DNA of 64,000 nucleotides, taken from NCBI GenBank assembly GCA_027531395.1, contig JAPZRO010000003.1, positions 248,001-312,000 of the forward strand. The letters are read 5' to 3'. The stretch comes from Porphyrobacter sp. Its GTDB lineage: Bacteria; Pseudomonadota; Alphaproteobacteria; Sphingomonadales; Sphingomonadaceae. This document shows positions 1 to 64,000 of the stretch, piece after piece. Both the position numbers and the translations under genes were made by a program. Each line of letters begins with the position of its first letter. Position 1 is the first letter of the stretch. The notes beneath the pieces are model-generated. The model searched no databases. It was given only the letters and a program-made list of their open reading frames with translations, and was not told the origin of the DNA.

Positions 1-1
1 A

Positions 2-1870
2 ACGCTGGCGCTCGGCCGCGCTTGCCGGCTCGGCAATCTCGACGCCTGCGCCGAGGAAGCCGAGGCGGTCGCCCGGGGCAACACCCCCTTCGACGGCAAC
101 CGCGAGGCCGCCAACGCACTGCGCCGCGCGGCCTGCGAGAAGGGCAGCGCAAGCGCCTGCCGCGCGCTCGGCTCGGCGCTGGCGAGTAGCCAGGATCCCG
201 CCACCCGCGAGGAGGGACTGGGCTTGCTCGAACGCACCTGCCGTGCCGGCCACGGTCGGGCCTGCGGGCGGATCCTGACAGAGCTGCGCGACACAACCCC
301 GCCGCGCACCGCGCTCGCGCTGGAGATGGCCGAAAGCGGTTGCCGGGCCAATGTCCCCTATCTGTGCGAAGAACTGGCGCAGCTGCTGTTCGTACAGGGC
401 AGCGGCCCGCCCGAAAGCCGCACCGCAGCGCTGGCCGCATACGACCGCGCCTGCGCGCTCAGCAGCGCCTCGTGCAGCACATCTGTCGCGATCCGCTCCC
501 GGCCGAAGCTTGTCGAGAGCTGCCGCGCAGGCACACAGGCCGACTGCATCGCGCTCGGGCGGCTCTATGCCTCCGAAGGCTCGGTGCTCTACGCGCAGGC
601 GGAAGCGGTGACATTGCTGGGCGGGGCCTGCGAGAGCGGCCAGATCGAAGCCTGCGACGATGCAGCCTTTGCGCTGCGCCCGGAAACGCCCGAACAGCAA
701 GCCCAGGCGATGCACTGGCTCGATCTGGGCTGCGCGGGCGGCGAGGCTGAAGATTGCAACAGGATCAGCGAAATGTTGCTCGATGGAGACGACGTCCCGC
801 AGGATCGGCCACGCGCCTATGCCGCTCTGGCGAGGGCCTGCGACCTCGGGCAGGCCCTCAGCTGCGACAGGCTCGACATGTATGCCATGAGAGACCCCGA
901 TGTGCCGATGGTGGCGGTCGATGTCCGCTACGGGCCGCCGCTCAGCGCCGAGGAAGAAGCCGAGCTCGACCGGCGCGAACGCGAGGCAAAGGACGAGGCC
1001 GAGGCCCGGCGTTGCAGCTCGTCCGAAGTGGCGTTCGGCGGCCTGGTCTATACCGACAGGATCTGCCATCCCTCGGTCGCGGGCATCACCTTCGGCCGTC
1101 TGGCCAATGCCGGAGAAGCGCCGTGGCAGGCGCTGCTGTGGCGGCCGGAGCAGATGAAGGGCCGCACCCTGACCGACGGGGAGCGGGTGGAATGTGGCGG
1201 CGCGCTGATCCGTGAAGGCTGGGTCCTCACCGCCGCACATTGCGTGGTCGATGGCAAGCGTCGCCTTACGCTGACACCGGGGCACAAGGTCCGGCTCGGC
1301 GTGTTCGATATTCGCGCACCGGACGGCCTCGAATTCGACATCCGGCGGGTCTTTGCCCATCCGCGCTATGACGAGCCTAGCCGCACCTTCGACATTGCGC
1401 TGGTGGAGCTGGAGACCCGCCGCCGCGTGAGGGTCGGCACGCCCCACACGATCAAACCGATCCTGCTCGAGGGGACCACAAGCCGGCAGCGCTCCCTCAA
1501 GGCCGGCGATCCGGCCTATGTCTTCGGCTGGGGCAATACCACCTTCGGGGGACAATCGAGCGCGCGCCTCAAGGTGGCCAAGCTGGCGCTGGAGGAAGCC
1601 AAGAAATGCGAGGGCCGCAACCGGCTGTCCGGCTATCTCCTCGGCTCGATCATATGTGCCAGCGCGCCCGACCGGTCACAGGCCTGCGACGGCGACAGCG
1701 GCGGCCCGCTGGTCAGCTACGAAGGACGGGCGGCCATCATCGGGGTCGTGAGCGCCGGGACCGAATGCGGCCGAACCCGCGTCCCGACGCGCTATACCCG
1801 CGTGTCGAAGATGATGGACTGGATCGAAAAGGTGCTGGCAGGGCAGGAGGCCCCGATCGCCCCGCGCTGA
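2..1870 (+). CDS. Cys-paired Sel1-like repeat / trypsin-like serine protease fusion (5' end outside window)
   Basis: The reading frame is open from the left edge, so the true start lies upstream. The first ~300 residues hold about nine short helical-repeat units, each with a Cys pair 8-10 residues apart (ACRLGNLDAC, TCRAGHGRAC, ACDLGQALSC), typical of Cys-rich Sel1/Hcp-type repeats. A charged linker leads to an S1 protease domain with the complete triad: His in TAAHC, Asp in FDIALVEL and Ser in GDSGGPL. The many Cys suggest disulfides and an envelope or periplasmic location, but the signal peptide, if any, is outside the window. Sel1 repeats usually mediate protein contacts, so they may choose a substrate or hold the protease inactive (inference). 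It converges on the next gene. Confidence 0.85.
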   Translation, partial: TLALGRACRLGNLDACAEEAEAVARGNTPFDGNREAANALRRAACEKGSASACRALGSALASSQDPATREEGLGLLERTCRAGHGRACGRILTELRDTTPPRTALALEMAESGCRANVPYLCEELAQLLFVQGSGPPESRTAALAAYDRACALSSASCSTSVAIRSRPKLVESCRAGTQADCIALGRLYASEGSVLYAQAEAVTLLGGACESGQIEACDDAAFALRPETPEQQAQAMHWLDLGCAGGEAEDCNRISEMLLDGDDVPQDRPRAYAALARACDLGQALSCDRLDMYAMRDPDVPMVAVDVRYGPPLSAEEEAELDRREREAKDEAEARRCSSSEVAFGGLVYTDRICHPSVAGITFGRLANAGEAPWQALLWRPEQMKGRTLTDGERVECGGALIREGWVLTAAHCVVDGKRRLTLTPGHKVRLGVFDIRAPDGLEFDIRRVFAHPRYDEPSRTFDIALVELETRRRVRVGTPHTIKPILLEGTTSRQRSLKAGDPAYVFGWGNTTFGGQSSARLKVAKLALEEAKKCEGRNRLSGYLLGSIICASAPDRSQACDGDSGGPLVSYEGRAAIIGVVSAGTECGRTRVPTRYTRVSKMMDWIEKVLAGQEAPIAPR

Positions 1871-1889
1871 GCGCCAGAGCGGCAAGGTG

Positions 1890-1910
1890 GGCCCGGCCAA
1901 TGGCCGGGCC
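1890..1910. terminator. Perfect 9-bp stem-loop between convergent genes
   Basis: GGCCCGGCC and GGCCGGGCC flank an AAT loop, 20 nt past the stop of the protease gene and just beyond the stop of the convergent lipoprotein gene. There is no T-tract on either side, so it is a possible bidirectional terminator or mRNA-end stabiliser rather than a classical one. Confidence 0.5.
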
Positions 1911-1927
1911 ACACCCGCATCGAGCGA

Positions 1928-2191
1928 TTACTCGGCGGCCGGAGCCGCTTCACCGTCAGCCGGCGCCGCCGGGGCGGCCGGGCCGACCGGATTGTTGTTC
2001 GGATCGGTTTCCGCAGCCCCGTCGGTCGCAGCCTGCAGCGCAGCCGCATCGTCGGTCGCGGCGGCATCGGCGGCAGGCGTGGTTTCGGCAGCAGCCGGTT
2101 CGGCTTCCGGCTCAGGCGCGGTATTCCCGCTGCAGGCAGCCAGCGTCAGCGCGGTAGCGGCGAGCGCACCGAAGGTCAGATTCTTCTTCAT
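1928..2191 (-). CDS. Small Ala/Pro/Glu-rich lipoprotein
   Basis: An 87-residue protein starting MKKNLTFGALAA with a type II signal peptide and lipobox LAAC near residue 20. The mature part is a low-complexity Ala/Glu/Pro/Thr/Asp tail of the kind seen in flexible envelope lipoproteins, with no enzymatic motif. I chose the ATG at 2191 because AAGGGGG lies about 9 nt upstream; a TTG two codons earlier is possible but less well spaced. It lies 45 nt downstream of the TIR-TPR gene on the same strand and may be co-transcribed with it. The function is unknown. Confidence 0.6.
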   Translation of the reverse strand: MKKNLTFGALAATALTLAACSGNTAPEPEAEPAAAETTPAADAAATDDAAALQAATDGAAETDPNNNPVGPAAPAAPADGEAAPAAE

Positions 2192-2236
2192 GAGCAATTC
2201 CCCCTTCTTAGTCCCAGGTCGGACGCGAGGGACGTA

Positions 2237-4246
2237 TCACGATGCCAGCCGGGAAAGCAATTCCTCAAACTTGGGCGTGCTGCGCAGCGGATCGAGCAGC
2301 GGATCGTTGGAGACCAGCAGCATCCCCGGGTCACGCTTGGCATAGGCCTGCTCCATCCGCTCGAGCGCCTCGGCAGTGCTGCCGCGCTGTGCCAGCACCT
2401 GCACCTGCTGGTACAGCGCCGCCTCGCCGTAATCGGCGACCAGCTTGGCATAGGCCGCATCCGCCTCGGCGGTATTGCCCAGCCGGTGCGCGACGATGGC
2501 GGTCAGCGTGAGCGCGAACTGCTCCACCCGCTCTTCTTTCGCAGCGGACAGCGCGCCTGCCGTATCGCCCTGCATCAAGAGCGCGATGGCAATCGCGTAT
2601 TTCGCACTCGCGAGACTTGGATTGAGCGCCAGCGCGCGCTGCATCTGCGTGATGGTGGTGGGATAATCATGCGCGAACAGGGCAATGAAGCCGGCCGACC
2701 GGAAGGCGCGGGCGTTGAGAGGATCGAGCTCGATCACCCGCGCGATCATCTCTGCGGCCTTGGCGTGCTCGGCACCATAGGCATAGAAGGTCGCCACCTG
2801 CCGCAGCGCGTCGGCATCGCCGGGGGCAAGCTTTTCGGCCGCGCGGTAATGCGGCATGGCGGCTGTGCGGCGGAGCTGGCCGTTGTTGAGCGCGAAACCG
2901 AGCGCGAGGTGCCCCTGTGCCAGCCGATCCTCGAGCGCAATCGCCCGCTCGGCGGCGGCTATCGCCTCGCCATAGAGCCGCCCGACCTGGCCTGAATCGC
3001 TCTCGGTATTGGCGATGCTGGCGAGCATCGTCGAGCGCATCGCGTGGGCCATGGCATAGTCGGCATCGATCGCGATCGCCGTGTCGAACTGCGCCAGCGC
3101 ATCGCGATCGGTCTCGTTGCCGGCGGACAGGTCGTAGAGCGCATGGCCGCGCAGGAAGGCTTCGTAAGCGGCGACATCCTTCGTCCCGCCGATTACCTGC
3201 TGCGCCGCGAGACTGCTGCGCGCCTCGCTTTCGCCGACGGTCTGGGCGACCAGCGAGAGCGCGACCGATTCCGCGATTTCCGATTGCAGCGCGAAGACAT
3301 CCTCGAGCGCGCGGTCATAGGTTTCGGCCCAGCGCACCAGCCCGCCATCGATCTGCACCAGCTCGGCCGAGACACGCATCCGGGTCTCGTCGCGCTGCAC
3401 CGAACCGCGCAGGATGTGATCGACCCCGAGCTTGCGGCCGATGGCGAACTCATCCTCGCCCTCGATCGCCCCTGACGATGTCGGCGCGGCGACCTTCAGC
3501 CGCGGATTGCGCACCAGCACCGAACGCAGCTCGTTCGAGAGGCCGTTGGAAAACCATTCCTTGCTGACATCGCCGGTGAGGTTGGCGAAGGGCAGCACCA
3601 CCATCGAGATCGCCTTGGCCTCGCTGCTGCCCAGCAGGCCCGACTGCCACAAGCCGACAAGCCCGGCCCCGCCCACCAGCGTGGCCCCGCCGATGATCAA
3701 GGTGCGGCGCGAGAGCGCAAGACCGGTTGCCGGGGGTGCGGCCGGAGTGGCTGGCGGCGGAACCGTGAAAGGGACGGGCGGCTCATTGACGGCGTTGCCC
3801 TGCCCCGTGCGGGCGCGCACCGCCGCGAGGATGCGTCCCGCCAGCGCGTCGCCCGGATCACCCGACCAGCCGGAAATGTCGAGCAGCTGGAACTGGCGGA
3901 AGCCGAGCGGGGCCATGGTGCCATCGAGCGACAGCGGCACCAGGCACCCGCGCTCGCGCCCGCGCTGCGCCTCGTCGCGCACCCAGTGCGAGGCAACCGA
4001 GGTCTGCGACCACAGGACAGCCACGCAGTCGGCCGATTCGAGGCGATCTTCCGTAGTGGCGAGGTAATTCTCCCCGCCCTCCAGCCGGCCGTCCCACCAC
4101 AGGTCGAAACCGGCGGCTTCGAGCAGCGCGATCACGGGGCGCGCGCGCTCCAGATCGGTGCGCGAATAGCTCAGGAAAACCGACGGGTTCCGCTTTGCCG
4201 GAGCTTCCCCGCTATCGCCCGCCATCGCCCCGTTTTCCTCATCCAT
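2237..4246 (-). CDS. TIR domain / membrane segment / TolB-like domain / TPR protein
   Basis: 669 residues in four parts. A TIR domain (about 20-145) begins VFLSYSRTD and includes SADCVAVLWSQ and SHWVRDE. A Pro/Ala linker (156-175) leads to a single membrane segment (about 182-200). A TolB/FlgO-like alpha-beta domain (about 214-340) begins SMVVLPFANLTGD. TPR units then run to the C-terminus. This architecture, seen also in CHASE2/cyclase-like TPR proteins of alphaproteobacteria, suggests a membrane-anchored sensor or scaffold with a cytoplasmic TIR. Some TIR domains cleave NAD+, but I cannot assign the catalytic Glu with confidence. No defence-type partner gene is adjacent; the upstream neighbour is the Mrp antiporter operon. 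No strong ribosome site precedes the start. Confidence 0.8.
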   Translation of the reverse strand: MDEENGAMAGDSGEAPAKRNPSVFLSYSRTDLERARPVIALLEAAGFDLWWDGRLEGGENYLATTEDRLESADCVAVLWSQTSVASHWVRDEAQRGRERGCLVPLSLDGTMAPLGFRQFQLLDISGWSGDPGDALAGRILAAVRARTGQGNAVNEPPVPFTVPPPATPAAPPATGLALSRRTLIIGGATLVGGAGLVGLWQSGLLGSSEAKAISMVVLPFANLTGDVSKEWFSNGLSNELRSVLVRNPRLKVAAPTSSGAIEGEDEFAIGRKLGVDHILRGSVQRDETRMRVSAELVQIDGGLVRWAETYDRALEDVFALQSEIAESVALSLVAQTVGESEARSSLAAQQVIGGTKDVAAYEAFLRGHALYDLSAGNETDRDALAQFDTAIAIDADYAMAHAMRSTMLASIANTESDSGQVGRLYGEAIAAAERAIALEDRLAQGHLALGFALNNGQLRRTAAMPHYRAAEKLAPGDADALRQVATFYAYGAEHAKAAEMIARVIELDPLNARAFRSAGFIALFAHDYPTTITQMQRALALNPSLASAKYAIAIALLMQGDTAGALSAAKEERVEQFALTLTAIVAHRLGNTAEADAAYAKLVADYGEAALYQQVQVLAQRGSTAEALERMEQAYAKRDPGMLLVSNDPLLDPLRSTPKFEELLSRLAS

Positions 4247-4303
4247 GGTGCACAGTTACATCGAAACCGGCCTGCCCGCAAAGGCGCAGGCGCAGGCCTA
4301 GCG

Positions 4304-4717
4304 CTAATCCTCGTCGAAACAGCCGGGCGTGCCTGCGCGCAGCGCCTCGTAGGTGGCCCAGTCGCTGTCTGCGCCGGGGCTTGCGGGCGGGCCGGCAGGG
4401 CCGGGCTGCTCGCCCAGCCGCAGGCGGTGGAGATGCACCTTGGCGATCATGTTGGCGGTGATCGGCGCGGTGACGAACAGGAACAGCGAGATCAGCAGCT
4501 CGTGCGTGGTCCACTCGCCCTTGACCAGCTGGAACCAGACGATCGAGCCGATCAGCATCGCCCCCAGCCCCAGCGTGCTCGCCTTGGTCGGCCCGTGCAG
4601 CCGCTCCATCAGCGAAGGCAGGCGCACCAGCCCCCAGCTGCCGATCAGGGCAAAGCCAGCCCCGAGCACGATCAGCGCGCTGGCGAGGATCTCGCCCAAG
4701 GAGAAACCGCCGCTCAT
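4304..4717 (-). CDS. mrpG: Mrp Na+/H+ antiporter subunit G
   Basis: 137 residues with three hydrophobic helices and the typical MnhG/PhaG core (GSWGLVRLPSLMERLHGPTK). The acidic C-terminal tail is cytoplasmic or periplasmic. The start at 4717 overlaps the stop of mrpF in an ATGA arrangement, which fixes the start and implies translational coupling. MrpG is a small accessory subunit required for the hetero-oligomeric antiporter, which exchanges cytoplasmic Na+ (or K+) for protons and supports pH and salt tolerance. Confidence 0.93.
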   Translation of the reverse strand: MSGGFSLGEILASALIVLGAGFALIGSWGLVRLPSLMERLHGPTKASTLGLGAMLIGSIVWFQLVKGEWTTHELLISLFLFVTAPITANMIAKVHLHRLRLGEQPGPAGPPASPGADSDWATYEALRAGTPGCFDED

Positions 4718-4983
4718 TCGATGATGTCTCCGCGCAGCAGAAATTTGCAGTAGGCGACCGTGCCGACGAAGCCGACCAGCGCGAGCAGCATCGCTGCCTC
4801 GAAGGACGTGCCCGAGCCGCTGGCGATCCCGCCGAGGACGATGATGCCGATCGCGTTGATCACCATCGTGTCGAGCGCAAGGATGCGGTCGGCCACATCG
4901 GGCCCCTTGATCAGCCGGAACAGGTTCAGCGCCAGCGCAAGGCCGAGCGCGGTGAAACCAATTCCGAGAGCCCATGCGATCAC
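4714..4983 (-). CDS. mrpF: Mrp Na+/H+ antiporter subunit F
   Basis: 89 residues and three membrane helices, with the family segment RLIKGPDVADRILALDT followed by GxxxG-rich helices. The start is GTG at 4983, overlapping the mrpE stop (GTGA); no ATG gives the family-length N-terminus. Its end overlaps mrpG by 4 nt. It is a small membrane subunit of the Mrp complex, related to NADH-dehydrogenase-like small subunits. Confidence 0.92.
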   Translation of the reverse strand: MIAWALGIGFTALGLALALNLFRLIKGPDVADRILALDTMVINAIGIIVLGGIASGSGTSFEAAMLLALVGFVGTVAYCKFLLRGDIIE

Positions 4984-5468
4984 AGAAATATCCTTTTCAG
5001 ACGGGCCTCGTAGCGCGCCTTGGCGCTGGCGATCTCGGCAGCGGGATCGGGGGCGTGCAGCGCGTGGACCAGTAGATAGGTGCCGCAGTCTGATACGTCG
5101 GCGGATACCGTGCCGGGCGTGAGGCTGATCGTCCCGGCGAAGACGGTGATCGCCTCGGGCGTGTCGAGCTCCAGCGGGATCGCCAGCCATGCCGGGCGCA
5201 GGTCGCGGTTGGGCCGGAACAGGATGATCGCCGCGACCTGGAAATTGGCGACGATGATGTCCCACAGCACCAGCCCGACATAGGCGATCCCGGCGGCGAA
5301 GTTGATGCGCGGGCGCGCGGGCCAGTAGGCGTCGGTGAACTTCGGCACCGCAAGCCCCACCACCAGCCCGAGGAACAGCGCACCGAAGGTCAGATCATTG
5401 ACCATCACCACCCACATGATGACAAGCAGCGCCGATAGACCCGGATGGGGGAGAATGCGCTGCATCAT
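4980..5468 (-). CDS. mrpE: Mrp Na+/H+ antiporter subunit E
   Basis: 162 residues, starting ATGATGCAG where the first ATG overlaps the mrpD stop. It has N-terminal hydrophobic helices followed by a soluble domain with the MrpE hallmark SLTPGTVSADV (here ISLTPGTVSADVSD), and HALHAPD near the end. MrpE is needed for full antiport in several bacteria. It sits between mrpD and mrpF in the usual A-G order. Confidence 0.93.
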   Translation of the reverse strand: MMQRILPHPGLSALLVIMWVVMVNDLTFGALFLGLVVGLAVPKFTDAYWPARPRINFAAGIAYVGLVLWDIIVANFQVAAIILFRPNRDLRPAWLAIPLELDTPEAITVFAGTISLTPGTVSADVSDCGTYLLVHALHAPDPAAEIASAKARYEARLKRIFL

Positions 5469-6982
5469 GGCTGCCCATCTCCCAGCACGGCGCGCGCGGT
5501 CGTCTCGCGGTCGAGCACCTGCGCGGCCGCCGCATCGGCGTAGGCGGTCGCCATGCCCGCCCCTGCCGACAGTGCCGCGAGCAGCGCCAGCGCGATGGCA
5601 GGCGCGATCATGTCGGCGCGGGGCGCGCTGGCCGGAACCGCTTCACCCTCGCCCACCTTCCAGAACACCATGCTCCCGGCGCGCGCAAAGCCGATCACGC
5701 CGAACAGGGTGGTGGCGAGGATCACGCCCCACGCCCAGCCCCAGTCGGGCAGCGCCGTAACCGACTTGAGGATCAGCAGCTTGCCGATGAAGCCCGAGAG
5801 CGGCGGCAGGCCGGTGGTGGCAATAGCGGTTGCCATGAACAGCAGGCCCACCTGCTGCCGGTCGGCGAAATCGGGGCCGGGACTGCAATTGTCCGTCGCA
5901 CTCGCGCGCCGCCGCGCCACCACGTCGGCAACAAGGAACAGCGACGCCCCGGCAATGGTCGAATGGACGAGGTAGTAGAGCGCAGCCCCCAGCATCGCCT
6001 CCTGCCAGCCTGCGACCGCGATGAGCAGCGTGCCGGTGGAACCGATGATCGCATAGCTCGCCTGCTCCGACAGGCTGCGGGCGGTGAACACCCCGGCAAA
6101 GCCGACCGCCGCCGTGACCAGCGCGGCGGGCATCAGGAAGGGTGCGGGTGCCCAGGCTGCCGCACCCGCGTCGTGTCCGAACACCTGCGGCACCACCCGG
6201 ATCAGCGAATAGACGCCGACCTTGGTCATGATCGCGAACAGCCCCGCGACCGCCGGGGTCGCCACGTCATAGGTGCGCGGCAGCCACAGGTGGAGCGGCA
6301 CCACCGCCGCCTTGATCGCGAAGACACTGGCAAGCAGCAGCGCGGCGATGCGCAACAGGCCCTGATCCTCGGGCGCGATCTGCGCCACCCTGACACCGAG
6401 GTCCGCCATGTTGAGCGTGCCGGTGAGCGCATAGAGCAGCCCCAGCGCGATCAGGAACAGCGAGGAACCGACGAGGTTGACCACCACATACTGCACCCCC
6501 GCCTTCAATCGCGCCGGCCCCTGCCCGTGCAGCAGCAGGCCGTAGGAAGCGATCAGCAGCACCTCGAAGAACACGAAGAGGTTGAACAGGTCGCCGGTAA
6601 GGAAGGCGCCGTTGAGGCCCATCAGCTGGAACTGGAACAGCGGGTGGAAATGCCAGCCCTTGCGGTCGATCCCGGTGATCACGGCGTGGAGCAGCGCGAT
6701 CAGCGCAAGGCTTGCCGCGAGGGTGAGCATGATCGCCGCCTGCCGGTCCGCCACCAGCACGATCCCGAAAGGTGCGGGCCAATCGCCCAGCGCATAGACC
6801 GTGATCGACCCGTCGGCCGCGCCTGCGAGCAGCGCCAGCGCGCAGGCCAGCATCGCGGCGCAGGACGCAAATGCGACCGCCAGCCCCGCACCCGGATAGC
6901 GACGCATCAGCAGCAGCGTCAGCGGCGCTGCCAGCGCGGGGATCGCCACCGGCAGGATCGGAAGATGCGCAAGCCAGCTCAC
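5465..6982 (-). CDS. mrpD: Mrp Na+/H+ antiporter subunit D (NuoN/NuoM-like)
   Basis: 505 residues, almost entirely transmembrane (about 14 helices), of the proton-translocating NADH dehydrogenase/MrpD family. The central helices contain VFFEVLLIASYGLLLHG and KAAVVPLHLWLPRTY, the conserved Glu and Lys/His positions of this family. The start is GTG at 6982, read as GTGAGC and overlapping the mrpC stop; the longer frame upstream is only the shadow of mrpC. MrpD and MrpA form the ion-conducting part of the complex. Confidence 0.93.
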   Translation of the reverse strand: MSWLAHLPILPVAIPALAAPLTLLLMRRYPGAGLAVAFASCAAMLACALALLAGAADGSITVYALGDWPAPFGIVLVADRQAAIMLTLAASLALIALLHAVITGIDRKGWHFHPLFQFQLMGLNGAFLTGDLFNLFVFFEVLLIASYGLLLHGQGPARLKAGVQYVVVNLVGSSLFLIALGLLYALTGTLNMADLGVRVAQIAPEDQGLLRIAALLLASVFAIKAAVVPLHLWLPRTYDVATPAVAGLFAIMTKVGVYSLIRVVPQVFGHDAGAAAWAPAPFLMPAALVTAAVGFAGVFTARSLSEQASYAIIGSTGTLLIAVAGWQEAMLGAALYYLVHSTIAGASLFLVADVVARRRASATDNCSPGPDFADRQQVGLLFMATAIATTGLPPLSGFIGKLLILKSVTALPDWGWAWGVILATTLFGVIGFARAGSMVFWKVGEGEAVPASAPRADMIAPAIALALLAALSAGAGMATAYADAAAAQVLDRETTARAVLGDGQP

Positions 6983-7344
6983 GCGCCCTTCTCCCCGTCG
7001 TTCTCGTCGCTCGGCACCTTGTCGCCATCGACATGGTCGCTGCCGGTCTCGAGGAAGCTGCGCAGCGCGAGGATCACCACGAAGGCGGTCATGCCGAAGG
7101 TGATCACGATCGCGGTCAGCACCAGCGCCTGCGGCAGGGGATCGGTGTATTCGGTGACGGTCTTGTCCCAGATCGGAGGGCGGTTCAGCACCAGCCGTCC
7201 GCTGGCGAACAGGAACAGGTTGACCGCATAGGACAGCAGCGTGAGGCCGAGCACGACCTGGAAGGTGCGCGCCCGCAGCAACAGGAAGATCCCGCCCGCC
7301 ACCAGCACGCCGATCGCGCTTGCCACGAGGAACTCGTAGGTCAT
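6979..7344 (-). CDS. mrpC: Mrp Na+/H+ antiporter subunit C (NuoK-like)
   Basis: 121 residues with three helices like NuoK, including GIFLLLRARTFQVVLGLTLL and an ASGRL loop. The C-terminal tail is acidic and soluble (DENDGEKGA). The ATG overlaps the stop of the mrpAB fusion by 4 nt. It is the NuoK homologue of the antiporter and pairs with MrpD and MrpA in the membrane. Confidence 0.93.
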   Translation of the reverse strand: MTYEFLVASAIGVLVAGGIFLLLRARTFQVVLGLTLLSYAVNLFLFASGRLVLNRPPIWDKTVTEYTDPLPQALVLTAIVITFGMTAFVVILALRSFLETGSDHVDGDKVPSDENDGEKGA

Positions 7345-10193
7345 GGCGCGCTCTCCTGCGCCTCGGCAGCGCGCTGCGCCGCATGGGCGCGGGCGGCGCG
7401 CTGGGCGATCTGGCTCAATTGCGCCAGCGCCAGCATCACCGCACCGAACACGGTCAGGAACACGCCGGTGTCAAACAGCATCGCGCTCGCCAGCTCGAAC
7501 TTGCCGATCAGCGGGAGCGAGAAATACTCGAAGGTCGAGGTCAGGAACGGCGCCCCGAACACCATCGCGCCCAGCCCCGTCGCCATCGCCACCAGCACGC
7601 CCCAAGCGATCATCTGGTGCTCGCCGAAGCGCCGCCGCCGGTCGGTCCAGTCATGCCCGGCCGCGAGATATTGCAGCAGGAAGGCGATCGCCACCACCAG
7701 CGCGGCGATGAATCCGCCGCCCGGCTGGTTGTGGCCGCGCAGGAACAGGTAGATGCCCACGGTCAGGGTCAGCGGCAGAGCAATGCGGCTCGCCATCACC
7801 AGCATCATCGGATGGCGCTCGGGCGAATGCGGCATATCCTCTTGCCAGCGCGCCAGCCGCGCGCCCGCGGCACCGCGCGCCGCCCCTTCGAGCAGCGCGA
7901 AGATGGCGAGGCCCGCGATCCCCAGCACGATGATCTCGCCCAGCGTATCGAAGGCGCGGAAGTCGACGAGGATGACGTTGACGACATTGGTCCCGCCGCC
8001 GCCCGGCTTGGCGTTGGCGAGGTGATAGGCGGAGATGCTCGCCCCCGGTTCGCGGGTCAGCATGGCCCATGAAATGCCGCCCATCAGCGCGCCGCCCGTC
8101 ACCGCCAGAGCCCCGTCGCGCCACTTGCGCGATGCGCTTGAGAGCATCGGCGGGGCCTTGGGCAGCAGGTTGAGCGCCAGCAGCAGCAGCAGGATCGTCA
8201 CCACCTCGACCGAAATCTGCGTCAGCGCGAGATCGGGCGCGGAGAAGCGCACGAAGGCGAGGCTGACGACGAGGCCGATCACGCTGATGTAGATCAGCAC
8301 GCGGAAGCGCTGGCGCGCATCGTTGACCACCGCTGCGGTCGCCGCGATCAGCAGCGCCCAGGCGATGATCGCGGGGGTCGAGGCAGGGAGGCCGGGCCGG
8401 GTGCCGGTCACGACGCCGCCGCCCGCCACCGCGCCCTCGATGATCAGCAAGACGATCACCGCAAATGTCGCGAGCACCATGCGCTGGAGCGAGGGCGTGT
8501 GCACCGCGACCATCGCCTTGCGCACACGGGTGTCGGCATAACCGAGTGCGGCTTCGAACATCCGCTTCGCATCGAGGTGGCGGATGCTCTCCCACGCACC
8601 CAGCAGCGCCGCGTGCCGCCACAGCAGCAGCGCCCCGGCCGCCACCGCGATGGTGCTGAGGATCAGCGCGAGGTTGACCCCATGCCATAGCGCCAGATCG
8701 AATTCGGGCGCAGGCGCGCCAATCACCGCCGCCGTCACCGCACCCACCAGCGGCGCGGCGAGCAGCATCGGGACGAGGCCGAGCAGCACCGCGAGCGCCG
8801 TCAGCAGCGCCGAGGGGCCCCACATTCCGGCGGCAGGATCATGCGCGCGGGCGAAAGGCTCGGGATCGCGCGGCGCTCCGAAGAACAGGTGGGCAGCGAG
8901 GCGCAGCGAATAGCCGACCGAGAAGGTCGCCCCGATCGTCGCCAGCACCGGCACCAGCCACGGCAGACCGAACAGCGCGACATGGGGCGTTTCGTAAAGC
9001 ATCATCTCCTTCGAGATGAACCCGCCCAGCGGCGGCAGGCCCGCCATCGACGCCGCCGCGATGGTCGCAATCACTGCGGTCACCGGCATCGCCTTGGCCA
9101 GCCCGCCCAGCCGCCGGATGTCGCGCGTGCCGGTCTCGTGGTCGACGATCCCCGCCGCCATGAACAGCGCGGCCTTGAAGGCGGCATGGTTGAGGATGTG
9201 CAGCACCGCCGCCAGCGCCGCCATCTCGAGGCTGAAGCCGAGCAGCATCACCAGCAGGCCGAGCTGGCTGATGGTCGAATAGGCGAGGATGCTCTTCAGA
9301 TCATGCCGGAACAGCGCCACCACCGCCGCGAACACCATCGTGACGAGGCCGACCGAGGTGACGATCACCGTGTAGGCCTCGGTCCCCGCCAGCACCGGCC
9401 ACAGCCGCGCGAGCAGGAACACGCCGGCCTTCACCATCGTCGCCGAGTGGAGATAGGCACTCACCGGGGTCGGCGCGGCCATCGCGTGGGGCAGCCAGAA
9501 ATGGAACGGGAACTGCGCCGACTTGGTGAAGCAGCCCACCAGCACCAGACCGAGGATCACGGGATAGAGCGGCGAGGCCTGCACCTGCGCTCCGCGTTCG
9601 AGGATCGTCGCCAGATCGAAGCTGTCCGCCGCCAGCCCGAGCAGCACCATGCCCCCGATCAGCGCAAGGCCGCCGCCGCCGGTCACCGCGAGCGCCATGC
9701 GCGCGCCCTGCCGCCCTTCCGCCTTGTGCTGCCAGAACCCGATCAGCAGGAAAGACGAAAGGCTGGTCAGCTCCCAGAACACCAGCAGCAGCAGCACATT
9801 GCCCGCCAGCACGATCCCCAGCATCGCCCCCTGAAACAGCATCAGGCTGGCGAAGAACCGCCCCGTCGCCTCGCCCTTGTGGAGGTAGAAATGGGCGAAG
9901 ATCACCACCAGCAGCCCGATGCCGAGGATCAGGCCGGCGAACATCAGCCCGAGCCCGTCTACCATCAACGCGAGATCGAGCCCGAGCGAGGGCACCCAGC
10001 TGACGCTCGCCGAGGGCGCAGCGCCGCCGATCACCGGCGCAGCAAGGCCCGCCAGCAGCGCAAGGCCTCCCGCGCTTGCTGCCGCGGCGATGCCCGAATG
10101 CAGCCCGCGCGAACCGGCCGGAAGCAGCGCGATCAGCAGTGCGGCAAGGAAGGGAAGCGCCACCAGCGTATAAAGGGTCAGACCCGTAGCCAT
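7341..10193 (-). CDS. mrpA: Fused Mrp Na+/H+ antiporter subunit A/B
   Basis: 950 residues. The N-terminal ~500 are NuoL-like (MLFQGAMLGIVLAGN, ELTSLSSFLLIGFW, HSATMVKAGVFLLARL). A central MrpA-specific/DUF4040 region follows (FSAPDLALTQISVEVVTILL). The last ~200 residues form an MrpB domain (RGHNQPGGGFIAALVVA). In Bacillus-type operons MrpA and MrpB are separate; here one polypeptide serves both, as in group 2 (Pha-type) systems of alphaproteobacteria. It is the first gene of the operon and its stop overlaps mrpC by 4 nt. It carries the main proton pathway of the antiporter. Fixed by length and motifs; the start could vary by a few codons. Confidence 0.94.
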   Translation of the reverse strand: MATGLTLYTLVALPFLAALLIALLPAGSRGLHSGIAAAASAGGLALLAGLAAPVIGGAAPSASVSWVPSLGLDLALMVDGLGLMFAGLILGIGLLVVIFAHFYLHKGEATGRFFASLMLFQGAMLGIVLAGNVLLLLVFWELTSLSSFLLIGFWQHKAEGRQGARMALAVTGGGGLALIGGMVLLGLAADSFDLATILERGAQVQASPLYPVILGLVLVGCFTKSAQFPFHFWLPHAMAAPTPVSAYLHSATMVKAGVFLLARLWPVLAGTEAYTVIVTSVGLVTMVFAAVVALFRHDLKSILAYSTISQLGLLVMLLGFSLEMAALAAVLHILNHAAFKAALFMAAGIVDHETGTRDIRRLGGLAKAMPVTAVIATIAAASMAGLPPLGGFISKEMMLYETPHVALFGLPWLVPVLATIGATFSVGYSLRLAAHLFFGAPRDPEPFARAHDPAAGMWGPSALLTALAVLLGLVPMLLAAPLVGAVTAAVIGAPAPEFDLALWHGVNLALILSTIAVAAGALLLWRHAALLGAWESIRHLDAKRMFEAALGYADTRVRKAMVAVHTPSLQRMVLATFAVIVLLIIEGAVAGGGVVTGTRPGLPASTPAIIAWALLIAATAAVVNDARQRFRVLIYISVIGLVVSLAFVRFSAPDLALTQISVEVVTILLLLLALNLLPKAPPMLSSASRKWRDGALAVTGGALMGGISWAMLTREPGASISAYHLANAKPGGGGTNVVNVILVDFRAFDTLGEIIVLGIAGLAIFALLEGAARGAAGARLARWQEDMPHSPERHPMMLVMASRIALPLTLTVGIYLFLRGHNQPGGGFIAALVVAIAFLLQYLAAGHDWTDRRRRFGEHQMIAWGVLVAMATGLGAMVFGAPFLTSTFEYFSLPLIGKFELASAMLFDTGVFLTVFGAVMLALAQLSQIAQRAARAHAAQRAAEAQESAP

Positions 10194-10320
10194 GGGCGGT
10201 TCCGGTGGCTCCCCTGCCAGAATTGGCGTTGCGACAGCGCCATTTGCGCGTGTGCGACCTTAAACGAGGGGTTTGCACAAGGACAAGCCAAACCGCCCGG
10301 CGAGCCCGAGAGGCAGTTTC

Positions 10321-10872
10321 TCAGTCGCCTTCGAATTCCATCAGCGCGGAGACTGCGATGCCCGCGTCGCGCAAGCGCTGCGCGCCCCCGAGGTCGGGCA
10401 GGTCGATCACGAACAGCGCGCGTTCGATCACCGCCCCGGCCTTGCGCAGCAGCGCGGCCGAGGCCAGCGCGGTGCCGCCGGTGGCGATCAGGTCATCGAC
10501 GATCACCACCTTCTGCCCCGGCTCGATCGCGCCGGGATCGATCTCCAGCCGGTCGGTGCCGTATTCCAGCGCATAGTCGATGCCGATAGTCTCGATCGGA
10601 AGCTTGCCGGGCTTGCGCACGGGGACGAAGCCGACCCCCAGCTGCACCGCCACCGCCGCGCCGAAGATGAAGCCGCGCGCTTCCATCCCGGCGATCTTGT
10701 GCGCGCCCGCCTCGTCGGCAAGGCCGGCAAGGTGGTGGACGCTCGCCGCCATGCCCTGATGGTGGCCGATCAGCGTGGTTATGTCGCGGAACTGGATGCC
10801 CGGATGCGGAAAGTCCGGCACGGTGCGCACCAGCGCCTTGAGGTCTTCGCGGGAGAGATGCGGTGCGGTCAT
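10321..10872 (-). CDS. apt: Adenine phosphoribosyltransferase
   Basis: 183 residues, the usual Apt length. The PRPP-binding motif VVIVDDLIATGGTA is at about 122-135, and the Apt signatures MEARGFIFGAA and RKPGKLP are present. The enzyme converts adenine plus PRPP to AMP in purine salvage in the cytosol. It lies downstream of petC on the same strand but is separated from it by a terminator-like hairpin, so it is probably transcribed on its own. The 127-nt gap to mrpA shows no clear feature. Confidence 0.96.
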   Translation of the reverse strand: MTAPHLSREDLKALVRTVPDFPHPGIQFRDITTLIGHHQGMAASVHHLAGLADEAGAHKIAGMEARGFIFGAAVAVQLGVGFVPVRKPGKLPIETIGIDYALEYGTDRLEIDPGAIEPGQKVVIVDDLIATGGTALASAALLRKAGAVIERALFVIDLPDLGGAQRLRDAGIAVSALMEFEGD

Positions 10873-10908
10873 GTCGGAAGCGGCCCCTTTCGCGCCCTAG
10901 AAAGCAGA

Positions 10909-10941
10909 GCGCCCCGCCATCCGCAAGGGACGACGGGGCGC
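10909..10941 (-). terminator. Candidate intrinsic terminator after petC
   Basis: GCGCCCCG (10909-10916) pairs perfectly with CGGGGCGC (10934-10941). Read on the minus strand it lies 23 nt past the petC stop and is followed by a T/C-rich run (TCTGCTTTCT). It should end the petABC transcript before apt. Confidence 0.6.
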
Positions 10942-10964
10942 ATCGGCGTTTCGGTGGAAGAAGC

Positions 10965-11822
10965 TTACTTCTTCTTGGGCTTCATGCCGGCCCAGACCTG
11001 CTTGTACGACAGGAAGGCCAGCGCTGTGGCGAACAGCAGGAAGCCGAGCACCGCCCAGCCGGTCTGCTTGCGGGCCACCAGCGAAGGCTCCGCGGTCCAG
11101 GTAAGGAAGGCGGCGACGTCTTCGGCCATCTGAGGGATGGTCGAGGCGGTGCCGTCGGCATAGGTCACCTGCCCGTCGATCGCGAGCGGCGGAGCCATGG
11201 CGATGTTCACGTTGGGGAAGTGCTTGTTGAAGTAGAGGCCCGCCGGGGTCTCGAAGCCGACCTTCGCGGCCTTCTCCGGATCAGGCTCGCCATAGCCGGT
11301 CAGCAGCGAATAGACGTAGTTCGAACCGTCGTGACGCGCCTTGGTCATCAGCGAGAGATCGGGCGGGATTGCGTTGTTGTTGGCCGCAGCCGCCGCGATG
11401 GCGTTGGGGAACGGCATCGGGAAGGTGTCGGTCGGCTCGCCCGGACGGGTGGTGGTCTCGCCGGTGTTCGGATCGATGCCCGGCACGGTCCAGCTGGCCG
11501 CTTCAGCGTCGACTTCGGCTTCCGAATAGCCCAGCTCGCGTAGGTTGCGGAAGGCGACGAACTTCAGGCTGTGGCAGGCCGAGCAGACTTCCTTGTAGAC
11601 CTGGTAGCCGCGCTGCAGCTGGGCCACGTCCCACTTGCCCATCGGGCCGTCGAACGAGAAGCCGCCTTCGGGGCCTTCCCCATGCTCGTAGAAGGCGTAG
11701 GACGGCTGCTTTTCCGGCGCCGGGCCGAACGCGAGGTTGTAGGCACCGGGAACCAGCGACCACAGCACCAGCACCGCGGTGATGGCGAGGCCGAAGATGA
11801 TGCCTCCGAGACGAATAGTCAT
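10965..11822 (-). CDS. petC: Ubiquinol-cytochrome c reductase, cytochrome c1
   Basis: 285 residues. An N-terminal hydrophobic signal helix is followed by the haem c motif CSACH at 80-84, a downstream Met ligand region (IAMAPPL) and a C-terminal membrane anchor ending in a basic KPKKK tail. I chose ATG 11822 (MTIRLGG), which has a purine-rich AAAGAG site upstream; the longer frame is unsupported. The protein passes electrons from the Rieske centre to cytochrome c in the periplasm. It is the third gene of petABC, 55 nt after petB. Confidence 0.95.
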   Translation of the reverse strand: MTIRLGGIIFGLAITAVLVLWSLVPGAYNLAFGPAPEKQPSYAFYEHGEGPEGGFSFDGPMGKWDVAQLQRGYQVYKEVCSACHSLKFVAFRNLRELGYSEAEVDAEAASWTVPGIDPNTGETTTRPGEPTDTFPMPFPNAIAAAAANNNAIPPDLSLMTKARHDGSNYVYSLLTGYGEPDPEKAAKVGFETPAGLYFNKHFPNVNIAMAPPLAIDGQVTYADGTASTIPQMAEDVAAFLTWTAEPSLVARKQTGWAVLGFLLFATALAFLSYKQVWAGMKPKKK

Positions 11823-11877
11823 GACCGAACTCTTTCTCGTTATCGGGTCAGATTGCGTGTGAACTGCGTGCCGTCGA

Positions 11878-13239
11878 TCACTCGGCCGGCTGCAGCGAAC
11901 CATCGGGTGCCGCGCCAGCTTCGCCCGCAGCGGCCGTGCCAGTGCGCGGTTCGGCGGCGGCGGTGTCCTTGCCGAGCACCGCTTCGGTGATCGAGAAGGG
12001 CAGCGGCTTGGGCACTTCGATCTGGCTCACGATCGGCAGGATCACCAGGAAGTGCAGGAAGTAGTACGCCGTGGCGATCTGGCTGAGGATCACGAAGGGC
12101 TCCTCGGCCGGGGCGCCGCCGCAGTAGAACAGCACTGCCATGGTCGGGATCAGGCCGAACCAGAAGAACTTGTTGAACAGCGGACGGTAGTGGCCCGAAC
12201 GCACCGGGCTCTTGTCCAGCCAGGGCAGGACGAACCACAGCAGGATCGAGCCGAACATCGCGATCACACCCAGCAGCTTGGCCGGCACCAGCACGATGCC
12301 GGTGAACGGGATCGTGAGATCGCCGGTGAAGGCGCGCAGGATCGCGTAGAACGGCCAGAAGTACCATTCCGGAACGATGTGCGCCGGGGTCGAGAGCGGG
12401 TTCGCCTCGATGTAGTTGTCCGGGTGACCCAGGGCGTTGGGCAGGAAGAACACCATGGTGGCGAAGGCGATCAGGAACACGCCGAGGCCGAACCCGTCCT
12501 TCGCCGTGTAGTACGGGTGGAACGGCACGGTGTCGCTCTCGCTCTTCACTTCCACGCCGGTCGGGTTCGACGAGCCCGGGATGTGCAGCGCCCAGACGTG
12601 GAGGATCACCACACCGAGGATCACGAAAGGCAGCAGGAAGTGCAGCGAGAAGAAGCGGTTCAGCGCAGCGTTGTCGGGGGCAAAGCCACCGAGGATCCAG
12701 TGCTGGATCGGTTCACCGATCAGCGGGATCGCGCCGAACAGGCCGGTGATCACCTGCGCACCCCAGAAGCTCATCTGGCCCCACGGCAGCACGTAGCCCA
12801 TGAAGGCGGTCGCCATCATCAGCAGGAAGATCACGACGCCGAGCAGCCAGATCATCTCGCGCGGGGCCTTGTACGAAGAGTAGAAGAAGCCGCGGAAGAT
12901 GTGCAGGTAGACGACGATGAAGAAGAAGCTCGCGCCGTTGGCGTGGGCATAGCGCATTGCCCAGCCCCAATTCACGTCACGCATGATGTGCTCGACCGTG
13001 CCGAAGGCCACCGCCTGATTGGCGGCGTAGTGCATCGCGAGGACGACGCCGGTGACGATCTGGATCATCAGGCAGAAGCCGGCGAGCACGCCGAAGTTCC
13101 ACATGTAGTTGAGGTTGCGCGGCACCGGATAGCCGGCCCCGACCGCGTTGTAGACGAGGCGCGGCAGCGGCAGCTTCTCGTCAAGCCACTTGGTCAGAGC
13201 GGTCTTCGGTTCGTATTGCTTGGCCCAGGCGAAACTCAT
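11878..13239 (-). CDS. petB: Ubiquinol-cytochrome c reductase, cytochrome b
   Basis: 453 residues and about eight membrane helices. The four haem ligands have the invariant 14-residue spacing: His99/His113 and His200/His214. The Qo-site motif PEWYF is present in the second half. The C-terminal ~25 residues are an Ala/Glu-rich extension. Cytochrome b oxidises ubiquinol and reduces quinone across the membrane, driving the proton-motive Q cycle. It follows petA by 70 nt and precedes petC, the standard alphaproteobacterial order. Confidence 0.96.
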
Positions 13240-13309
13240 GGCGTTCTCTCGGCTTGATCGAAAGTGAAAAGGCGAAAAGCGATTATCGTTGTGATTGAGC
13301 TACGTAAGC

Positions 13310-13873
13310 TCAGCCAACGCGGATGACGGCGTCGGAGGTGAACTCGTATTCCGGCACCATCAGGTTGAGCGGCGCCGGGCCCTTGCGGATGCGACCGGCA
13401 ACGTCGTAGTGCGAACCGTGGCAGGGGCAGAAATAGCCGCCGAACTCGCCCTTGTTCTCGCCTTCGGCAGCGCCCAGCGGCACGCAGCCGAGGTGGGTGC
13501 AGACGCCCATGGTGACGAGGATGTCCTCATGGCCTTCCTTGGTGCGCTCGGCGAGAGTGGCCGGATCGCGCATCGAGGCAGCGTCGTCCTTCTTGGCGGA
13601 GGCGATTTCCTCGGGCGTCAGGCGCTTCACGAACAGCGGCTGCTTGCGGAAGATCGCCTTGATCGACTGGCCGGGCTGGATCGCGCTGACATCGACGTCG
13701 GTGGTGCTCGCCGCGAGCACGTCGGCCGAGGCCGACATCTGGCTGACCAGCGGGAACAGCAGCGAAGCGCCGCCGACCCCGGCCGTGCTGAGCGCGGCGA
13801 TGTGAATCCAGTCGCGGCGGCGGACGCCCTCTTCAGAGCCCGTTTCGCTGATTACGGCCGTGTCAGAAGCCAT
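13310..13873 (-). CDS. petA: Ubiquinol-cytochrome c reductase, Rieske iron-sulfur subunit
   Basis: 187 residues. A twin-arginine type N-terminus (RRRDW at 18-22) precedes one membrane helix (about 24-42). The [2Fe-2S] ligands lie in CTHLGC (125-130) and CPCHGSH (149-155). The protein takes electrons from ubiquinol at the Qo site and delivers them to cytochrome c1. It is the first gene of the operon. The 228-nt region upstream should hold the promoter, but I could not assign convincing boxes. Confidence 0.96.
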   Translation of the reverse strand: MASDTAVISETGSEEGVRRRDWIHIAALSTAGVGGASLLFPLVSQMSASADVLAASTTDVDVSAIQPGQSIKAIFRKQPLFVKRLTPEEIASAKKDDAASMRDPATLAERTKEGHEDILVTMGVCTHLGCVPLGAAEGENKGEFGGYFCPCHGSHYDVAGRIRKGPAPLNLMVPEYEFTSDAVIRVG

Positions 13874-14101
13874 TTCGTGTTACCCTGCTCGTCTTGCCGC
13901 GCCGGAAAAACGGCCCGCGCGGCGTGGTGTTCCAGTGGCGGGGCGGATGCCCCATTAGCGTTCCGTCGATTGATCCCCGCTCCGGGTCTGTGCGCGATTG
14001 TCACACGCCTGACCCGAAACTCGCGGGGGCAATTAACGACAAACCTGCGAGATTCCAACCGTGTTTTAAGCAAGCCCTGTTCGCGCTCGCGCAAGGCATC
14101 G
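13874..14101. other. Intergenic region upstream of petA
   Basis: 228 nt between petA and the end of pgeF, both on the minus strand. A GGGGC/GCCCC mini-hairpin is visible near 13937-13952. I see no RNA gene and no clear promoter boxes, though the petABC promoter should be here. Confidence 0.4.
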
Positions 14102-14854
14102 TCAGGGCAGGGTGATCATGCTGATCTGTCTGCCATAATTCGCCTCGCACGCCTGCGTGGACCTGCGATGCGAATGGTAACGCGCGACATGTGAGAATGT
14201 ATCCCGGCTCAGATCAGCAATTTTGCTAAGGCCTGCGCCGGCCAGCCGCGCCATGATGTAGCCCGGCAGATCGAAGTGCCAGCGCGCTGTGCCGTCCCGC
14301 TCCGGCGCGGGGGCGAAGAAGGCGTCGTCCGAGGCGCCAAAGCGGGCGCGGAAGGGGGCATCGACCTCGTAGCTCGCCTGCGCGATCGTCGGGCCGAGCG
14401 CTGCCGCGATCCGCTCGCGCCGTGCGCCGAGGGCCTCCATCGCGGCGATGGTGTTCTCCAGCACGCCGTCGACCGCCCCGCGCCAGCCGGCATGGGCCGC
14501 GCCGATGACGCCCGCTTCCGCGTCGGCGAACAGGATGGGGCCGCAGTCGGCGGTGACGATCCCGAGCACGATGCCCGGGGTCGCCGTCACCACCGCGTCA
14601 GCGACGGGCCTGCCCTCGGCCCCGTCGTCCCACGCTGTGGTGACGGTCACGACATCGGGCGAATGCACCTGATGCGGTGCCGCCAGCTGCCCGCCCGCGC
14701 GGATCGCGTCGGTCGCCGCGGCGCGCAGCAACCGCACCTCGGCCGGATCGCCCGGCCCGCCGAAGCCGAACTGGTGAACGCCGCCCGCGCTCCCGAAGAA
14801 GCCGTGCGGCACGCCTTCGAGCACCGCGCTGCGCTCGATCTGGAAGGGGGTCAT
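14102..14854 (-). CDS. pgeF: Peptidoglycan editing factor PgeF (YfiH family, laccase-domain)
   Basis: 250 residues. The conserved metal/active-site residues are all visible: His61/His64 (PHQVHS), Cys104 in TADCGP and His121 in HAGWRG. The family was long annotated as polyphenol oxidase or laccase; the E. coli member removes misincorporated L-Ser from peptidoglycan precursors, and other members have purine-nucleoside activity. The ATG at 14854 is one nucleotide past the pepN stop, which fixes the start and indicates co-transcription with pepN. Confidence 0.92.
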   Translation of the reverse strand: MTPFQIERSAVLEGVPHGFFGSAGGVHQFGFGGPGDPAEVRLLRAAATDAIRAGGQLAAPHQVHSPDVVTVTTAWDDGAEGRPVADAVVTATPGIVLGIVTADCGPILFADAEAGVIGAAHAGWRGAVDGVLENTIAAMEALGARRERIAAALGPTIAQASYEVDAPFRARFGASDDAFFAPAPERDGTARWHFDLPGYIMARLAGAGLSKIADLSRDTFSHVARYHSHRRSTQACEANYGRQISMITLP

Positions 14855-14855
14855 C

Positions 14856-17519
14856 TCAGTCTTCCAGACTGCGGCTGACCTGCTCGAAGGTGTCGCGCGA
14901 CAGGTTGCCCGCCGCCATGATCCGTTCAAGCTCGCCCTTCATCAGCGCCGCCCGCCCGGGCTCGAGCCGCCGCCAGCGTCCCAGCGCAGGCACGAACTTC
15001 GCGGCGGTCTGCGGATTGACCGGATCGAGCGCGAGGATCACGTCGGCGATCATCCGGTAGCCCGCTCCGTCGGCGGCATGGAAGCCCTGCGGATTGCCCG
15101 CGAAGGCCATGTAGAGCGAGCGCACGCGGTTGGGGTTCCTGAGCGTGAAGTCGGGGTGCCCGGCCAGCACCCGCACCTGCGCGATCACATCGGGATGGAG
15201 CGAGAGCGCCTGAAGGGTGAACCACTTGTCGATCACCAGATCATTGCCCTTGTAGCGCTGGTAGAACGACGCCAGCCGCTCGGCGCGCTCGGGTGCATCC
15301 AAGCTGCACAGCACCATCAGCGCGCCCTGCCGGTCGGTCATGTTGTCGGCGGCGTCATATTGCTGCGCGGCGAGCGTGGCGGCGCGCGCGGGATCGGCGG
15401 CCGCGATCAGCACCAGCGCCTGCGTCTTGACCTTGCGCGCCCCGCGCCCGGCCGGATCGTCGAGCGCCACGGCAGAGGTGCGGGCGTGCAGCGCATCGAG
15501 CTCGGCCGCCAGCGCGGTACCGATCGCCGCCTTGAGCCCCTCGCGCGCGGCGTGGATCGCGCCCGGATCGCCGAGCCGCTCGCCGTTCGCCATCACCTCG
15601 AACAAATAGGCTTCGGACGGCAGCATCATCAGCTCGCCGCGCATCGCGTCGTCGAGGGCGATGTCCGCGATGCTGGAGCGGAACGCGCCGATGATCGCCG
15701 CCTCGCCTGCCGCCTGCTCCTCGGCCGACAGCGCACCGCTGGCGGTGCCGACGAGGTGGCCGACGGCCAGCTCCTGCAGCGCCTCGTAGCGCGCGAAGGG
15801 ATCATCGTCCTGCGCGGCGAGGAAGACGAGGTCCTCGCGCGCCAGCTCGCGCTCGATCACCACCGGGGCCGTGAAGCCGCGGTTGATCGAGACCACCGGA
15901 TCGGGGCCCGCCAGCGGCAGGATGAAGGTCTGCTCGGCCTGCGAGAGCACCACCAGCTGCTCCGCCCCGAGCGTGCCGCTTGCGCGCGAATGCACCGCAA
16001 TCCGCAGCGGGATCGGCATCGGCGCCTTGTCGGGCTGGCCCGGCGTTGCGGGGACGGTCTGCCTGAGGGTCAGCACCAGCGAATCCCCGTGGACGTGCTG
16101 CGCCACGGTGACGCGCGGCGTGCCGGCCTGCGAATACCACAGGCGGAATTGTCCGAGATCGAGCCCCGCGCCGTCCTCGATCGCCTTGACGAAATCCTCG
16201 CAGGTCGCGGCCTCGCCGTCATGGCGCTCGAAATAGAGATCGGTGCCCGCGCGGAAGCGCTCGGTGCCCGCCATCGAGCGCATCATGCGGATCACCTCGG
16301 CGCCCTTGTTATAGACGGTCGCGGTGTAGAAGTTGTTGATCTCGCGATAGGAATCAGGCCGGATCGGGTGCGCCAGCGGCCCTGCATCCTCGGGGAACTG
16401 CGCCGCGCGCAGGATCCGCACATCCTCGATCCGCTTGACCGCCTCGCCCCGCATGTCCTGCGAGAACAGCTGGTCGCGCAGCACGGTGAAGCCTTCCTTC
16501 AGGGACAGCTGGAACCAGTCGCGGCAGGTGATGCGGTTGCCCGACCAGTTGTGGAAATATTCGTGGGCGATCACGCCTTCCACGGCGTCGAAATCGGCGT
16601 CGGTCGCGGTGTCGGCGTCGGCCAGCACATATTTGGTGTTGAAGACGTTGAGACCCTTGTTCTCCATCGCCCCCATGTTGAAGTCGCTCACCGCGACGAT
16701 GTTGTAGAGATCGAGGTCGTATTCGCGCCCGAACACCTGCTCGTCCCACGCCATCGAGCGATGCAGCGATTCGAGCGCGTGATCGGTGCGGTCGAGGTCT
16801 TCGCGGCGCACCCAGATGTTGCATTCGACCTCGCGGCCGGAACAGGTGGTGAAAGGCTTGGAGTTCGCCACCAGATCGCCGGCCACCAGCGCGAACAGGT
16901 AGGACGGCTTGGGCCAGGGATCGTGCCACTCGGCCCAGTGGGTGCCGTTCTCGCCCTCGCCCTCGGCCACCTTGTTGCCGTTGCACAGCAGGATCGGGAA
17001 GGCCGCCTGCGGCCCCGCCATCCGCACGGTGTAGACCGAGAGCACGTCGGGCCGGTCGGGGAAGAAGGTGATGCGGCGGAAGCCCTCGGCCTCGCACTGG
17101 GTGCAGAGCATCCCGCCCGAGGCATAGAGGCCCATCAGCTGGGTGTTGGCGCTGGGATCGATTTCGGTCTCGACCACGATCAGGTGGCTGTCGCCCCGCA
17201 GCGGGACGATCAGGTCAGGCCCGTCCATACGCCAGTCGGCGGCTTCGCCATCAACCGTCACGCTCAGCGGCGTCAGGCTGTCGCCATTGAGGCGGATGGT
17301 GTCGGCGTGGTCGGCGCGGGCGTTGCGCTGCACCGTCAGCTCGGCGCGCACGCGGGTGCGGGCGAGGCCGAGATCGAAGTCGAGCTTCACCTCCGGCACC
17401 AGCCAGCCGAACGGGCGATAATCCTCGCGCAGGATCACCGGCGGCTGATGCGGGCTCGGCGCGGCATCGGCGAGTTCGGGGTTGCCTTCGGGGTTCTGGG
17501 GGGTGGTTGCGATATCCAT
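14856..17519 (-). CDS. pepN: Aminopeptidase N (M1 zinc metallopeptidase)
   Basis: 887 residues, the usual PepN length. The exopeptidase motif GAMEN is at 283-287, and the zinc site HEYFH (319-323) is completed by Glu342 (KEGF). The C-terminal helical domain is intact. It removes N-terminal residues from peptides in the cytoplasm. I chose ATG 17519 (MDIATTPQ). It is the first gene of a pair with pgeF and diverges from the SDR gene at 17572 across 52 nt. Confidence 0.96.
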   Translation of the reverse strand: MDIATTPQNPEGNPELADAAPSPHQPPVILREDYRPFGWLVPEVKLDFDLGLARTRVRAELTVQRNARADHADTIRLNGDSLTPLSVTVDGEAADWRMDGPDLIVPLRGDSHLIVVETEIDPSANTQLMGLYASGGMLCTQCEAEGFRRITFFPDRPDVLSVYTVRMAGPQAAFPILLCNGNKVAEGEGENGTHWAEWHDPWPKPSYLFALVAGDLVANSKPFTTCSGREVECNIWVRREDLDRTDHALESLHRSMAWDEQVFGREYDLDLYNIVAVSDFNMGAMENKGLNVFNTKYVLADADTATDADFDAVEGVIAHEYFHNWSGNRITCRDWFQLSLKEGFTVLRDQLFSQDMRGEAVKRIEDVRILRAAQFPEDAGPLAHPIRPDSYREINNFYTATVYNKGAEVIRMMRSMAGTERFRAGTDLYFERHDGEAATCEDFVKAIEDGAGLDLGQFRLWYSQAGTPRVTVAQHVHGDSLVLTLRQTVPATPGQPDKAPMPIPLRIAVHSRASGTLGAEQLVVLSQAEQTFILPLAGPDPVVSINRGFTAPVVIERELAREDLVFLAAQDDDPFARYEALQELAVGHLVGTASGALSAEEQAAGEAAIIGAFRSSIADIALDDAMRGELMMLPSEAYLFEVMANGERLGDPGAIHAAREGLKAAIGTALAAELDALHARTSAVALDDPAGRGARKVKTQALVLIAAADPARAATLAAQQYDAADNMTDRQGALMVLCSLDAPERAERLASFYQRYKGNDLVIDKWFTLQALSLHPDVIAQVRVLAGHPDFTLRNPNRVRSLYMAFAGNPQGFHAADGAGYRMIADVILALDPVNPQTAAKFVPALGRWRRLEPGRAALMKGELERIMAAGNLSRDTFEQVSRSLED

Positions 17520-17528
17520 GGCCGCCGA

Positions 17529-17566
17529 TTTAGGTTGATTCGCGCGCCCGTCCAATCTTTAGGTTG
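17529..17566. promoter_or_regulatory. Direct repeat TTTAGGTTG in a divergent promoter region
   Basis: TTTAGGTTG occurs exactly twice (17529-17537 and 17558-17566) in the 52-nt gap between pepN and the divergent SDR gene. The starts are 29 nt apart, about three helical turns, as for a dimeric regulator site. It could be chance. Confidence 0.3.
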
Positions 17567-17571
17567 GGCCC

Positions 17572-18363
17572 ATGGCGCATTTGCTGATCTTCGGGCTGGG
17601 CTACACCGCAGGGCGCATTGCCGAGGCGATGCGGGCGCGCGGGTGGCGGGTAGCGGCGACCGGCAGCGCGGGCGACATCGCCTTTGCCGACCGGGACGCG
17701 GTCGAGGCGGCGCTGGCAGAGGCGACCCACATCCTCTCCTCCGTCCCGCCCGCGCGCACGGGCGGCGATCCGGTGCTCGACACCTATGGCACCGCGCTGT
17801 CGGGCAAGGCGCTGTTCTACCTCTCCTCCACCGGGGTCTATGGCGACCGCGCAGGGGCATGGGTGGACGAGGCGACGCCGACCATCGCGCAATCGGGAGA
17901 AGGCCGCCGCAATGCCCGCGCCGAGGCCGATCTGGCATGGCTCGCGCTGGGCGCGCGGGTGTTCCGCCTGCCGGGGATCTACGGCCCGGGCCGCTCGGCG
18001 CTCGACCGGGTGCGGGCCGGACAGGCGCGGCGGATCGACCTGCCCGATCAGGTCTTCAGCCGCGTCCATGTCGACGATATCGCCAGCGGGGTGGTCGCCG
18101 CGCTGGAGCAGGACGCGCCCGCCGGAGCCTACAATCTCGGCGACGACTGGCCGTGCAGCGGCAATGAGGTCACCGAACACGCCTGCCGGTTGCTCGGCCT
18201 GCCGCTGCCGCCGCTCGAAAGTCTGGAGGAGGCCAACCTCTCCGAAATGGCGCGCGGCTTCTACATGGAGAACCGCCGCGTCGCCAACGGCAAGGCCAAG
18301 CGGGTGCTGGGGTGGCAGCCGAAATATCCAACCTATGTCGAAGGGCTCGCGGCGCTGCTGTGA
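17572..18363 (+). CDS. NAD(P)-dependent epimerase/dehydratase-like atypical SDR
   Basis: 263 residues with an N-terminal Rossmann motif (FGLGYTAG, residues 7-14) and YLSSTGVYGD in the active-site strand. A VHVDDIA segment and a C-terminal helical substrate region follow, as in the YeeZ/extended-SDR group. The Tyr of TGVYGD is present but the usual YxxxK Lys is not obvious, as in other atypical members. The substrate is unknown. It is transcribed away from pepN, and no strong ribosome site precedes the ATG. Confidence 0.8.
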   Translation: MAHLLIFGLGYTAGRIAEAMRARGWRVAATGSAGDIAFADRDAVEAALAEATHILSSVPPARTGGDPVLDTYGTALSGKALFYLSSTGVYGDRAGAWVDEATPTIAQSGEGRRNARAEADLAWLALGARVFRLPGIYGPGRSALDRVRAGQARRIDLPDQVFSRVHVDDIASGVVAALEQDAPAGAYNLGDDWPCSGNEVTEHACRLLGLPLPPLESLEEANLSEMARGFYMENRRVANGKAKRVLGWQPKYPTYVEGLAALL

Positions 18364-18366
18364 TTT

Positions 18367-18499
18367 TTCACGCGGAGACGCGGAGGCGCGGAGAAGGTTG
18401 CGCGGCGTAGTCGCGGATCATCCTGCACAAAGTCACAAAGTCAAAAGGCCGCAAAAACGGCGGCCAAGAAACCTCCGCGTCTCCGCGTCTCCGCGTGAA
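18367..18499. repeat. Long inverted repeat with GCGGAGAC units between convergent genes
   Basis: The left arm (18367-18393) and right arm (18473-18499) are 27-nt inverted copies with one mismatch, built from tandem CGCGGAGA units. The spacer holds CACAAAGT direct repeats and a GGCCG/CGGCC mini-stem. Such units recur as dispersed intergenic repeats in many proteobacteria (family recollection). It probably ends both convergent transcripts. Confidence 0.8.
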
Positions 18500-18502
18500 A
18501 TC

Positions 18503-19414
18503 CTACTTCTTCTGCTTTGACTTGAGCGCCAGCCCCATGCCGACGAGCGCCAGCGCCATGCCGCCGGCCGAGAGCGCGTCCCACACGAACCCCTCGAACA
18601 GGGTCGAGAGCAGCATCGCCACGCACACCGTCACGATGCCGTTGTAAGCCGTCTTCCCCGCCCCGATCTGGCGCACCAGATTGTAGTGCAGCGGGAAGGT
18701 CACCACCGATCCGATGATCGCGAGATAGGCCGTCCCCGCCCAGAACTGCCACGCGCCCGGGAGCGTCGGCGGGCCGCCGGTCACGAAGGCATAGCCGAGG
18801 TCGAAGATCGTCCCGTAGAGCGCCGCCCAGGCGAGAAAGCTCACCATCGGCACCCCGCGTCCGGTGGGATTGGCCTGCACCACATTGGCGATCGAGGCGG
18901 CCAGCATTCCGCCCACCGCCAGCACGATCCCCAGCATCACGTTCCCGCCGAGTGGTGCCGCCTGCCATTCGTGCACCAGCAGCATCGCCACGCCGACAAT
19001 CGCGACAAGGCTCCCGCCGATGAACCCGCCCGCCACCTTCTCGCCGATGAAGATCTTGGCGAAGACGGCATTGGGCACCATCAGCAGCGCGAACATCACC
19101 GCGACGATGCCGGAGGTGATGTGCTGTTCGGAGTGATAGACGAACAGGAAATTGCCGCTGAACTGCGCGATCCCGACGCCCAGCGCCAAGAGGTGCTCGG
19201 GCCGGTTGAGGCGGAGCCGCTGGCCCATCACCGCCGCCAGCACGAACAGCGCCGGGGTCGCCAGCATGAAGCGGTAGAACACCCCCCATGCCGCCGGAAC
19301 GTCCGAAATCTGTCCGGTGATGACGAACCAGGTCGAGCCCCAGATCGTGCCGGTCAGCATGAAGGGGATCAGCACCTTGGGGCTGAGCATCGACGGGGCG
19401 GCAGCGTCACTCAC
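18503..19414 (-). CDS. DMT-family (EamA) transporter
   Basis: 303 residues with ten predicted membrane helices in two EamA halves; the first begins IPFMLTGTIWGSTWFVI, with the conserved W-G-S-xW-F. Such carriers usually export amino acids or metabolites. The start is GTG at 19414, overlapping the threonine aldolase stop by 4 nt, so the pair is translationally coupled. This hints at export of an amino-acid-related product (inference). The tail is basic (KSKQKK). Confidence 0.85.
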   Translation of the reverse strand: MSDAAAPSMLSPKVLIPFMLTGTIWGSTWFVITGQISDVPAAWGVFYRFMLATPALFVLAAVMGQRLRLNRPEHLLALGVGIAQFSGNFLFVYHSEQHITSGIVAVMFALLMVPNAVFAKIFIGEKVAGGFIGGSLVAIVGVAMLLVHEWQAAPLGGNVMLGIVLAVGGMLAASIANVVQANPTGRGVPMVSFLAWAALYGTIFDLGYAFVTGGPPTLPGAWQFWAGTAYLAIIGSVVTFPLHYNLVRQIGAGKTAYNGIVTVCVAMLLSTLFEGFVWDALSAGGMALALVGMGLALKSKQKK

Positions 19415-20430
19415 AGCGCGGCAATCGCCTTGCCGAGGGCCGCCGCGTCTTCGGGGCGGGTGTTCCACGCGGTGACGAAGCGCGCGGAATCCACGCCCCA
19501 GTCGTAGAAGGCGAAATCCTGCGCCCGTAGCGCCGCGCGCTCGGCCTCGGTCAGGCGCACGAACAGCTCGTTGGCCTCGACCGGATGGAGCAGGCGGTCA
19601 CCGCAGCCGGAAGCGACTTCCTGCGCAGCGGCGTTGGCGCTGGCCGCATTGGCGAGCCACAGCCCGTCATCGAGCATCGCGAGGATCTGCGCCGCGAGAT
19701 AGCGGCCCTTGCATTGCAGGTGCCCGGCGCGCTTGCGGCGATAGCGGACCTGATGGGCAGCCTCGGGGTCGAACAGCACGACGGCCTCCGCCCCCATGCC
19801 GCCGTTCTTGATGAACCCGAAGGCGAGGCTGTCGACCGGGCCGCTCGCCGCCCGCGCCGCCACCTCGGGCGAGCCGCCGAGGAAGGCTGCGGCATTGGCG
19901 AAGCGCGCGCCGTCCATGTGGAGGCCCAGCCGGCGCTCCTTGGCAAAGGCCCCCAGCGCCTCCAGTTCTTCGGGCGAATAGGTGCGGCCATATTCGCTGG
20001 CCTGCGTGATCGCGATCGCGTGGGGCTGCACCTGATGCACGTCATTGCGGATCGGATCGACCAGCGCGGCGATATCGGCGGGCGTCAGCTTGGCGCCCTC
20101 GCCTTCGGCCAGCATCAGCTTGGCGCCGTGGAGGAAGAAGCCCGGGGCGCCGCCCTCGTCGACCTCGATATGCGCCTCGCGGTGGCACACCACCCCGCCA
20201 TGGGGCGCGCACATCGTGGCGAGCGCCAGACAATTCGCCGCCGTTCCCGTCGCCACCCACAGCGCCGCACACTCGCGTCCGAACAGCGCGGTGAAGCGCG
20301 CGTCGAGCTCGGCCGAGAGCGCATCCCCGTCATAGGGGTTGTCCGGCTGGTCCGCCCCACGCATCGCCTCCCAAAGCTTGGGGTGGACGGCAGCGGCATT
20401 GTCGGAGAGAAAGGGCTTGGCGAGGGTCAT
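19411..20430 (-). CDS. ltaE: Low-specificity threonine aldolase (PLP enzyme)
   Basis: 339 residues of the fold-type I beta-eliminating lyase/threonine aldolase family. The start SDNAAAVHP and the HMDGAR motif (171-176, cofactor Asp) fit, and the Schiff-base Lys is most likely Lys208 in FGFIKNGG. The expected reaction is reversible cleavage of L-threonine/allo-threonine to glycine and acetaldehyde, or of a related beta-hydroxy amino acid. Its stop overlaps the downstream DMT exporter. Moderately divergent from E. coli LtaE, so the precise substrate is open. Confidence 0.85.
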   Translation of the reverse strand: MTLAKPFLSDNAAAVHPKLWEAMRGADQPDNPYDGDALSAELDARFTALFGRECAALWVATGTAANCLALATMCAPHGGVVCHREAHIEVDEGGAPGFFLHGAKLMLAEGEGAKLTPADIAALVDPIRNDVHQVQPHAIAITQASEYGRTYSPEELEALGAFAKERRLGLHMDGARFANAAAFLGGSPEVAARAASGPVDSLAFGFIKNGGMGAEAVVLFDPEAAHQVRYRRKRAGHLQCKGRYLAAQILAMLDDGLWLANAASANAAAQEVASGCGDRLLHPVEANELFVRLTEAERAALRAQDFAFYDWGVDSARFVTAWNTRPEDAAALGKAIAAL

Positions 20431-20496
20431 CGTGAAATCGCCTCTAGCTGCACGCGCACGGCTTGCAAGCGGCTGAGGCCATCAGGAGCACGAAAG

Positions 20497-20814
20497 ATGG
20501 GCGGCGAGCACTCCGAGGTCGGCATCACCCACCATGTGCAGGGGCAGGGCGGGTGCTATCTGGCGGTGCTGCCGGATTCCGCGCACGAGGCCTATCTCAA
20601 GTGGGAACCCGGCGGCATGGCAGGCGGCAAGGAAGTGCGCATCGCCGCGCATACCGTGGTGCCGCGCGCGATCGGCGGACGCGGGGTGGCCGCGCAGCTG
20701 GTGCTGCGGATGGTCGCCGATGCCGAGCGGCTCGGCTTCCTGATCCGCCCCGATTGCTCCTATGTCGCGGCCAAGTTCGCCGAGAACCCCGACTGGGCCT
20801 CGCTCAAAGCCTGA
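20497..20814 (+). CDS. YjdJ-type GNAT N-acetyltransferase
   Basis: 105 residues of the small GNAT family, with the acetyl-CoA region RAIGGRGVAAQLV (about 58-70) and a C-terminal IRPDCSYVAAKF typical of YjdJ-like proteins. The ATG at 20497 has AGGAG about 9 nt upstream. The substrate is unknown. Its last 55 nt overlap, tail to tail, the end of the convergent PH-domain gene. Confidence 0.8.
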   Translation: MGGEHSEVGITHHVQGQGGCYLAVLPDSAHEAYLKWEPGGMAGGKEVRIAAHTVVPRAIGGRGVAAQLVLRMVADAERLGFLIRPDCSYVAAKFAENPDWASLKA

Positions 20815-22319
20815 GCCTGAACCGGCGGCGCATCGAGCCGCGAATAATCGGTCGCGGCGATGGTTTCGAGCACGCTCGCCCTGAGCGCGCGGGCCTCGGC
20901 CAGCGGCACCCCGGCGATCGCGAAGCTGCCGCCCGCCAGCCCGAGATGCACCGTCGCATAGCCGCGCCGCCGCGCCACCGGCCCCTGCGCGATCTCGACC
21001 GAATGGAGCTTGAGCCGCGTCGCGATCCGGCTGGTGGGTGACAGGAACCCGCTGGTGGCGAAGATCTGCGTCTCGCTCAGCGCAAAGCGGCGGAACTCCC
21101 ACGCGTAGAGATTGGCCGCGACCGCCACCACCGCCGCGCCGAGCGGGATCAGGAACAGGCCGGGCGGAGCGAAGATCGCGACCGGGATCGCCGCCAGCAC
21201 GAACGGGGCCGAATCGAGCAGGGCCTTGTCGGTGCGCTGCCGCTTGCTGGCGCGCTGCCACGCGATGCCCTCGTCGGGCAGACGAAATCCCGCCGCGGCC
21301 ACGATCGGCGCGAGCTCGTCCAGCTTGGCAAAGGGCGCGACCACATGGCTCTCGCCCTCGCTGTCCTGTGCGAGGCTGACGAAGCTCAGACCATGCCAGC
21401 CGAAGCGGTAGCGCAGCAGGCCGGTGCCGATCACCAGCCCCTGCACCCGGTGCGCGGGCATCACCACATCGGTGCGGGTGAGCAGCCCGCGCTGGCGGCG
21501 GAACCCGCGCGCCGAGCGGGTCAGGGTAAAGCCCCAGTCGCGCAGCACGGTCCGCACCACGCCGGTGGCAGACCCGACAACGATCAGCCCCATAAGGCCG
21601 ACCACCGCTCCCAGCGCCTGCACGTAGGGACCAAGCGTGGCGACGGTGCTGCCCTGTTCCTTCAGCCAGCCGTACCACAGATCGACGTTCCACACGTCGA
21701 GATCGGTGACATTGTCGACATATTGCAGCGCGCCGCCGAGCACTGCGAAGACCGCGAGCGAGAATTCGAACAGGCCGAAAGTGACGAGCCGACCCGGGCC
21801 CATCGCAAACAGCACCTCGCCTTCGCTGTCCTGCGCGGCGGGGGCATCGCTGGCGGGGGCCTGCGCCGCCTGCTCCTCGTCGCGCCGTTCGCGCACCAGC
21901 TGGCGCAGGCGCTCGCCTTCGCTGGCGGTGAGGTATTGCAGGCTGAGGTCATCGCCTCCGCCCGCCCCGGTCTCGAACTTGACCGAGACCAGCCCTAGCA
22001 GGCGCGGCACGGGCTTGGCCTCCAGGCTGACGTCCTGAATGCGCTCGAACGGCACCGAGCGCGCCGAACGGCTGAACAGCCCGCTTTCCACCCGGATGTC
22101 GGTTTCGCCGATGGTGTAGGTCAGGCGCCGCCAGCGCAGGAAGCTGAAGGCGCTGCCGATCAGGGTCGCAGCCAGCCCCACGCCAAGCGCGAGCCACAGC
22201 CGGTCGCCACCGCCGATGCCGGAAAAGGCGATCGCGATCGCCGGGAAAATCCCGCTGCGGATGCTGCCGAGCGCGCCGAGAGCGACGCTGAGCGGGGCGG
22301 TGCGCCGAGTGTCGCTCAT
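20760..22319 (-). CDS. Bacterial PH-domain membrane protein (YdbT-like)
   Basis: 519 residues with alternating membrane helices and two or three bPH2 domains. Each domain starts with a strand such as LTYTIGETDIRVESGLFSR and contains an RIQDV/RVQGL motif. The ATG at 22319 lies 10 nt after the stop of the PH-domain partner gene, the YdbS/YdbT arrangement of many bacteria. In Bacillus subtilis the YdbS/YdbT pair is linked to resistance to certain antimicrobial peptides, but the molecular role is unknown. The 3' end overlaps the GNAT gene by 55 nt. Confidence 0.85.
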   Translation of the reverse strand: MSDTRRTAPLSVALGALGSIRSGIFPAIAIAFSGIGGGDRLWLALGVGLAATLIGSAFSFLRWRRLTYTIGETDIRVESGLFSRSARSVPFERIQDVSLEAKPVPRLLGLVSVKFETGAGGGDDLSLQYLTASEGERLRQLVRERRDEEQAAQAPASDAPAAQDSEGEVLFAMGPGRLVTFGLFEFSLAVFAVLGGALQYVDNVTDLDVWNVDLWYGWLKEQGSTVATLGPYVQALGAVVGLMGLIVVGSATGVVRTVLRDWGFTLTRSARGFRRQRGLLTRTDVVMPAHRVQGLVIGTGLLRYRFGWHGLSFVSLAQDSEGESHVVAPFAKLDELAPIVAAAGFRLPDEGIAWQRASKRQRTDKALLDSAPFVLAAIPVAIFAPPGLFLIPLGAAVVAVAANLYAWEFRRFALSETQIFATSGFLSPTSRIATRLKLHSVEIAQGPVARRRGYATVHLGLAGGSFAIAGVPLAEARALRASVLETIAATDYSRLDAPPVQAQALSEAQSGFSANLAAT

Positions 22320-22329
22320 GGCCGAAGGC

Positions 22330-22848
22330 TCACTGGGTTTCCCGGCGGATATGGGCGCGGATCTCCTCGCGCATCTCGCGCGCCAGCTCCTCGCCGAGGC
22401 CGGGCAGCGAGACGCTGGCATTGTGGTTGCCGGCGGTGTGGAGCGTCAGCGTCGCGATGCCGAAGAAGCGGTCGAGCGGGCCCTGATCGACGTCGATATG
22501 CTGCACCCGCCCGAACGGAACGACCGTGTCCGAACGCAGCAACAGCCCGCGCACGACCCGCAGACGATCCGCCGAAATCTGGTAACCGCGCGCATTGTAG
22601 CGGCGGGTGGGCACGCGGATGATGCAGGCCAGCGCGATCAGCAGCACCGGCCCGGCGATGACACCGGCCGGGAACAGGGCCTCACCGACGAACGCGCTCT
22701 CCAGCACCAGCGCGCCGACGAGGAAGGGCACCGACATCAGCGCCGCCTTCACCCGCAAGGCGTGGGTGTAGCCGGGGTGGAGCCGGGTCAGCTCGCCGTC
22801 ATCATCGAGCGGTGCGGCGGCGAGGGCGACAGGTGCGGTGTGGTCCAT
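22330..22848 (-). CDS. Bacterial PH-domain membrane protein (YdbS-like)
   Basis: 172 residues. Two N-terminal membrane helices (about 34-76) are followed by one bPH2 domain with RYNARGYQISADRL and PFGRVQHIDVDQGPLDRFFG, close to the YdbS consensus. It is probably co-transcribed with the larger PH-domain protein downstream and may form a membrane complex with it. Confidence 0.87.
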   Translation of the reverse strand: MDHTAPVALAAAPLDDDGELTRLHPGYTHALRVKAALMSVPFLVGALVLESAFVGEALFPAGVIAGPVLLIALACIIRVPTRRYNARGYQISADRLRVVRGLLLRSDTVVPFGRVQHIDVDQGPLDRFFGIATLTLHTAGNHNASVSLPGLGEELAREMREEIRAHIRRETQ

Positions 22849-22887
22849 GGTGCCTTACTGGCGCAATACACCGCGATGATGCAAGCT

Positions 22888-24057
22888 CTATCGGCGTTGG
22901 TCGAACCTGCGGCCCACCAGAGCGGCGGCGATGTTGGTCTTCTGCACGTCGATGCTGCCGCCCGCGATGCCCCAGGCATAGGCGTCGCGCAGGCGCTGCT
23001 CCATGCCGTAATCCTTGTGATAGCCGTAGCCGCCCATCACCTGCATGCCCATCGCCGCGACCTCGCGCACGATCTCGTTGGCGAAGCACTTGGCGACCGA
23101 GCTTTCATAGACCGTCGGCAGACCATCGGGCTGGGCGGCGGCGTTGGCGGCGGCGCGGTGGATCAGCAGGCGCGCGGCCTCGACCTTCATCGCCATCTCG
23201 GCGATCTTCAATTGCACCGCCTGAAACTCGATGATCGGCTTGCCGAAGGCGACCCGCTCCTGAACGTAAGCCGTCGCTGCCTCAAGCGCGGCGGCCGCCA
23301 CGCCGAGGCTCTGGGTGGCATTGCCGCAGCGTTCGAGCCCGAAGGCGCTCATCAGCTTCGCAAACCCGCCCGCGCCGATGATCACGTTCTCTGCCGGAAC
23401 GCGCACATCCTCGATCGCGTAGTCGGCGGTGGCGATGCCGCGGAAGCCCATCAGTTCCTCGCGCTTGCCGAACTGCATCCCGGGCGCATCCTTCTCCAGC
23501 AGGATCGCGCCGATGCCCTTGGCCCCGGCCTCCTCGGTGAAGCGGCAATAGGTGACATAGTAGTCCGAATGCCCACCGCCGCTGGTCCAGCGCTTGTAGC
23601 CGTTGACGATATAGTGGTTGCCGTCGAGCACCGCGCGGGTGGTGAGATCGGTCAGCGCCGTGCCGGCATCAGGCTCGGACATCGAGACCGCGACGACCTT
23701 CTCGCCCCGGATCACTTCGGGCAGGATGCGCGCCTTCATCGCCGCCGAGCCGAAGCGTTCGATGGTGCGCACCGGCCCGGCCAGCGCCTCGAACACCGGG
23801 AAGGCGACCGCGTTGGAGATCTTCGCGAACTCCTCCAGCACGATCAGCGCCTCAAGGTGCCCGAGCCCGAGCCCGCCATATTCGACCGGCAGGTTGACCC
23901 CGAGGAAGCCCATCTCGCCATAGGTGCGCAGCATGTCGTGCGGGACGGGATAGTCCTTCGCCTCCATGTCGCGCGCCAGCGCCGGCAGTTCCTTCTGCGC
24001 GAACTTGCGCGCGGTTTCCTGCAGCTCGCGCTGCTCGTCGGTCAGGTGGAAGTCCAT
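22888..24057 (-). CDS. Acyl-CoA dehydrogenase
   Basis: 389 residues with N-terminal helical, beta and C-terminal FAD domains. Flavin motifs VSMSEPDAGT (124-133) and YKRWTSG (154-160) are seen. The usual C-terminal catalytic Glu position reads IAGGSIDVQ (363-371), with Gly where YEGT carries Glu. Glu242 in GLERCGNA lies where isovaleryl-CoA and long-chain dehydrogenases carry their base, so the protein is probably active with a relocated base (inference). It oxidises an acyl-CoA to the enoyl-CoA. It is monocistronic and divergent from the GST gene. Confidence 0.88.
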   Translation of the reverse strand: MDFHLTDEQRELQETARKFAQKELPALARDMEAKDYPVPHDMLRTYGEMGFLGVNLPVEYGGLGLGHLEALIVLEEFAKISNAVAFPVFEALAGPVRTIERFGSAAMKARILPEVIRGEKVVAVSMSEPDAGTALTDLTTRAVLDGNHYIVNGYKRWTSGGGHSDYYVTYCRFTEEAGAKGIGAILLEKDAPGMQFGKREELMGFRGIATADYAIEDVRVPAENVIIGAGGFAKLMSAFGLERCGNATQSLGVAAAALEAATAYVQERVAFGKPIIEFQAVQLKIAEMAMKVEAARLLIHRAAANAAAQPDGLPTVYESSVAKCFANEIVREVAAMGMQVMGGYGYHKDYGMEQRLRDAYAWGIAGGSIDVQKTNIAAALVGRRFDQRR

Positions 24058-24169
24058 GGCCGCCTCAATCCCTTGTCGTTGCCTTCGCGTCCCCTAGCGC
24101 ATTTGTGAGGCTGGCGCGCAAGCCCCTCGCGGCATAGAAATCGCCCAAAGCAATCCGGGAGAGCAACAG

Positions 24170-24817
24170 ATGACCATCCTCCATTCCAGCCTCGGCCCCA
24201 ATCCGCGTCTCGTGCGGATGTTCATGGTCGAAAAGGGCCTTGAAGAGGGCAAGGATTTCACCCGCGTCCATTACGACATCATCACCGGGCAGAACCGGCA
24301 GGATGCCGGCTACATGGCCAAGAACCCGCAGGGCACCACCCCGACGCTGGAACTGGATGACGGCACCTGCCTCACCGAAAGCTGGCCGATCTGCGAATTC
24401 ATCGAGGAGCTGCATCCGGCGCACAACATGTTCGGCGAAACCCCGCTGGAGCGCGCCGAGGTGCGCAAGTGGGTGCGGCTGTTCGATCAGGAAGTGGTCG
24501 TCCCGATGACGATGGGCTTCCGCGCCGGCGCGGGCCGCCCGATGTTCGAACCGCGCATGAGCGTCGTCTCGGTCGAGGCGGGCGCGGAGCTGACGGCGAT
24601 GGCGGACGCCAAGTGGCGGATGTTCGACGAGATCCTCGGCGGCAGCAACCACATCGCGCTGGGCCGCTTCACCTTTGCCGACCTGATCATCTTCGCCTTC
24701 GCCAATTTCGGCTTCACCGTGGGCTGGAAGATTCCCGAGGGCGCAAACAACCTCGTGCGCTTCGTCGACACCCACAACCAGCGCCCCTGCGCCGCGATCT
24801 GGCAGCAGGCGGAGTAA
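24170..24817 (+). CDS. Glutathione S-transferase family protein
   Basis: 215 residues. An N-terminal thioredoxin-like domain (SSLGPNPRLVRMFMVEKG; TPTLELDDGTCLTES with the glutathione-binding Glu-Ser) is followed by a helical C-domain. It may conjugate or isomerise an electrophilic intermediate using glutathione. The ATG has GGGAGAG 8 nt upstream. Its stop overlaps the next SDR start (TAATG), so the two are coupled and may act in one pathway. Confidence 0.85.
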   Translation: MTILHSSLGPNPRLVRMFMVEKGLEEGKDFTRVHYDIITGQNRQDAGYMAKNPQGTTPTLELDDGTCLTESWPICEFIEELHPAHNMFGETPLERAEVRKWVRLFDQEVVVPMTMGFRAGAGRPMFEPRMSVVSVEAGAELTAMADAKWRMFDEILGGSNHIALGRFTFADLIIFAFANFGFTVGWKIPEGANNLVRFVDTHNQRPCAAIWQQAE

Positions 24818-25596
24818 TGCCCGACCTTTCGGGGAAGGTCGCGATCGTCACCGGCTGCGCCAGCGGAATCGGCGCGGCGACCGTGCGGCGGTTCGTCGCC
24901 GACGGCGCGCAGGTGCTCGGCACAGATCTTGATCCCGAGCGCGGTGCGGCCCTGTGCGCCGAGGTGGGCGCGGCGTTCGCGCCGCAGGACGTGTCCGACC
25001 GCGCGGCGTGGCCCGGCATCGTCGCGCTTGCGGTCGAGACCTTCGGGCGGCTCGACATCCTCGTCAACAATGCCGGGATGGTGTCGGGTGCGGGCATCGG
25101 CGACCTCGACGATGACGCGATGTTCGCGGCATGGGACAAGGTGCTGGCCGTCAATCTCACTGGCACGATGGCGGGATGCCGCGCAGCGATTGCGGCGATG
25201 AAGGCCAACCCCGGCGGGGCCAAGGGCGCGATCGTCAATATCGCCTCGACCACCGCGATTGCCCCGCTGCCGACGGATGTGGGCTACTCGGCGAGCAAGG
25301 GTGCGGTGAGGGTGCTGTCCAAGTCGGTCGCCACATGGTGCGCCAAGGCGGGTCTCGCGATCCGCTGCAACACGGTGATCCCCGGCGCGACGCACACCGG
25401 CATTCTCGATGCCGCAGAACAGCAGATGCCCGGGCTGATGGCCGCAGTCGCCGCGACCTCACCCCTCAACCGCCTCGCCGATCCGACCGAAACGGCGGCG
25501 GCGATCGCCTTCCTTGCGAGCGACGAATGCCCCTTCATGACCGGGGCGGAGATGCTGGTGGACGGGGCCGCAATGGCGATCCACCCGGGGTTCTAA
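24817..25596 (+). CDS. Classical SDR oxidoreductase
   Basis: 259 residues with TGCASGIG (12-19) for NAD(P), NNAG and the catalytic Tyr-Lys in YSASK. The C-terminal ADPTETAAAIAFLASDE and GAEMLVDGA are typical of the 3-oxoacyl/alcohol dehydrogenase type. The substrate is unknown. The ATG overlaps the GST stop. The end overlaps the convergent MFS gene by 4 nt. Confidence 0.88.
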   Translation: MPDLSGKVAIVTGCASGIGAATVRRFVADGAQVLGTDLDPERGAALCAEVGAAFAPQDVSDRAAWPGIVALAVETFGRLDILVNNAGMVSGAGIGDLDDDAMFAAWDKVLAVNLTGTMAGCRAAIAAMKANPGGAKGAIVNIASTTAIAPLPTDVGYSASKGAVRVLSKSVATWCAKAGLAIRCNTVIPGATHTGILDAAEQQMPGLMAAVAATSPLNRLADPTETAAAIAFLASDECPFMTGAEMLVDGAAMAIHPGF

Positions 25597-26894
25597 CCTC
25601 CCCGCATCTTCTCCAGATAGCCACTCGGCCCCATCTGCGCCGCGGTCCAGGCGAAGATCGCGAGGCTGGCGATCCCTGAGACAAGGCACACGCCGAACAC
25701 CGCCACCGCCAGCGCCCCCGGCCCCTGCGTCGGGGTCAGCGCATCGCTCAGCGCGCCGATCACGCCGAGGCCCAGCGTCTGGCCGATGAGGTTGTTGAAG
25801 AACAGCGCGATTGCCACGGCAAAGCCCCGGCTCGCCGGTTCGACCGCGGCCTGAATGCCCGACAGGATCCCCGCCTGACTGGCGACGTAGATGGCGTAGG
25901 CGACCCCGAACCAGCCGAGGAAGCCCGCGAAACTGCCCGAGGTCAGGCTCAGCGCCAGCGGCGCCACGCAGCCGAGGCTGACAAGGCCCGGCAGCCACGC
26001 CCGCCAGCGCTCGTCGCGCAGGGTCAGCCAGTGGGTGACATAGCCGCCGAGGATCGGCCCCGGGATGCCGCCGAGGAAGAAGGTGAAGCCGAGATAGAGC
26101 CCGACATCGCCGGTCGAGATCGGGAAAGCGCGCAGCATCACCGCCGCCATCCAGAAGGCGAGGCCGTAGCCGATCATGATCTGAACCGCCCAGCCCAGCG
26201 CCAGCCCCATGAACACGCGGTTGGTGACGAGGCTGCGGATGGTCTGCCCGAGCGGCAGCTGCGCCATGTCGGTCCCCGCCGGCGCATAGCGCCCGCGCTG
26301 CGGCTCGCGCACGGTGAGATAGATGATCCCACCCAGCAGCAGCCCCGGCAGGCCCATCAGCATGAAGGCCCAGCGCCAGTCGAACATCTCCGCCAGCTGC
26401 CCGCCGATGATGAGGCCGCCCGCTGTCCCCATGCTCGCCCCGATGGTGAGATAGCCCATCGCCTTGGCGAGTTCGGCGCGGGAGAAATAGTCCGCCACGA
26501 GGCTCTGCGATGACGGGCCGGAACAGCCCTCGCCCACGCCCACCCCGGTGCGCGCGGCGAACAGGGTCCAGAACCCTGCCGCCAGCCCGCAGGCCGCCGT
26601 CATCAGGCTCCAGAACCCGATCGCTGCGGCGACGATGTTCTTGCGGATCGAGCGGTCCGCGAGCCGCGCGGCGGGAAAGCCGGCGAGCACATAGACGAGG
26701 CTGAAGGCCAGCCCGCCGAGAAGGCCGAGCTCGAAATCCGACAGCTTGAACTCGGCCTTGATGTCCTCGACCAGGATGCCGAACACGAGCCGGTCAGCGA
26801 CGCTGAACGCGCTGGTGAGCGTCAGCAGGCCCAGAACGTACCAGCGATACGGCCCGGGACGCTCCTCAGTGGTGGGGGCGGGCGTAGAGGCCAT
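25593..26894 (-). CDS. MFS transporter (spinster-like)
   Basis: 433 residues and 12 predicted helices. The MFS signature between helices 2 and 3 reads GFPAARLADRSIRKN, and GEGCSGPSSQSLVADYF is typical of spinster-like carriers found next to catabolic genes in sphingomonads. It probably imports or exports an aromatic or organic-acid metabolite. Its first 29 nt overlap the end of the upstream SDR, so the pair is likely one transcript. Confidence 0.85.
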   Translation of the reverse strand: MASTPAPTTEERPGPYRWYVLGLLTLTSAFSVADRLVFGILVEDIKAEFKLSDFELGLLGGLAFSLVYVLAGFPAARLADRSIRKNIVAAAIGFWSLMTAACGLAAGFWTLFAARTGVGVGEGCSGPSSQSLVADYFSRAELAKAMGYLTIGASMGTAGGLIIGGQLAEMFDWRWAFMLMGLPGLLLGGIIYLTVREPQRGRYAPAGTDMAQLPLGQTIRSLVTNRVFMGLALGWAVQIMIGYGLAFWMAAVMLRAFPISTGDVGLYLGFTFFLGGIPGPILGGYVTHWLTLRDERWRAWLPGLVSLGCVAPLALSLTSGSFAGFLGWFGVAYAIYVASQAGILSGIQAAVEPASRGFAVAIALFFNNLIGQTLGLGVIGALSDALTPTQGPGALAVAVFGVCLVSGIASLAIFAWTAAQMGPSGYLEKMRGG

Positions 26895-27645
26895 TGTCCA
26901 CCGGGATCGTCAGGCCGTTGAGGAAGCGCGCCTCGTCCGAGGCGAGGAACAGCACGCAGCCCGCGACATCGCGGGGGTGGCCCAGCGCATCGGCGGCCAG
27001 CGGACCGTCGGGAATCTCCATCGGGGTCTGCCCGCCGCGCCCGGAAATGCCCATCACCATCGGGGTCTCGATCCCGCCGGGAGCGAGCGCGTTGACGCGG
27101 ATGCCGTAGCCCTTGTCCTGGAAATCCATCGCGAGGCTGCGGGTCATGCCCGCAATCCCGGCCTTGCACGCGGCATAGGCGGGGATGTTGCCATAGCCCA
27201 TCAGCGCTGCGGTGGAGGCCATGTTGATGATCGAGGACCCGCCCCCGCCCACCTTGAGGTGGCGGTGCTTCATCAGCGGCACGGCATATTTGCACCCGAG
27301 GAAGGTGCCGACCACGTGGATGTCGAGGTGCAGCTTGAAATGGGCGAGGCTGCAGTCCTCGATGCTCTCGAAGATCACGTTGCCGGCATTGTTGACGAGG
27401 ATGTCGAGCCCACCGTGGCGTTCCTCGACCGCGCGCATCACCTCGATCCACTGCTCCTCGCTGGTGACGTCGAGCGCCATCGCATCTCCGCCGATGGCAT
27501 CGGCGACCTTGTGCGCCAGTTCGACCTCGCGGTCGGTGACGATCACCTTGGCACCCTCGCGCGCCAGCGCCTCGCAATCGGCCTTGCCCAGCCCCATTGC
27601 CCCGCCTGTCACGAGCGCAACCTTGCCCGCTACCCTTCCCGCCAT
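26866..27645 (-). CDS. Classical SDR oxidoreductase
   Basis: 259 residues from ATG 27645, which has GGGAGAG 5 nt upstream; a GTG two codons earlier would lie on top of that site. TGGAMGLG binds the cofactor, NNAG follows, and YAACK carries the catalytic Tyr and Lys. The C-terminal FLNGLTIPVDNG is typical. The insertion around KHRHLKVGGGGSS is longer than usual. It overlaps the MFS start and diverges from the Rieske gene at 27774. Confidence 0.87.
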   Translation of the reverse strand: MAGRVAGKVALVTGGAMGLGKADCEALAREGAKVIVTDREVELAHKVADAIGGDAMALDVTSEEQWIEVMRAVEERHGGLDILVNNAGNVIFESIEDCSLAHFKLHLDIHVVGTFLGCKYAVPLMKHRHLKVGGGGSSIINMASTAALMGYGNIPAYAACKAGIAGMTRSLAMDFQDKGYGIRVNALAPGGIETPMVMGISGRGGQTPMEIPDGPLAADALGHPRDVAGCVLFLASDEARFLNGLTIPVDNGLYARPHH

Positions 27646-27773
27646 CTGCACTCTCCCAAACGCTTTTTTTGTGATGCCAGCCTATCGGGCGGGCGGTGCG
27701 GTGCCACTGTCGAAAGCGCGAGGGCGCGCGCCGGCCGCGGCGATGTATCTTCGGCCCCCGAGGGAGAGGCACG

Positions 27774-29099
27774 ATGATGGACGAAGCCGAAGTCGCGCGG
27801 TTGAAGGCGCTGATGGAATGGGAAGGCACCCGCACCGCCCCACCGGAAGGCTTCCCCGCGCTGCCCGACATGCCGGCCGGGCGCTACACCAGCCCCGAAT
27901 ATTTCGCGCTCGAACAGCAGCACGTGTTCCGCAAGAGCTGGCTGTTCGCCGGCCACCTCGACGAGATTCCCGAGCCCGGGTGCTACATGCGCTGGCACAA
28001 TGCCGGCGATCCGATCGTTATCGTCCACGGAATGGACGGGGTGGTGCGCGCCTTCCACAACACCTGCCGCCACCGCGGCGCGCCGGTGGTGACCGAGGAT
28101 CGCGGCAAGTCCAGCCGGTTGATGTGCGGCTATCACAACTGGACCTACAAGACCGACGGCAGCCTGGTGGGCGTGCCCGAGCGGCGCGATTTCCCGAAGG
28201 ATTTCGACATGAGCTGCCGCGGGTTGCTGCCGGTGCGCTGCGAGCTGTTCGGCAAGGTCATCTATGTCAACTTCGACATGGACGCGATGCCGCTGCTCGA
28301 CTGGCTCGGTCCGCTGGCACGCGAGTGGGAGGAGTTCGCCTTCGACCGCATCAAGCTCGCCGCGCGGCACAGCTTCGATCTCCAGTGCAACTGGAAGGTG
28401 GCGATGGAGGCCAACATGGAGGTCTACCATGTGCCCTTCATCCATCCCAACACGGTCGCGCCGCTGGTCGACTCCACGCGCAACTACAACACCATGTATC
28501 CCAACGGCCATGCGCGGATGCTGGCCCCGCCGCCGCGCCAGACCGACCGCGAGCACGTGCGCGCGATCGACTCGCCGCCGGGCTGGCAACAGATCGCAAC
28601 CGTCGGCGAGCTGGGCCGCACCTGCACCCAGAGCTACACACTGTTTCCCAACTGGGTCAGCCCCTTGAGCAACTATTTCGTGCCGCCGCTGGTGTTCTGG
28701 CCGACATCGCTGAACACCACCCGGCTGGAGCTGGTGACGATGGCGCTCGACTGGGAAGCCGATGGGTCTGGGGCCCCCGCGCCGGACCTCTGGACCGTCC
28801 CCGACGCGAGCCAGCCGAACGGCCGCCAGATGAGCCCGATCATCCTCGAGGACACCCAGTTCGGCGAGGCGATCCAGAAATCGGTCGAAGGCTCGGCCTT
28901 CCGTTCGGTGCCGCTGTCCTATCAGGAAGCGCGGATCTATTCCTTCCACCAGAGCCTCGACCGGATGATCGGGATCGACAACGTGCCCGCGCATCTGAGG
29001 GTCGAACAGGTGATCGGGCCGGAGTGGGTGTGGCCCAACGATCCGCGCACCGCACAGATGGAACGCGACCGCGCGGCAGCGCGCGAAGCGGCCGAATGA
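27774..29099 (+). CDS. Rieske non-haem iron oxygenase, alpha subunit (1)
   Basis: 441 residues. The Rieske [2Fe-2S] ligands are in CRHRGA and CGYHNW. The mononuclear-iron His pair is in EVYHVPFIH, where the residue bridging the two centres is Glu rather than the Asp of naphthalene dioxygenase (DAYH). A Glu bridge is known from carnitine monooxygenase CntA. No reductase or ferredoxin gene is nearby. I chose ATG 27774 (MMDEAE) with AGGGAGAGG upstream. The substrate is unknown; the context suggests a mono-oxygenation or demethylation step of a catabolic route. Confidence 0.87.
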   Translation: MMDEAEVARLKALMEWEGTRTAPPEGFPALPDMPAGRYTSPEYFALEQQHVFRKSWLFAGHLDEIPEPGCYMRWHNAGDPIVIVHGMDGVVRAFHNTCRHRGAPVVTEDRGKSSRLMCGYHNWTYKTDGSLVGVPERRDFPKDFDMSCRGLLPVRCELFGKVIYVNFDMDAMPLLDWLGPLAREWEEFAFDRIKLAARHSFDLQCNWKVAMEANMEVYHVPFIHPNTVAPLVDSTRNYNTMYPNGHARMLAPPPRQTDREHVRAIDSPPGWQQIATVGELGRTCTQSYTLFPNWVSPLSNYFVPPLVFWPTSLNTTRLELVTMALDWEADGSGAPAPDLWTVPDASQPNGRQMSPIILEDTQFGEAIQKSVEGSAFRSVPLSYQEARIYSFHQSLDRMIGIDNVPAHLRVEQVIGPEWVWPNDPRTAQMERDRAAAREAAE

Positions 29100-29160
29100 C
29101 GTTACGGAATGGCGCTTTCGCGGGCGAATGTTGCGTTTTTGTCGCAGTTTGCCGCAGTCA

Positions 29161-29179
29161 CTATCGCTTTTGCTGATAG
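29161..29179. promoter_or_regulatory. CTATC/GATAG inverted repeat upstream of the TonB receptor
   Basis: CTATC (29161-29165) and GATAG (29175-29179) flank nine bases in the 196-nt gap between the first Rieske gene and the TonB receptor. It could be an operator or part of a promoter; the gap holds no other gene. Confidence 0.3.
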
Positions 29180-29295
29180 CGTGATTGCACGGGCACCATA
29201 CACCTTCACGCCATACCGATAGGCGCGGGAAAACGCGTCACGGCATTGGGGAACCAGGGCGCGCAAACTTTGCGGCCCGCAGGGGAGAGAGAGCA

Positions 29296-31740
29296 ATGAA
29301 CACACTTCGTGCCCGAATTGCATCCGGCGCCCGCGCTCGCGGCGTGCGGTCTGCACTGTTGTGCGGTGCCGCCTTGGGCGGCTTTGCCGCGATGCCAAGC
29401 GTCGCCTACGCGCAAGACGCAGAGACTGCGGAAACCGCACCCGAAGACCGGGTGATCATCGTTCAGGCCCGCCGCCAGAACGAAACCCTCCAGGAAGTGC
29501 CGGTCACCGTGACCGCGATCGGCGGCGAGACGCTCACGCGCTACAATGTCGACCAGGTGGCCGACATCACCAGCCGCGTGCCGACCCTCAACGTGCAGGT
29601 TGGCGGTTCGGGTTCGGGCGGCCAGCTGTCCTTGCGCGGTGTCGGCTCGTCGAACATCTCGGCGGCCTTCGACTCGGCCGTGGCGCTGGAATATGACGGC
29701 GTGGTCGTGTCCTCGATGCGCCTCGTGCAGGCCGGTTTCTTCGACGTCGAGCAGATCGACGTGCTGCGCGGCCCGCAATCGCTGTTCTTCGGCAAGTCGG
29801 CCACCGCCGGCGTGCTCTCGCTGCGTTCGGCCAACCCGACCTCCGACTGGGAAGTCGGGATGCGCGCCTCGTATGAATTCGAGGAAAAGGGCTACCTGCT
29901 CTCGGGCTACATCTCCGGCCCGATCAGCGACACGCTGGGCGTGCGCGTGGCCGCGCAGTTCAACGACATCGACGAGTTCATGCTCGCTCAGGCCGGGACC
30001 CCGGCGGTCAATCAGGAACGCGGCCTCACCGACCTGATCGTCCGCACCACGCTCGACTGGCAGCCTTCGGATCGCTTCAGCGCCAACCTCAAGGTGCAGT
30101 ACACCAAGAACGAGAACGACGGTGCCTTCGGGACGGTCGAGATCGGTTGCGGCAGGAACGGCATCGCCGATCCGGTGTTCCTGCTGCAGGGCGGCCTGCA
30201 GATCCCGGCGGGCTACGACTGCGACACCAACGACCAGCGCTATTTCTTCATGGATGCCGCGCCGCAGCTTGCGCCCGGCGTGCCGACTCCCTCGCCGGCA
30301 GCCGGCCGCAACGGCGTGCCCTTCGGCGAGACCGAGCTGTGGTTCGGCCGTCTGCAGTTCGACCTCGATCTCAGCGACACGCTCAAGCTGACCTCGGTCA
30401 CCGGCCTGCTCAACATGGATGCGATCGACTTCGACTGCTACTCCTACGGCGGCTTCTTCCCCGGGCCCAACGGGACGCGAATCCCGGGCGGCGCGGGCTG
30501 TTCGGATCCGATCAACAAGCTTGAGCAGTACACGCAGGAACTGCGCCTGACTTCGGACTTCGACGGCGCCTTCAACTTCATGCTCGGCGCGTTCTACGAA
30601 GACCGCACCTTCATCTTCGACACCGCCCAGCAGGGGGTGAACATCTCGTTCGTCGGGCGCGATCCGGTGACGGGCTTCACCTATGACTGGGACAAGGTCC
30701 ACACCACCAAGACCGAGGCGCTCTCGTTCTTCGGCAGCGCGATGATCGAGCTGACCGACAAGCTCGAGCTGTCGGGCGGCGTGCGCTGGACCGACGAAAA
30801 GAAGGTCCAGACCATCGCGGTGCCTTACGTGCACACCTTCCTGCAGGGCCCCGCCTTCGTGCGGCCGGGCTTCTTCTCGGGCCCGATCAACTTCCAGGAC
30901 GACAACATCTCGCCGGAAGTCACCCTCAAGTATCAGGCGAACGACGATCTCAACTTCTTCGCCTCGTACAAGACCGGCTTCAAGTCGGGCGGGATCGACA
31001 ACTCGGCGCTGCCGTCGAACAGCCTCAGCCAGGCCGCGCTGACGGGTGACTTCAGCGCGCTGATCTTCCAGTCCGAAAAGGCGCAGGGCGGCGAAGTGGG
31101 CTTCAAGTCGCAGTGGGCAGGGCGCAGCTTCACCCTCAACGCGACCGCCTACTACTACGTGTTCGAGGATCTGCAGGTGCAGAACTTCAACGCCCAGACG
31201 ATCCAGTTCATCACCTCCAACGCGGGTGAGCTGACCACCAAGGGCGTCGATCTCGAAGCCCGCTGGAACACCCCGGTGACCGGGCTGGACCTGTCGGCCA
31301 ACCTGTCGTGGCTCGACACCGAATACACCGCCGACTTCTTCCAGCCGGGCGGTCAGGGCGGCGTGATCAACCTGAAGGGCCGTCGCGGCAGCCAGGCTCC
31401 GAAGTGGGCGGGCAACATCGCGGTCGACTGGGCGGTTCCGCTGTCCGACACGCTGGAACTGTTCCTGTCGGGCAACGCCAACTACAACGACGGCTACATC
31501 ACCGACGAAACCTCGCTGAACGACTTCGTCCAGCCGAGCTTCTGGACGCTCGATACCAACGTGTCGATCGGCCATCCGGACGGCAACTGGAAGCTGTCGC
31601 TGATCGCGACCAACCTCACCGACGAGATCTTCGTGATCACCTCGGGCGGGCGTCCGTTCCTCTCGCCCACCGGCGACGATCTGGTGCTCACCCAGAACCG
31701 CGGCCGTCAGGTGTTCGCCGAGATCAGCTTCAAGTTCTGA
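29296..31740 (+). CDS. TonB-dependent outer-membrane receptor
   Basis: 814 residues from ATG 29296, with AGGGGAGAGAG upstream. The signal peptide ends near AYAQ (about 38-40). A plug domain follows (ETLQEVPVTVTAI; IDVLRGPQSLFFGKSATAG), then a 22-strand barrel with a C-terminal Phe (ISFKF). It belongs to the sphingomonad-expanded group usually linked to uptake of hydrophobic or plant-derived compounds rather than siderophores. It lies between two Rieske oxygenase genes on the same strand, which suggests uptake of their substrate (inference). A terminator-like hairpin follows. Confidence 0.93.
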   Translation: MNTLRARIASGARARGVRSALLCGAALGGFAAMPSVAYAQDAETAETAPEDRVIIVQARRQNETLQEVPVTVTAIGGETLTRYNVDQVADITSRVPTLNVQVGGSGSGGQLSLRGVGSSNISAAFDSAVALEYDGVVVSSMRLVQAGFFDVEQIDVLRGPQSLFFGKSATAGVLSLRSANPTSDWEVGMRASYEFEEKGYLLSGYISGPISDTLGVRVAAQFNDIDEFMLAQAGTPAVNQERGLTDLIVRTTLDWQPSDRFSANLKVQYTKNENDGAFGTVEIGCGRNGIADPVFLLQGGLQIPAGYDCDTNDQRYFFMDAAPQLAPGVPTPSPAAGRNGVPFGETELWFGRLQFDLDLSDTLKLTSVTGLLNMDAIDFDCYSYGGFFPGPNGTRIPGGAGCSDPINKLEQYTQELRLTSDFDGAFNFMLGAFYEDRTFIFDTAQQGVNISFVGRDPVTGFTYDWDKVHTTKTEALSFFGSAMIELTDKLELSGGVRWTDEKKVQTIAVPYVHTFLQGPAFVRPGFFSGPINFQDDNISPEVTLKYQANDDLNFFASYKTGFKSGGIDNSALPSNSLSQAALTGDFSALIFQSEKAQGGEVGFKSQWAGRSFTLNATAYYYVFEDLQVQNFNAQTIQFITSNAGELTTKGVDLEARWNTPVTGLDLSANLSWLDTEYTADFFQPGGQGGVINLKGRRGSQAPKWAGNIAVDWAVPLSDTLELFLSGNANYNDGYITDETSLNDFVQPSFWTLDTNVSIGHPDGNWKLSLIATNLTDEIFVITSGGRPFLSPTGDDLVLTQNRGRQVFAEISFKF

Positions 31741-31764
31741 TCCTTCCAACAGGGGGAATGCGGG

Positions 31765-31788
31765 GGGCGGGCCAGCGATGGCTCGCCC
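31765..31788 (+). terminator. Candidate intrinsic terminator after the TonB receptor
   Basis: GGGCGGGCC (31765-31773) pairs with GGCTCGCCC (31780-31788) at 8 of 9 positions, 24 nt past the stop, and is followed by the T-rich stretch CTTTGCTTT. Confidence 0.6.
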
Positions 31789-31826
31789 CTTTGCTTTGGG
31801 TCAAAGCCACAACGCCCCGCTTCCCG

Positions 31827-31845
31827 CCAAAAGTGAGGATTGCCG
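31827..31845 (+). promoter_or_regulatory. CCAAAA-N7-TTGCCG promoter-like motif before the second Rieske gene
   Basis: CCAAAA (31827-31832), seven bases, then TTGCCG (31840-31845) as a possible -35. GATGCT follows 17 bases later as a weak -10. The same layout precedes several other catabolic genes here. Found by eye. Confidence 0.4.
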
Positions 31846-31902
31846 CTAGGCACGGGAAGGCGGATGCTCCTTTCTAATGACGCAGGCCGGGAGAGGAACG
31901 CC

Positions 31903-33132
31903 ATGTCACGCGAAGAACTGATCGCCATGACCCGCAATCTGGTGGCGCATGGCGCGGCCGACACGATGGAATATGCCGACGAAGTGGTGCGCGTTCCGGC
32001 GAGCGCCTATACCGACCAGGCCGTTTTCGAGCGCGAGAAGCAGCAGATCTTCCGCCGCCTGCCGCTGATGGTCGCGCCCTCGTGCGAGCTGCCCAATCCC
32101 GGCGATTTCAAGGCGATGGACATCTGCGGCGTGCCGCTGCTGCTCAGCCGCCAGAAGGACGGCAGCATGGGCGCCTTCCTCAACATGTGCACCCACCGCG
32201 GCAACCCCGTGGCGAGCGGCACCGGCAATGCCAGCCGCTTCACCTGCGGTTATCACGGCTGGACCTTCAAGGCCGATGGCGATCTGATCGGGGTCGCCAG
32301 CCCCAGGGACTTCGGGGCCATCGACAAGGCCGCGCACTGCCTCAAGCGCTTCCCGGTCTACGAGAACGCCGGCCTGATCTGGGTGACGCTCGATCCCGAT
32401 AGCAAGCTTTCGATCGCCGATTACCTTTGCGGCTATGACGAACTGCTCAAGGCCTTCGAGTTCGAGGGCTGGACGCTGTTCTCGCAGCGCACGCTGGCGG
32501 GGCCGAACTGGAAGACGGCCTATGACGGCTATCTCGATTTCTACCACCTGCCGGTGCTCCACAAGGACACCTTCGGCGCGGATTTCTACAACCGCGCCAA
32601 CTACTTCGCCTATGGCCCGCACCAGCGCCTCTCGACCCCGTCGAAGTTCGCGATCAAGGTGCAGGGCGATGACGATCAGGCGCTCGATCTCGAAGCGATG
32701 AGCGATGACGAGCTGCCGCAGGAAGTGCTGGTGCAGGGCGTGTGGACGATCTTCCCGCACATCTCGATCGCCAGCTTCTACGGCGGCGGCCAGCGCGGGG
32801 CGATGATCAGCCAGCTGTTCCCGGGCGCGGCAGTGGGCGAGAGCTACACCACCCAGTTCTACGTCATGGAAAACCAGCCGGAGACCCCCGAGCAGGTGCA
32901 GGCCGCCCACGACCAGTTCAACTTCCTCGAAATCGTGGTGCGCGACGAGGATTACGCCACCGGCAAGCGCCAGCAGCAGGCGCTCGCGTCAGGCCTGATG
33001 AAAGAGGTGCTGTTCGGCCGCAACGAGAAGGGCGGACAGGTCTTCCACCAGTGGGTCGAGCGGCTGGTCAACGCCAGCGACGATGATCTGGTGCAGATCT
33101 TCGCGAGCGAGCAGCGACAGGCGGCGGAGTAG
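31903..33132 (+). CDS. Rieske non-haem iron oxygenase, alpha subunit (2)
   Basis: 409 residues from ATG 31903, with GGGAGAGG upstream. Rieske ligands are in CTHRGN and CGYHGW. The iron-binding pair is in LDFYHLPVLH with the canonical bridging Asp, unlike the other two Rieske proteins of this window. The third iron ligand may be an Asp in VRDEDYATG. It resembles aromatic-ring or terpenoid hydroxylating alpha subunits that work without a beta subunit. No partner reductase is seen. It follows the TonB receptor but is separated by a terminator, and it has its own promoter-like motif. Confidence 0.88.
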   Translation: MSREELIAMTRNLVAHGAADTMEYADEVVRVPASAYTDQAVFEREKQQIFRRLPLMVAPSCELPNPGDFKAMDICGVPLLLSRQKDGSMGAFLNMCTHRGNPVASGTGNASRFTCGYHGWTFKADGDLIGVASPRDFGAIDKAAHCLKRFPVYENAGLIWVTLDPDSKLSIADYLCGYDELLKAFEFEGWTLFSQRTLAGPNWKTAYDGYLDFYHLPVLHKDTFGADFYNRANYFAYGPHQRLSTPSKFAIKVQGDDDQALDLEAMSDDELPQEVLVQGVWTIFPHISIASFYGGGQRGAMISQLFPGAAVGESYTTQFYVMENQPETPEQVQAAHDQFNFLEIVVRDEDYATGKRQQQALASGLMKEVLFGRNEKGGQVFHQWVERLVNASDDDLVQIFASEQRQAAE

Positions 33133-33186
33133 GGGTTGGCCGCCGCGTTCGGAGCGGCTGCTTTCGAGATTCCGGGCGTTTGGCGT

Positions 33187-33840
33187 GAACGTCCGGGACT
33201 GGGCGGTTAGTTGCCGCTCACCAAAGCCCGATTGAAGGCCGTGCGAGCGGTGTCAGTGTCAAAAGGGGCCGCGTCTAGATCAGGAAATGTCTGCGCCCTG
33301 CGAGCCGCCTCGTTCAGGCGGGCGGCGGTAGTTCCAATGCGCCAGCACGTAAGGATTGTTTCGTCATTCTGAGAAGGCAATTCGCCGCCTGCAAAGCCCA
33401 AATGGAACGCCCTGAATACGCGGTCCCGCGCAGCAAGATAGCCTATCGCTGGTTCGAGCCTCTCCACAGTATCATCGAGAAGTAGCGCGTCAGCTCCTGC
33501 GCCCATCCTATGAAGCCAGACACGCGCAAGCATCAGCGCCTCATCAACGCGCTTATCGCTGTTGGAGATAATCTCGACCGATGCATCACCCCCTTCGTCC
33601 CAGATAGTGACCCAATCACGATCTACATCGAATGAGTGTGGACGACCGTCCGCGAGCCGAACAATCGCCTCACCGCCCACGGGGACTTCAAACTGGTCGC
33701 ATCCCGGCTCGATGAACACCGTCAGAGGTGCCTCTCCCTTGTTACGTATGGGTATCCGCATCGCGCCTTTCCATGCTCGCCAAGCCGAGCGTGCCACGCT
33801 AGCGAAACGTCCGCAACGGGCTCGATAGCGGAACGTCCGC
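33187..33840. repeat. Degenerate GAACGTCCG boxes flanking an orphan gene
   Basis: GAACGTCCGG at 33187-33196, AAACGTCCGC at 33805-33814 and GAACGTCCGC at 33831-33840 bracket the hypothetical gene. These boxes resemble decayed intergenic repeats of sphingomonads (recollection, not searched) and mark a possible insertion site. Confidence 0.4.
33207..33761 (-). CDS. Hypothetical protein of atypical composition
   Basis: 184 residues from ATG MRIPIRNKG. I do not recognise the family. The N-terminal ~75 residues look beta-rich (PLTVFIEPGCDQFEVPVGGE; FDVDRDWVTIWDE) and the rest helical. There is no signal peptide, membrane segment or catalytic motif. The codons are visibly less GC-rich than in neighbouring genes, and the gene is flanked by degenerate repeats, so recent acquisition is likely. 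It is convergent with the Rieske gene at 31903. The longer start (MARSAWRAW) is possible but adds an Arg/Trp-rich leader without support. Confidence 0.6.
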   Translation of the reverse strand: MRIPIRNKGEAPLTVFIEPGCDQFEVPVGGEAIVRLADGRPHSFDVDRDWVTIWDEGGDASVEIISNSDKRVDEALMLARVWLHRMGAGADALLLDDTVERLEPAIGYLAARDRVFRAFHLGFAGGELPSQNDETILTCWRIGTTAARLNEAARRAQTFPDLDAAPFDTDTARTAFNRALVSGN

Positions 33841-33879
33841 CTTTGGCCGCGCCGAGGCTGAAACCGCCATCCTTACAAT

Positions 33880-33985
33880 CGTCATCCCAGCGGAAACTGG
33901 GACCTAGGGCCTCATCGTGCGGCGCTTGCCGCCCTGGGCCCCAGCGTTCAACCTTCGGTTGTGCTTCGCAACCGCTGGGGCGACG
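33880..33985. repeat. Imperfect palindromic intergenic element
   Basis: Outer arms CGTCATCCCAGCG (33880-33892) and CGCTGGGGCGACG (33973-33985) pair at 11 of 13 positions. Nested inside are a TCCCAG/CTGGGA hairpin and a GGTTG/CAACC hairpin. Elements starting CGTCATCCCAGC are widespread mobile-like intergenic repeats in alphaproteobacteria. Confidence 0.6.
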
Positions 33986-34172
33986 AGCGGGGAAGAAGTC
34001 CCGCCATTTCCTACACGCCGGCCCGTCGCTACAACCTGCGCGGCTCTTTGGCATTGTCAGACCCCCAATTGTGACCGTCAGGGGCGAAATCCTACGCGTG
34101 CGCCCTGTGTCCGTCCGCTCAGCCTTCCGGCCTCACGCTTCTGAAAAACAGGCGATAATCCGGACTCCGCGA

Positions 34173-34191
34173 AGGTGACACGGTGTCACCT
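34173..34191. promoter_or_regulatory. Perfect palindrome AGGTGACAC-G-GTGTCACCT
   Basis: Nine-base arms around a single G, followed by TTGTCAACTTTGTTATTTTG, a stretch far lower in GC than its surroundings. It could be a regulator site or part of a repeat. It lies about 80 nt past the 3' end of the SnoaL-like gene, so it is not in an obvious promoter position. Confidence 0.35.
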
Positions 34192-34272
34192 TTGTCAACT
34201 TTGTTATTTTGTTGCGCAACCCCTCCCGCGCCGCTGGCGGGGACGGGGCGCGGCGGTGGCCCTGCAATCCGA

Positions 34273-34737
34273 TCAGAATGTGAAGGGCTTGGGCGGGACG
34301 CTTGGCCCCTTCACCGTCGGATTGTCGTTGAGCGCCAGTTCCACCAGCGCGGTGTCGAAGAACTCGTGCAGCTCGACGATCAGCCCGTCACGGATGGTCA
34401 TGATCTGGCAGTAGGTCTGGGTGTAGTCGTGGCCGTTGGTGGCCGTGCCCCCGCCGCGCATCAGGCCGACGACGCAGTTCTCGTCCGCGCTCATGATGCG
34501 CCACTCTCGCGAGAAGCGGATCGTCTCGGGCACGAGCTTGCCGATCACGCCGTCCGCGACGATCGGGCCGAAGCACACGTCCTTGCCCTCCCAGCGCCCG
34601 GAGACGGGCGTGGTGCCGACCAGATTGAAGATGATGTCGTCCGAATGCAGGGCGGCGAGCGCATCGAAATCGCCCGCCGCCAGTGCTTCGTAGAACCGTG
34701 TCGCGACCGCGATATTGGCCGCGCGCAGATCGCTCAC
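34273..34737 (-). CDS. SnoaL-like NTF2-fold protein
   Basis: 154 residues, starting at GTG 34737, 4 nt after the stop of the upstream NmrA-like gene. The cone-shaped NTF2 fold is indicated by FYEALAAGDFDALAALHSDDI and GLIVELHEFFDTALV. SnoaL-like proteins act as isomerases, hydrolases, cyclases or binding proteins. I cannot see the Tyr/Asp/Asp set of ketosteroid isomerase. It is probably translationally coupled to the NmrA-like reductase and may act on the same intermediate. Confidence 0.8.
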   Translation of the reverse strand: MSDLRAANIAVATRFYEALAAGDFDALAALHSDDIIFNLVGTTPVSGRWEGKDVCFGPIVADGVIGKLVPETIRFSREWRIMSADENCVVGLMRGGGTATNGHDYTQTYCQIMTIRDGLIVELHEFFDTALVELALNDNPTVKGPSVPPKPFTF

Positions 34738-34741
34738 CGGA

Positions 34742-35689
34742 TTACCCGAAGGCCGGGCGATAATTGCTCTCGCCCCAGTCCTGCCGCTTGGTCCACTGGC
34801 CCATCGTCTCGAGCTTGCCGTCGAGTTCGGGGAAGCGTTCGTAGACGTGCTCCATGTCCACCGCGAAGGGCTTGGTGGGCGCATTGTTGTTGTATTCGTA
34901 GAAGGCCTGGATGCCCTTGGCGAACTCCTCGCGCATTTCCGCCGGCATCCCGTCGCCCGCCGCTTCGACCAGATAGCGGCCGAACTCCTCGGGGGTGCAG
35001 GGATCATACTTGATGTCCTTGCCCAGCGCCTCGGACAGGCAGGCCGTCACCTGCTTGCCGACCAGCCGCTCCGGCCCGCCGATGTTGAGCCACGCGCCTT
35101 CCATGTCGGGCCGCTCGAGGCTCGCCAGCATGAACTTCGCCACGTCGTCGAGGCTGATCCAGTTGGCTTCGAGATTGGGGTTGTGCGGATAGACGTAGCG
35201 GCCTTCGTTGACGATGAAGGGCCGCGCCCAGTTGGTCAGCAGGTTGTCCATGAACAGCACCGAGCCGAACACCGTCCCCGGCGCGCCCGAGCGCCACAGG
35301 GCGTTGATGCCCTTGGTGTTCTCGCCATAGGTGAAGGGATCGCCGGGCTTGTCCGGGATCCAGCTCGAGGTGTTCCACACCACGCGCTTGACGCCGAGCG
35401 AAGCGGAGACCTTGCCGACTTCCCCGATCAGGTAGGCGCGGTCCGCGCGGGCCTGGAGCGGGTGGGTGTAGAAGATGTAGTCCGAGCCTTCGAGCGCATC
35501 GTGGAAGGTCGAGGTGTCGTAGAGGTCCATCGGCCGGATCTCGACCCGCTCCACGCCCTCCACCGGCGCGCCCTCCAGCGCATCCGGGCGGCGCGAGATC
35601 GCGCGCACGTCATACCCTGCCGCCAGCGCCTGGCGCACCTGCGCAAGGCCCTGCCTCCCGCTTGCGCCGATCACCGTAATGAGTGCCAT
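34742..35689 (-). CDS. NmrA-like atypical SDR
   Basis: 315 residues. The N-terminal motif GASGRQG (8-14) binds NADP(H), and SGAPGTVFGSVLFMDNLLTN and LDDVAKFML are typical of NmrA/isoflavone-reductase-like proteins. The YxxxK catalytic pair is not evident; VWNTSSW occupies that strand. It may reduce an enone or serve as a redox sensor. The ATG has GGGGAGAGAG upstream. It is the first gene of a two-gene unit with the SnoaL-like protein and diverges from the MDR gene at 35837. Confidence 0.82.
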   Translation of the reverse strand: MALITVIGASGRQGLAQVRQALAAGYDVRAISRRPDALEGAPVEGVERVEIRPMDLYDTSTFHDALEGSDYIFYTHPLQARADRAYLIGEVGKVSASLGVKRVVWNTSSWIPDKPGDPFTYGENTKGINALWRSGAPGTVFGSVLFMDNLLTNWARPFIVNEGRYVYPHNPNLEANWISLDDVAKFMLASLERPDMEGAWLNIGGPERLVGKQVTACLSEALGKDIKYDPCTPEEFGRYLVEAAGDGMPAEMREEFAKGIQAFYEYNNNAPTKPFAVDMEHVYERFPELDGKLETMGQWTKRQDWGESNYRPAFG

Positions 35690-35788
35690 TTCATCTCTCT
35701 CCCCATTGTGTTGTTGGCGGCAAGACTAGGAAGCACATGCCCCCCGTGCACCGCGCCAAAATGATAGCCGCGCGCCTGATGCCCCTAG

Positions 35789-35807
35789 CGAAATGGCGGG
35801 GTTGCCG
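35789..35807 (+). promoter_or_regulatory. CGAAAT-N7-TTGCCG promoter-like motif before the MDR gene
   Basis: CGAAAT (35789-35794), seven bases, then TTGCCG (35802-35807). GACAGT lies 17 bases later, only 6 nt before the ATG at 35837, which would give a leaderless transcript. A second CCAAAA is at 35756-35761. Confidence 0.35.
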
Positions 35808-35836
35808 TAGCGGCGCGGGAGCCGGACAGTGGCGGG

Positions 35837-36838
35837 ATGACGAACCGCTTCTGGCGCATCGACCGCCGTCCCGAAGGCACGGATTTCGCCAGCGCGCTGA
35901 CGCTGGTCGAAGCCCCGCTCGCCCCGCTTGCCGAAGGCGAGATCCGCATCCGCAATTCGCACCTGTCGATGGACGCCGGCACGCGGATGTGGCTCACCGC
36001 GCGCGAGGACGGCTATCAACCGCCGCTCCCGCTCGGCATTGCGATGACGGGGCTGGTGCTGGGCGAGGTGGTGGAGAGCCGCGCCGCGGGATTCGCCCCC
36101 GGCGATCTGGTGCGCGCCTTCGGGCAATGGGCCGATGTCAGCACGGTCGATGCGGTGATGTCGGGCGCGATTGTGCTCGATCCTTCGGTCGCTGACCGGC
36201 GCGCGTGGTTCGGCCCGCTCGGGATGAACGGCTGGACCGCGCTGTGGGGCGTGGAGCAGACCGGCGCGGCCAAGCCGGGCGAGCGGGTGCTGGTCTCGGC
36301 GGCGGCGGGGGCGACCGGCATCCTCGCGGTGCAGATCGCCAAGCTACTCGGCTGCGAGGCCTGGGGCATCGTCGGCGGGGACAGCAAATGGCGCTATCTC
36401 AAGCACGAAATCGGCGTGACGGGCGTGGTCGACTACAAGGGCAGCAACCCCGGCGCGCAGCTCGATGTGGCGGGCGGCTTCGACGTCTATTTCGACAATG
36501 TCGGCGGGCCGTTGCTGGATCAGGTGCTCACCCGCATGAACCACTATGGCCGGATCGCGGTGTGCGGACTGGTGGCCGACTACACCTCGGGCACCCGCAC
36601 CGCGCCCAGAGAATTCGATCAGGTGCTGATGCGGCGTCTGCGGATCGAAGGCTTCTTCTCGCCCGATTTCATGCACGAGGGCCCGGCCCTGACAGCACGC
36701 TTGCGGGCATGGCACGAGGCGGGCGAGTTGGTGATGCCCTATGACGTGACGCGCGGCCTCAAAAACGCCCTCACCGCCTATGCCAAGCTGTTCACCGGGG
36801 CCAATATCGGCAAGGTGATCGTGGAGCTCGATACATGA
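35837..36838 (+). CDS. Zinc-free medium-chain dehydrogenase/reductase (CurA/PTGR-like)
   Basis: 333 residues of the NADPH-dependent alkenal/enone reductase branch. The glycine-rich AAAGATGILAVQIAK binds NADPH, FDVYFDNVGG is the family signature, and zinc ligands are absent. Members reduce the C=C bond of enones or 2-alkenals, so a role in saturating a ring enone or detoxifying alkenals is plausible. It overlaps the next gene by 4 nt. Confidence 0.87.
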   Translation: MTNRFWRIDRRPEGTDFASALTLVEAPLAPLAEGEIRIRNSHLSMDAGTRMWLTAREDGYQPPLPLGIAMTGLVLGEVVESRAAGFAPGDLVRAFGQWADVSTVDAVMSGAIVLDPSVADRRAWFGPLGMNGWTALWGVEQTGAAKPGERVLVSAAAGATGILAVQIAKLLGCEAWGIVGGDSKWRYLKHEIGVTGVVDYKGSNPGAQLDVAGGFDVYFDNVGGPLLDQVLTRMNHYGRIAVCGLVADYTSGTRTAPREFDQVLMRRLRIEGFFSPDFMHEGPALTARLRAWHEAGELVMPYDVTRGLKNALTAYAKLFTGANIGKVIVELDT

Positions 36839-37374
36839 CCGGCACACTCGAAGACCGCGAAGCGATCCGCGACATCCTCGCCGCCTATGCCCACGCCATC
36901 GACCGGCGGCGCTGGGGGATGATGGAGCGCCTGTTCCACGACGATGCCGTGTTCAAGTTCGGGGTGATCGAAGGCGACTGGCGCGGCTTTGTCGATCAGG
37001 CCCGCGCGGTGATCGACCCGTGCCTTGCGACCCAGCACCAGCTCGGCCAGACGATCTTCGGATTTGCGAATGAAGGCGTCTGCCATACCGAAACCTACAT
37101 GACCGCGATGCACACCATCCCGCCCGGCTACCCGCTGGCCGAGGTGTTCCCCGACAAGGGCGTGATCTACTCGGCGATCGTCGCGGGCCGCTATGTCGAC
37201 CGCTTCGAGAAGCGTGGCGGAGAATGGCGCATCGCCCAGCGCACCGGGCTCTACGACTGGCGCGAGCTCCGGGTGGTGGAAGGCGTGGACCTGTCGAACA
37301 CCCCCGAGGGCGCGGCGGGCTATCACGACGAACGCGATCCCTCGACCGCGGCTGTGAGGCAGTGGCTCGGCTAG
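36835..37374 (+). CDS. SnoaL-like NTF2-fold protein
   Basis: 179 residues with the SnoaL_4 pattern: ILAAYAHAIDRRRW, RLFHDDAVFKFG, then GRYVDRFEKRGGEWRIAQR. The start ATG overlaps the MDR stop (ATGA), so the two are coupled. Homologues in sphingomonad catabolic clusters are annotated as bile-acid dehydratase-like or dehydratase-like proteins (family knowledge). The precise reaction is not assignable. It converges on the thioesterase gene with a 4-nt overlap. Confidence 0.82.
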   Translation: MTGTLEDREAIRDILAAYAHAIDRRRWGMMERLFHDDAVFKFGVIEGDWRGFVDQARAVIDPCLATQHQLGQTIFGFANEGVCHTETYMTAMHTIPPGYPLAEVFPDKGVIYSAIVAGRYVDRFEKRGGEWRIAQRTGLYDWRELRVVEGVDLSNTPEGAAGYHDERDPSTAAVRQWLG

Positions 37375-37778
37375 GGCCGCTTGAAGGCAAACACCCCGCT
37401 CATCGTCGCGATCTGCTCGGTGCCGCGCCAGATGCCGCCCGAGGTATAGGCCGTGCGCCCACCCAGCCGGTCGATCCGCACGCGCGCCTCGAGCCAGTCG
37501 CCCAGCCTCGCGCCGCTGAGATAATTGACCGTCAGCGTCACGGTCGACGGTGCCAGCCGGGGCCGTTCGGCATCATAGACCGCATGGCTCAGCGCGACAT
37601 CGGCGAAGGTCGAGATCACGCCCCCGTGCGCCGCGTCCTGATAGTTGATGTGGTGCGGGCAGATCAGCAGCCCCACGACACGCACGCCCTCTGCCGCCGG
37701 TCCGAGGTAATAGGGCCCGCCGTGATCGAGAAAGCCCGGGGTAAAGCCCGCCGGGTCAAAGCCTGAAGGTATCGCCAT
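37371..37778 (-). CDS. PaaI-type hot-dog thioesterase
   Basis: 135 residues from ATG 37778. The family motif is HGGVISTFADVALSHAV, with the catalytic Asp (or Asp/Glu) in the long helix. It hydrolyses acyl- or aryl-CoA thioesters, often to free CoA trapped in dead-end intermediates. A GTG further upstream would add 19 residues without a ribosome site. It diverges from the acyl-CoA ligase gene, consistent with shared CoA-thioester metabolism. Confidence 0.85.
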   Translation of the reverse strand: MAIPSGFDPAGFTPGFLDHGGPYYLGPAAEGVRVVGLLICPHHINYQDAAHGGVISTFADVALSHAVYDAERPRLAPSTVTLTVNYLSGARLGDWLEARVRIDRLGGRTAYTSGGIWRGTEQIATMSGVFAFKRP

Positions 37779-37865
37779 TCCCCACCCTACCCTGCCGCGC
37801 AGCCCTGCACCCGCTATGAATTGTGCCAATGACACGCGCGGGCGCAGGGGTTATCTCCTCGCCCC

Positions 37866-39458
37866 ATGGGAGACAGCACAGCATTGGCCGCAGAGACCTT
37901 CTGCGACATCGTTCGCGAACACGCCCGTACGCAGGGCGATGTGATCGCCTTCACTTACGGGCAGGAAGACATCCGCTTCGCCGAGCTTGACGAGGGCGCG
38001 GATCGCGTGGCGAACGGCCTCGTCGCGCTTGGGGTGAAGCCGGGGGACCGCGTGGCCTTCCTCGGCAAGAACCACCCGCTCTATTTCGAGGCCTTCCTCG
38101 GCGCGAACCGGGTGGGCGCGGTGATGACGCCGGTCAACTGGCGGCTGGCCGCCCCCGAAGTCGCCTATGTGCTCGACAATTCGCAGGCGCGCGTGGTGTT
38201 CGTGGGTGAGGGCTTTGCCGAGGTGCTGAGCCTCATCCGCCCCGACTGCCCCCATGTCGAACTGGTGATCGGCATCGACGCACCGGACTTTGCCGGCACT
38301 GATTACCGCATCTGGCGCGACGGCTTTTCGGCCACGCCCGTGGCGCATGTGGTGAAGGCCGAAGACGACGCGCTTCAGCTCTACACCTCGGGCACTACCG
38401 GCAAGCCCAAGGGCGCAGTCATCACCCACGGCTCGTTGCTCTCGAGCCGCGATGGCACTGCCGCGGGCGACCAGATGCGCAGCTGGCAGGAACCGATCCC
38501 GGGCGATGTCACATTGCTTGCCATGCCGTGCTTCCACATCTCGGGCACCGGCACCGGCATCGGCACGATGGTGGCGGGCACCAATTCCATCGTGCTGCCC
38601 GAATATGATCCGACCAAGGCGCTGGACCTGATCCAGAACTACAACATCTCGAAGATCTTCCTCGTCCCGGCCGCGCTGCAGATCCTGCTCAATCACCCGA
38701 AGGTGGGCGAGGTCGATTTCAGCCGGCTGAAATATGTCACCTACGGCGCCTCTCCGATCCCGCTCGAACTGATGCGCGAGGCGATCCGGGTGATGGGCTG
38801 CGGCTTCGTGCAGATGTACGGCATGACCGAGACCAGCGGCACCATCGTCGCGCTCGATCCCGAGGATCACGTGCCCGAAGGCTCGGTGCGGATGCGCTCG
38901 GTGGGCAAGCCGCTCGCGGGTGTGGAGATCAAGGTGATCGACGAGGCGGGCAACGAAGTCCCCGCCGGCACCGTGGGCGAGATCGCGACGCGTTCGAACA
39001 AGAACATGCGCGGCTACTGGAACAACCCGGATGCCACGGCTTCGACCATCGATGCCGAAGGCTGGCTGCGCACCGGGGACGCGGGATACCTCGACGAGGA
39101 CGGCTATCTCTACATCCACGACCGGGTGAAGGACATGATCATCTCGGGCGGCGAGAACGTCTACCCGGCCGAGGTCGAAAACGCGCTCTATTCGCACCCC
39201 AAGGTGGCTGACGTGGCGGTGATCGGCGTGCCCGATCCCAAGTGGGGCGAGGCGGTGAAAGCCTGCGTGGTGGTGAAGGCGGGCGAGGAACTGACCGAGG
39301 CCGAACTCATCGCCCACGCGCGCACGCTGATCGCGGGCTACAAGTGCCCCAAGTCGGTCGATTTCATCCCCGCCCTGCCGAGGAACCCCTCGGGCAAGAT
39401 CCTCCGACGCGAGTTGCGCGCGCCCTACTGGGTGGGCAAGGACCGGGCGGTGAACTGA
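37866..39458 (+). CDS. Acyl-CoA synthetase / AMP-dependent ligase
   Basis: 530 residues of the ANL superfamily. The ATP loop is TSGTTGKPKGA, with YGMTETSG and the hinge GWLRTGDAG following. The C-terminal catalytic Lys is in PRNPSGKILRREL. It activates a carboxylate to its CoA thioester through an acyl-adenylate. It resembles FadD-type steroid/terpenoid side-chain or medium-chain ligases. TTATCT lies 9 nt before the ATG and no Shine-Dalgarno is visible, so translation may start on a nearly leaderless mRNA. Confidence 0.9.
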   Translation: MGDSTALAAETFCDIVREHARTQGDVIAFTYGQEDIRFAELDEGADRVANGLVALGVKPGDRVAFLGKNHPLYFEAFLGANRVGAVMTPVNWRLAAPEVAYVLDNSQARVVFVGEGFAEVLSLIRPDCPHVELVIGIDAPDFAGTDYRIWRDGFSATPVAHVVKAEDDALQLYTSGTTGKPKGAVITHGSLLSSRDGTAAGDQMRSWQEPIPGDVTLLAMPCFHISGTGTGIGTMVAGTNSIVLPEYDPTKALDLIQNYNISKIFLVPAALQILLNHPKVGEVDFSRLKYVTYGASPIPLELMREAIRVMGCGFVQMYGMTETSGTIVALDPEDHVPEGSVRMRSVGKPLAGVEIKVIDEAGNEVPAGTVGEIATRSNKNMRGYWNNPDATASTIDAEGWLRTGDAGYLDEDGYLYIHDRVKDMIISGGENVYPAEVENALYSHPKVADVAVIGVPDPKWGEAVKACVVVKAGEELTEAELIAHARTLIAGYKCPKSVDFIPALPRNPSGKILRRELRAPYWVGKDRAVN

Positions 39459-39459
39459 C

Positions 39460-39978
39460 GTGCTGGCGGTCCGCCAACTCGCCTACAAGGTGAACGACCT
39501 TGAGGCGGCCGCGGCGGCGCATCACCGGCGGTTCGGCTCGGGGCCGTTCTTCGTGCTCAGGCACGTGGCGCTCGCCTCCTCGGAGCATCGGGGGATCGAA
39601 CAGCCCTTCGATCATTCCAGCGCCTATGGTCAGTGGGGCAGCGTGATGGTGGAGCTGGTCGTCCAGCACAATCCCGATCCGTCCGCCCTGCACGATATGT
39701 TCCCCCATGGCTCGGGCGCCGAGGGGCTGCACCACACGGCGTTGTTCGTCGATGATCTGCACGCCGAGATTGCGCGGTTCAAAGCTGCGGGAGTGCCGCT
39801 GGCGCAGCTTTCGATAACCGAGACCGGCACGGCCTTCGCCTTCGTCGATGCGCGCGCGGAGCTTGGGCACATGCTCGAGCTCTACGAGCCGACGCGGCAG
39901 CTGAGGGGCTTCTACGACTTCGTGGCCGAGGCCGCCCAAGGCTGGGACGGGCACGATCTGATCCGGGAGCTGGGCTAA
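39460..39978 (+). CDS. VOC-family (glyoxalase fold) protein
   Basis: 172 residues starting at GTG 39460, one base past the ligase stop. It has paired beta-alpha-beta-beta-beta modules (VRQLAYKVNDLEAA; HHTALFVDDLHAEIARF). Likely metal-site residues include His in HHTAL and Glu in MLELYEP. It fits methylmalonyl-CoA-epimerase/glyoxalase-like proteins better than ring-cleaving dioxygenases, which are longer. Co-transcribed with the acyl-CoA ligase, it may epimerise or otherwise modify a CoA ester (inference). Confidence 0.78.
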   Translation: MLAVRQLAYKVNDLEAAAAAHHRRFGSGPFFVLRHVALASSEHRGIEQPFDHSSAYGQWGSVMVELVVQHNPDPSALHDMFPHGSGAEGLHHTALFVDDLHAEIARFKAAGVPLAQLSITETGTAFAFVDARAELGHMLELYEPTRQLRGFYDFVAEAAQGWDGHDLIRELG

Positions 39979-40340
39979 GCCCCCGCCAGCCCCGGCAGAT
40001 CGACCAGCGCCGCACGGCACTCGGCGTCGGCCAGCGCCGCGAGCACCGAGAAGGCGACGAAACCCGCCTCGTCCAGATGGGCGACGACCGCTGCCGCTTC
40101 CGCATCGCTGATCGCGGTATGCTCGAACGGCATCCGCCGGGCATAGGCGAGGACGGTACGGGTGCCGTCATCCAGCCCGCTCTCGTCAGGGGCAACATCC
40201 ATCCCGTGCACCGCCGCCACGGCCTGGCGGATCAGTGCGGCCAGCGCGGGGTCGAGCGCGGCTTCGGTCTTGTCCCGGAAGTCGGCGTAATGCGCGGCGA
40301 GCACCGGATCGGCGGCCAGCGCGGCGCAGACGGCGCTCAT
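39975..40340 (-). CDS. AhpD-fold protein lacking the CxxC motif
   Basis: 121 residues, mostly helical, overlapping the stop of the upstream AhpD-like gene by 4 nt. Segments such as LIRQAVAAVHGMD and TRTVLAYARRM resemble the AhpD/carboxymuconolactone decarboxylase fold, but the redox Cys pair is missing (HGMD instead). It may be a non-catalytic partner subunit. The only Cys are near the ends. The function is unknown; the call is based on fold-like patterning and context. Confidence 0.6.
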   Translation of the reverse strand: MSAVCAALAADPVLAAHYADFRDKTEAALDPALAALIRQAVAAVHGMDVAPDESGLDDGTRTVLAYARRMPFEHTAISDAEAAAVVAHLDEAGFVAFSVLAALADAECRAALVDLPGLAGA

Positions 40341-40870
40341 TCCGCTGCCTCCAGCACGGCGGGCGTGGGCAGCACGGTGCGGTCCATCACCTCCGGCTCA
40401 AGCCCCATCGTGATCAGCGCCTTGGCGAGCGCGAGGAACAGCGTCACGCCGAGGCCCAGCTCGGCGATCTGCGCGGGGGTGAGGTGGCGTTGCAAAGCCG
40501 TCTTGGCATCGCAGTTCAGCAGCTCGGGATCGTGGATCAGCGCGTCGGTGAATTTCAGCACCGCCTTTTCGGTGTCGGTCAGCTTGTCGCTCGTCTCGTA
40601 GCCGTCGGTGATGTCGTCCACCACCTCCTCGCCCAGCCCCTGCGCGACCGCCTTGTCGAAGCGGACATTGCGGCAGAACCCGCACTCGGTGACGCGCGCA
40701 TTGCGCATCCGCGCGACCTCCTTGATCCGCGCCGCCAGCACGTCCGAGCCCCAGAACCGGCCATAGAGCGCGAAGAAGCTCTCCGCGATGGCGGGCTGGT
40801 GGGCGAGCACGCTACCGAAATGCGCGGGCTCGCCGGGAATGGCGGAGGATACGCGGGGGATGGTCGACAT
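40337..40870 (-). CDS. AhpD-like carboxymuconolactone decarboxylase family protein
   Basis: 177 residues. Cys63-x-x-Cys66 in ECGFCRN matches the AhpD redox motif, within a helical core (AARIKEVARMRNARVTEC; LTDTEKAVLKFTDAL). Members act as alkylhydroperoxidases or as decarboxylases. The His that usually follows the Cys pair is not seen. The ATG has AAGGAGAGG upstream. It forms a two-gene unit with the degenerate AhpD-fold partner and diverges from the NTF2-fold gene at 40994. Confidence 0.83.
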   Translation of the reverse strand: MSTIPRVSSAIPGEPAHFGSVLAHQPAIAESFFALYGRFWGSDVLAARIKEVARMRNARVTECGFCRNVRFDKAVAQGLGEEVVDDITDGYETSDKLTDTEKAVLKFTDALIHDPELLNCDAKTALQRHLTPAQIAELGLGVTLFLALAKALITMGLEPEVMDRTVLPTPAVLEAAE

Positions 40871-40912
40871 GAGGCCTCTCCTTCACGCGGAAGATAACAG
40901 GCGGTGCCGCTG

Positions 40913-40931
40913 GTTTACCCTCGCCATTTTC
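40913..40931 (-). promoter_or_regulatory. GAAAAT-N7-GTAAAC promoter-like motif before the AhpD-like gene
   Basis: On the minus strand, GAAAAT (40931-40926), GGCGAGG and GTAAAC (40918-40913) are followed after 15 bases by TTATCT as a -10. It is a weaker member of the motif family seen at 31827, 35789, 48700 and 50493. Confidence 0.3.
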
Positions 40932-40993
40932 GCAGGGGGGAAGGCCGCTGCGCGCATGGCAGAAGAGCGAAAACCAACCGAGGGAGAGAGCAC

Positions 40994-41347
40994 ATGCCCG
41001 GCGAAGCACAGCGCGTGATCGAGGAATTCTGGCGCATCCAGGACGGGGGCGACTACACCAAGCTTGTCGATCTCTTCGCCGAGGACGCCTTTCTCGAAGA
41101 CCCGATCTGGGGCCAGTATCGCGGGCGCGAGGCGATCATGGGCTTCATGACGACGATGGTGAAGGAGATGGGCGACCGCAAGGTCCACTTCACCGTCGAC
41201 GAGATCTGCGGCGACGATCACGCGGTGTGGGCGCGCTGGACGATGCACATGGACGGCCATCCCCCGCGCGGCGGGGTCGGCATCTACAAGGTAGAAGGCG
41301 GCAAGATGACCTATTACCGCGACTACATGGACCCGGCCGCCGAGTAG
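40994..41347 (+). CDS. NTF2-fold / SnoaL-like protein
   Basis: 117 residues from ATG 40994, with GAGGGAGAGAG upstream. The NTF2 pattern is FAEDAFLEDPIWG, where EDP corresponds to the loop carrying the general base Asp of ketosteroid isomerase, and TYYRDYMDP near the end. The Tyr and second Asp of the isomerase are not at their expected places, so a ketosteroid isomerase call is not supported. It is monocistronic and ends one base from the convergent SnoaL-like gene. Confidence 0.78.
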   Translation: MPGEAQRVIEEFWRIQDGGDYTKLVDLFAEDAFLEDPIWGQYRGREAIMGFMTTMVKEMGDRKVHFTVDEICGDDHAVWARWTMHMDGHPPRGGVGIYKVEGGKMTYYRDYMDPAAE

Positions 41348-41348
41348 A

Positions 41349-41870
41349 CTACATCCGCCGGTAATCCGGGTGCCCGCTTTCCCGCAGGTCGAGCATCGGC
41401 AGCGGGAAAGCGGCATTGGGGCTCGCGTCGGGCTGGTCGGGCATCGCCATGGTCCAGTCCATGATGTAGCGGCGGCTCGAAATCCGCCACTCCTCGCCGC
41501 GCTTCTCGTAGGTGTCGAGATAGCGCCCGCCATACATGTTGCCGCGATAGGGCTCGCGCTCTTCCTCGCGGCGGAAGCCGAGCGCCACGCCGTAGCATTC
41601 GCCCTCGGCCGTGGTCGCCGAGGTGAGCTTCACCGCCAGCGGCGCGAGCAGGTGCCAGCGCCGCCCGGTCGAGCGTTCGACCTGCATCACCACCGGCACG
41701 AACTCGGCCGCCGTGCCCTTGAAGAAGCCGTAGTCGATCGCGGCATCGGGCCAGTAGCACCCCGCCTGCCCGTCGTCGTCGAGCCAGTCGAGCGTGCGCG
41801 AATAGCGCGCGATGAGATCGTGGATCGCCTGCCGGTCGAGCAGTTCCTGAAGCTTCGCCTCGATGTTCAT
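41349..41870 (-). CDS. SnoaL-like NTF2-fold protein
   Basis: 173 residues from ATG 41870, overlapping the stop of the ABM-domain gene (ATGA). The SnoaL_4 pattern is LLDRQAIHDLIARYSRTLDWLD, followed by GRYLDTYEKRGEEWRISSRRYIMDW, close to the protein at 36835. It may be a dehydratase, isomerase or binding protein. It is the last gene of a minus-strand unit with the ABM protein and the P450 at 42283. Confidence 0.82.
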   Translation of the reverse strand: MNIEAKLQELLDRQAIHDLIARYSRTLDWLDDDGQAGCYWPDAAIDYGFFKGTAAEFVPVVMQVERSTGRRWHLLAPLAVKLTSATTAEGECYGVALGFRREEEREPYRGNMYGGRYLDTYEKRGEEWRISSRRYIMDWTMAMPDQPDASPNAAFPLPMLDLRESGHPDYRRM

Positions 41871-42268
41871 GCGCGCGCTCCCCACCAGGCTGGGATCGTG
41901 AGCGGGAAGCGTTCCTGCGCGATCTTCATGCTCTCGCTGGCATCATCGGGCAGCGCCGGATCGGCGGTGTGCGGCAAGCCTCCCCCCGCGCCTTCCACGG
42001 GGTCGATATATTCGAGTTTGATGCCCGCCAGCACGTCGGCGAAGTCATGGCCCTCGTGATGGTCGGACATCTGGTGGTGATAGAAGGCCCATTTGTCCTT
42101 GAACGAGAGCAGGCAGTAGTAGCTCAGCGGCTCCTGCCCTTTCCAGTATTCGTAGCGGATCACGCCTTCCTCGGTGCCGAAGGTGTGGTGGACCATGTCG
42201 CGCATGATCGCCTCCCACTTTTCCTCCTTGCCGGGCTGGATGGTGATGTGGGCGAGCAATGTGGCCAT
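41867..42268 (-). CDS. ABM-fold (antibiotic biosynthesis monooxygenase-like) protein
   Basis: 133 residues with a dimeric alpha-beta barrel pattern: LLAHITIQPGKEEKWEAIMRDM, then EEGVIRYEYWKGQ and HHQMSDHHEGHDF. The C-terminal ~40 residues are an unusual extension. ABM proteins include cofactor-free oxygenases and structural homologues. It lies 14 nt after the P450 stop and is coupled to the SnoaL-like gene downstream, so the three are probably one operon. Confidence 0.75.
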   Translation of the reverse strand: MATLLAHITIQPGKEEKWEAIMRDMVHHTFGTEEGVIRYEYWKGQEPLSYYCLLSFKDKWAFYHHQMSDHHEGHDFADVLAGIKLEYIDPVEGAGGGLPHTADPALPDDASESMKIAQERFPLTIPAWWGARA

Positions 42269-42282
42269 CGAAGCGTCTCCCT

Positions 42283-43593
42283 TCAGGCGGGGGTGAGGTT
42301 GAGAAACAGGCGGTAGATGCCGAGCATGATCCCGCCCTGGTGGCGGAAATCATTGCCCGGCGCGTATTCCATGTCGGCGAAAGCGTCGGCGAGGCGATCC
42401 CACGCGATCATCTGTTCGAGCCGCGAGATGTTGGAGCCCGGGCACGAGCGCGGCCCCTGACTGAAGGCGAGGTGGCGCGTCACCGCCTTGCGATCCAGCT
42501 TCAACTCCAGCGGGTCCTCGAATTCGTCCGCGTCGATATTGGCCGCCGCCCACCTAAGGTGAAGCATCGAACCGGCCGGAACATGGACGCCCTGGAACAC
42601 CTCGTCACGGGCGCAGATGCGGGTGGACAGGCCCTGTGTGGGCGAGCGCAGCCGCATCCCTTCCTCGATGAAGGTGCGGATCGCGCTCCGATCCCCGCGT
42701 AGAGTGCCGAACATTCCCGGCCGCTCGCACAGCAATTGCGCCTGCTCGGCCAGCGCATACTGGGTCGTCTCCAACCCGCCGATCACCATCGCATAGACCA
42801 CGCCGTTGATCTCGTCGTCGGTGAGCTTTCGCCCAAGCGCCTGATATTCGACCTGCGTGAGGAAGCTCACCATGTCGTCCTGCGGGTTGGCGCGCTTCTT
42901 GGCGGTCTGCTCCGCCACATATTCCTTCATCCCCGCCAGCAGCCGGAACTTCTCGGCGCTCTGTTCAGGGGTGAGGATGTTCTTGTGCGTGGTCCCGATC
43001 ACATAGGACATGACCTGCGCATTGCCCCATTGTTCGAGCCGCGGGATGTCCTCCTGCGGGAAGCCGAGCACGCTCGCCATCACCCGCTGCGGCAGGGGGC
43101 GGGCAAAGTCGGCAACAAAGTCGACAGGCTCGCCAGCTCGCGCCTTGACCAGCATTCCGGCGATCAGATCGTCGACATGCTGCGTGATCATGCCAGCATG
43201 GCGCGTGCAGCCTGGGCCAACCCATGGATCGGTCAGCTCCTTGCGGTGCGCGCGCCACAGCTCGGGATCGGGCCGCAGCGAGACGATCGAGGCGACCATC
43301 GCGTCGATATCGGGGATATGGGTGGGCATCTCGCCCGACTGCTGGATATGCGCGACCAGCAGCGAGAGCGTGGGCGGGAAGCGGTCCCAGTCCATCACGA
43401 CGCGGCGCACATCCTCGTATTTGGTGAGGACGAAGGCGTCGGTGCCCGGGGTCAGCCCTTCGCCGGCAAGGCGCTGCACCGGAGCCTCGGCGTGGAGGAT
43501 CGCATAGGCATCGTACCAGTGCTCCTGCGCGCCGGGGGCGAACAGATCGACCTCGTCAAGCGAGCGCGGTGCGCCCCCTGCTGCCTCTTGCAA
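42283..43593 (-). CDS. Cytochrome P450 (1)
   Basis: 436 residues from a TTG start at 43593, with AGGGAGAGG upstream. Helix I reads VIGGLETTQ (in place of AGxxTT), helix K carries EEGMR (ExxR), and the haem-binding loop is FSQGPRSCPGSN. It is a soluble class I bacterial P450 needing a ferredoxin and reductase, neither of which is encoded nearby. It may hydroxylate a steroid or terpenoid substrate (context only). It heads a minus-strand unit with the ABM-fold and SnoaL-like genes. Confidence 0.9.
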   Translation of the reverse strand: MQEAAGGAPRSLDEVDLFAPGAQEHWYDAYAILHAEAPVQRLAGEGLTPGTDAFVLTKYEDVRRVVMDWDRFPPTLSLLVAHIQQSGEMPTHIPDIDAMVASIVSLRPDPELWRAHRKELTDPWVGPGCTRHAGMITQHVDDLIAGMLVKARAGEPVDFVADFARPLPQRVMASVLGFPQEDIPRLEQWGNAQVMSYVIGTTHKNILTPEQSAEKFRLLAGMKEYVAEQTAKKRANPQDDMVSFLTQVEYQALGRKLTDDEINGVVYAMVIGGLETTQYALAEQAQLLCERPGMFGTLRGDRSAIRTFIEEGMRLRSPTQGLSTRICARDEVFQGVHVPAGSMLHLRWAAANIDADEFEDPLELKLDRKAVTRHLAFSQGPRSCPGSNISRLEQMIAWDRLADAFADMEYAPGNDFRHQGGIMLGIYRLFLNLTPA

Positions 43594-43721
43594 AACCGCC
43601 TCTCCCTATGCGGTGGCGCCTCGCCGCTTAGCGAATCCGCCAATTGCTGATGCAGGGCTTGTCCCGCAGCCTCTCCCTTACGGAAACGGGCTATTTTGTG
43701 AGGCCCCCACGGGAGAGAGAC

Positions 43722-44309
43722 GTGAGCCGCATAGCCAAACTCGAAGCCGATCAATGGGATGAGCGCCTCGTCAAGGCGATCCGGCCGGAGAACCTGACCG
43801 ATCTCGAACAGGGTCTGACGCGCTATTTCGCGCATTGCCCGGAACAGGCGCTGGGGCTGATGGCGTTCGGCGGGGCGCTGAAGATGAACCGCAGCCTGCC
43901 CGAGCGGCTGGTGGAGCTGGTGCGGCTGCGCGTCGCCTTCTTCAACCAGTGCCGTTCCTGCATGGCGATCCGCTATTCCGATGCGGTGGCCGACGGGGTG
44001 ACCGAGGGGCTGGTGTGCTCGCTCGAACGCCCGCAGGAGGCCGAGAACCTTTCGGCGGCGGAGAAAGTGGCGATCCGTTACGGCGAGCTGATGGCGACCG
44101 ATCACTTGGCCATCGACGATGCGATGTACGCGTCGCTGCGCGAGCACTTCACCGAGGCCCAGATCGTCGAGCTGGGCATGACAGTCGCCTTCTTCGTCGG
44201 CTTCGGGCGGCTCGCGGCGACATACCACATGGTCGAGGAACTGCCCGAGGCGTTCCAGACCGCCGAAACCATCGCCCCGTGGGGCGCCGAAAAGATCCAG
44301 GTGCGCTGA
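43722..44309 (+). CDS. AhpD-like carboxymuconolactone decarboxylase family protein
   Basis: 195 residues from GTG 43722, preceded by ACGGGAGAGAG. Cys77-x-x-Cys80 (QCRSCMAIRYSD) forms the redox motif, in a helical AhpD fold. It may remove peroxides formed by uncoupled oxygenases or perform a decarboxylation. Its stop overlaps the following P450 start (TGATG), tying it to the oxygenases. Confidence 0.85.
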   Translation: MSRIAKLEADQWDERLVKAIRPENLTDLEQGLTRYFAHCPEQALGLMAFGGALKMNRSLPERLVELVRLRVAFFNQCRSCMAIRYSDAVADGVTEGLVCSLERPQEAENLSAAEKVAIRYGELMATDHLAIDDAMYASLREHFTEAQIVELGMTVAFFVGFGRLAATYHMVEELPEAFQTAETIAPWGAEKIQVR

Positions 44310-45595
44310 TGGCAACGCAGGCCCCCGAAACCCCCGCAACGCCGGTCATCAACCTGTTCGATCCGCAGCTCCAGCAGTGCCCCTACGAGGCCTACAAGAC
44401 CCTGCGCGACGAAGCGCCGGTCTACAACATCCCCGGCACGCAGATCTATGTCGTCAGCCGCTATGATCACGTGCGCGAGGTGCTGATGGACCCGGCGCGC
44501 TTCCCCTCGACGGCCTTGAGCGAGCTGATGCGCGCCTCGCCGGTCGACATGGAGCGCGGGCGCAAGGTCGCCGAGCGGTTCAAGGAGAAGGGCTGGCTCC
44601 CCGCGCCGACCCTCGCGGGCCGCGATGACCCGAACCACAAGCAGATGCGCGCGATGTTCAACGAGGCGTTCAAGCCCAGCCGCATCAAGGAGATCGACCC
44701 GCGCGTCGAAACCCTCGCCTACGAGCTGATCGATGAGTTCGTGGATGAAGGCCGCTGCGACTGGGTGCGCCAGTTCTGCGTCCCCCTGCCGCTGTTCATC
44801 ATCGGCGAGCAGATGGGCGCCAAGCGCGAGGACATGTGGAAGATCAAGGGCTGGACCGATGCCTTCTTCCACCGCATCTCGCTGATGCTGCCCGAGGACA
44901 AGCACCTCGAAATGGTCGACCGCGAGATCGAGGCGCAGCACTATTTCCAGCCGATCTTCGAGCGCCTGCGCGAACATCCCGATGGCTCGCTGATCAGCGT
45001 GCTGGTCAACACCGTGATCGAGGGCTGGGGCCGCCCGCTGAACGACAACGAGCTCCACGCCGAGATGATGGCCGACACCTTCGTCGGCGGCTCGGAAACC
45101 ACCACCAATGCGCTCGCGGCGGGGATGAAGCTGCTGATCGAGAACAAGGACGTGTGGGCGAAGCTCAAGGCCAATCCCGACAAGTATATGCGCAACTTCG
45201 TCGAGGAGGTGCTGCGGCTCGAAAGCCCGGTGCAGAGCCTGATGCGCTTCACCCACAAGGATGTGGAGCTGGACGGGGTGACGATCCCCGCAGGCTCGGT
45301 CGTCAATGTGCGCTACGGCGCGGCGAACCGTGACGAGCGCTTCTTTGAATGTCCCGAGAAGCTCGATCTCGACCGGCCCAAGGCGGGCGCGCACATGGCG
45401 TTCGGCTCGGGCACGCACCATTGCCTTGGCGCGCCGCTCGCCCGGCGCGAACTCACCTGGGGCTTCCAGGCGGTGGTCGACCGGTTCGAGGACATGGACT
45501 TCGCGGAAGGCGAGAACGACTTCACCTACCACCCGCATTTCCTGCTGCGCAGCCTCAAGCAGCTCAACATCACCTTCACGCCGAAGAAGCGCTGA
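44309..45595 (+). CDS. Cytochrome P450 (2)
   Basis: 428 residues. Helix I is FVGGSETTTNALA, helix K EEVLRLE, and the haem loop FGSGTHHCLGAPLARRE. The ATG at 44309 overlaps the AhpD-like stop; the longer frame upstream is its shadow. It is followed after one base by the third Rieske gene. The tight AhpD-P450-Rieske order is unusual and suggests sequential oxidation of one substrate (inference). No ferredoxin partner is present. Confidence 0.92.
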   Translation: MATQAPETPATPVINLFDPQLQQCPYEAYKTLRDEAPVYNIPGTQIYVVSRYDHVREVLMDPARFPSTALSELMRASPVDMERGRKVAERFKEKGWLPAPTLAGRDDPNHKQMRAMFNEAFKPSRIKEIDPRVETLAYELIDEFVDEGRCDWVRQFCVPLPLFIIGEQMGAKREDMWKIKGWTDAFFHRISLMLPEDKHLEMVDREIEAQHYFQPIFERLREHPDGSLISVLVNTVIEGWGRPLNDNELHAEMMADTFVGGSETTTNALAAGMKLLIENKDVWAKLKANPDKYMRNFVEEVLRLESPVQSLMRFTHKDVELDGVTIPAGSVVNVRYGAANRDERFFECPEKLDLDRPKAGAHMAFGSGTHHCLGAPLARRELTWGFQAVVDRFEDMDFAEGENDFTYHPHFLLRSLKQLNITFTPKKR

Positions 45596-45596
45596 G

Positions 45597-46928
45597 ATGG
45601 CAACGCTCCTCAAACCCGCGCCGCAACGGATCGACGTCACCCCGCAGCCCATGCCGGCGCTGTCGAACCGCCCGATCGACGGCAGCCGCTACTGGAGCCA
45701 TGAGTTCATGGCGCGCGAGTGGGACGGCATCTGGACCAAGGCGTGGCTGATCGGTGGCCTCGCCTCGCAGGTCGCCAAGCCGGGCGACTTCTTCACCTAC
45801 GAGATCGGGCGCGAGAGCATCCTCGTCACGCACGGCGAGGACGGCCAGATCCGCGCCTTCTACAACGTCTGCCCGCATCGCGGAAAACGCCTCGTCATGG
45901 AGGAGCAAGGCCACTCCAAGCGTCTCGCCTGTTCCTACCACGGCTGGCGCTTCACATCGGAAGGCGAGCTCAATTTCGTCCCCTGCCCCGAGGATTTCGC
46001 GGGCGGCAACCCCTGCGGCAAGGTGCGGCTGGAGGAAGTGAAGTGCGAGGTCTTCGCCAGCTTCGTCTGGGTCAATCTCGATCCCGATGCCACGCCGCTC
46101 GCCGACCATCTCGGCCCGGTCGCGCACCAGATCGCGGGCTACCGCATGGAGCAGATGCACCGCACCCACTGGGTGACGCTGGAGGGCGACTGGAACTGGA
46201 AGTGCGTGCAAGACAATTTCAACGAGTCCTATCACCTGCCTTTCGTCCACCCGCAGACCCGCTTCGTGATGGAGCAGAGCTACAAGGACTGCCAGTTCGA
46301 TCTCTACGCCCCGCACGGCCATGCGCGGATGTTCATGCCGGGCTCGCGGCCGTCACGCTCGCTGCGCGGCCACACCGACACCGTGCTCGACATGATGCGC
46401 ACCGAGCTGACCTATTGGGGCCTCGACCCCGAGGATTTCCGCGATGATCCGCTGCGCACCCGAGAGGCCTTGCAACGGGCCAAGCGCGAGAAAGGCGCAG
46501 AGAAGGGCTATGATTTCAGCCACTTCCACGATGCGCAGCTGACCGATCACTTCCACTACACGATCTTCCCCAACATCAGCTTCAGCCTCAAGCCCGACGG
46601 CTGCATCTGGCTGCGCGCCGATCCGCACCCGACCGATCCCGAGCGGTGCTATTTCGACATGTGGTACTTCACCTGGTTCCCGGAAGGCGTGGACCGTTAC
46701 TACGCCTATTCGATGGGGCAGGAGGTCGATCGCACCGTCCCCGTGCCGCACCAGCGCGGCGTGGTTGGCGAGCTCTCCTGCGGCCCCGGCATCGATCAGG
46801 ACGTGAGCATCTGGAGCGAGCAGCAGAAGGGGTTGCGGTCACGCGGCTACAAGGGCGGGCATCTCGCGGGACAGGAAGCGCGGGTGCGCTTCTTCCACGA
46901 CACCATCGACCGCTGGCTGGGGGATTAG
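45597..46928 (+). CDS. Rieske non-haem iron oxygenase, alpha subunit (3)
   Basis: 443 residues from ATG 45597, one base after the P450 stop. Rieske ligands are in CPHRGK and CSYHGW. The iron site is in NESYHLPFVH, again with Glu at the bridging position, and a possible third ligand Asp lies in DQDVSIWSEQQ. It resembles aromatic-ring-hydroxylating alpha subunits with a larger C-terminal domain. No beta subunit or reductase is nearby. A palindromic repeat follows the stop. Confidence 0.9.
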   Translation: MATLLKPAPQRIDVTPQPMPALSNRPIDGSRYWSHEFMAREWDGIWTKAWLIGGLASQVAKPGDFFTYEIGRESILVTHGEDGQIRAFYNVCPHRGKRLVMEEQGHSKRLACSYHGWRFTSEGELNFVPCPEDFAGGNPCGKVRLEEVKCEVFASFVWVNLDPDATPLADHLGPVAHQIAGYRMEQMHRTHWVTLEGDWNWKCVQDNFNESYHLPFVHPQTRFVMEQSYKDCQFDLYAPHGHARMFMPGSRPSRSLRGHTDTVLDMMRTELTYWGLDPEDFRDDPLRTREALQRAKREKGAEKGYDFSHFHDAQLTDHFHYTIFPNISFSLKPDGCIWLRADPHPTDPERCYFDMWYFTWFPEGVDRYYAYSMGQEVDRTVPVPHQRGVVGELSCGPGIDQDVSIWSEQQKGLRSRGYKGGHLAGQEARVRFFHDTIDRWLGD

Positions 46929-46933
46929 CGCTT

Positions 46934-47048
46934 CGTCATTGCGAGCCGCAGGCGAAGCAATCCATGGCCTGAGGCCGGACGCAAGCACGACCGGTGCGGA
47001 GGCCGCTGCGGTCAGCCCATGGATTGCTTCGCTACGCTCGCAATGACG
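46934..47048. repeat. Dispersed-type palindromic repeat between convergent genes
   Basis: Arms of about 32-34 nt (46934-46967 and 47017-47048) begin CGTCATTGCGAGC and end GAAGCAATCCATGG. They are inverted copies with a short mismatch block, enclosing a 49-nt centre. This is a very common intergenic repeat type in alphaproteobacteria and probably folds at the 3' ends of both convergent transcripts. Confidence 0.85.
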
Positions 47049-47050
47049 AG

Positions 47051-48670
47051 CTACGCGTTGGCCAAAGCCGCCGTCCGCCCCGCGATATAGCCATAGGTCA
47101 GCGCCGGGCCGAGTGTTCCGCCTGCGCCTGCATAGATCCCGCCGGTGGGGCAGGCGATGGCATTGCCCGCGCCCAGCAGGCCGGGGATCGGCTGCCCGTC
47201 ATGCCCGAGAATCCGCGCCTGTCCGTCGGTCCGCGGCCCGCCATTGGTGCCGAGCAAGCCCGACGCAATCTCCACCGCGTAGAACGGCGCCTCGCGGATC
47301 GCGCCGAGCGTGACGGCTGCGCCCTCCCGCGAGCGGTCGCCGTAGAAGTGGTCATAGGCGCTCGTTCCGCGCCCGAAATCGGGGTCATGGCCCTCGTCGG
47401 CATGGACATTGAAGCGCGCCACGGTTGCGGTCAGCACCGCCGGATCAAGGCCGATCTGTTCGGCAAGGCCTTCCAGCGTGTCCGCGCGCTTCACCCAGTC
47501 GGGGATCGGCTGGCCCGGCTGGCGCGTGCCTAGCGGATAGCGCTCGGCATATTGCGCGTCGAAGATCAGGTAGGCCGGCAGATTGAGGTAGTCGTAATTG
47601 GCCGGATCGAACTGGTGGAACACGCCTCCCAGCGCCGAGTAGTTGGCCGCTTCGTTGCAGAACCGCTTGCCCGAGCGGTTCACCATGATCGAATGCGGCA
47701 CGGTGCGTTCGATCAGGATGATCTGCGCGCGCTGCTCGCCGCTGGCCCAGGGCTGATCGGGGGTGACGAGCGTCGGCGCCCACCAGGCGCTGGTCATGTT
47801 GCCGAGCTTCGCGCCCGCCGCCATGGCGAGCTTGAGGCCACCGCCGGTGCCGGTCGGCGGGCTGGCGGGAGCTGTCACCGGCCCGCGCAGGAATGTCTGG
47901 CGCAGTTCGGTGTCCCACTCGAATCCACCGGTGGTGATGATCACGCCGCGCCGCGCCGACAGCGCGAAAGGCGCGCCGTCCTTCGTGCCTTCGATCCCGG
48001 TGATCCGTTCGCCGTCCTTCACCAGCCGCTTCGTCTCCACGCCAAGCACCGGTTCGATCCCCCGGTCGAGGCAGGCCTTGAGCAGCCGCGCCACCATCGC
48101 CTGCCCGAACCCGCATTGCCGCGCTGCCATGCGCTGGCCCAGCACTTCCATCGGCGGCATGGTCGTCGCCCCGCCGAGCGGCGTTTCGCGCAGCATCAGC
48201 GGCTTGGGTTCCTCGATGGCGTAGATCTTCGCCGCCCAGTCGCCGAGTTCGGGCAGATCGAACAGGTCATGATCGAGCGCGCGGCTGCCTTCGGGCTTCG
48301 CCCCGGGACGGTCGAGATAGTAGTCGGGATAGCCCGGCAGCACCGCCACCTTGAGCGCGTCGATGCCTTCGAGGAAGGCGAGCGCCTCCGGCCCCTTGTC
48401 GACGAAGGCGGTGAGCGTCTCGTCGACCAGATCGCCGTGATCGAGGCTCCGGAAATAGGCGAGTGCCTCCTCACGCGAATCCGCCATGCCCGCGGCGCGC
48501 ATCCGGGGGTTGTCGGCCACCCAGATGACGCCGCCCGAAATCGCCGAGGTGCCGCCGATGCGCTCCCCCCGCTCGATCAGCGCGACACGCGCGCCTGCTT
48601 CGTGGGCCGCAAGCGCAGCGGCCATGCCGGCCGCCCCGCTACCGAGGATGATCACATCGACTTCGCTCAT
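47051..48670 (-). CDS. FAD-dependent 3-ketosteroid dehydrogenase-like oxidoreductase
   Basis: 539 residues. The FAD motif GSGAAGMAAALAAHEAG is at 10-26, and GGTSAISGG (39-47) is typical of the fumarate reductase/KstD family. Three Tyr resemble the KstD1 set of Rhodococcus erythropolis (Y119, Y318, Y487, G491): Tyr117/118 in PDYY, Tyr344 in NEAANYS, and Tyr513 with Gly517 in IYAGAGG. A Delta1- or Delta4-ketosteroid, or related cyclic-ketone, dehydrogenase is therefore likely. The ATG has no Shine-Dalgarno; TCTATG 5 nt upstream may be a -10 giving a leaderless mRNA. Confidence 0.85.
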   Translation of the reverse strand: MSEVDVIILGSGAAGMAAALAAHEAGARVALIERGERIGGTSAISGGVIWVADNPRMRAAGMADSREEALAYFRSLDHGDLVDETLTAFVDKGPEALAFLEGIDALKVAVLPGYPDYYLDRPGAKPEGSRALDHDLFDLPELGDWAAKIYAIEEPKPLMLRETPLGGATTMPPMEVLGQRMAARQCGFGQAMVARLLKACLDRGIEPVLGVETKRLVKDGERITGIEGTKDGAPFALSARRGVIITTGGFEWDTELRQTFLRGPVTAPASPPTGTGGGLKLAMAAGAKLGNMTSAWWAPTLVTPDQPWASGEQRAQIILIERTVPHSIMVNRSGKRFCNEAANYSALGGVFHQFDPANYDYLNLPAYLIFDAQYAERYPLGTRQPGQPIPDWVKRADTLEGLAEQIGLDPAVLTATVARFNVHADEGHDPDFGRGTSAYDHFYGDRSREGAAVTLGAIREAPFYAVEIASGLLGTNGGPRTDGQARILGHDGQPIPGLLGAGNAIACPTGGIYAGAGGTLGPALTYGYIAGRTAALANA

Positions 48671-48699
48671 GGTGCCATAGACGCCTTGCGGGGCCGGGG

Positions 48700-48718
48700 C
48701 GGCAACCCGTCATTTTGG
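48700..48718 (-). promoter_or_regulatory. CCAAAA-N7-TTGCCG promoter-like motif before the KstD-like gene
   Basis: On the minus strand, CCAAAA (48718-48713), TGACGGG, then TTGCCG (48705-48700). TCTATG follows 18 bases later at 48681-48676, and the start codon is 5 nt beyond. The layout is identical to that at 31827. Confidence 0.4.
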
Positions 48719-48773
48719 CAAGGTGCGCGCCTGCGCCGAGGCGGCTACCCACGCAGGCAAAGGAGAGTGAGCC

Positions 48774-49550
48774 ATGAAACTCGAAGGAAAAGTCGCCGCA
48801 ATCACCGGCGGGACGGCAGGCATGGGGCGCGGGATCGCCGAGGCGTTTCTGGCCGAGGGCGGCAAGGTCGCGCTGTTCGCGCGCAATGCCGAAAAGGGCG
48901 CGAAGGTGCTGGAGGAACTGGGCGCAGGCGAAAACGCGATCTTCATCGCCGGGGACGTGATGAGCCAGGCCGATCTCGAAGGCTTCATCGACCAGACCAT
49001 CGCCCATTTCGGCACGCTCGACATTCTGGTGAACAATGCGGGCGGCGCGGGCGATTTGCAGCCGCTCGTCAACCTGTCCGATCACGCCTTTGACGAGGCG
49101 ATGAAGTGGAACGTCTATTCGACCTTCTGGGCCACCCGCCGCGCGCTGCCGACCATGCTGGAGAAGGGCGACGGGCGGATCATCAACATCTCCTCGATGG
49201 AGGGCAAGCACGGCAAGCCGGTGCTGACCGCCTATTCCGCCGCCAAGCACGCGGTGAACGGCATGACCAAGAGCCTCGCGCGCGAAGTCGGGGCGCAGGG
49301 TGTGACCGTCAACGCGATCTGCCCCGGCCTCGTGATCACCGACATCATCAAGAACAACGGCCCCGCCACCGCCAAGGCGATGGGGATGGAGCTGGAAGAG
49401 ATGATCGCGCTGTTCGCCAGCGAGGCCGCGATCAAGCGCCCCAACGAGGTCGAGGAAATCGCCGCCGTGGCGGTGCTGCTCGCCAGCAAGGCCGGCGCAG
49501 GCATCACCGGCGCGCAGATCAGCGTCGACGGCGGGACCGCGCAGTACTGA
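48774..49550 (+). CDS. Classical SDR oxidoreductase
   Basis: 258 residues. TGGTAGMG binds the cofactor, followed by NNAGG and a catalytic Ser (NISSMEG) with YSAAK. The C-terminus GAQISVDGGTAQY is standard. The ATG follows AAAGGAGAG. It diverges from the KstD-like gene, so a shared alcohol/ketone pathway is plausible, but the substrate is not identifiable. It is followed by the parS-like palindrome. Confidence 0.88.
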   Translation: MKLEGKVAAITGGTAGMGRGIAEAFLAEGGKVALFARNAEKGAKVLEELGAGENAIFIAGDVMSQADLEGFIDQTIAHFGTLDILVNNAGGAGDLQPLVNLSDHAFDEAMKWNVYSTFWATRRALPTMLEKGDGRIINISSMEGKHGKPVLTAYSAAKHAVNGMTKSLAREVGAQGVTVNAICPGLVITDIIKNNGPATAKAMGMELEEMIALFASEAAIKRPNEVEEIAAVAVLLASKAGAGITGAQISVDGGTAQY

Positions 49551-49583
49551 GGTCATTGCGCGGTCGTTGTCGGTTCATTGCCG

Positions 49584-49619
49584 CCCCGTTCGATGTTCCA
49601 CGTGAAACATCGAACGGGG
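49584..49619. promoter_or_regulatory. Candidate chromosomal parS site within a 36-bp palindrome
   Basis: TGTTCCACGTGAAACA at 49594-49609 fits the degenerate ParB-binding consensus TGTTNCACGTGAAACA at every fixed position. The palindrome extends outward to 49584-49619 (CCCCGTTCGA on one side, TCGAACGGGG on the other), with one mismatch per 18-nt arm. It lies between the convergent stops of two SDR genes. It lacks a T-tract, so a plain terminator is less likely. Confidence 0.75.
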
Positions 49620-49627
49620 GGTGAGGC

Positions 49628-50437
49628 CTACCCCTGCAACTTCGCCATCGCCGCGCCGACGGCTGCCGCGACGTCGCCGGCCTGCGGATTGCCGCGCATG
49701 ATGAGCCCGCCATTGGGCTGGATATTCGCCCCCGTGACATAGGCCTGATCGGTGCTCAGCCACAGGCAGGCGTGCGCGACATCGTCCACGGTGTTGAGCC
49801 GCCCCATCGGATAGCGCGGCAGGAAGGCGTCGGTCAGGCCCGGCACCTGGAAGCTTTCATGCGTCATCGGGCTGTCGGTGAAGGCGGGCGAGACGGTGTT
49901 CGCCTTGATCCCCAAGTGCCCGTAATCATTGGCGACGCACTCGATCAGCGCCTCGGACCCGCGCTTGGTGCCGATATAGGCCGCGTGGTTGGTGATGATC
50001 GCCTTGGTGGTGGCCGAGGACAGGCTGATCAGCGAGCCGCCGGTCGGTTGTTGCGCGCTCATCACCCGCACGAAGGCCTGCAGGAAGTGGTGCACGCCCT
50101 TGAACTGAAGATCGACGATCTGGTCGAGCTGTTCGTCGGTGATCTCCTCGAGGCTGGCGAGCAGGCCCCAGCCGGTAGTGTTGATCGCGATATCGACCCG
50201 GCCGAAAGCCGCGACCGCCTTGTCGGCCATGGCATTGACCTCGGGTTTTTTGGAAATGTCGCACAGCGCATATTCGCCGCCGATCTCCTTGGCGAGCGCG
50301 GCGAGCGGGGCCTCCTTGCGGCCCGCCACCATCACCTTCGCGCCTTCCTTGGCGAACAGGCGGGCAATGGTCTGGCCCATGTTGCCCTCCGATGCCGCCC
50401 CCAGCACCACTGCGGTCTTGCCTTGCAATTGTCCCAT
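49628..50437 (-). CDS. SDR oxidoreductase with variant cofactor motif
   Basis: 269 residues from ATG 50437. The glycine-rich loop reads GAASEGNMGQ instead of TGxxxGxG, reminiscent of enoyl-ACP-reductase-like SDRs. The active site is kept: Ser in SLSSATT and Tyr-Lys in YIGTK. In classical numbering NNAG is replaced by NTTG. The C-terminal ~25 residues form an Ala-rich helix. The substrate is unknown. It diverges from the NTF2-fold gene at 50565. Confidence 0.85.
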   Translation of the reverse strand: MGQLQGKTAVVLGAASEGNMGQTIARLFAKEGAKVMVAGRKEAPLAALAKEIGGEYALCDISKKPEVNAMADKAVAAFGRVDIAINTTGWGLLASLEEITDEQLDQIVDLQFKGVHHFLQAFVRVMSAQQPTGGSLISLSSATTKAIITNHAAYIGTKRGSEALIECVANDYGHLGIKANTVSPAFTDSPMTHESFQVPGLTDAFLPRYPMGRLNTVDDVAHACLWLSTDQAYVTGANIQPNGGLIMRGNPQAGDVAAAVGAAMAKLQG

Positions 50438-50492
50438 CACGTGTCTCCTCTCGGGGAAGCGAGTAACACGGGCAGCCCCGCGCCGACCCTTC

Positions 50493-50511
50493 CCAAAAGT
50501 GTCCATTGTTC
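50493..50511 (+). promoter_or_regulatory. CCAAAA-N7-TTGTTC promoter-like motif before the NTF2-fold gene
   Basis: CCAAAA (50493-50498), GTGTCCA, then TTGTTC (50506-50511), with TGATAG about 16 bases later as a possible -10 and the ATG at 50565. Same layout as at 31827 and 48700. Confidence 0.35.
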
Positions 50512-50564
50512 GCGCGAGGCGCGGGCCTGATAGCCGCAGGCAACACCGTGGGGAGAGCACGACA

Positions 50565-50975
50565 ATGTTTACAGGACCGCTGGAGGATCGCGTGGCGATC
50601 GCCGAATTGAACGGCACCTATGCCGATGGCGTGGTGCGCATCGATGCCGCCACCTGGGCCACCGTATGGGCCGATGATGCCGACTGGGATCTGATGGGCC
50701 ACAAGACCCACGGCAAGGAGGCGATCGTCGCCTTCTGGAACGGCGCGATGAGCGGTCTGGAGGCGGTGAGCTTCCACTGCGTGCCCTGCATGATCGAGGT
50801 CACCGGCGACACTGCGAAGGCACGGGTGCAGACGCAGGAAATCCTGAAGCCCAAGGAGGGCAAGGCGCGCCATGTCGGCGGGCTTTATGAAGACACCTTG
50901 GCGAAGATCGACGGGCAGTGGCGCTTCACCAGCCGCACCTTCAGGATCGTCGCCGAATTCGGAGTGGAGAGCTAA
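50565..50975 (+). CDS. SnoaL-like NTF2-fold protein
   Basis: 136 residues from ATG 50565, with GGGGAGAG about 9 nt upstream. The SnoaL_4 pattern is AIAELNGTYADGVVRID, then WATVWADDADWDLMGH and FTSRTFRIV. It may be an isomerase, dehydratase or ligand-binding protein. It is followed 2 nt later by an ABM-fold gene, repeating the NTF2/ABM pairing seen at 41349-42268. Confidence 0.82.
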   Translation: MFTGPLEDRVAIAELNGTYADGVVRIDAATWATVWADDADWDLMGHKTHGKEAIVAFWNGAMSGLEAVSFHCVPCMIEVTGDTAKARVQTQEILKPKEGKARHVGGLYEDTLAKIDGQWRFTSRTFRIVAEFGVES

Positions 50976-50977
50976 AC

Positions 50978-51319
50978 ATGGCCAAGATCGTCATTTCCGC
51001 GCAGATCGACCTCGATCCCGCCCAGCGCGAGGAAGCCCTGCGCTCCGCCCGCCCGCATATCGAGGCCGCGCTCGCCGAGAAGGGCTGCATCCACTACGAC
51101 TGGAGCGCGTGCTCGATGAACCCCGCGCGGGTCAACGTGTTCGAGGAATGGGAAAGCGAGGAAGACCTCGCCGCGCACTTCCGCGATCCGGCCTATACCG
51201 GGATGCGCGATCACATCGGCCAGTTCGGCATCACCGCCGCGGTCAGCAAGAAGTATCGCGTCGATGCCGAAGGCCCGGTCTACAACGCCGAAGGGCAGGC
51301 GACCGAAGCGTTTGACTAG
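50978..51319 (+). CDS. ABM-fold (quinol monooxygenase-like) protein
   Basis: 113 residues with the ABM ferredoxin-like pattern: KIVISAQIDLDPAQREEAL, then VNVFEEWESEEDLAAHFRDPAY. YgiN-like members oxidise quinols without cofactor; others are structural. It follows the SnoaL-like gene by 2 nt. Its end overlaps the likely mobA start by 8 nt in another frame. Confidence 0.78.
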   Translation: MAKIVISAQIDLDPAQREEALRSARPHIEAALAEKGCIHYDWSACSMNPARVNVFEEWESEEDLAAHFRDPAYTGMRDHIGQFGITAAVSKKYRVDAEGPVYNAEGQATEAFD

Positions 51320-51830
51320 GCTTCTCGGAGCCATTCTCGCGGGCGGACAGGCGCGCCGCTTCGGCAGCGACAAGGCGCAGGCGCTCTATCAGGGCGCACG
51401 CCTGATCGACCGGGTGGCGGCGGCGCTTGTCGCGCAGTGCGAAGCGCTGGTCGTCTGCGGGCGCGAGGAACCCGGTTTTGCCTGCATTCCCGACTGGCCC
51501 GAACCCGGCCTCGGCCCATTGGGCGGACTCGCCGCCGCGCTGCGCCATGCGGGCGAGCAGGGCTTTTCCCATGTCCTGTCCGCCGGTGTGGACGCACCCG
51601 ATCTGCCGCATGATCTGGCCGCTAGCCTCGCAGGCGAAGGGGCGGCGATTGTCGAGAGCCAGCCCGTGGTCGGGCTGTGGCCGGCCGAGGCAGGGCCTGC
51701 GCTGGAGGCCTTCATCGCGGGCGGCGGCCGCTCGCTCTACCGCTTCGCCGATCACATCGGCGCCCGGCAGATCGAGCTTCCCGCCCCGCTGATGAACGTC
51801 AACCGGCCGGAGGACTTGCCCCCGGCCTGA
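51312..51830 (+). CDS. mobA: Molybdenum cofactor guanylyltransferase
   Basis: 172 residues from a TTG at 51312. The nucleotide loop LAGGQARRFGSDKA and the segments GPLGGLAAAL and MNVNRPEDL are the MobA signature. It attaches GMP to molybdopterin to make MGD, the cofactor form used by the DMSO-reductase family. The start is uncertain: no ATG fits, and the TTG overlaps the ABM stop. A molybdopterin oxidoreductase lies 1.1 kb downstream, so local supply of cofactor for that enzyme is likely (inference). MobA normally sits elsewhere with other moa/mob genes. Confidence 0.85.
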   Translation: MTRLLGAILAGGQARRFGSDKAQALYQGARLIDRVAAALVAQCEALVVCGREEPGFACIPDWPEPGLGPLGGLAAALRHAGEQGFSHVLSAGVDAPDLPHDLAASLAGEGAAIVESQPVVGLWPAEAGPALEAFIAGGGRSLYRFADHIGARQIELPAPLMNVNRPEDLPPA

Positions 51831-51834
51831 GACG

Positions 51835-52839
51835 TCACAGCTTCAGCAGCTGCTTGCCGCGGTTCTGGCCGCTGAACAGGCGCTGGAGCGTCTGCGGCGC
51901 GTTTTCGAAGCCGTGCTGGATGTCTTCCTGATACTTCAGGCTGCCATCCTTGACGAAGCCTTCCAGCCGCTTGCGGATGCCGGGGAATTCGCTGGCCCAG
52001 TCGAGCACGATGAAGCCCGCCATGGTCCCGCGCCGGAACACGAGGTTGAAGTAGTTCTCCGGCCCGGCGGGCAGGCTCCCGGTCTCGTAACGGCTGATCC
52101 CGCCGCAGATCACCACCCGCGCGCCGGTGGCGATGCAGGCGAGCATGTCGTTGAGGATCTTGCCGCCGACATTGTCGTAGATCACGTCCACGCCGCGCGG
52201 GCACAGCTCGCGGATCTGGGCCTTCACATTGCCCGCCTTGTAGTCGATCGCGGCATCATAGCCCGCCTCTTTGACGAGCCAGTCGCACTTGTCCTGACCA
52301 CCCGCGATGCCGACCACGCGGCACCCGGCGATTTTGGCGAGCTGGCCGACGATACTTCCCGTCGCGCCGGCGGCGCCCGAGACCAGCACGGTATCGCCCG
52401 CGACCGGCTTGCCGACCTTGAACAGCCCGCAATAGGCGGTCAGCCCCGTCGTCCCCAGCACCGAGAGCACAGCGGTGGGCGATAGATCAGTTTCGACCTT
52501 GGTCAGCTCCTTGCCGTCGGTGACGAGGTATTCGGTCCAACCGGTGGTGCCGAACACCATGTCGCCCACCGCGAACCGCCCGCCATTGGAGGCGACCACC
52601 TCGGCGATCCCGCTGCCGCGCATCACGTCGCCGATGTTCATCGGGGCGACGTAGTCGGCGATGTTCTCCATCCAGCCCTTCTGCGCCGGATCGAAGCCGA
52701 GGAAATGAGTCTTGAGCAGCATCTCGCCCGGGCCCGGATCGGGCAGCTCGGCGGTGACGAGCTTGAAGTCGTTCTCGATCTCGATCCCGCGACCGCGCGG
52801 GTGACCGTTCAGGAGCCATTGGCGGGTGGTGGTGGGCAT
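51835..52839 (-). CDS. Zinc-free medium-chain dehydrogenase/reductase (CurA/PTGR-like)
   Basis: 334 residues. The NADPH loop is SGAAGATGSIVGQLAK, followed by the family motif VDVIYDNVGG; zinc-binding Cys/His are absent. It resembles PTGR1/CurA enone reductases. It lies tail to tail with mobA (4-nt gap) and diverges from the molybdopterin oxidoreductase. One of three paralogues in the window. Confidence 0.87.
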   Translation of the reverse strand: MPTTTRQWLLNGHPRGRGIEIENDFKLVTAELPDPGPGEMLLKTHFLGFDPAQKGWMENIADYVAPMNIGDVMRGSGIAEVVASNGGRFAVGDMVFGTTGWTEYLVTDGKELTKVETDLSPTAVLSVLGTTGLTAYCGLFKVGKPVAGDTVLVSGAAGATGSIVGQLAKIAGCRVVGIAGGQDKCDWLVKEAGYDAAIDYKAGNVKAQIRELCPRGVDVIYDNVGGKILNDMLACIATGARVVICGGISRYETGSLPAGPENYFNLVFRRGTMAGFIVLDWASEFPGIRKRLEGFVKDGSLKYQEDIQHGFENAPQTLQRLFSGQNRGKQLLKL

Positions 52840-52957
52840 GGGGGCATCTCCTTTTTCTGCCTGCCCTATTGCGGGCGCGCAGTCCTGCCCTCCACGGACA
52901 AAAGTATCAGTCGAGCCCCCTGCCCCCTGTGGTAGTTTGCGCTCTCCAAGGAGAGAG

Positions 52958-55099
52958 ATGATGGGCGCCGAAACTCACAAGACCTTCTGCCGCTTCTGCC
53001 ACGCCAACTGCGCGATGGAAGTCGATGTCGTCGACGGCAAGGTGGTGGAGGTTCGCGGCGATCCGCAGGATCCCGCCTATGGTGGCTACACCTGCATGAA
53101 GGGCCGCGAGCTGCCGGATTCCCATAATTCCGAAAACCGTCTGCATCACAGCCTTGTACGCAATGACGCGGGCGAATTCGTCGAAACACCGATGCCGCAA
53201 GCCCTCGCCCATGTGGCGAGCGAGCTGCGCCGCATCATCGACACCTATGGCCCGCATTCGGTGGCGGTGTTCATGGGCTCGGGCGGTTTCCAGAACTCGG
53301 CCGCCATGGCCGCCTCGCTGAGCTTCGCCAACGCTGTCGGCAGCCGCAACTTCTACACCTCGGTGACGCTCGACCAGCCCGCCAAGGTGTTCACCACCGC
53401 GCGCTACGGCAAGTGGATGGCGGGGCCGAACACCTTCTCCGAAAGCGATGTTGCGCTGTTCATCGGCAACAACCCGATCGTCTCGCACTATGCGCCGGTC
53501 GGCGGGGTGCCGCCCTTCAGCCCCTCGCGCCGCATCCGCGACCAGAAGGCCAAGGGGTTGAAGCTGATCGTCGCCGACCCGCGCGAGAGCGATGTCGCGC
53601 GGCTGGCCGACATCTACCTCCCCGTGAAGCCGGGCGAGGATCCGGCGATGCTGGCGGGGATGCTCAACGTGATCATTTCCGAAGGGCTTTACGATCGCAA
53701 TTTCGTCGCCGCCCATGTCGATGGCTTCGACGAGCTGGCCGAGGCGGTGAAGGCCTTCCCGCCCGAAGTCGCGGCGGAGCGCGCAGGGCTCGACAAGGAT
53801 CAGCTCGTCGCCGCCGCGCGGATGTTCGCGGGCGGCTCGAAGGGCTGCGCCACCACCGGCACGGGGCCGGAAATGGCGGGCAACGGCACGCTCACCGAAT
53901 ATCTCGTCACCTGCCTCAACACCATCTGCGCCCGCTTTAAGCAGGAAGGCGAGAAGGCCGCGATCCCGGGCGTGTTCAGCCCCTACCAGACCGCCCGCCG
54001 CGCGCAGGTCGCCCCGCCGGTGCCGATGTTCGGCGCGGAAGGGATGCCGAAATCGCGCTTCCGCGGGCTGGGTCATCTCGGCTGGGAAATGCCCTGCAAC
54101 GTGCTCGCCGACGAAATCCTCACGCCGGGCGAAGGCCAGGTGCGCGCGTTGATCTCGGTCGGCGGCAATCCGGTGGTCGGCTTCCCCGATCAGGCCAAGA
54201 TGGTGCGCGCGCTCGATGACCTCGAACTCTTCGTGCAGATCGACCCGTGGATGAGCGCCAGCGCCAAGCGGGCGACCGTGGTGCTCGCACCCTCGCAATG
54301 CCTTGAGCGCGAGGACATCACCAACCTTTCCGAATGGTGGCACGAACAGCCCTACGCCCGCTACACCGAGGCGGTGGTCGAGGCGCCGGGCGACTGTATC
54401 GACGAATACGAGATGTTCTGGACGCTGGCGCATCACCTCGGGATCACCATGGTGCTGAACGGCGGCCCGCTGCCGATGGACCGCAAGCCGTCGAAGCAGG
54501 AATTCCTCGACCTGATGGTCGCGGGCAGCCTCAAGAAGCCCTCCGACGTGCGCAAGGATTGTCAAGCGAACGGCGGCGCGGCGATGGTCTATCCCGAGGT
54601 GCACCCGCTGGTCGAACCGCTCGACGAAAGCGAGTTCCACCGCTTCGATCTCGCGGTCGGCGCGATGCCGTCGGAAATCCTCAAATATGCCGCCAATCCG
54701 GCGAGCAAGGCGGGCTTCGACTTCCGCCTGATCAGCCGCCGCTCCAAGACGCGGTTCAACTCTATCGGCCACCCGCTCAAGAAGCTGCAGGCCAAGACCA
54801 CCACCAACCCGGCCTATATCCACCCCGAGGACATTGCCGCGCTGGGGCTGGAGGAAGGCGGGCTGGTGGCGATCACCTCGCCCCACGCCACCATTCACGG
54901 GGTGGTCAAGGCGAGCGACAAGGTGCGCCGCGGGATCGTGTCGATGGCCCACGCCTATGGCGATGCCGATGCCACCAAGGAGGACGTGCGCGAGCGCGGC
55001 TCCTCGACCAACCGGCTGGTGAGCGAGGTGGTCGATTACGACCCGATCACCGGCCAATCGCTCCAGAGCGCCATTCCGGTGAAGCTCGAACCGGCCTGA
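52958..55099 (+). CDS. Molybdopterin-dependent oxidoreductase (DMSO-reductase family)
   Basis: 713 residues from ATG 52958, with AAGGAGAGAG upstream. An N-terminal [4Fe-4S] site has Cys11, Cys14, Cys18 and Cys46 (C-x2-C-x3-C-x27-C), and the MGD-binding domains run to the C-terminus (ISVGGNPVVGFPD; YIHPEDIAALGLEEG). It has no Tat signal, so it is probably cytoplasmic. The metal ligand (Cys, Ser, Asp or Sec) cannot be named from the sequence alone. It heads a plus-strand run with an MDR reductase, a ThuA-like protein and an epoxide-hydrolase-like protein, so an anaerobic-type hydroxylation, dehydroxylation or hydration in the same pathway is possible. Confidence 0.88.
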   Translation: MMGAETHKTFCRFCHANCAMEVDVVDGKVVEVRGDPQDPAYGGYTCMKGRELPDSHNSENRLHHSLVRNDAGEFVETPMPQALAHVASELRRIIDTYGPHSVAVFMGSGGFQNSAAMAASLSFANAVGSRNFYTSVTLDQPAKVFTTARYGKWMAGPNTFSESDVALFIGNNPIVSHYAPVGGVPPFSPSRRIRDQKAKGLKLIVADPRESDVARLADIYLPVKPGEDPAMLAGMLNVIISEGLYDRNFVAAHVDGFDELAEAVKAFPPEVAAERAGLDKDQLVAAARMFAGGSKGCATTGTGPEMAGNGTLTEYLVTCLNTICARFKQEGEKAAIPGVFSPYQTARRAQVAPPVPMFGAEGMPKSRFRGLGHLGWEMPCNVLADEILTPGEGQVRALISVGGNPVVGFPDQAKMVRALDDLELFVQIDPWMSASAKRATVVLAPSQCLEREDITNLSEWWHEQPYARYTEAVVEAPGDCIDEYEMFWTLAHHLGITMVLNGGPLPMDRKPSKQEFLDLMVAGSLKKPSDVRKDCQANGGAAMVYPEVHPLVEPLDESEFHRFDLAVGAMPSEILKYAANPASKAGFDFRLISRRSKTRFNSIGHPLKKLQAKTTTNPAYIHPEDIAALGLEEGGLVAITSPHATIHGVVKASDKVRRGIVSMAHAYGDADATKEDVRERGSSTNRLVSEVVDYDPITGQSLQSAIPVKLEPA

Positions 55100-55121
55100 T
55101 CCTCTCAACCCAAGGACATTT

Positions 55122-56132
55122 ATGCCCACCAACCGTCGCTTCCTCCTCCAGCGCCGTCCTGACGGCACGCCCGTCAGGGAGGACTTCGCGCTTGTCACCG
55201 AAGACACGCCGGAGCTTGCCGAAGGCCAGTTCCTGATCCGCAACCACTACGCCTCGCTCGATCCGGCGATGCGCGGGTGGATGGATGCCGAGGGCAACTA
55301 CATGCCGCCGATCCCGCTCGGCGATCCGGTGCGCGCCAGCACCATCGGCGTGGTCGAAGCGAGCCGCGCGGAGGGCTTCGAGCCCGGCCAGTGGGTGATG
55401 GGCCTCAATGCGCTGGAGGATTACTCCATCGGGATTGCGGGCGGCTTCACCCAGCCGATCGACCCGAGCCTTGTGCCGAGCGTGACCAATTACCTGTCGA
55501 TCTTCGGGGCGGTCGGCATGACCGCCTATTTCGGCTTCCTCGAAGTGTGCGAGCCCAAAGCGGGCGAGACCGTGCTGGTCAGCGGCGCGGCGGGCGCGGT
55601 CGGCAGCCTTGTCGGCCAGCTCGCCAAGATCCACGGCTGCCGCGCGGTCGGGATCGCGGGCGGCCCGGCGAAATGTGCGCGCCTGATCGAGAAATACGGC
55701 TTCGATGCAGCCATCGACTATCGCGGCAAGGATGAAGCGGCCCTCACCGCCGCCATCGCCGAGGCCTGTCCGGACGGGGTCGACGTGATCTTCGAGAATG
55801 TCGGCGGGATCATCCTCGATGCCGGGCTGATGAACTTGAACCTCCATTCGCGGGTCGGGCTGTGCGGGCTCATCAGCGAATACAACACCGAGCCGCGCGG
55901 CATCCGCAACCTGTGGCAGCTGATCGTCAAGCGCGCCCATATCCGCGGCCTGCTGGTGGCTGACTATGTCGAGCGCTTCGGCGAGGGCGCACAGGCGATG
56001 GGCGTCTGGGCCGCGCAAGGCCGTCTGACCATCGACGAGCATATCGACGAGGGGCTGGAGAACGCCTTCGACAGCTTCATGCGGCTGTTCGCGGGGACCA
56101 ATGACGGCAAGATGATCCTCAAGATCGCCTGA
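55122..56132 (+). CDS. Zinc-free medium-chain dehydrogenase/reductase (CurA/PTGR-like)
   Basis: 336 residues. The NADPH loop is SGAAGAVGSLVGQLAK, followed by VDVIFENVGG, and no zinc site is present. It reads like an NADPH-dependent enone/alkenal reductase. It is 22 nt downstream of the molybdoenzyme and overlaps the ThuA-like start by one base (TGATG), so it is part of the operon. Closely related in layout to the paralogue at 51835. Confidence 0.87.
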   Translation: MPTNRRFLLQRRPDGTPVREDFALVTEDTPELAEGQFLIRNHYASLDPAMRGWMDAEGNYMPPIPLGDPVRASTIGVVEASRAEGFEPGQWVMGLNALEDYSIGIAGGFTQPIDPSLVPSVTNYLSIFGAVGMTAYFGFLEVCEPKAGETVLVSGAAGAVGSLVGQLAKIHGCRAVGIAGGPAKCARLIEKYGFDAAIDYRGKDEAALTAAIAEACPDGVDVIFENVGGIILDAGLMNLNLHSRVGLCGLISEYNTEPRGIRNLWQLIVKRAHIRGLLVADYVERFGEGAQAMGVWAAQGRLTIDEHIDEGLENAFDSFMRLFAGTNDGKMILKIA

Positions 56133-56899
56133 TGCGCCGCTCGCTGCTCGTGCTGTCCGGGGGGCATCCTTACGAGGAAGCCCCCTTCGCCGAGCTAATC
56201 GGCAGTCTCGGCGACTGGGAGGTGACCCACCTCGTCCACCCCGAAGGCGGCGAGGCGGACGCGGTCGAGGCCATCGGGGCAGCCAATGCGCTATTGTTCT
56301 ACGACATGGCGGGCTACAGCTTCGGCGAGGGCAAGGTGACGATGCGCCCTCCCTCGCCCGCTTTCCGCGCGGCGCTGGCCGCCCGTTTTGCCGCGGGCAA
56401 GGGCGCGGTGGCGATGCATCACGCGCTGGCCGGATGGGCGCTCTGGCCCGAATGGCACGACTGGCTCGGCGGCCAGTTCCACTATCAGCCCGGCAGCCAC
56501 GGGCCGGACTCGGGCTATCGCCACGATGTCGCCTATGAGGCACGCATCATTGCCGATCATCCGGTGACACGCGGCCTGCCCGCCAGCTTCCCCGTCACCG
56601 ACGAGCTCTACCTCTGCCCGATCGACGAAAGCGCCTTCATGCCGTTGGTGCGGGCCGAGGGCTTCGCCTTCACGCGGGACAATTTCTACTCCGCCGCCAA
56701 TGCCGTCGCGGGCGCGATGTTCTCGCGCGAGGGCTGGGAGCATCCTCAGGGCAGCAACTGCATCGCCTGGGAAAGCCGCACCTGCCCGGCTCCGCTCATC
56801 TACCTGCAATTCGGCGACGGCCCCGCCACCTACACCAACCGCCACGTTCGGCAGATGCTGGCCCAGGCGCTCGACTACACCTCAGGAGGAACCGCATGA
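56132..56899 (+). CDS. ThuA-like protein (1)
   Basis: 255 residues. A class I amidotransferase-like fold is seen: LLVLSGGHPYEEAPF at the start, MHHALAGWALWPEW and LGGQFHYQPGSH in the middle. These match the ThuA domain (PF06283-like) first known from trehalose/sugar utilisation loci. No catalytic Cys of true amidotransferases is visible. In sphingomonad clusters such proteins accompany steroid- or terpenoid-type genes (context). The start overlaps the MDR stop, and the end overlaps the next gene by 4 nt. A paralogue is at 62085. Confidence 0.75.
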   Translation: MRRSLLVLSGGHPYEEAPFAELIGSLGDWEVTHLVHPEGGEADAVEAIGAANALLFYDMAGYSFGEGKVTMRPPSPAFRAALAARFAAGKGAVAMHHALAGWALWPEWHDWLGGQFHYQPGSHGPDSGYRHDVAYEARIIADHPVTRGLPASFPVTDELYLCPIDESAFMPLVRAEGFAFTRDNFYSAANAVAGAMFSREGWEHPQGSNCIAWESRTCPAPLIYLQFGDGPATYTNRHVRQMLAQALDYTSGGTA

Positions 56900-57273
56900 C
56901 CCCGCAAGCCACCGTCGAAGCCTTCATCGCCCACTGGAACGCCTGCGACATCGACGCGATGCTGGCACTGTGCGCCGACGACATCGTCTATCACAACATC
57001 CCGATGGAGCCGGTTGTGGGCACCACGCAGATGCGCGCGATGGTCGAGGGCTTCCTCGCCAATATCGCCTCGTGCGACTGGCAGACCCACGCCATCGCCG
57101 CCAACGGCAACACCGTGCTGACCGAGCGCACCGATGCCTTCAACTTCAAGGACGGCCGCCGCGCGGCGATCCGGGTGATGGGCACCTTCGACATCGGCGC
57201 GGACGGCCGCATCACCGGCTGGCGCGACTATTTCGACATGGCCGAGTTCCAGCGCGAGTTTGCAGGTGGGTGA
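56896..57273 (+). CDS. Limonene-1,2-epoxide hydrolase-like protein
   Basis: 125 residues. All five active-site residues of the family are present: Tyr32 and Asn34 in VYHNIP, Arg78 and Asp80 in ERTDAF, and Asp111 in WRDYFD. Their spacings (2, 46, 2, 31) equal those of Rhodococcus LEH (Tyr53, Asn55, Arg99, Asp101, Asp132). The expected reaction is single-step hydration of an epoxide to a vicinal diol. It overlaps the ThuA-like gene by 4 nt and precedes the P450 at 57372, which could make the epoxide (inference). Confidence 0.88.
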   Translation: MTPQATVEAFIAHWNACDIDAMLALCADDIVYHNIPMEPVVGTTQMRAMVEGFLANIASCDWQTHAIAANGNTVLTERTDAFNFKDGRRAAIRVMGTFDIGADGRITGWRDYFDMAEFQREFAGG

Positions 57274-57371
57274 CAAGCGCGCGGCAATCCTAACACAAAC
57301 GCGCATCGCATCGCAGGCGCACTCATGGCTAGGCTCGCACCATAATTCCCAGGGGTCTGGAGCCTGCCAAC

Positions 57372-58625
57372 ATGAACAAGCCTGAAGGCAACGTCTTCGC
57401 GCCGGAAACGCTGATCGATCCGTTCGACTACTACCGCGCCGTGCACGATGCGGGGATCGCGATCGAACATCTCGAAGGCATGAACACCTGGGTCGTCTAT
57501 TCCTACGACCTGTGCAGCGAGGCGACCACCAAGCCGGAGATCTTCTCCAACGACTTCACCGCTCTGATGGGGCGTGAGGCGGACGAGGAAATCCAGGCGA
57601 TCCTTGCCGAGGGCTGGCCCGATCTGCCGACCCTGCTGACCGCCGACCATCCGGTCCACACCCGCAACCGCAAGCTCGTCAACCTCGCTTTCTCGGCCCC
57701 GCGCGTGAACGCGATCGAGGCCGACATGCGGCAGAAGTCGATCGACCTGATCGAGGCCTTCGCCGATCGCGGCGAATGCGAATTCGTCGAGGAATTCGGC
57801 GTGCCGCTGCCCGTGGCGATGATCGCGGGACAGATCGGGCTCGATGATGATCCCAAGCGGGTGAAGCGCTGGTCGGACGCGGCGGTCGACCGCTTCAGCC
57901 AGATGGTCGATCACCAGCGCAAGCTCGAATGCGCGCGCAGCCTTGTCGAGTTCCAGCACTACATGAAGGGCCTGATCGACGACCGCCGCGCCAATGGCGG
58001 CAATGATCTGCTGACCGATCTGGTCGAAGCGCGGGTCGAGGGGGAAACCCCGCTCAGCGACCCCGAAATCATGTCGCTGATGCAGCAGTTCATGGTGGCC
58101 GGCAACGAGACCACCACCTCGACGCTGGCCGGCGGCCTGCTCCAGCTGATCCGCAACCCCGACCAGATGGCCAAGGCCAAGGCGGCAGCCGGCGGGCGCG
58201 ATCCCAAGGTGATCATGAACCTTGTCGAGGAAGCGCTGCGCTATGAAACCCCGACGGCGGGGATGTGGCGCATCGTCAAGCAGGACACCGAGCTGGGCGG
58301 GATGAAGATCCCCAACGGCGCCATCGTCCAGCTGCGTTATGCCGCGGCCAACCGCGATCCTTCGAAGTTCCCCGATCCCGACAAGTTCGACATCGAGCGC
58401 GCCAATGCCCGCACCCACCTCGCCTTCGGCAAGGGGCCGCATATGTGCGTGGGCAACATGCTGAGCCGCAAGGAAATGCTGGTCGCCTTCGACGAGCTGC
58501 TCGAGCGGCTCGATAACTTCGCGGTCGCGGACGAGAAGGAAATCCGCATCCTCCCCAACATCCTGCTGCGCGGTGTGACGCACCTGCCGATCACGTTCAC
58601 GCGCTCTGGCACGCGGAAAGCCTGA
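57372..58625 (+). CDS. Cytochrome P450 (3)
   Basis: 417 residues. Helix I is FMVAGNETTTSTLA (canonical AGxETT), helix K is EEALRYE, and the haem loop is FGKGPHMCVGNMLSRKE. It is a soluble class I P450 of the type seen with terpenoid and steroid pathways. It sits 98 nt after the epoxide-hydrolase-like gene and 5 nt before an acyl-CoA dehydrogenase. CATAATTC 25 nt upstream may be a -10 for a second promoter. No ferredoxin or reductase is adjacent. Confidence 0.92.
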   Translation: MNKPEGNVFAPETLIDPFDYYRAVHDAGIAIEHLEGMNTWVVYSYDLCSEATTKPEIFSNDFTALMGREADEEIQAILAEGWPDLPTLLTADHPVHTRNRKLVNLAFSAPRVNAIEADMRQKSIDLIEAFADRGECEFVEEFGVPLPVAMIAGQIGLDDDPKRVKRWSDAAVDRFSQMVDHQRKLECARSLVEFQHYMKGLIDDRRANGGNDLLTDLVEARVEGETPLSDPEIMSLMQQFMVAGNETTTSTLAGGLLQLIRNPDQMAKAKAAAGGRDPKVIMNLVEEALRYETPTAGMWRIVKQDTELGGMKIPNGAIVQLRYAAANRDPSKFPDPDKFDIERANARTHLAFGKGPHMCVGNMLSRKEMLVAFDELLERLDNFAVADEKEIRILPNILLRGVTHLPITFTRSGTRKA

Positions 58626-58630
58626 CGCTC

Positions 58631-59713
58631 ATGAATTTCGACCTCTCCGAAGAACAGCAGATGTTCGTGACCTCGGTCGAGCGCTTCGCCGCGCCGGTCG
58701 ATGTCGAGGCACGCCGCAAGCTTCGCCTTTCGCCCACCGGCTATGACCGCGCGCGCTGGCAGAGCCTCGCCGAGATGGGCCTGATCGCCCTTTCCGCGAG
58801 CGAGGACGCGGGCGGCATGGGCGGCTCGGCGGTCGATCTGGCGCTGGTGCTCGAAGCGATCGGCAAGGCCAATGCGCCCGACCCGCTGCTCGAACACGGC
58901 ATCCTGCCCGCGCTGCTGCTCGAACGCGGCGGTGCTAGCGATGTGCTTGAAGGGGTTCTGGCAGGCGAGACCATCGCTACCCTCGCCTGGACCGAGCGGG
59001 GGCAGCGCTACAGCCCCAAGGCCAAGGGCATGAAAGCCGAGGGCACCGAAGGCAGCTTCACGCTCACCGGCGAGAAGACGATGGTGATGGGCGCGCTGCT
59101 GGCCGATCTGTTCATCGTCACTGCGGACCTTGGCGGGGATACCGCCTGCTTCCTCGTGCCCAAGGATGCGCCGGGGCTGGAGGTTCGCGCCTATCGCCTC
59201 GCCGATGGCAGTATCGCGGGCGAGCTGAAACTGACCCGCACCTCCGCTGCCACGAAGCTGGCGCTCGATGCCGCGGCGCTCGATGGGATCATCGCCGACA
59301 TCCGCCTGCTGGCGGCCGCCGAAATGGTCGGCCTCGGCCAGCGCCTGCTCGAAGACACCCTCGCCTATGTGAAGGAGCGCGAGCAGTTCGGGGTGGCGAT
59401 CGGCAGCTTCCAGGCGCTCCAGCACCGGCTGGTCGATTGCTATGCGCGCGGCGAACAGGCGCGCTCGATGCTCTACCGTGCCGCGCTGACCGACCGCGCC
59501 GATGCCGCCAAATGGCAGCGTGCCGCCGCCGGAGCCAAGGCCTTCATTGGCGAGAATGTCGACGCCATCGCCCGCGAGGCGGTGCAGATGCATGGCGGCA
59601 TGGGGATCACCGACGAGCTCGCCATCGGCCATGCGCTGAAGCGCGTGCTGCTGCTCGCGCGGCTGTTCGGCGATGTCGATACCGTGCTGGCGGAATATGC
59701 GCTTGCGGCGTGA
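58631..59713 (+). CDS. Acyl-CoA dehydrogenase, beta-type subunit
   Basis: 360 residues, short for the family. It keeps the general fold but departs at the flavin loops: LAWTERG and KTMVMGALLAD replace the usual T-E-P-xxGSD and W-x-T/S motifs. The C-terminal catalytic Glu segment reads RLFGDVDTVLAEY, without the Glu. Such divergent proteins form the beta half of alpha2-beta2 dehydrogenases in steroid side-chain degradation (ChsE-type, FadE28/FadE29). The likely alpha partner is at 62879. Five nt after the P450. Confidence 0.83.
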   Translation: MNFDLSEEQQMFVTSVERFAAPVDVEARRKLRLSPTGYDRARWQSLAEMGLIALSASEDAGGMGGSAVDLALVLEAIGKANAPDPLLEHGILPALLLERGGASDVLEGVLAGETIATLAWTERGQRYSPKAKGMKAEGTEGSFTLTGEKTMVMGALLADLFIVTADLGGDTACFLVPKDAPGLEVRAYRLADGSIAGELKLTRTSAATKLALDAAALDGIIADIRLLAAAEMVGLGQRLLEDTLAYVKEREQFGVAIGSFQALQHRLVDCYARGEQARSMLYRAALTDRADAAKWQRAAAGAKAFIGENVDAIAREAVQMHGGMGITDELAIGHALKRVLLLARLFGDVDTVLAEYALAA

Positions 59714-59739
59714 CCGCCGCGCTGGAGGGGACTGACATA

Positions 59740-60165
59740 ATGGGCGAAAAGATCGACCCGAACCTGTGGAGCGACGGCGCGGAGCCGCACCTGATGGGCG
59801 GCAGGCTGCCTTCGGGCGAGATCGTCTTTCCGATGCCGGTCGGCGATGCGGCGCAAGGCGTGGAGCCCTACAAGCTCTCGCGCCGCGGCAAGCTGTGGTC
59901 GTGGACCTCGCAGGGGTTCTTGCCCAAGGAGCCCTATGAAGGCCCCGGCAGCGGCCCCGGCGAAGGCCCGCCCGACTTCCAGCCCTTCCTCTTGGGCTAT
60001 GTCGAACTGCCCGGCGAGGTGATCGTCGAGAGCCGGATCGTCGATGCGCGGCTGGAGGACCTTCACCTCGGCATGGACCTCGAATTCTGCATCGTGCCGT
60101 TCAACGCGCGCTACGACACCTTCGCCTTCCGTCCCATCGCCGCCGCAGAAAGCAAAGCCGCATGA
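59740..60165 (+). CDS. DUF35 OB-fold protein lacking the zinc-ribbon cysteines
   Basis: 141 residues of the OB-fold DUF35 family that partners thiolases. It shows the LSRRGKLWSWTSQGFLP strand and DLEFCIVPFNAR near the end. The rubredoxin-like zinc ribbon expected at about residues 17-45 has no Cys: GGRLPSGEIVFPMPVGD occupies that place. In ChsH2 the DUF35 domain supports the retro-aldolase Ltp2. The next gene, a thiolase-like protein, overlaps by 4 nt, matching that pairing. Twenty-six nt after the dehydrogenase. Confidence 0.83.
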   Translation: MGEKIDPNLWSDGAEPHLMGGRLPSGEIVFPMPVGDAAQGVEPYKLSRRGKLWSWTSQGFLPKEPYEGPGSGPGEGPPDFQPFLLGYVELPGEVIVESRIVDARLEDLHLGMDLEFCIVPFNARYDTFAFRPIAAAESKAA

Positions 60166-61316
60166 GCGAGAATGTCTACATCATCGGCGCGGGGATTCAC
60201 CCGTTTGGCCGCACCGACAGCCGTTCGGGCCGCGAACAAGGCGTCTATGCCGTGCGCGAGGCGCTGGCCGATGCCGGGCTCGACTGGCCCGATATCGAGT
60301 GCGCCTATGGCGGCTCGGCCGCGGCGGGCAATGCCGACATCATGGTCAACGAACTGGGGCTGACCAGCCTCCCCTTCACCAACGTCGCCAACGGCTGCGC
60401 CACCGGCGGCAGTGCGCTCGCCGCCTCGCAGCAGGCGATCGCGAGCGGGATGTATGATCTCGCGCTGGCGGTCGGCTTCGACAAGCACCCGCGCGGCGCG
60501 TTCAACGCCAAGCCCGCCGATTACGGCCTGCCCGAATGGTACGGCCAAACCGGCATGATGCTGACGACGCAGTTCTTCGCGCTCAAGATCCAGCGCTACA
60601 TGCAGCTGCACGGCATCAGCCGCACGACGCTGGGCCGGGTGGCCGAAAAGGCCTTCCGCAACGGCACGATCACGCCGCACGCATGGCGGCGCAGCCCGGT
60701 CGATCTCGACACGATCATGAATGCGCCGATGATCAACGATCCGCTGACCAAGTACATGTTCTGCTCGCCGGCCGAGGGCGCGGTGGCGCTGATCCTCGCG
60801 TCAGAAAAGAAGATGAAGGAGCTCGGTGCCGACGGGGTCAAAATCCGCGCCGTCGCGGTCAAGACCCGCCCGCCCAACTCCTTCGAGGTGTTCCAGGCCG
60901 GCATCAGTATCGAGGAGGGCGGCAAGCCCACCGTGCTCGCCAGCAAGGCCGCGTTCGAGAAGGCCGGCGTCGGCCCGGAGGACATCTCGGTCGCCCAGCT
61001 GCAGGACACCGAAAGCGGCGCGGAAATCATGCACATGGCCGAAAACGGCTTCTGCAAGGATGGTGAGCAGGAAGAATGGCTCGCCAATGGCTGGACCGAG
61101 ATCAACGGCGGGAAGCTGCCGGTCAACACCGACGGCGGGTGCCTCGCCTGCGGAGAGCCGATCGGCGCTTCGGGCCTGAGGCAGGTCTATGAAAACGTCC
61201 AGCAGCTGCGCCAGCGCGGCGGCGAGCGGCAGGTGCCCGGAAAACCCCGCCTCGGCTATTCCCACGTCTACGGCGCGCCGGGCCTCTCGGCGGTTGCAAT
61301 CCTGGAGCGCGAATGA
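60162..61316 (+). CDS. Thiolase-like protein (SCP2/Ltp2 type)
   Basis: 384 residues of the thiolase superfamily. The nucleophile-position Cys79 is in VANGCATGGSA. CLACGEPIGASG lies in the third region, but the last thiolase motif reads SHVYGAPGLSAV, with Tyr370 where thiolases carry Cys. Ltp2-type steroid retro-aldolases of this superfamily also depart from the thiolase set and need a DUF35 partner. A C-C cleaving role on a side-chain CoA ester is proposed. The ATG overlaps the DUF35 stop, and the end overlaps the next SDR. Confidence 0.87.
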   Translation: MSENVYIIGAGIHPFGRTDSRSGREQGVYAVREALADAGLDWPDIECAYGGSAAAGNADIMVNELGLTSLPFTNVANGCATGGSALAASQQAIASGMYDLALAVGFDKHPRGAFNAKPADYGLPEWYGQTGMMLTTQFFALKIQRYMQLHGISRTTLGRVAEKAFRNGTITPHAWRRSPVDLDTIMNAPMINDPLTKYMFCSPAEGAVALILASEKKMKELGADGVKIRAVAVKTRPPNSFEVFQAGISIEEGGKPTVLASKAAFEKAGVGPEDISVAQLQDTESGAEIMHMAENGFCKDGEQEEWLANGWTEINGGKLPVNTDGGCLACGEPIGASGLRQVYENVQQLRQRGGERQVPGKPRLGYSHVYGAPGLSAVAILERE

Positions 61317-62083
61317 GCAGGATGCAGGGCAAGGTCGCGCTGGTCTCGGGCGGCGCGGAAGGGATCGGGGCTGCGGTCGCGCGTCTGATCGTCGCTGAAG
61401 GCGGCAGCGTGATGCTGGGCGATGTCCAGCTGGAAAAGGCGCAGGCGCTTGCGGCGGAACTGGGCGGGCGGGCCGATGCCTGCCAGCTCGACGTGCGTGA
61501 CCTGCGCCAGTGGGAAGCCGCCGTTTCGGCGACCCGCGGGCGGTTCGGCAAACTCACCGTGCTGTGCAACATCGCCGGCATCTCGGAGCCCGGCAACGTC
61601 CCTGACGGTTCGCTCGACGTGTGGGAGCGCACCATCGACATCAACCTGCATGGCCCCTTCTACGGGATGCGCGCCGCGATCCCGGCGATGGAGGCGAGCG
61701 GGGAGCCCTGCGCGATCGTCAATATCGGCTCGATGATCGCGATGCGCCCGGCGGCTTTCGTCGCGGCCTATTCGGCGTCCAAGGCGGGCCTACGCGGCCT
61801 GACCCAATCGGTCGCGCTCGATCTGGCGGAACGGGGCCTGCCGATCCGCGCCAACATGGTCCACCCCGGCGCGATCCGCACGCCGATGTACAACCGCTAC
61901 AAGTTCTCAGGGGCCGATACGCCCGAGAACATCGAGACCAATTTCGCCGCCACCCATCCGATGAACCGCATCGGCGAGCCCGAGGAGGTCGCCCGCGCCG
62001 TCGTCTTCCTCGCCAGCGACGAGGCGAGCTTCACCACCGGCTGCGATTTCACCGTCGATGGCGGCGGCAGCATCAGGAGCTGA
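61313..62083 (+). CDS. Classical SDR oxidoreductase
   Basis: 256 residues with SGGAEGIG for NAD(P), NIAG in place of NNAG, Ser in NIGSMIA and catalytic YSASK. The C-terminal TGCDFTVDGGGSI is standard. It could oxidise a beta-hydroxyacyl-CoA or a ring hydroxyl. It overlaps the thiolase-like gene by 4 nt and precedes the ThuA-like gene by 1 nt, so it is firmly in the operon. Confidence 0.88.
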   Translation: MSRMQGKVALVSGGAEGIGAAVARLIVAEGGSVMLGDVQLEKAQALAAELGGRADACQLDVRDLRQWEAAVSATRGRFGKLTVLCNIAGISEPGNVPDGSLDVWERTIDINLHGPFYGMRAAIPAMEASGEPCAIVNIGSMIAMRPAAFVAAYSASKAGLRGLTQSVALDLAERGLPIRANMVHPGAIRTPMYNRYKFSGADTPENIETNFAATHPMNRIGEPEEVARAVVFLASDEASFTTGCDFTVDGGGSIRS

Positions 62084-62084
62084 C

Positions 62085-62840
62085 ATGGCAGAACAACCCG
62101 CCACCCGTATCGACGCGCATTTCATTGCTGCGGGCAAGTATCACGATATCGACTATCCGCGGCTCGAGATCCTCAAGCTGCTGGCCGAGCATCCGCACAT
62201 CCGCACCACCGTGGCGGCGGACTATTCGGGTCTCGAGCGGCTCGACCAATGCCGCTTCCTCATCACCTATACCTGCGACCTCATGCCGACCGTGGAACAG
62301 GCCGCGCAATTGAAGGCGTGGGTGGCCAAGGGCGGCAAGTGGATGGCGCTGCACGGCACCAATTCGATCCTCGTCTTCACCGCCGAAGGCCTCGTCGATG
62401 CACCGGATGATCGCCCCGACGTGATGGAAATGCTCGGCACCCAGTTCGTCGCCCACCCGCCGATCGACAAGTTCCCGGTCGAGGTGGTCAACAAGGATCA
62501 CGAGCTGACCCGCGGGATCGAGGATTTCGAAGTGGTCGACGAGCTCTACCTCTCCAAGACCACCGCGCCGATCGACACGCTGATGCAGACCACCTTCGAA
62601 GGCGAGGCGACCGGCTTCACGCGAAGCCAATGGCCCAAGACGACCGTACCTATCGTTTATACGAGGGATATCGGCGCGGGCCGGATCGTTTACAACGCGC
62701 TCGGTCACTGCCGTGGGCATTACGATCTGCCCGGCATGGCCGATTTCTACCCGCACAAGGAAATGTGCGCCTGGAATTACGATGTCTATTATGACCTCCT
62801 GCGGCGATCGATCCGCTGGGCCATGAGAGACGGGGCCTGA
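62085..62840 (+). CDS. ThuA-like protein (2)
   Basis: 251 residues from ATG 62085, one base after the SDR stop. The ThuA pattern is AHFIAAGKYHDIDYPRL, CRFLITYTCD, WMALHGTNS, LGTQFVAHPP and RIVYNALGHCRGHY. The last motif (NALGHxxxHY) is typical and may bind metal or substrate. A paralogue at 56132 lies in the same gene run. The function is unknown; the operon context suggests processing of a ring or side-chain intermediate. Confidence 0.77.
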   Translation: MAEQPATRIDAHFIAAGKYHDIDYPRLEILKLLAEHPHIRTTVAADYSGLERLDQCRFLITYTCDLMPTVEQAAQLKAWVAKGGKWMALHGTNSILVFTAEGLVDAPDDRPDVMEMLGTQFVAHPPIDKFPVEVVNKDHELTRGIEDFEVVDELYLSKTTAPIDTLMQTTFEGEATGFTRSQWPKTTVPIVYTRDIGAGRIVYNALGHCRGHYDLPGMADFYPHKEMCAWNYDVYYDLLRRSIRWAMRDGA

Positions 62841-62878
62841 ACCGCCCGACTGACGACGACGAACGGGATCGATACGAC

Positions 62879-64000
62879 ATGGACATGGACTTCTCCCCCG
62901 AGGACATCGCCTTCCGCGAAGAAGTGCGCGCGTTCCTTAAGGACAATCTGCCCGATCGCCTGCGCGACGGTGCGCGGCGCACGCCGGGGGTGTTCGTCGA
63001 GCCCGATATCGGGATGGAATGGCACCGCATCCTCTACAAGCAGGGCTGGGTTGCCCCGCACTGGCCCAAGGAAGACGGCGGCACCGGCTGGACCCCGACG
63101 CAGAAGTTCATCTTCGAGAAGGAATGCGCGCTCGCCGGCGCGCCGGCGCTGGCGATCCTCGGCCTGCGGCTTGTCGGCCCGGTGATCTGCCACTTCGGCA
63201 CCCCGGAGCAGAAGGCACGCTTCCTGCCCGGCATCCTGTCGGGCGATGATTACTGGTGTCAGGGCTATTCCGAGCCGGGCTCGGGTTCCGACCTTGCGAG
63301 CCTCAAGACCAGTGCGCGCCTTGAGGGTGACGAATATGTCATCAACGGCTCCAAGATCTGGACCACCCACGCCCACCACGCCGACTGGATCTTCGCGCTG
63401 GTGCGCACCGATGCGAGCGTGAAGAAGCAGCAGGGGATCAGCTTCCTGCTGGTGCCGATGGACCAGCCGGGCGTGGAAGTGACCCCGATCTACTCGATGT
63501 CGGGCGATCACGAGGTCAACGCGGTGTTCTTCACCGATGCCCGCACCCCCGCCTGCAACCGCATCGGCGACGAGGGCGCAGGCTGGACCATCGCCAAGTT
63601 CCTGCTCGAGAACGAGCGCGGCGGATCGTGCTACGCCCCGCGCCTGCTCCAGAGCATCGACCGACTCGAGAACCTCGCCCAGACCCAGCCTTCGGGTGTT
63701 AACGGCGCGCTCGCGCATGATCCGCGCTTCCGCGACCGGCTCGCACGCGTCAGGCTCGAGGCCGAGGCGCTGGAAGTGACCGAGCTGCGCATCCTCGCCG
63801 AACTCGCCAAGGGCCGCGCGCCGGGGCCGCAGACCTCGCTGGTCAAGCTGCTGGGCTCGAACATCGGCCAGAAGATCGATGTGCTGCGGCTCGAACTGCT
63901 CGGGCCGGACGCGCTGCAACTGCCGCTCGAACGTCCGCTCTACGGCAACGAGGCGCCCGAGCCGGTCGGCAGCGAATATGCCCAGACCGCGATGGGCAAG
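62879..64000 (+). CDS. Acyl-CoA dehydrogenase, alpha-type subunit (3' end outside window)
   Basis: 374 codons from ATG 62879 to the right edge, with no stop. Flavin motifs are canonical: GYSEPGSGSDLAS (129-141) and KIWTTHAHHADW (159-170). Glu246 in LLENERGG falls where ChsE4-type alpha subunits of steroid side-chain dehydrogenases carry their catalytic base. Paired with the divergent subunit at 58631, it may form an alpha2-beta2 enzyme acting on a bulky acyl-CoA. An alternative ATG two codons later is possible. It lies 38 nt after the ThuA-like gene. Confidence 0.88.
   Translation, partial: MDMDFSPEDIAFREEVRAFLKDNLPDRLRDGARRTPGVFVEPDIGMEWHRILYKQGWVAPHWPKEDGGTGWTPTQKFIFEKECALAGAPALAILGLRLVGPVICHFGTPEQKARFLPGILSGDDYWCQGYSEPGSGSDLASLKTSARLEGDEYVINGSKIWTTHAHHADWIFALVRTDASVKKQQGISFLLVPMDQPGVEVTPIYSMSGDHEVNAVFFTDARTPACNRIGDEGAGWTIAKFLLENERGGSCYAPRLLQSIDRLENLAQTQPSGVNGALAHDPRFRDRLARVRLEAEALEVTELRILAELAKGRAPGPQTSLVKLLGSNIGQKIDVLRLELLGPDALQLPLERPLYGNEAPEPVGSEYAQTAMGK

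Follow-up and report, generated by a model that had tools for sequence, protein, structure and literature searches.

A conserved gene block of Sphingomonadales with an atypical OB–thiolase pair and two ThuA proteins, possibly serving the degradation of an alicyclic natural compound

The window (the whole stretch of DNA that was analysed, 64,000 nucleotides) ends in a gene cluster that is large, conserved and apparently undescribed. It consists of a block of eleven plus-strand open reading frames (ORFs) running from position 52958 to beyond 64000, each with an ATG start and a TGA stop (table 1). We infer that this operon sits at the centre of a catabolic island whose boundaries we place some 45–55 kb apart. 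Our main reading, with a probability of about 0.45, is that the island degrades a natural compound that is alicyclic and probably isoprenoid (terpenoid-like), by a route other than the 9,10-seco steroid route. An alicyclic and perhaps isoprenoid substrate is most likely because the island combines oxygenases of the Rieske and P450 types with a KstD-type dehydrogenase, CoA ligases and enone reductases. The first-pass annotation had proposed a catabolic operon suited to such a compound, and the gene families, the acyl-CoA dehydrogenase (ACAD) pair and the OB/thiolase-like pair support it. What is observed directly is gene content, gene order, conservation, sequence signatures and the predicted folds of both ThuA proteins. 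If true, the reading would name genes by which lake and sea bacteria consume a class of ring compounds, show that ThuA proteins can act beyond sugar metabolism and provide an extra catalytic class among thiolase-fold enzymes acting on C–C bonds.

The genes of the block are tightly packed, with spacings from Mo to ACDa of 22, -1, -4, 98, 5, 26, -4, -4, 1 and 38 nt. The ACDa frame extends 87 nt past the window end, and a twelfth gene, SDR2, extends the run outside the window, 33 nt after ACDa. An eleven-gene plus-strand block in this order and spacing had been described in the first-pass annotation; the ORF coordinates bear it out, and every gene family named there is backed by Pfam matches. Beyond SDR2 lie an acyl-CoA ligase gene (minus strand), a LuxR gene and a VOC gene (minus strand), followed by Rieske, SDR and TIM-barrel genes, the last of the AP_endonuc_2 family. 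Upstream, the MobA-like protein may possibly serve cofactor maturation for Mo. The island has no matches to MaoC or crotonase families. Several of the long ORFs on the minus strand or in another frame look like antisense artefacts of GC-rich DNA; rejected as genes were 48639-49556 (-), 49926-50873 (-) and 50872-51315 (+) in the window and 13154-14668 (+) and 16008-16460 (+) in locus L006, which are without Pfam match and have family-matching genes opposite or in another frame.

Table 1. Features of the block and of the wider island, in window coordinates.
Feature	Description	Position	Strand	Family evidence
TonB receptor	TonB-dependent receptor of wider island	29185-31740	+	
Rieske	Rieske oxygenase of wider island	31840-33132	+	
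CoA ligase	AMP-forming CoA ligase of wider island	37866-39458	+	
Second P450	ORF exceeds gene, start uncertain	43835-45595	+	
Rieske	Rieske oxygenase; true start uncertain	45306-46928	+	
KstD-like	3-keto ring dehydrogenase	47051-48670	-	
SDR	SDR	48774-49550	+	
ABM	ABM-domain protein, syntenic	50918-51319	+	
MobA-like	Nucleotidyltransferase	51264-51830	+	Pfam NTP_transf_3
ADHr	Another MDR reductase next to the block, divergent; synteny kept in relatives	51835-52839	-	
Mo	Molybdopterin (DMSO-reductase superfamily) enzyme, FDH/acetylene-hydratase-like, Fe4S4 motif	52958-55099	+	Pfam Molybdopterin/Molybdop_Fe4S4/Molydop_binding
EneR	MDR-family enone (curcumin-reductase-like) reductase	55122-56132	+	Pfam ADH_N_2
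ThuA1	ThuA-family protein	56132-56899	+	Pfam ThuA
LEH	LEH/SnoaL-fold protein, limonene-epoxide-hydrolase-like	56896-57273	+	Pfam LEH, SnoaL_2
P450	P450	57372-58625	+	Pfam p450; CYP142/CYP125 closest among solved structures
ACDb	Beta-type acyl-CoA dehydrogenase, PimD/IpdE2-like	58631-59713	+	Pfam Acyl-CoA_dh; profiles below cut-offs
OB	OB-fold partner protein (DUF35/ChsH2-C), zinc motif absent	59740-60165	+	Pfam OB_ChsH2_C, 37.4 bits
Thl	Thiolase-superfamily protein, QDTE/GEP signature	60162-61316	+	Pfam Thiolase_C_1/N
SDR1	Short-chain dehydrogenase	61313-62083	+	Pfam adh_short, adh_short_C2
ThuA2	Second ThuA-family protein	62085-62840	+	Pfam ThuA
ACDa	Alpha-type acyl-CoA dehydrogenase, PimC-like	62879-64087	+	Pfam Acyl-CoA_dh; PimC profile below cut-off
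SDR2	Twelfth gene	64121-65023		

The block has its nearest named relatives in Erythrobacter/Porphyrobacter, and its synteny exceeds close relatives, since the order P450-ACDb-OB-Thl-SDR1-ThuA2-ACDa is kept in 14 of 36 loci centred on ThuA1 homologues and the OB/Thl core also occurs in other Sphingomonadales genera and one SAR92 bacterium. Erythrobacter tepidarius DSM 10594 and E. ramosus JCM 10282 (loci L084 and L089) carry the complete block, and Novosphingobium aromaticivorans DSM 12444 has just the core. Conserved synteny of this kind had been named beforehand as a test of the proposal, and it was found. Among 53 loci with at least 20 kb around Thl (out of 80; thresholds of at least 40% identity and at least 60% coverage), nine of ten tested block partners are found in 30 to 49 loci and LEH in 21; counts include OB 49, ACDa 48, ACDb 43, EneR 40, LuxR 38, Mo 37, ThuA2 36 and P450 36, in loci that are not independent because they were chosen by Thl and many are closely related. 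For each of 23 queries, none of 20 spaced control segments of one relative matches, and the clustering of block partners around Thl is more than chance. Near the 16 most distant Thl genes, Mo is found once, P450 three times and ThuA1 never. Of 298 genomes sampled from the family, 63 carry the Thl core gene, about one fifth, in a count that does not score QDTE. ThuA1 and Thl co-occur, in that 33 of 35 genomes with ThuA1 also hold Thl. ThuA1 has no match in eight checked loci with EneR and Thl, including that of Erythrobacter donghaensis (L080), and is therefore not indispensable. Any count of the KstD-like neighbour is bounded by the sequence stretches of most syntenic loci, which end short of its position.

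The most distinctive protein of the block is Thl. In the available text of PMC12329534, the catalytic motif is YDHF in Ltp2 and YDCY in Sal; at this site Thl carries QDTE. The 99 aligned Thl sequences comprise 21 collected without the motif and 78 from a scan with two patterns (both in 69, the pattern other than QDTE in all 78); that scan reached at least 577 loci. QDTE occurs in 20 of the 21, which is the fair count, the exception being a 28% paralogue of locus L070 with YDAF; it occurs in all 78 of the others, a count that is partly circular because the scan patterns include QDTE. Of the SCP2-type loops, the Cys-79 loop is kept, HDCF is replaced by QDTE and GHP by GEP. The motif class forms its own monophyletic clade (15 of 43 sequences, support 0.975) in a midpoint-rooted tree whose comparison set holds 27 paralogues from three genomes and one Rhodococcus paralogue, without Ltp2/Sal references. 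In the partner OB, the CxxC zinc motif is found in none of 87 homologues, and 80 of the 87 have at most one Cys. Judged by its sequence, Thl has an active site unlike that of any known enzyme of steroid side-chain degradation. We put forward tentatively, as a rather doubtful extension, that OB-Thl might form a catalytic class of its own, so far undescribed, within the steroid-aldolase/SCP2-thiolase superfamily, that it might follow a heteromeric ACAD with no dedicated hydratase in between, and that together with ThuA ring-opening hydrolases it might constitute a new, widespread cyclic-isoprenoid route of aquatic Sphingomonadales and some gammaproteobacteria.

The first-pass annotation had likened the ACAD pair and the DUF35/thiolase-like pair to the ChsE/ChsH2/Ltp2 logic of steroid side-chain removal. 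The gene pairs are indeed present, but the mechanism is not supported. The catalytic motif, the zinc motif, MaoC and HsaC all lead us to reject the plain assignment, and the likeness to steroid side-chain removal is superficial. As an alternative, a sterol or bile-acid side-chain operon would perform CYP125/142-like C26 oxidation, CoA ligation, ChsE-type dehydrogenation and ChsH2/Ltp2-type aldolysis, and would feed a steroid ring cluster on another contig of the host (C15). We consider it improbable. The two gene pairs, a P450 closest to CYP142/125 and the KstD-like neighbour speak for it, but Thl is missing the Ltp2/Sal catalytic motif, OB has no zinc motif, and the five MaoC matches of the host genome include none on the contig carrying the block (C11). 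The P450 scores of 198 bits (CYP142/125) and 184 bits (macrolide P450) are nearly equal, which is a point against the substrate class proposed here. Contig C15 carries a separate steroid-type cluster with FadD3 (above cut-off), IpdE2-like, HsaC-like and another KstD-like gene, which leaves room for a link to steroids in this strain; the host has this one HsaC-like gene, elsewhere in the genome than the block. Across 298 genomes, however, HsaC-like dioxygenases show no association with the Thl core (15 of 63 Thl genomes against 44 of 235 others, p=0.38), which is evidence against a 9,10-seco steroid route, and at E<=1e-30 an HsaC-like gene turns up in only two of the 16 genomes with the block. 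Eight of the 16 have no TIGR03213 match at E<=0.001, one of the eight (G018) being 85% complete.

A simpler alicyclic or xenobiotic acid route, resembling that for cyclohexanecarboxylate and with the KstD-like protein as a 4-oxocyclohexanecarboxylate dehydrogenase, is equally improbable. ChcC1 is the best-scoring NCBIfam model for that protein, at 456.7 bits, but far under its cut-off of 1000, and ChcB1 is among the best-scoring NCBIfam models for SDR1; the many oxygenases, the enone reductases and the two ThuA genes would seem more than such a route needs. In an alignment with 8jbz, the KstD-like protein keeps the equivalents of Tyr119, Tyr318, Tyr487 and Gly491, which we take to be the catalytic residues in KstD numbering; its best PDB match is 7p18 (316.7 bits), and its scores against NCBIfam KstD models are below cut-offs.

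ACDa and ACDb match PimC/PimD-type profiles, both below curated cut-offs, and ACDa has ERGG, presumably the catalytic motif, in 87 of 87 homologues. The closest PDB entries to Mo are FdhF and acetylene hydratase, and the Asp of T(L/V)DQPAK, which coincides with the Sec/Cys ligand position or lies next to it, is conserved in 59 of 59. EneR reaches 324.5 bits against the NCBIfam CurA cut-off of 440. LEH scores equally with Pfam LEH (75.8 bits, cut-off 24) and SnoaL_2 (75.5). The active site of limonene-1,2-epoxide hydrolase comprises Arg-Asp-Asp and Tyr/Asn; of 38 LEH homologues, at least 36 keep ERTD and at least 37 keep WRDYFD. Two points count against the proposed route: the Tyr is replaced by Trp in 20 of the 38, and LEH has no match in eight of 14 syntenic loci.

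ThuA1 and ThuA2 account for every ThuA match in the genome; both score above the Pfam gathering threshold and have a predicted ThuA-like fold. The ThuA1 model (pLDDT 90.8) is closest to 4e5v and 1t0b, and appears to place His-His at the Cys elbow site of class I GATases, the elbow being located from the strand order of the model. The ThuA2 model (pLDDT 89.9) is closest to the ThuA-like 4jqs/4pxy/4e5v; all 68 of its homologues keep ALHGTN, and 65 of them LGHCRGHYD. No measured activity is known to us for ThuA proteins of this kind. The ThuA name comes from trehalose use, and a glycoside route, slightly less probable still, would have ThuA and the AP_endonuc_2 TIM-barrel protein encoded downstream process 3-keto-glycosides of a saponin-like terpenoid or steroid, the rest handling the aglycone. 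In pNL2, a TIM-barrel gene, a GPH sugar symporter gene and another ThuA gene adjoin one another about 10 kb from the core; against this, no glycoside hydrolase or Gfo/Idh family was found in a partial scan of island ORFs, ThuA2 lies near Thl in ten of 16 far relatives, and an enone reductase is near ThuA1 in 28 of 36 loci. A secondary-metabolite biosynthetic or tailoring cluster is very improbable: P450, SDR, SnoaL-fold and thiolase-like genes are known from such clusters, but the CoA ligases, ACAD pair, TonB receptor, MFS carrier and Rieske enzymes speak against it, as does the lack of a scaffold synthase among the ORFs covered by the partial scan.

For degradation of an alicyclic, probably isoprenoid compound we infer each of the reactions, their sequence and the kind of substrate. 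The TonB receptor and MFS carrier would mediate uptake; the P450 and Rieske enzymes would oxygenate the substrate, the LEH-like protein could open an epoxide, SDRs would oxidise alcohols, the KstD-like enzyme may desaturate a cyclic ketone and the MDR reductases may adjust the enone. The ThuA proteins might hydrolytically open a ring dione or related intermediate, and CoA activation would follow ring opening. An ACDa/ACDb heteromer would catalyse alpha,beta-desaturation of a branched acyl-CoA, and OB-Thl would cleave a C–C bond, using a thiolase fold with the Cys-79 loop and with QDTE/GEP in place of the base loops of SCP2 thiolases and steroid aldolases.

In the open-access literature we found no function for the Thl core gene or for ThuA proteins encoded in clusters of this sort, no paper linking a ThuA domain to an acyl-CoA dehydrogenase and a P450, and nothing relevant on ThuA with Sphingobium degradation; most subscription papers lie outside this scope, which leaves absence from print unproven. 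A geosmin link was dropped, with nothing relevant there. The Caenibius igr-like operon (PMC12882949) and Chol11-type bile-salt clusters (PMC8399759) are other gene sets, set apart by their descriptions in the available text and not by sequences. The tomatine-degrading Sphingobium work (PMC10653915) was rejected as a source, its available text having no ThuA, thiolase, acyl-CoA dehydrogenase or P450 terms. TomTYG65, one of the strains of that work, carries the core on a plasmid.

The block shares features with several known systems. The igr-type steroid C3 module (ChsE1-ChsE2, ChsH1-ChsH2, Ltp2) has the same ACAD alpha/beta pair and a thiolase-fold gene adjoining an OB-fold (DUF35) gene, but the host block differs in its lack of a MaoC hydratase and zinc motif, in QDTE for YDHF and in having no HsaC-type association. 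The Shy-Sal hydratase/aldolase for the bile-acid C5 side chain of Comamonas also pairs a thiolase fold with a DUF35-type OB partner; in the available text of PMC11321319 and PMC12329534, the catalytic motif of Sal is YDCY, and Shy carries a MaoC domain together with a Cys3His1 zinc finger, all of which are missing from the host block. By sequence, the closest solved Thl relatives are BbsAB benzoylsuccinyl-CoA thiolase and SCP2-type thiolases (7pxp, 6hsj), with the Cys-79 loop in common, whereas their HDCF/HDAF-type and GHP loops become QDTE and GEP in Thl and the host OB is without a zinc motif. KstD/AcmB 3-ketosteroid delta1-dehydrogenases have their four catalytic residues in common with the KstD-like neighbour, which nevertheless matches KstD family models only below cut-offs. 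Also similar to the host core are the OB-Thl-ACDa-E1a-E1b-E2-VOC clusters of Novosphingobium, Sphingobium and Croceicoccus, for example on pNL2 of N. aromaticivorans, for which we found no function in the open-access literature. Identities to the host in the Novosphingobium-type cluster are 47% for OB, 70% for Thl, 62% for ACDa, 39% for ACDb, 56% for LuxR, 46% for ThuA2 and 54% for VOC, and 2-oxoacid-dehydrogenase genes replace the Mo-EneR-ThuA1-P450 half.

The eleven genes proposed by the first-pass annotation are all present on the plus strand, each with an ATG start and a TGA stop: a molybdoenzyme (Mo), an MDR enone reductase (EneR), ThuA1, a limonene-epoxide-hydrolase-like protein (LEH), a P450, a beta-type acyl-CoA dehydrogenase (ACAD; ACDb), an OB-fold DUF35 protein (OB), a thiolase-superfamily protein (Thl), SDR1, ThuA2 and an alpha-type ACAD (ACDa). 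Gaps and overlaps (negative) in gene order are 22, -1, -4, 98, 5, 26, -4, -4, 1 and 38 nt. The window corresponds to C11:248001-312000 of a 3.2 Mb genome, and the run continues past it to SDR2, for which the top NCBIfam model (2,4-dienoyl-CoA reductase) scores under its cut-off.

Positions of genes discussed in the text (window coordinates unless a contig or plasmid is named)
Feature	Position	Strand	Remark
Mo	52958-55099	plus	first gene of block
TonB receptor, Rieske oxygenases, MFS carrier, MDR reductase, CoA ligase, ACAD, second P450, KstD-like dehydrogenase, SDRs, MobA-like gene		both	upstream of block
ACDa stop	64087	plus	
SDR2	64121-65023		
Acyl-CoA ligase		minus	after SDR2
LuxR regulator, Rieske, SDR, TIM-barrel genes			beyond SDR2 and ligase
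VOC gene		minus	downstream, outside window
E1 alpha/beta homologues			downstream, outside window; 38-40% identity to pNL2 counterparts
Crotonase, two matches	block's contig, 14.9-16.8 kb		~250 kb from island
HsaC-like gene	C15:403151-404023		
Steroid-type cluster	C15, ~388-425 kb		
OB-Thl-ACDa cluster (L075)	pNL2 158529-187677		

Conserved synteny beyond close relatives, named by the first-pass annotation as a check on its reading, was found. Of 298 genomes sampled from the family, 35 encode a full-length ThuA1 homologue (43 have any match at E<=0.001, and eight with weak matches, E 2.9e-6 or worse, were left out). When 20-kb stretches were taken around 36 ThuA1 matches outside the host, the one-strand order P450-ACDb-OB-Thl-SDR1-ThuA2-ACDa was retained in 14, five of which (L049-L053) have additional SDR-like genes lying among Mo, EneR, ThuA1 and P450; LEH was undetected in eight of the 14. 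A fifteenth locus, L047, meets its contig end after the P450, and L054 holds most block parts in rearranged order. The remaining 20 lack the block, with single partners in L066 and L070. An EneR homologue of at least 57% identity lies within ~4 kb of ThuA1 in 28 of the 36, and 12 of the 20 non-block loci, the distant ones L055-L069 minus L058, L066 and L068, have a ThuA1 of ~40% identity within this ~4 kb of an EneR homologue of 57-69% identity; judged by gene neighbourhood, ThuA and the enone reductase form a putative pair of their own.

Thl is more widespread: 63 of the 298 genomes have it at E<=1e-120, as do 33 of the 35 with ThuA1. The best 80 of at least 577 confirmed loci were retained from a collection scan; these include Erythrobacter, Blastomonas, Novosphingobium, Sphingopyxis, Sphingobium and Sphingomonas as well as a SAR92 bacterium and a Marinomonas bin, and the closest named relatives among them are Erythrobacter and Porphyrobacter (<=97% identity). 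In the 53 of these 80 loci that span at least 20 kb (27 shorter ones were left out), the partners are OB (49), ACDa (48), ACDb (43), EneR (40), LuxR (38), Mo (37), ThuA2 and P450 (36 each), ThuA1 and SDR1 (30 each) and LEH (21), none of which was present in 20 spaced control windows from one relative. The 16 of the 53 whose Thl is most distant carry ACDa (15), LuxR (13), OB and E1b (12 each), ACDb, ThuA2, E1a and E2 (10 each), EneR (5), P450 (3), Mo (1) and ThuA1 (0). This distribution shows a wider core of ACDb, OB, Thl, ACDa, LuxR and often ThuA2, joined to either a Mo-EneR-ThuA1-P450 half or a 2-oxoacid-dehydrogenase half (E1a, E1b, E2). In eight loci picked because their gene maps lacked ThuA1 (L080, L106, L108, L121, L136, L141, L145 and L146), the gene stayed unmatched even at E<=0.001. 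The block is otherwise largely present in L080 (Erythrobacter donghaensis), L106, L108 and L121 (Blastomonas), where gene loss or replacement is the probable cause.

The 2-oxoacid-dehydrogenase half occurs in pNL2 of N. aromaticivorans, Sphingobium and Croceicoccus. In L075-L077, which sit on large Novosphingobium, Sphingobium and Croceicoccus plasmids, genes for E1 alpha, E1 beta and E2 come after an OB-Thl-ACDa core, with a VOC gene after E2 in two of the three. Thl proteins carrying the motif QDTE are also found outside Sphingomonadales, in SAR92 bacterium H921 (L133, 75% identity), the Marinomonas bin (L140, 72%) and a Rhodococcus opacus plasmid (L078, 62%), a spread suggestive of transfer across class and phylum boundaries.

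QDTE, GEP in place of GHP, and Cys 79 are shared by 20 of 21 Thl sequences found independently of the motif; the exception is a paralogue in L070 (28% identity, YDAF). All 78 Thl sequences from the collection scan have QDTE, which is contained in one of its two search patterns. In a midpoint-rooted tree of 15 QDTE and 28 other thiolase-like sequences (27 paralogues from three family genomes, one Rhodococcus), the QDTE sequences are monophyletic (support 0.975) and separate from HDCF, YDHF, YDCF, YDAF and a few other motif types. Paralogues L188 and L190, with VYDLS and GEA loops, represent yet another type.

The Mo protein is formate dehydrogenase/acetylene-hydratase-like, and T(L/V)DQPAK is invariant in its family (59/59) at the formate dehydrogenase selenocysteine loop; the Asp may therefore be a metal ligand, lying at or beside the usual Sec/Cys position in an alignment that leaves some doubt. 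ThuA1 and ThuA2, the host's only PF06283 matches at E<=0.001, are modelled at pLDDT ~90 with ThuA-like entries as best structure matches, and the model strand order places His-rich motifs (HHALAGW, ALHGTN) at the class I glutaminase elbow. Of 38 LEH homologues, at least 36 keep ERTD and at least 37 keep WRDYFD, while 20 have Trp in place of the Tyr; these are the presumed active-site residues. The P450 is closest to CYP142 and CYP125 (198 bits), only a hint at function because the macrolide P450 EryF is ~15 bits behind. The KstD-like neighbour retains the four KstD catalytic residues in alignment; its top models, ChcC1 and KstD, all score below cut-off.

The analysis establishes which genes are present, their order and distribution, the sequence signatures and the predicted folds; as to function, we tentatively infer catabolism of an oxygenated alicyclic isoprenoid (probability about 0.45), reactions, their order and substrate alike. 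In this scheme the substrate would first be oxygenated and an epoxide opened. A ring ketone would then be desaturated and the enone adjusted, and the ThuA proteins would open the ring by hydrolysis. After CoA activation, ACDa/ACDb would carry out an alpha,beta-desaturation and OB-Thl would cleave a C-C bond, with no dedicated hydratase encoded in the island.

A role in steroid side-chain removal is unlikely. The host does have an HsaC-like gene, in a separate steroid-type cluster away from the block (L163, L164) with a FadD3 ligase, IpdE2-like and PimC-like ACADs, MaoC and homologues of KstD, P450 and TonB receptor, which makes steroid use by the strain plausible. Across genomes, however, HsaC-like genes show no association with Thl (15/63 against 44/235; odds ratio 1.36, p=0.38, at E<=1e-30, with none at the curated cut-off, so that other extradiol enzymes may be included). 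They occur in two of 16 block genomes, host included; eight of the 16 lack any match to the related model TIGR03213 at E<=0.001, and the block is present in congeners, G260 for one, that show no such dioxygenase match. The ChsE/ChsH2/Ltp2 likeness drawn by the first-pass annotation holds for the presence of an ACAD pair and an OB/thiolase-like pair, but not in detail: none of the host's five MaoC matches lies on the block's contig, CxxC is absent from all 87 OB homologues, and the Ltp2/Sal motif is missing. No description of this cluster was found in the open-access literature searched, including PMC12882949, PMC8399759, PMC10653915, PMC11321319, PMC12329534 and PMC4810484. The catalytic loop reads YDHF in Ltp2 and YDCY in Sal, according to PMC12329534, whereas Thl carries QDTE at this position.
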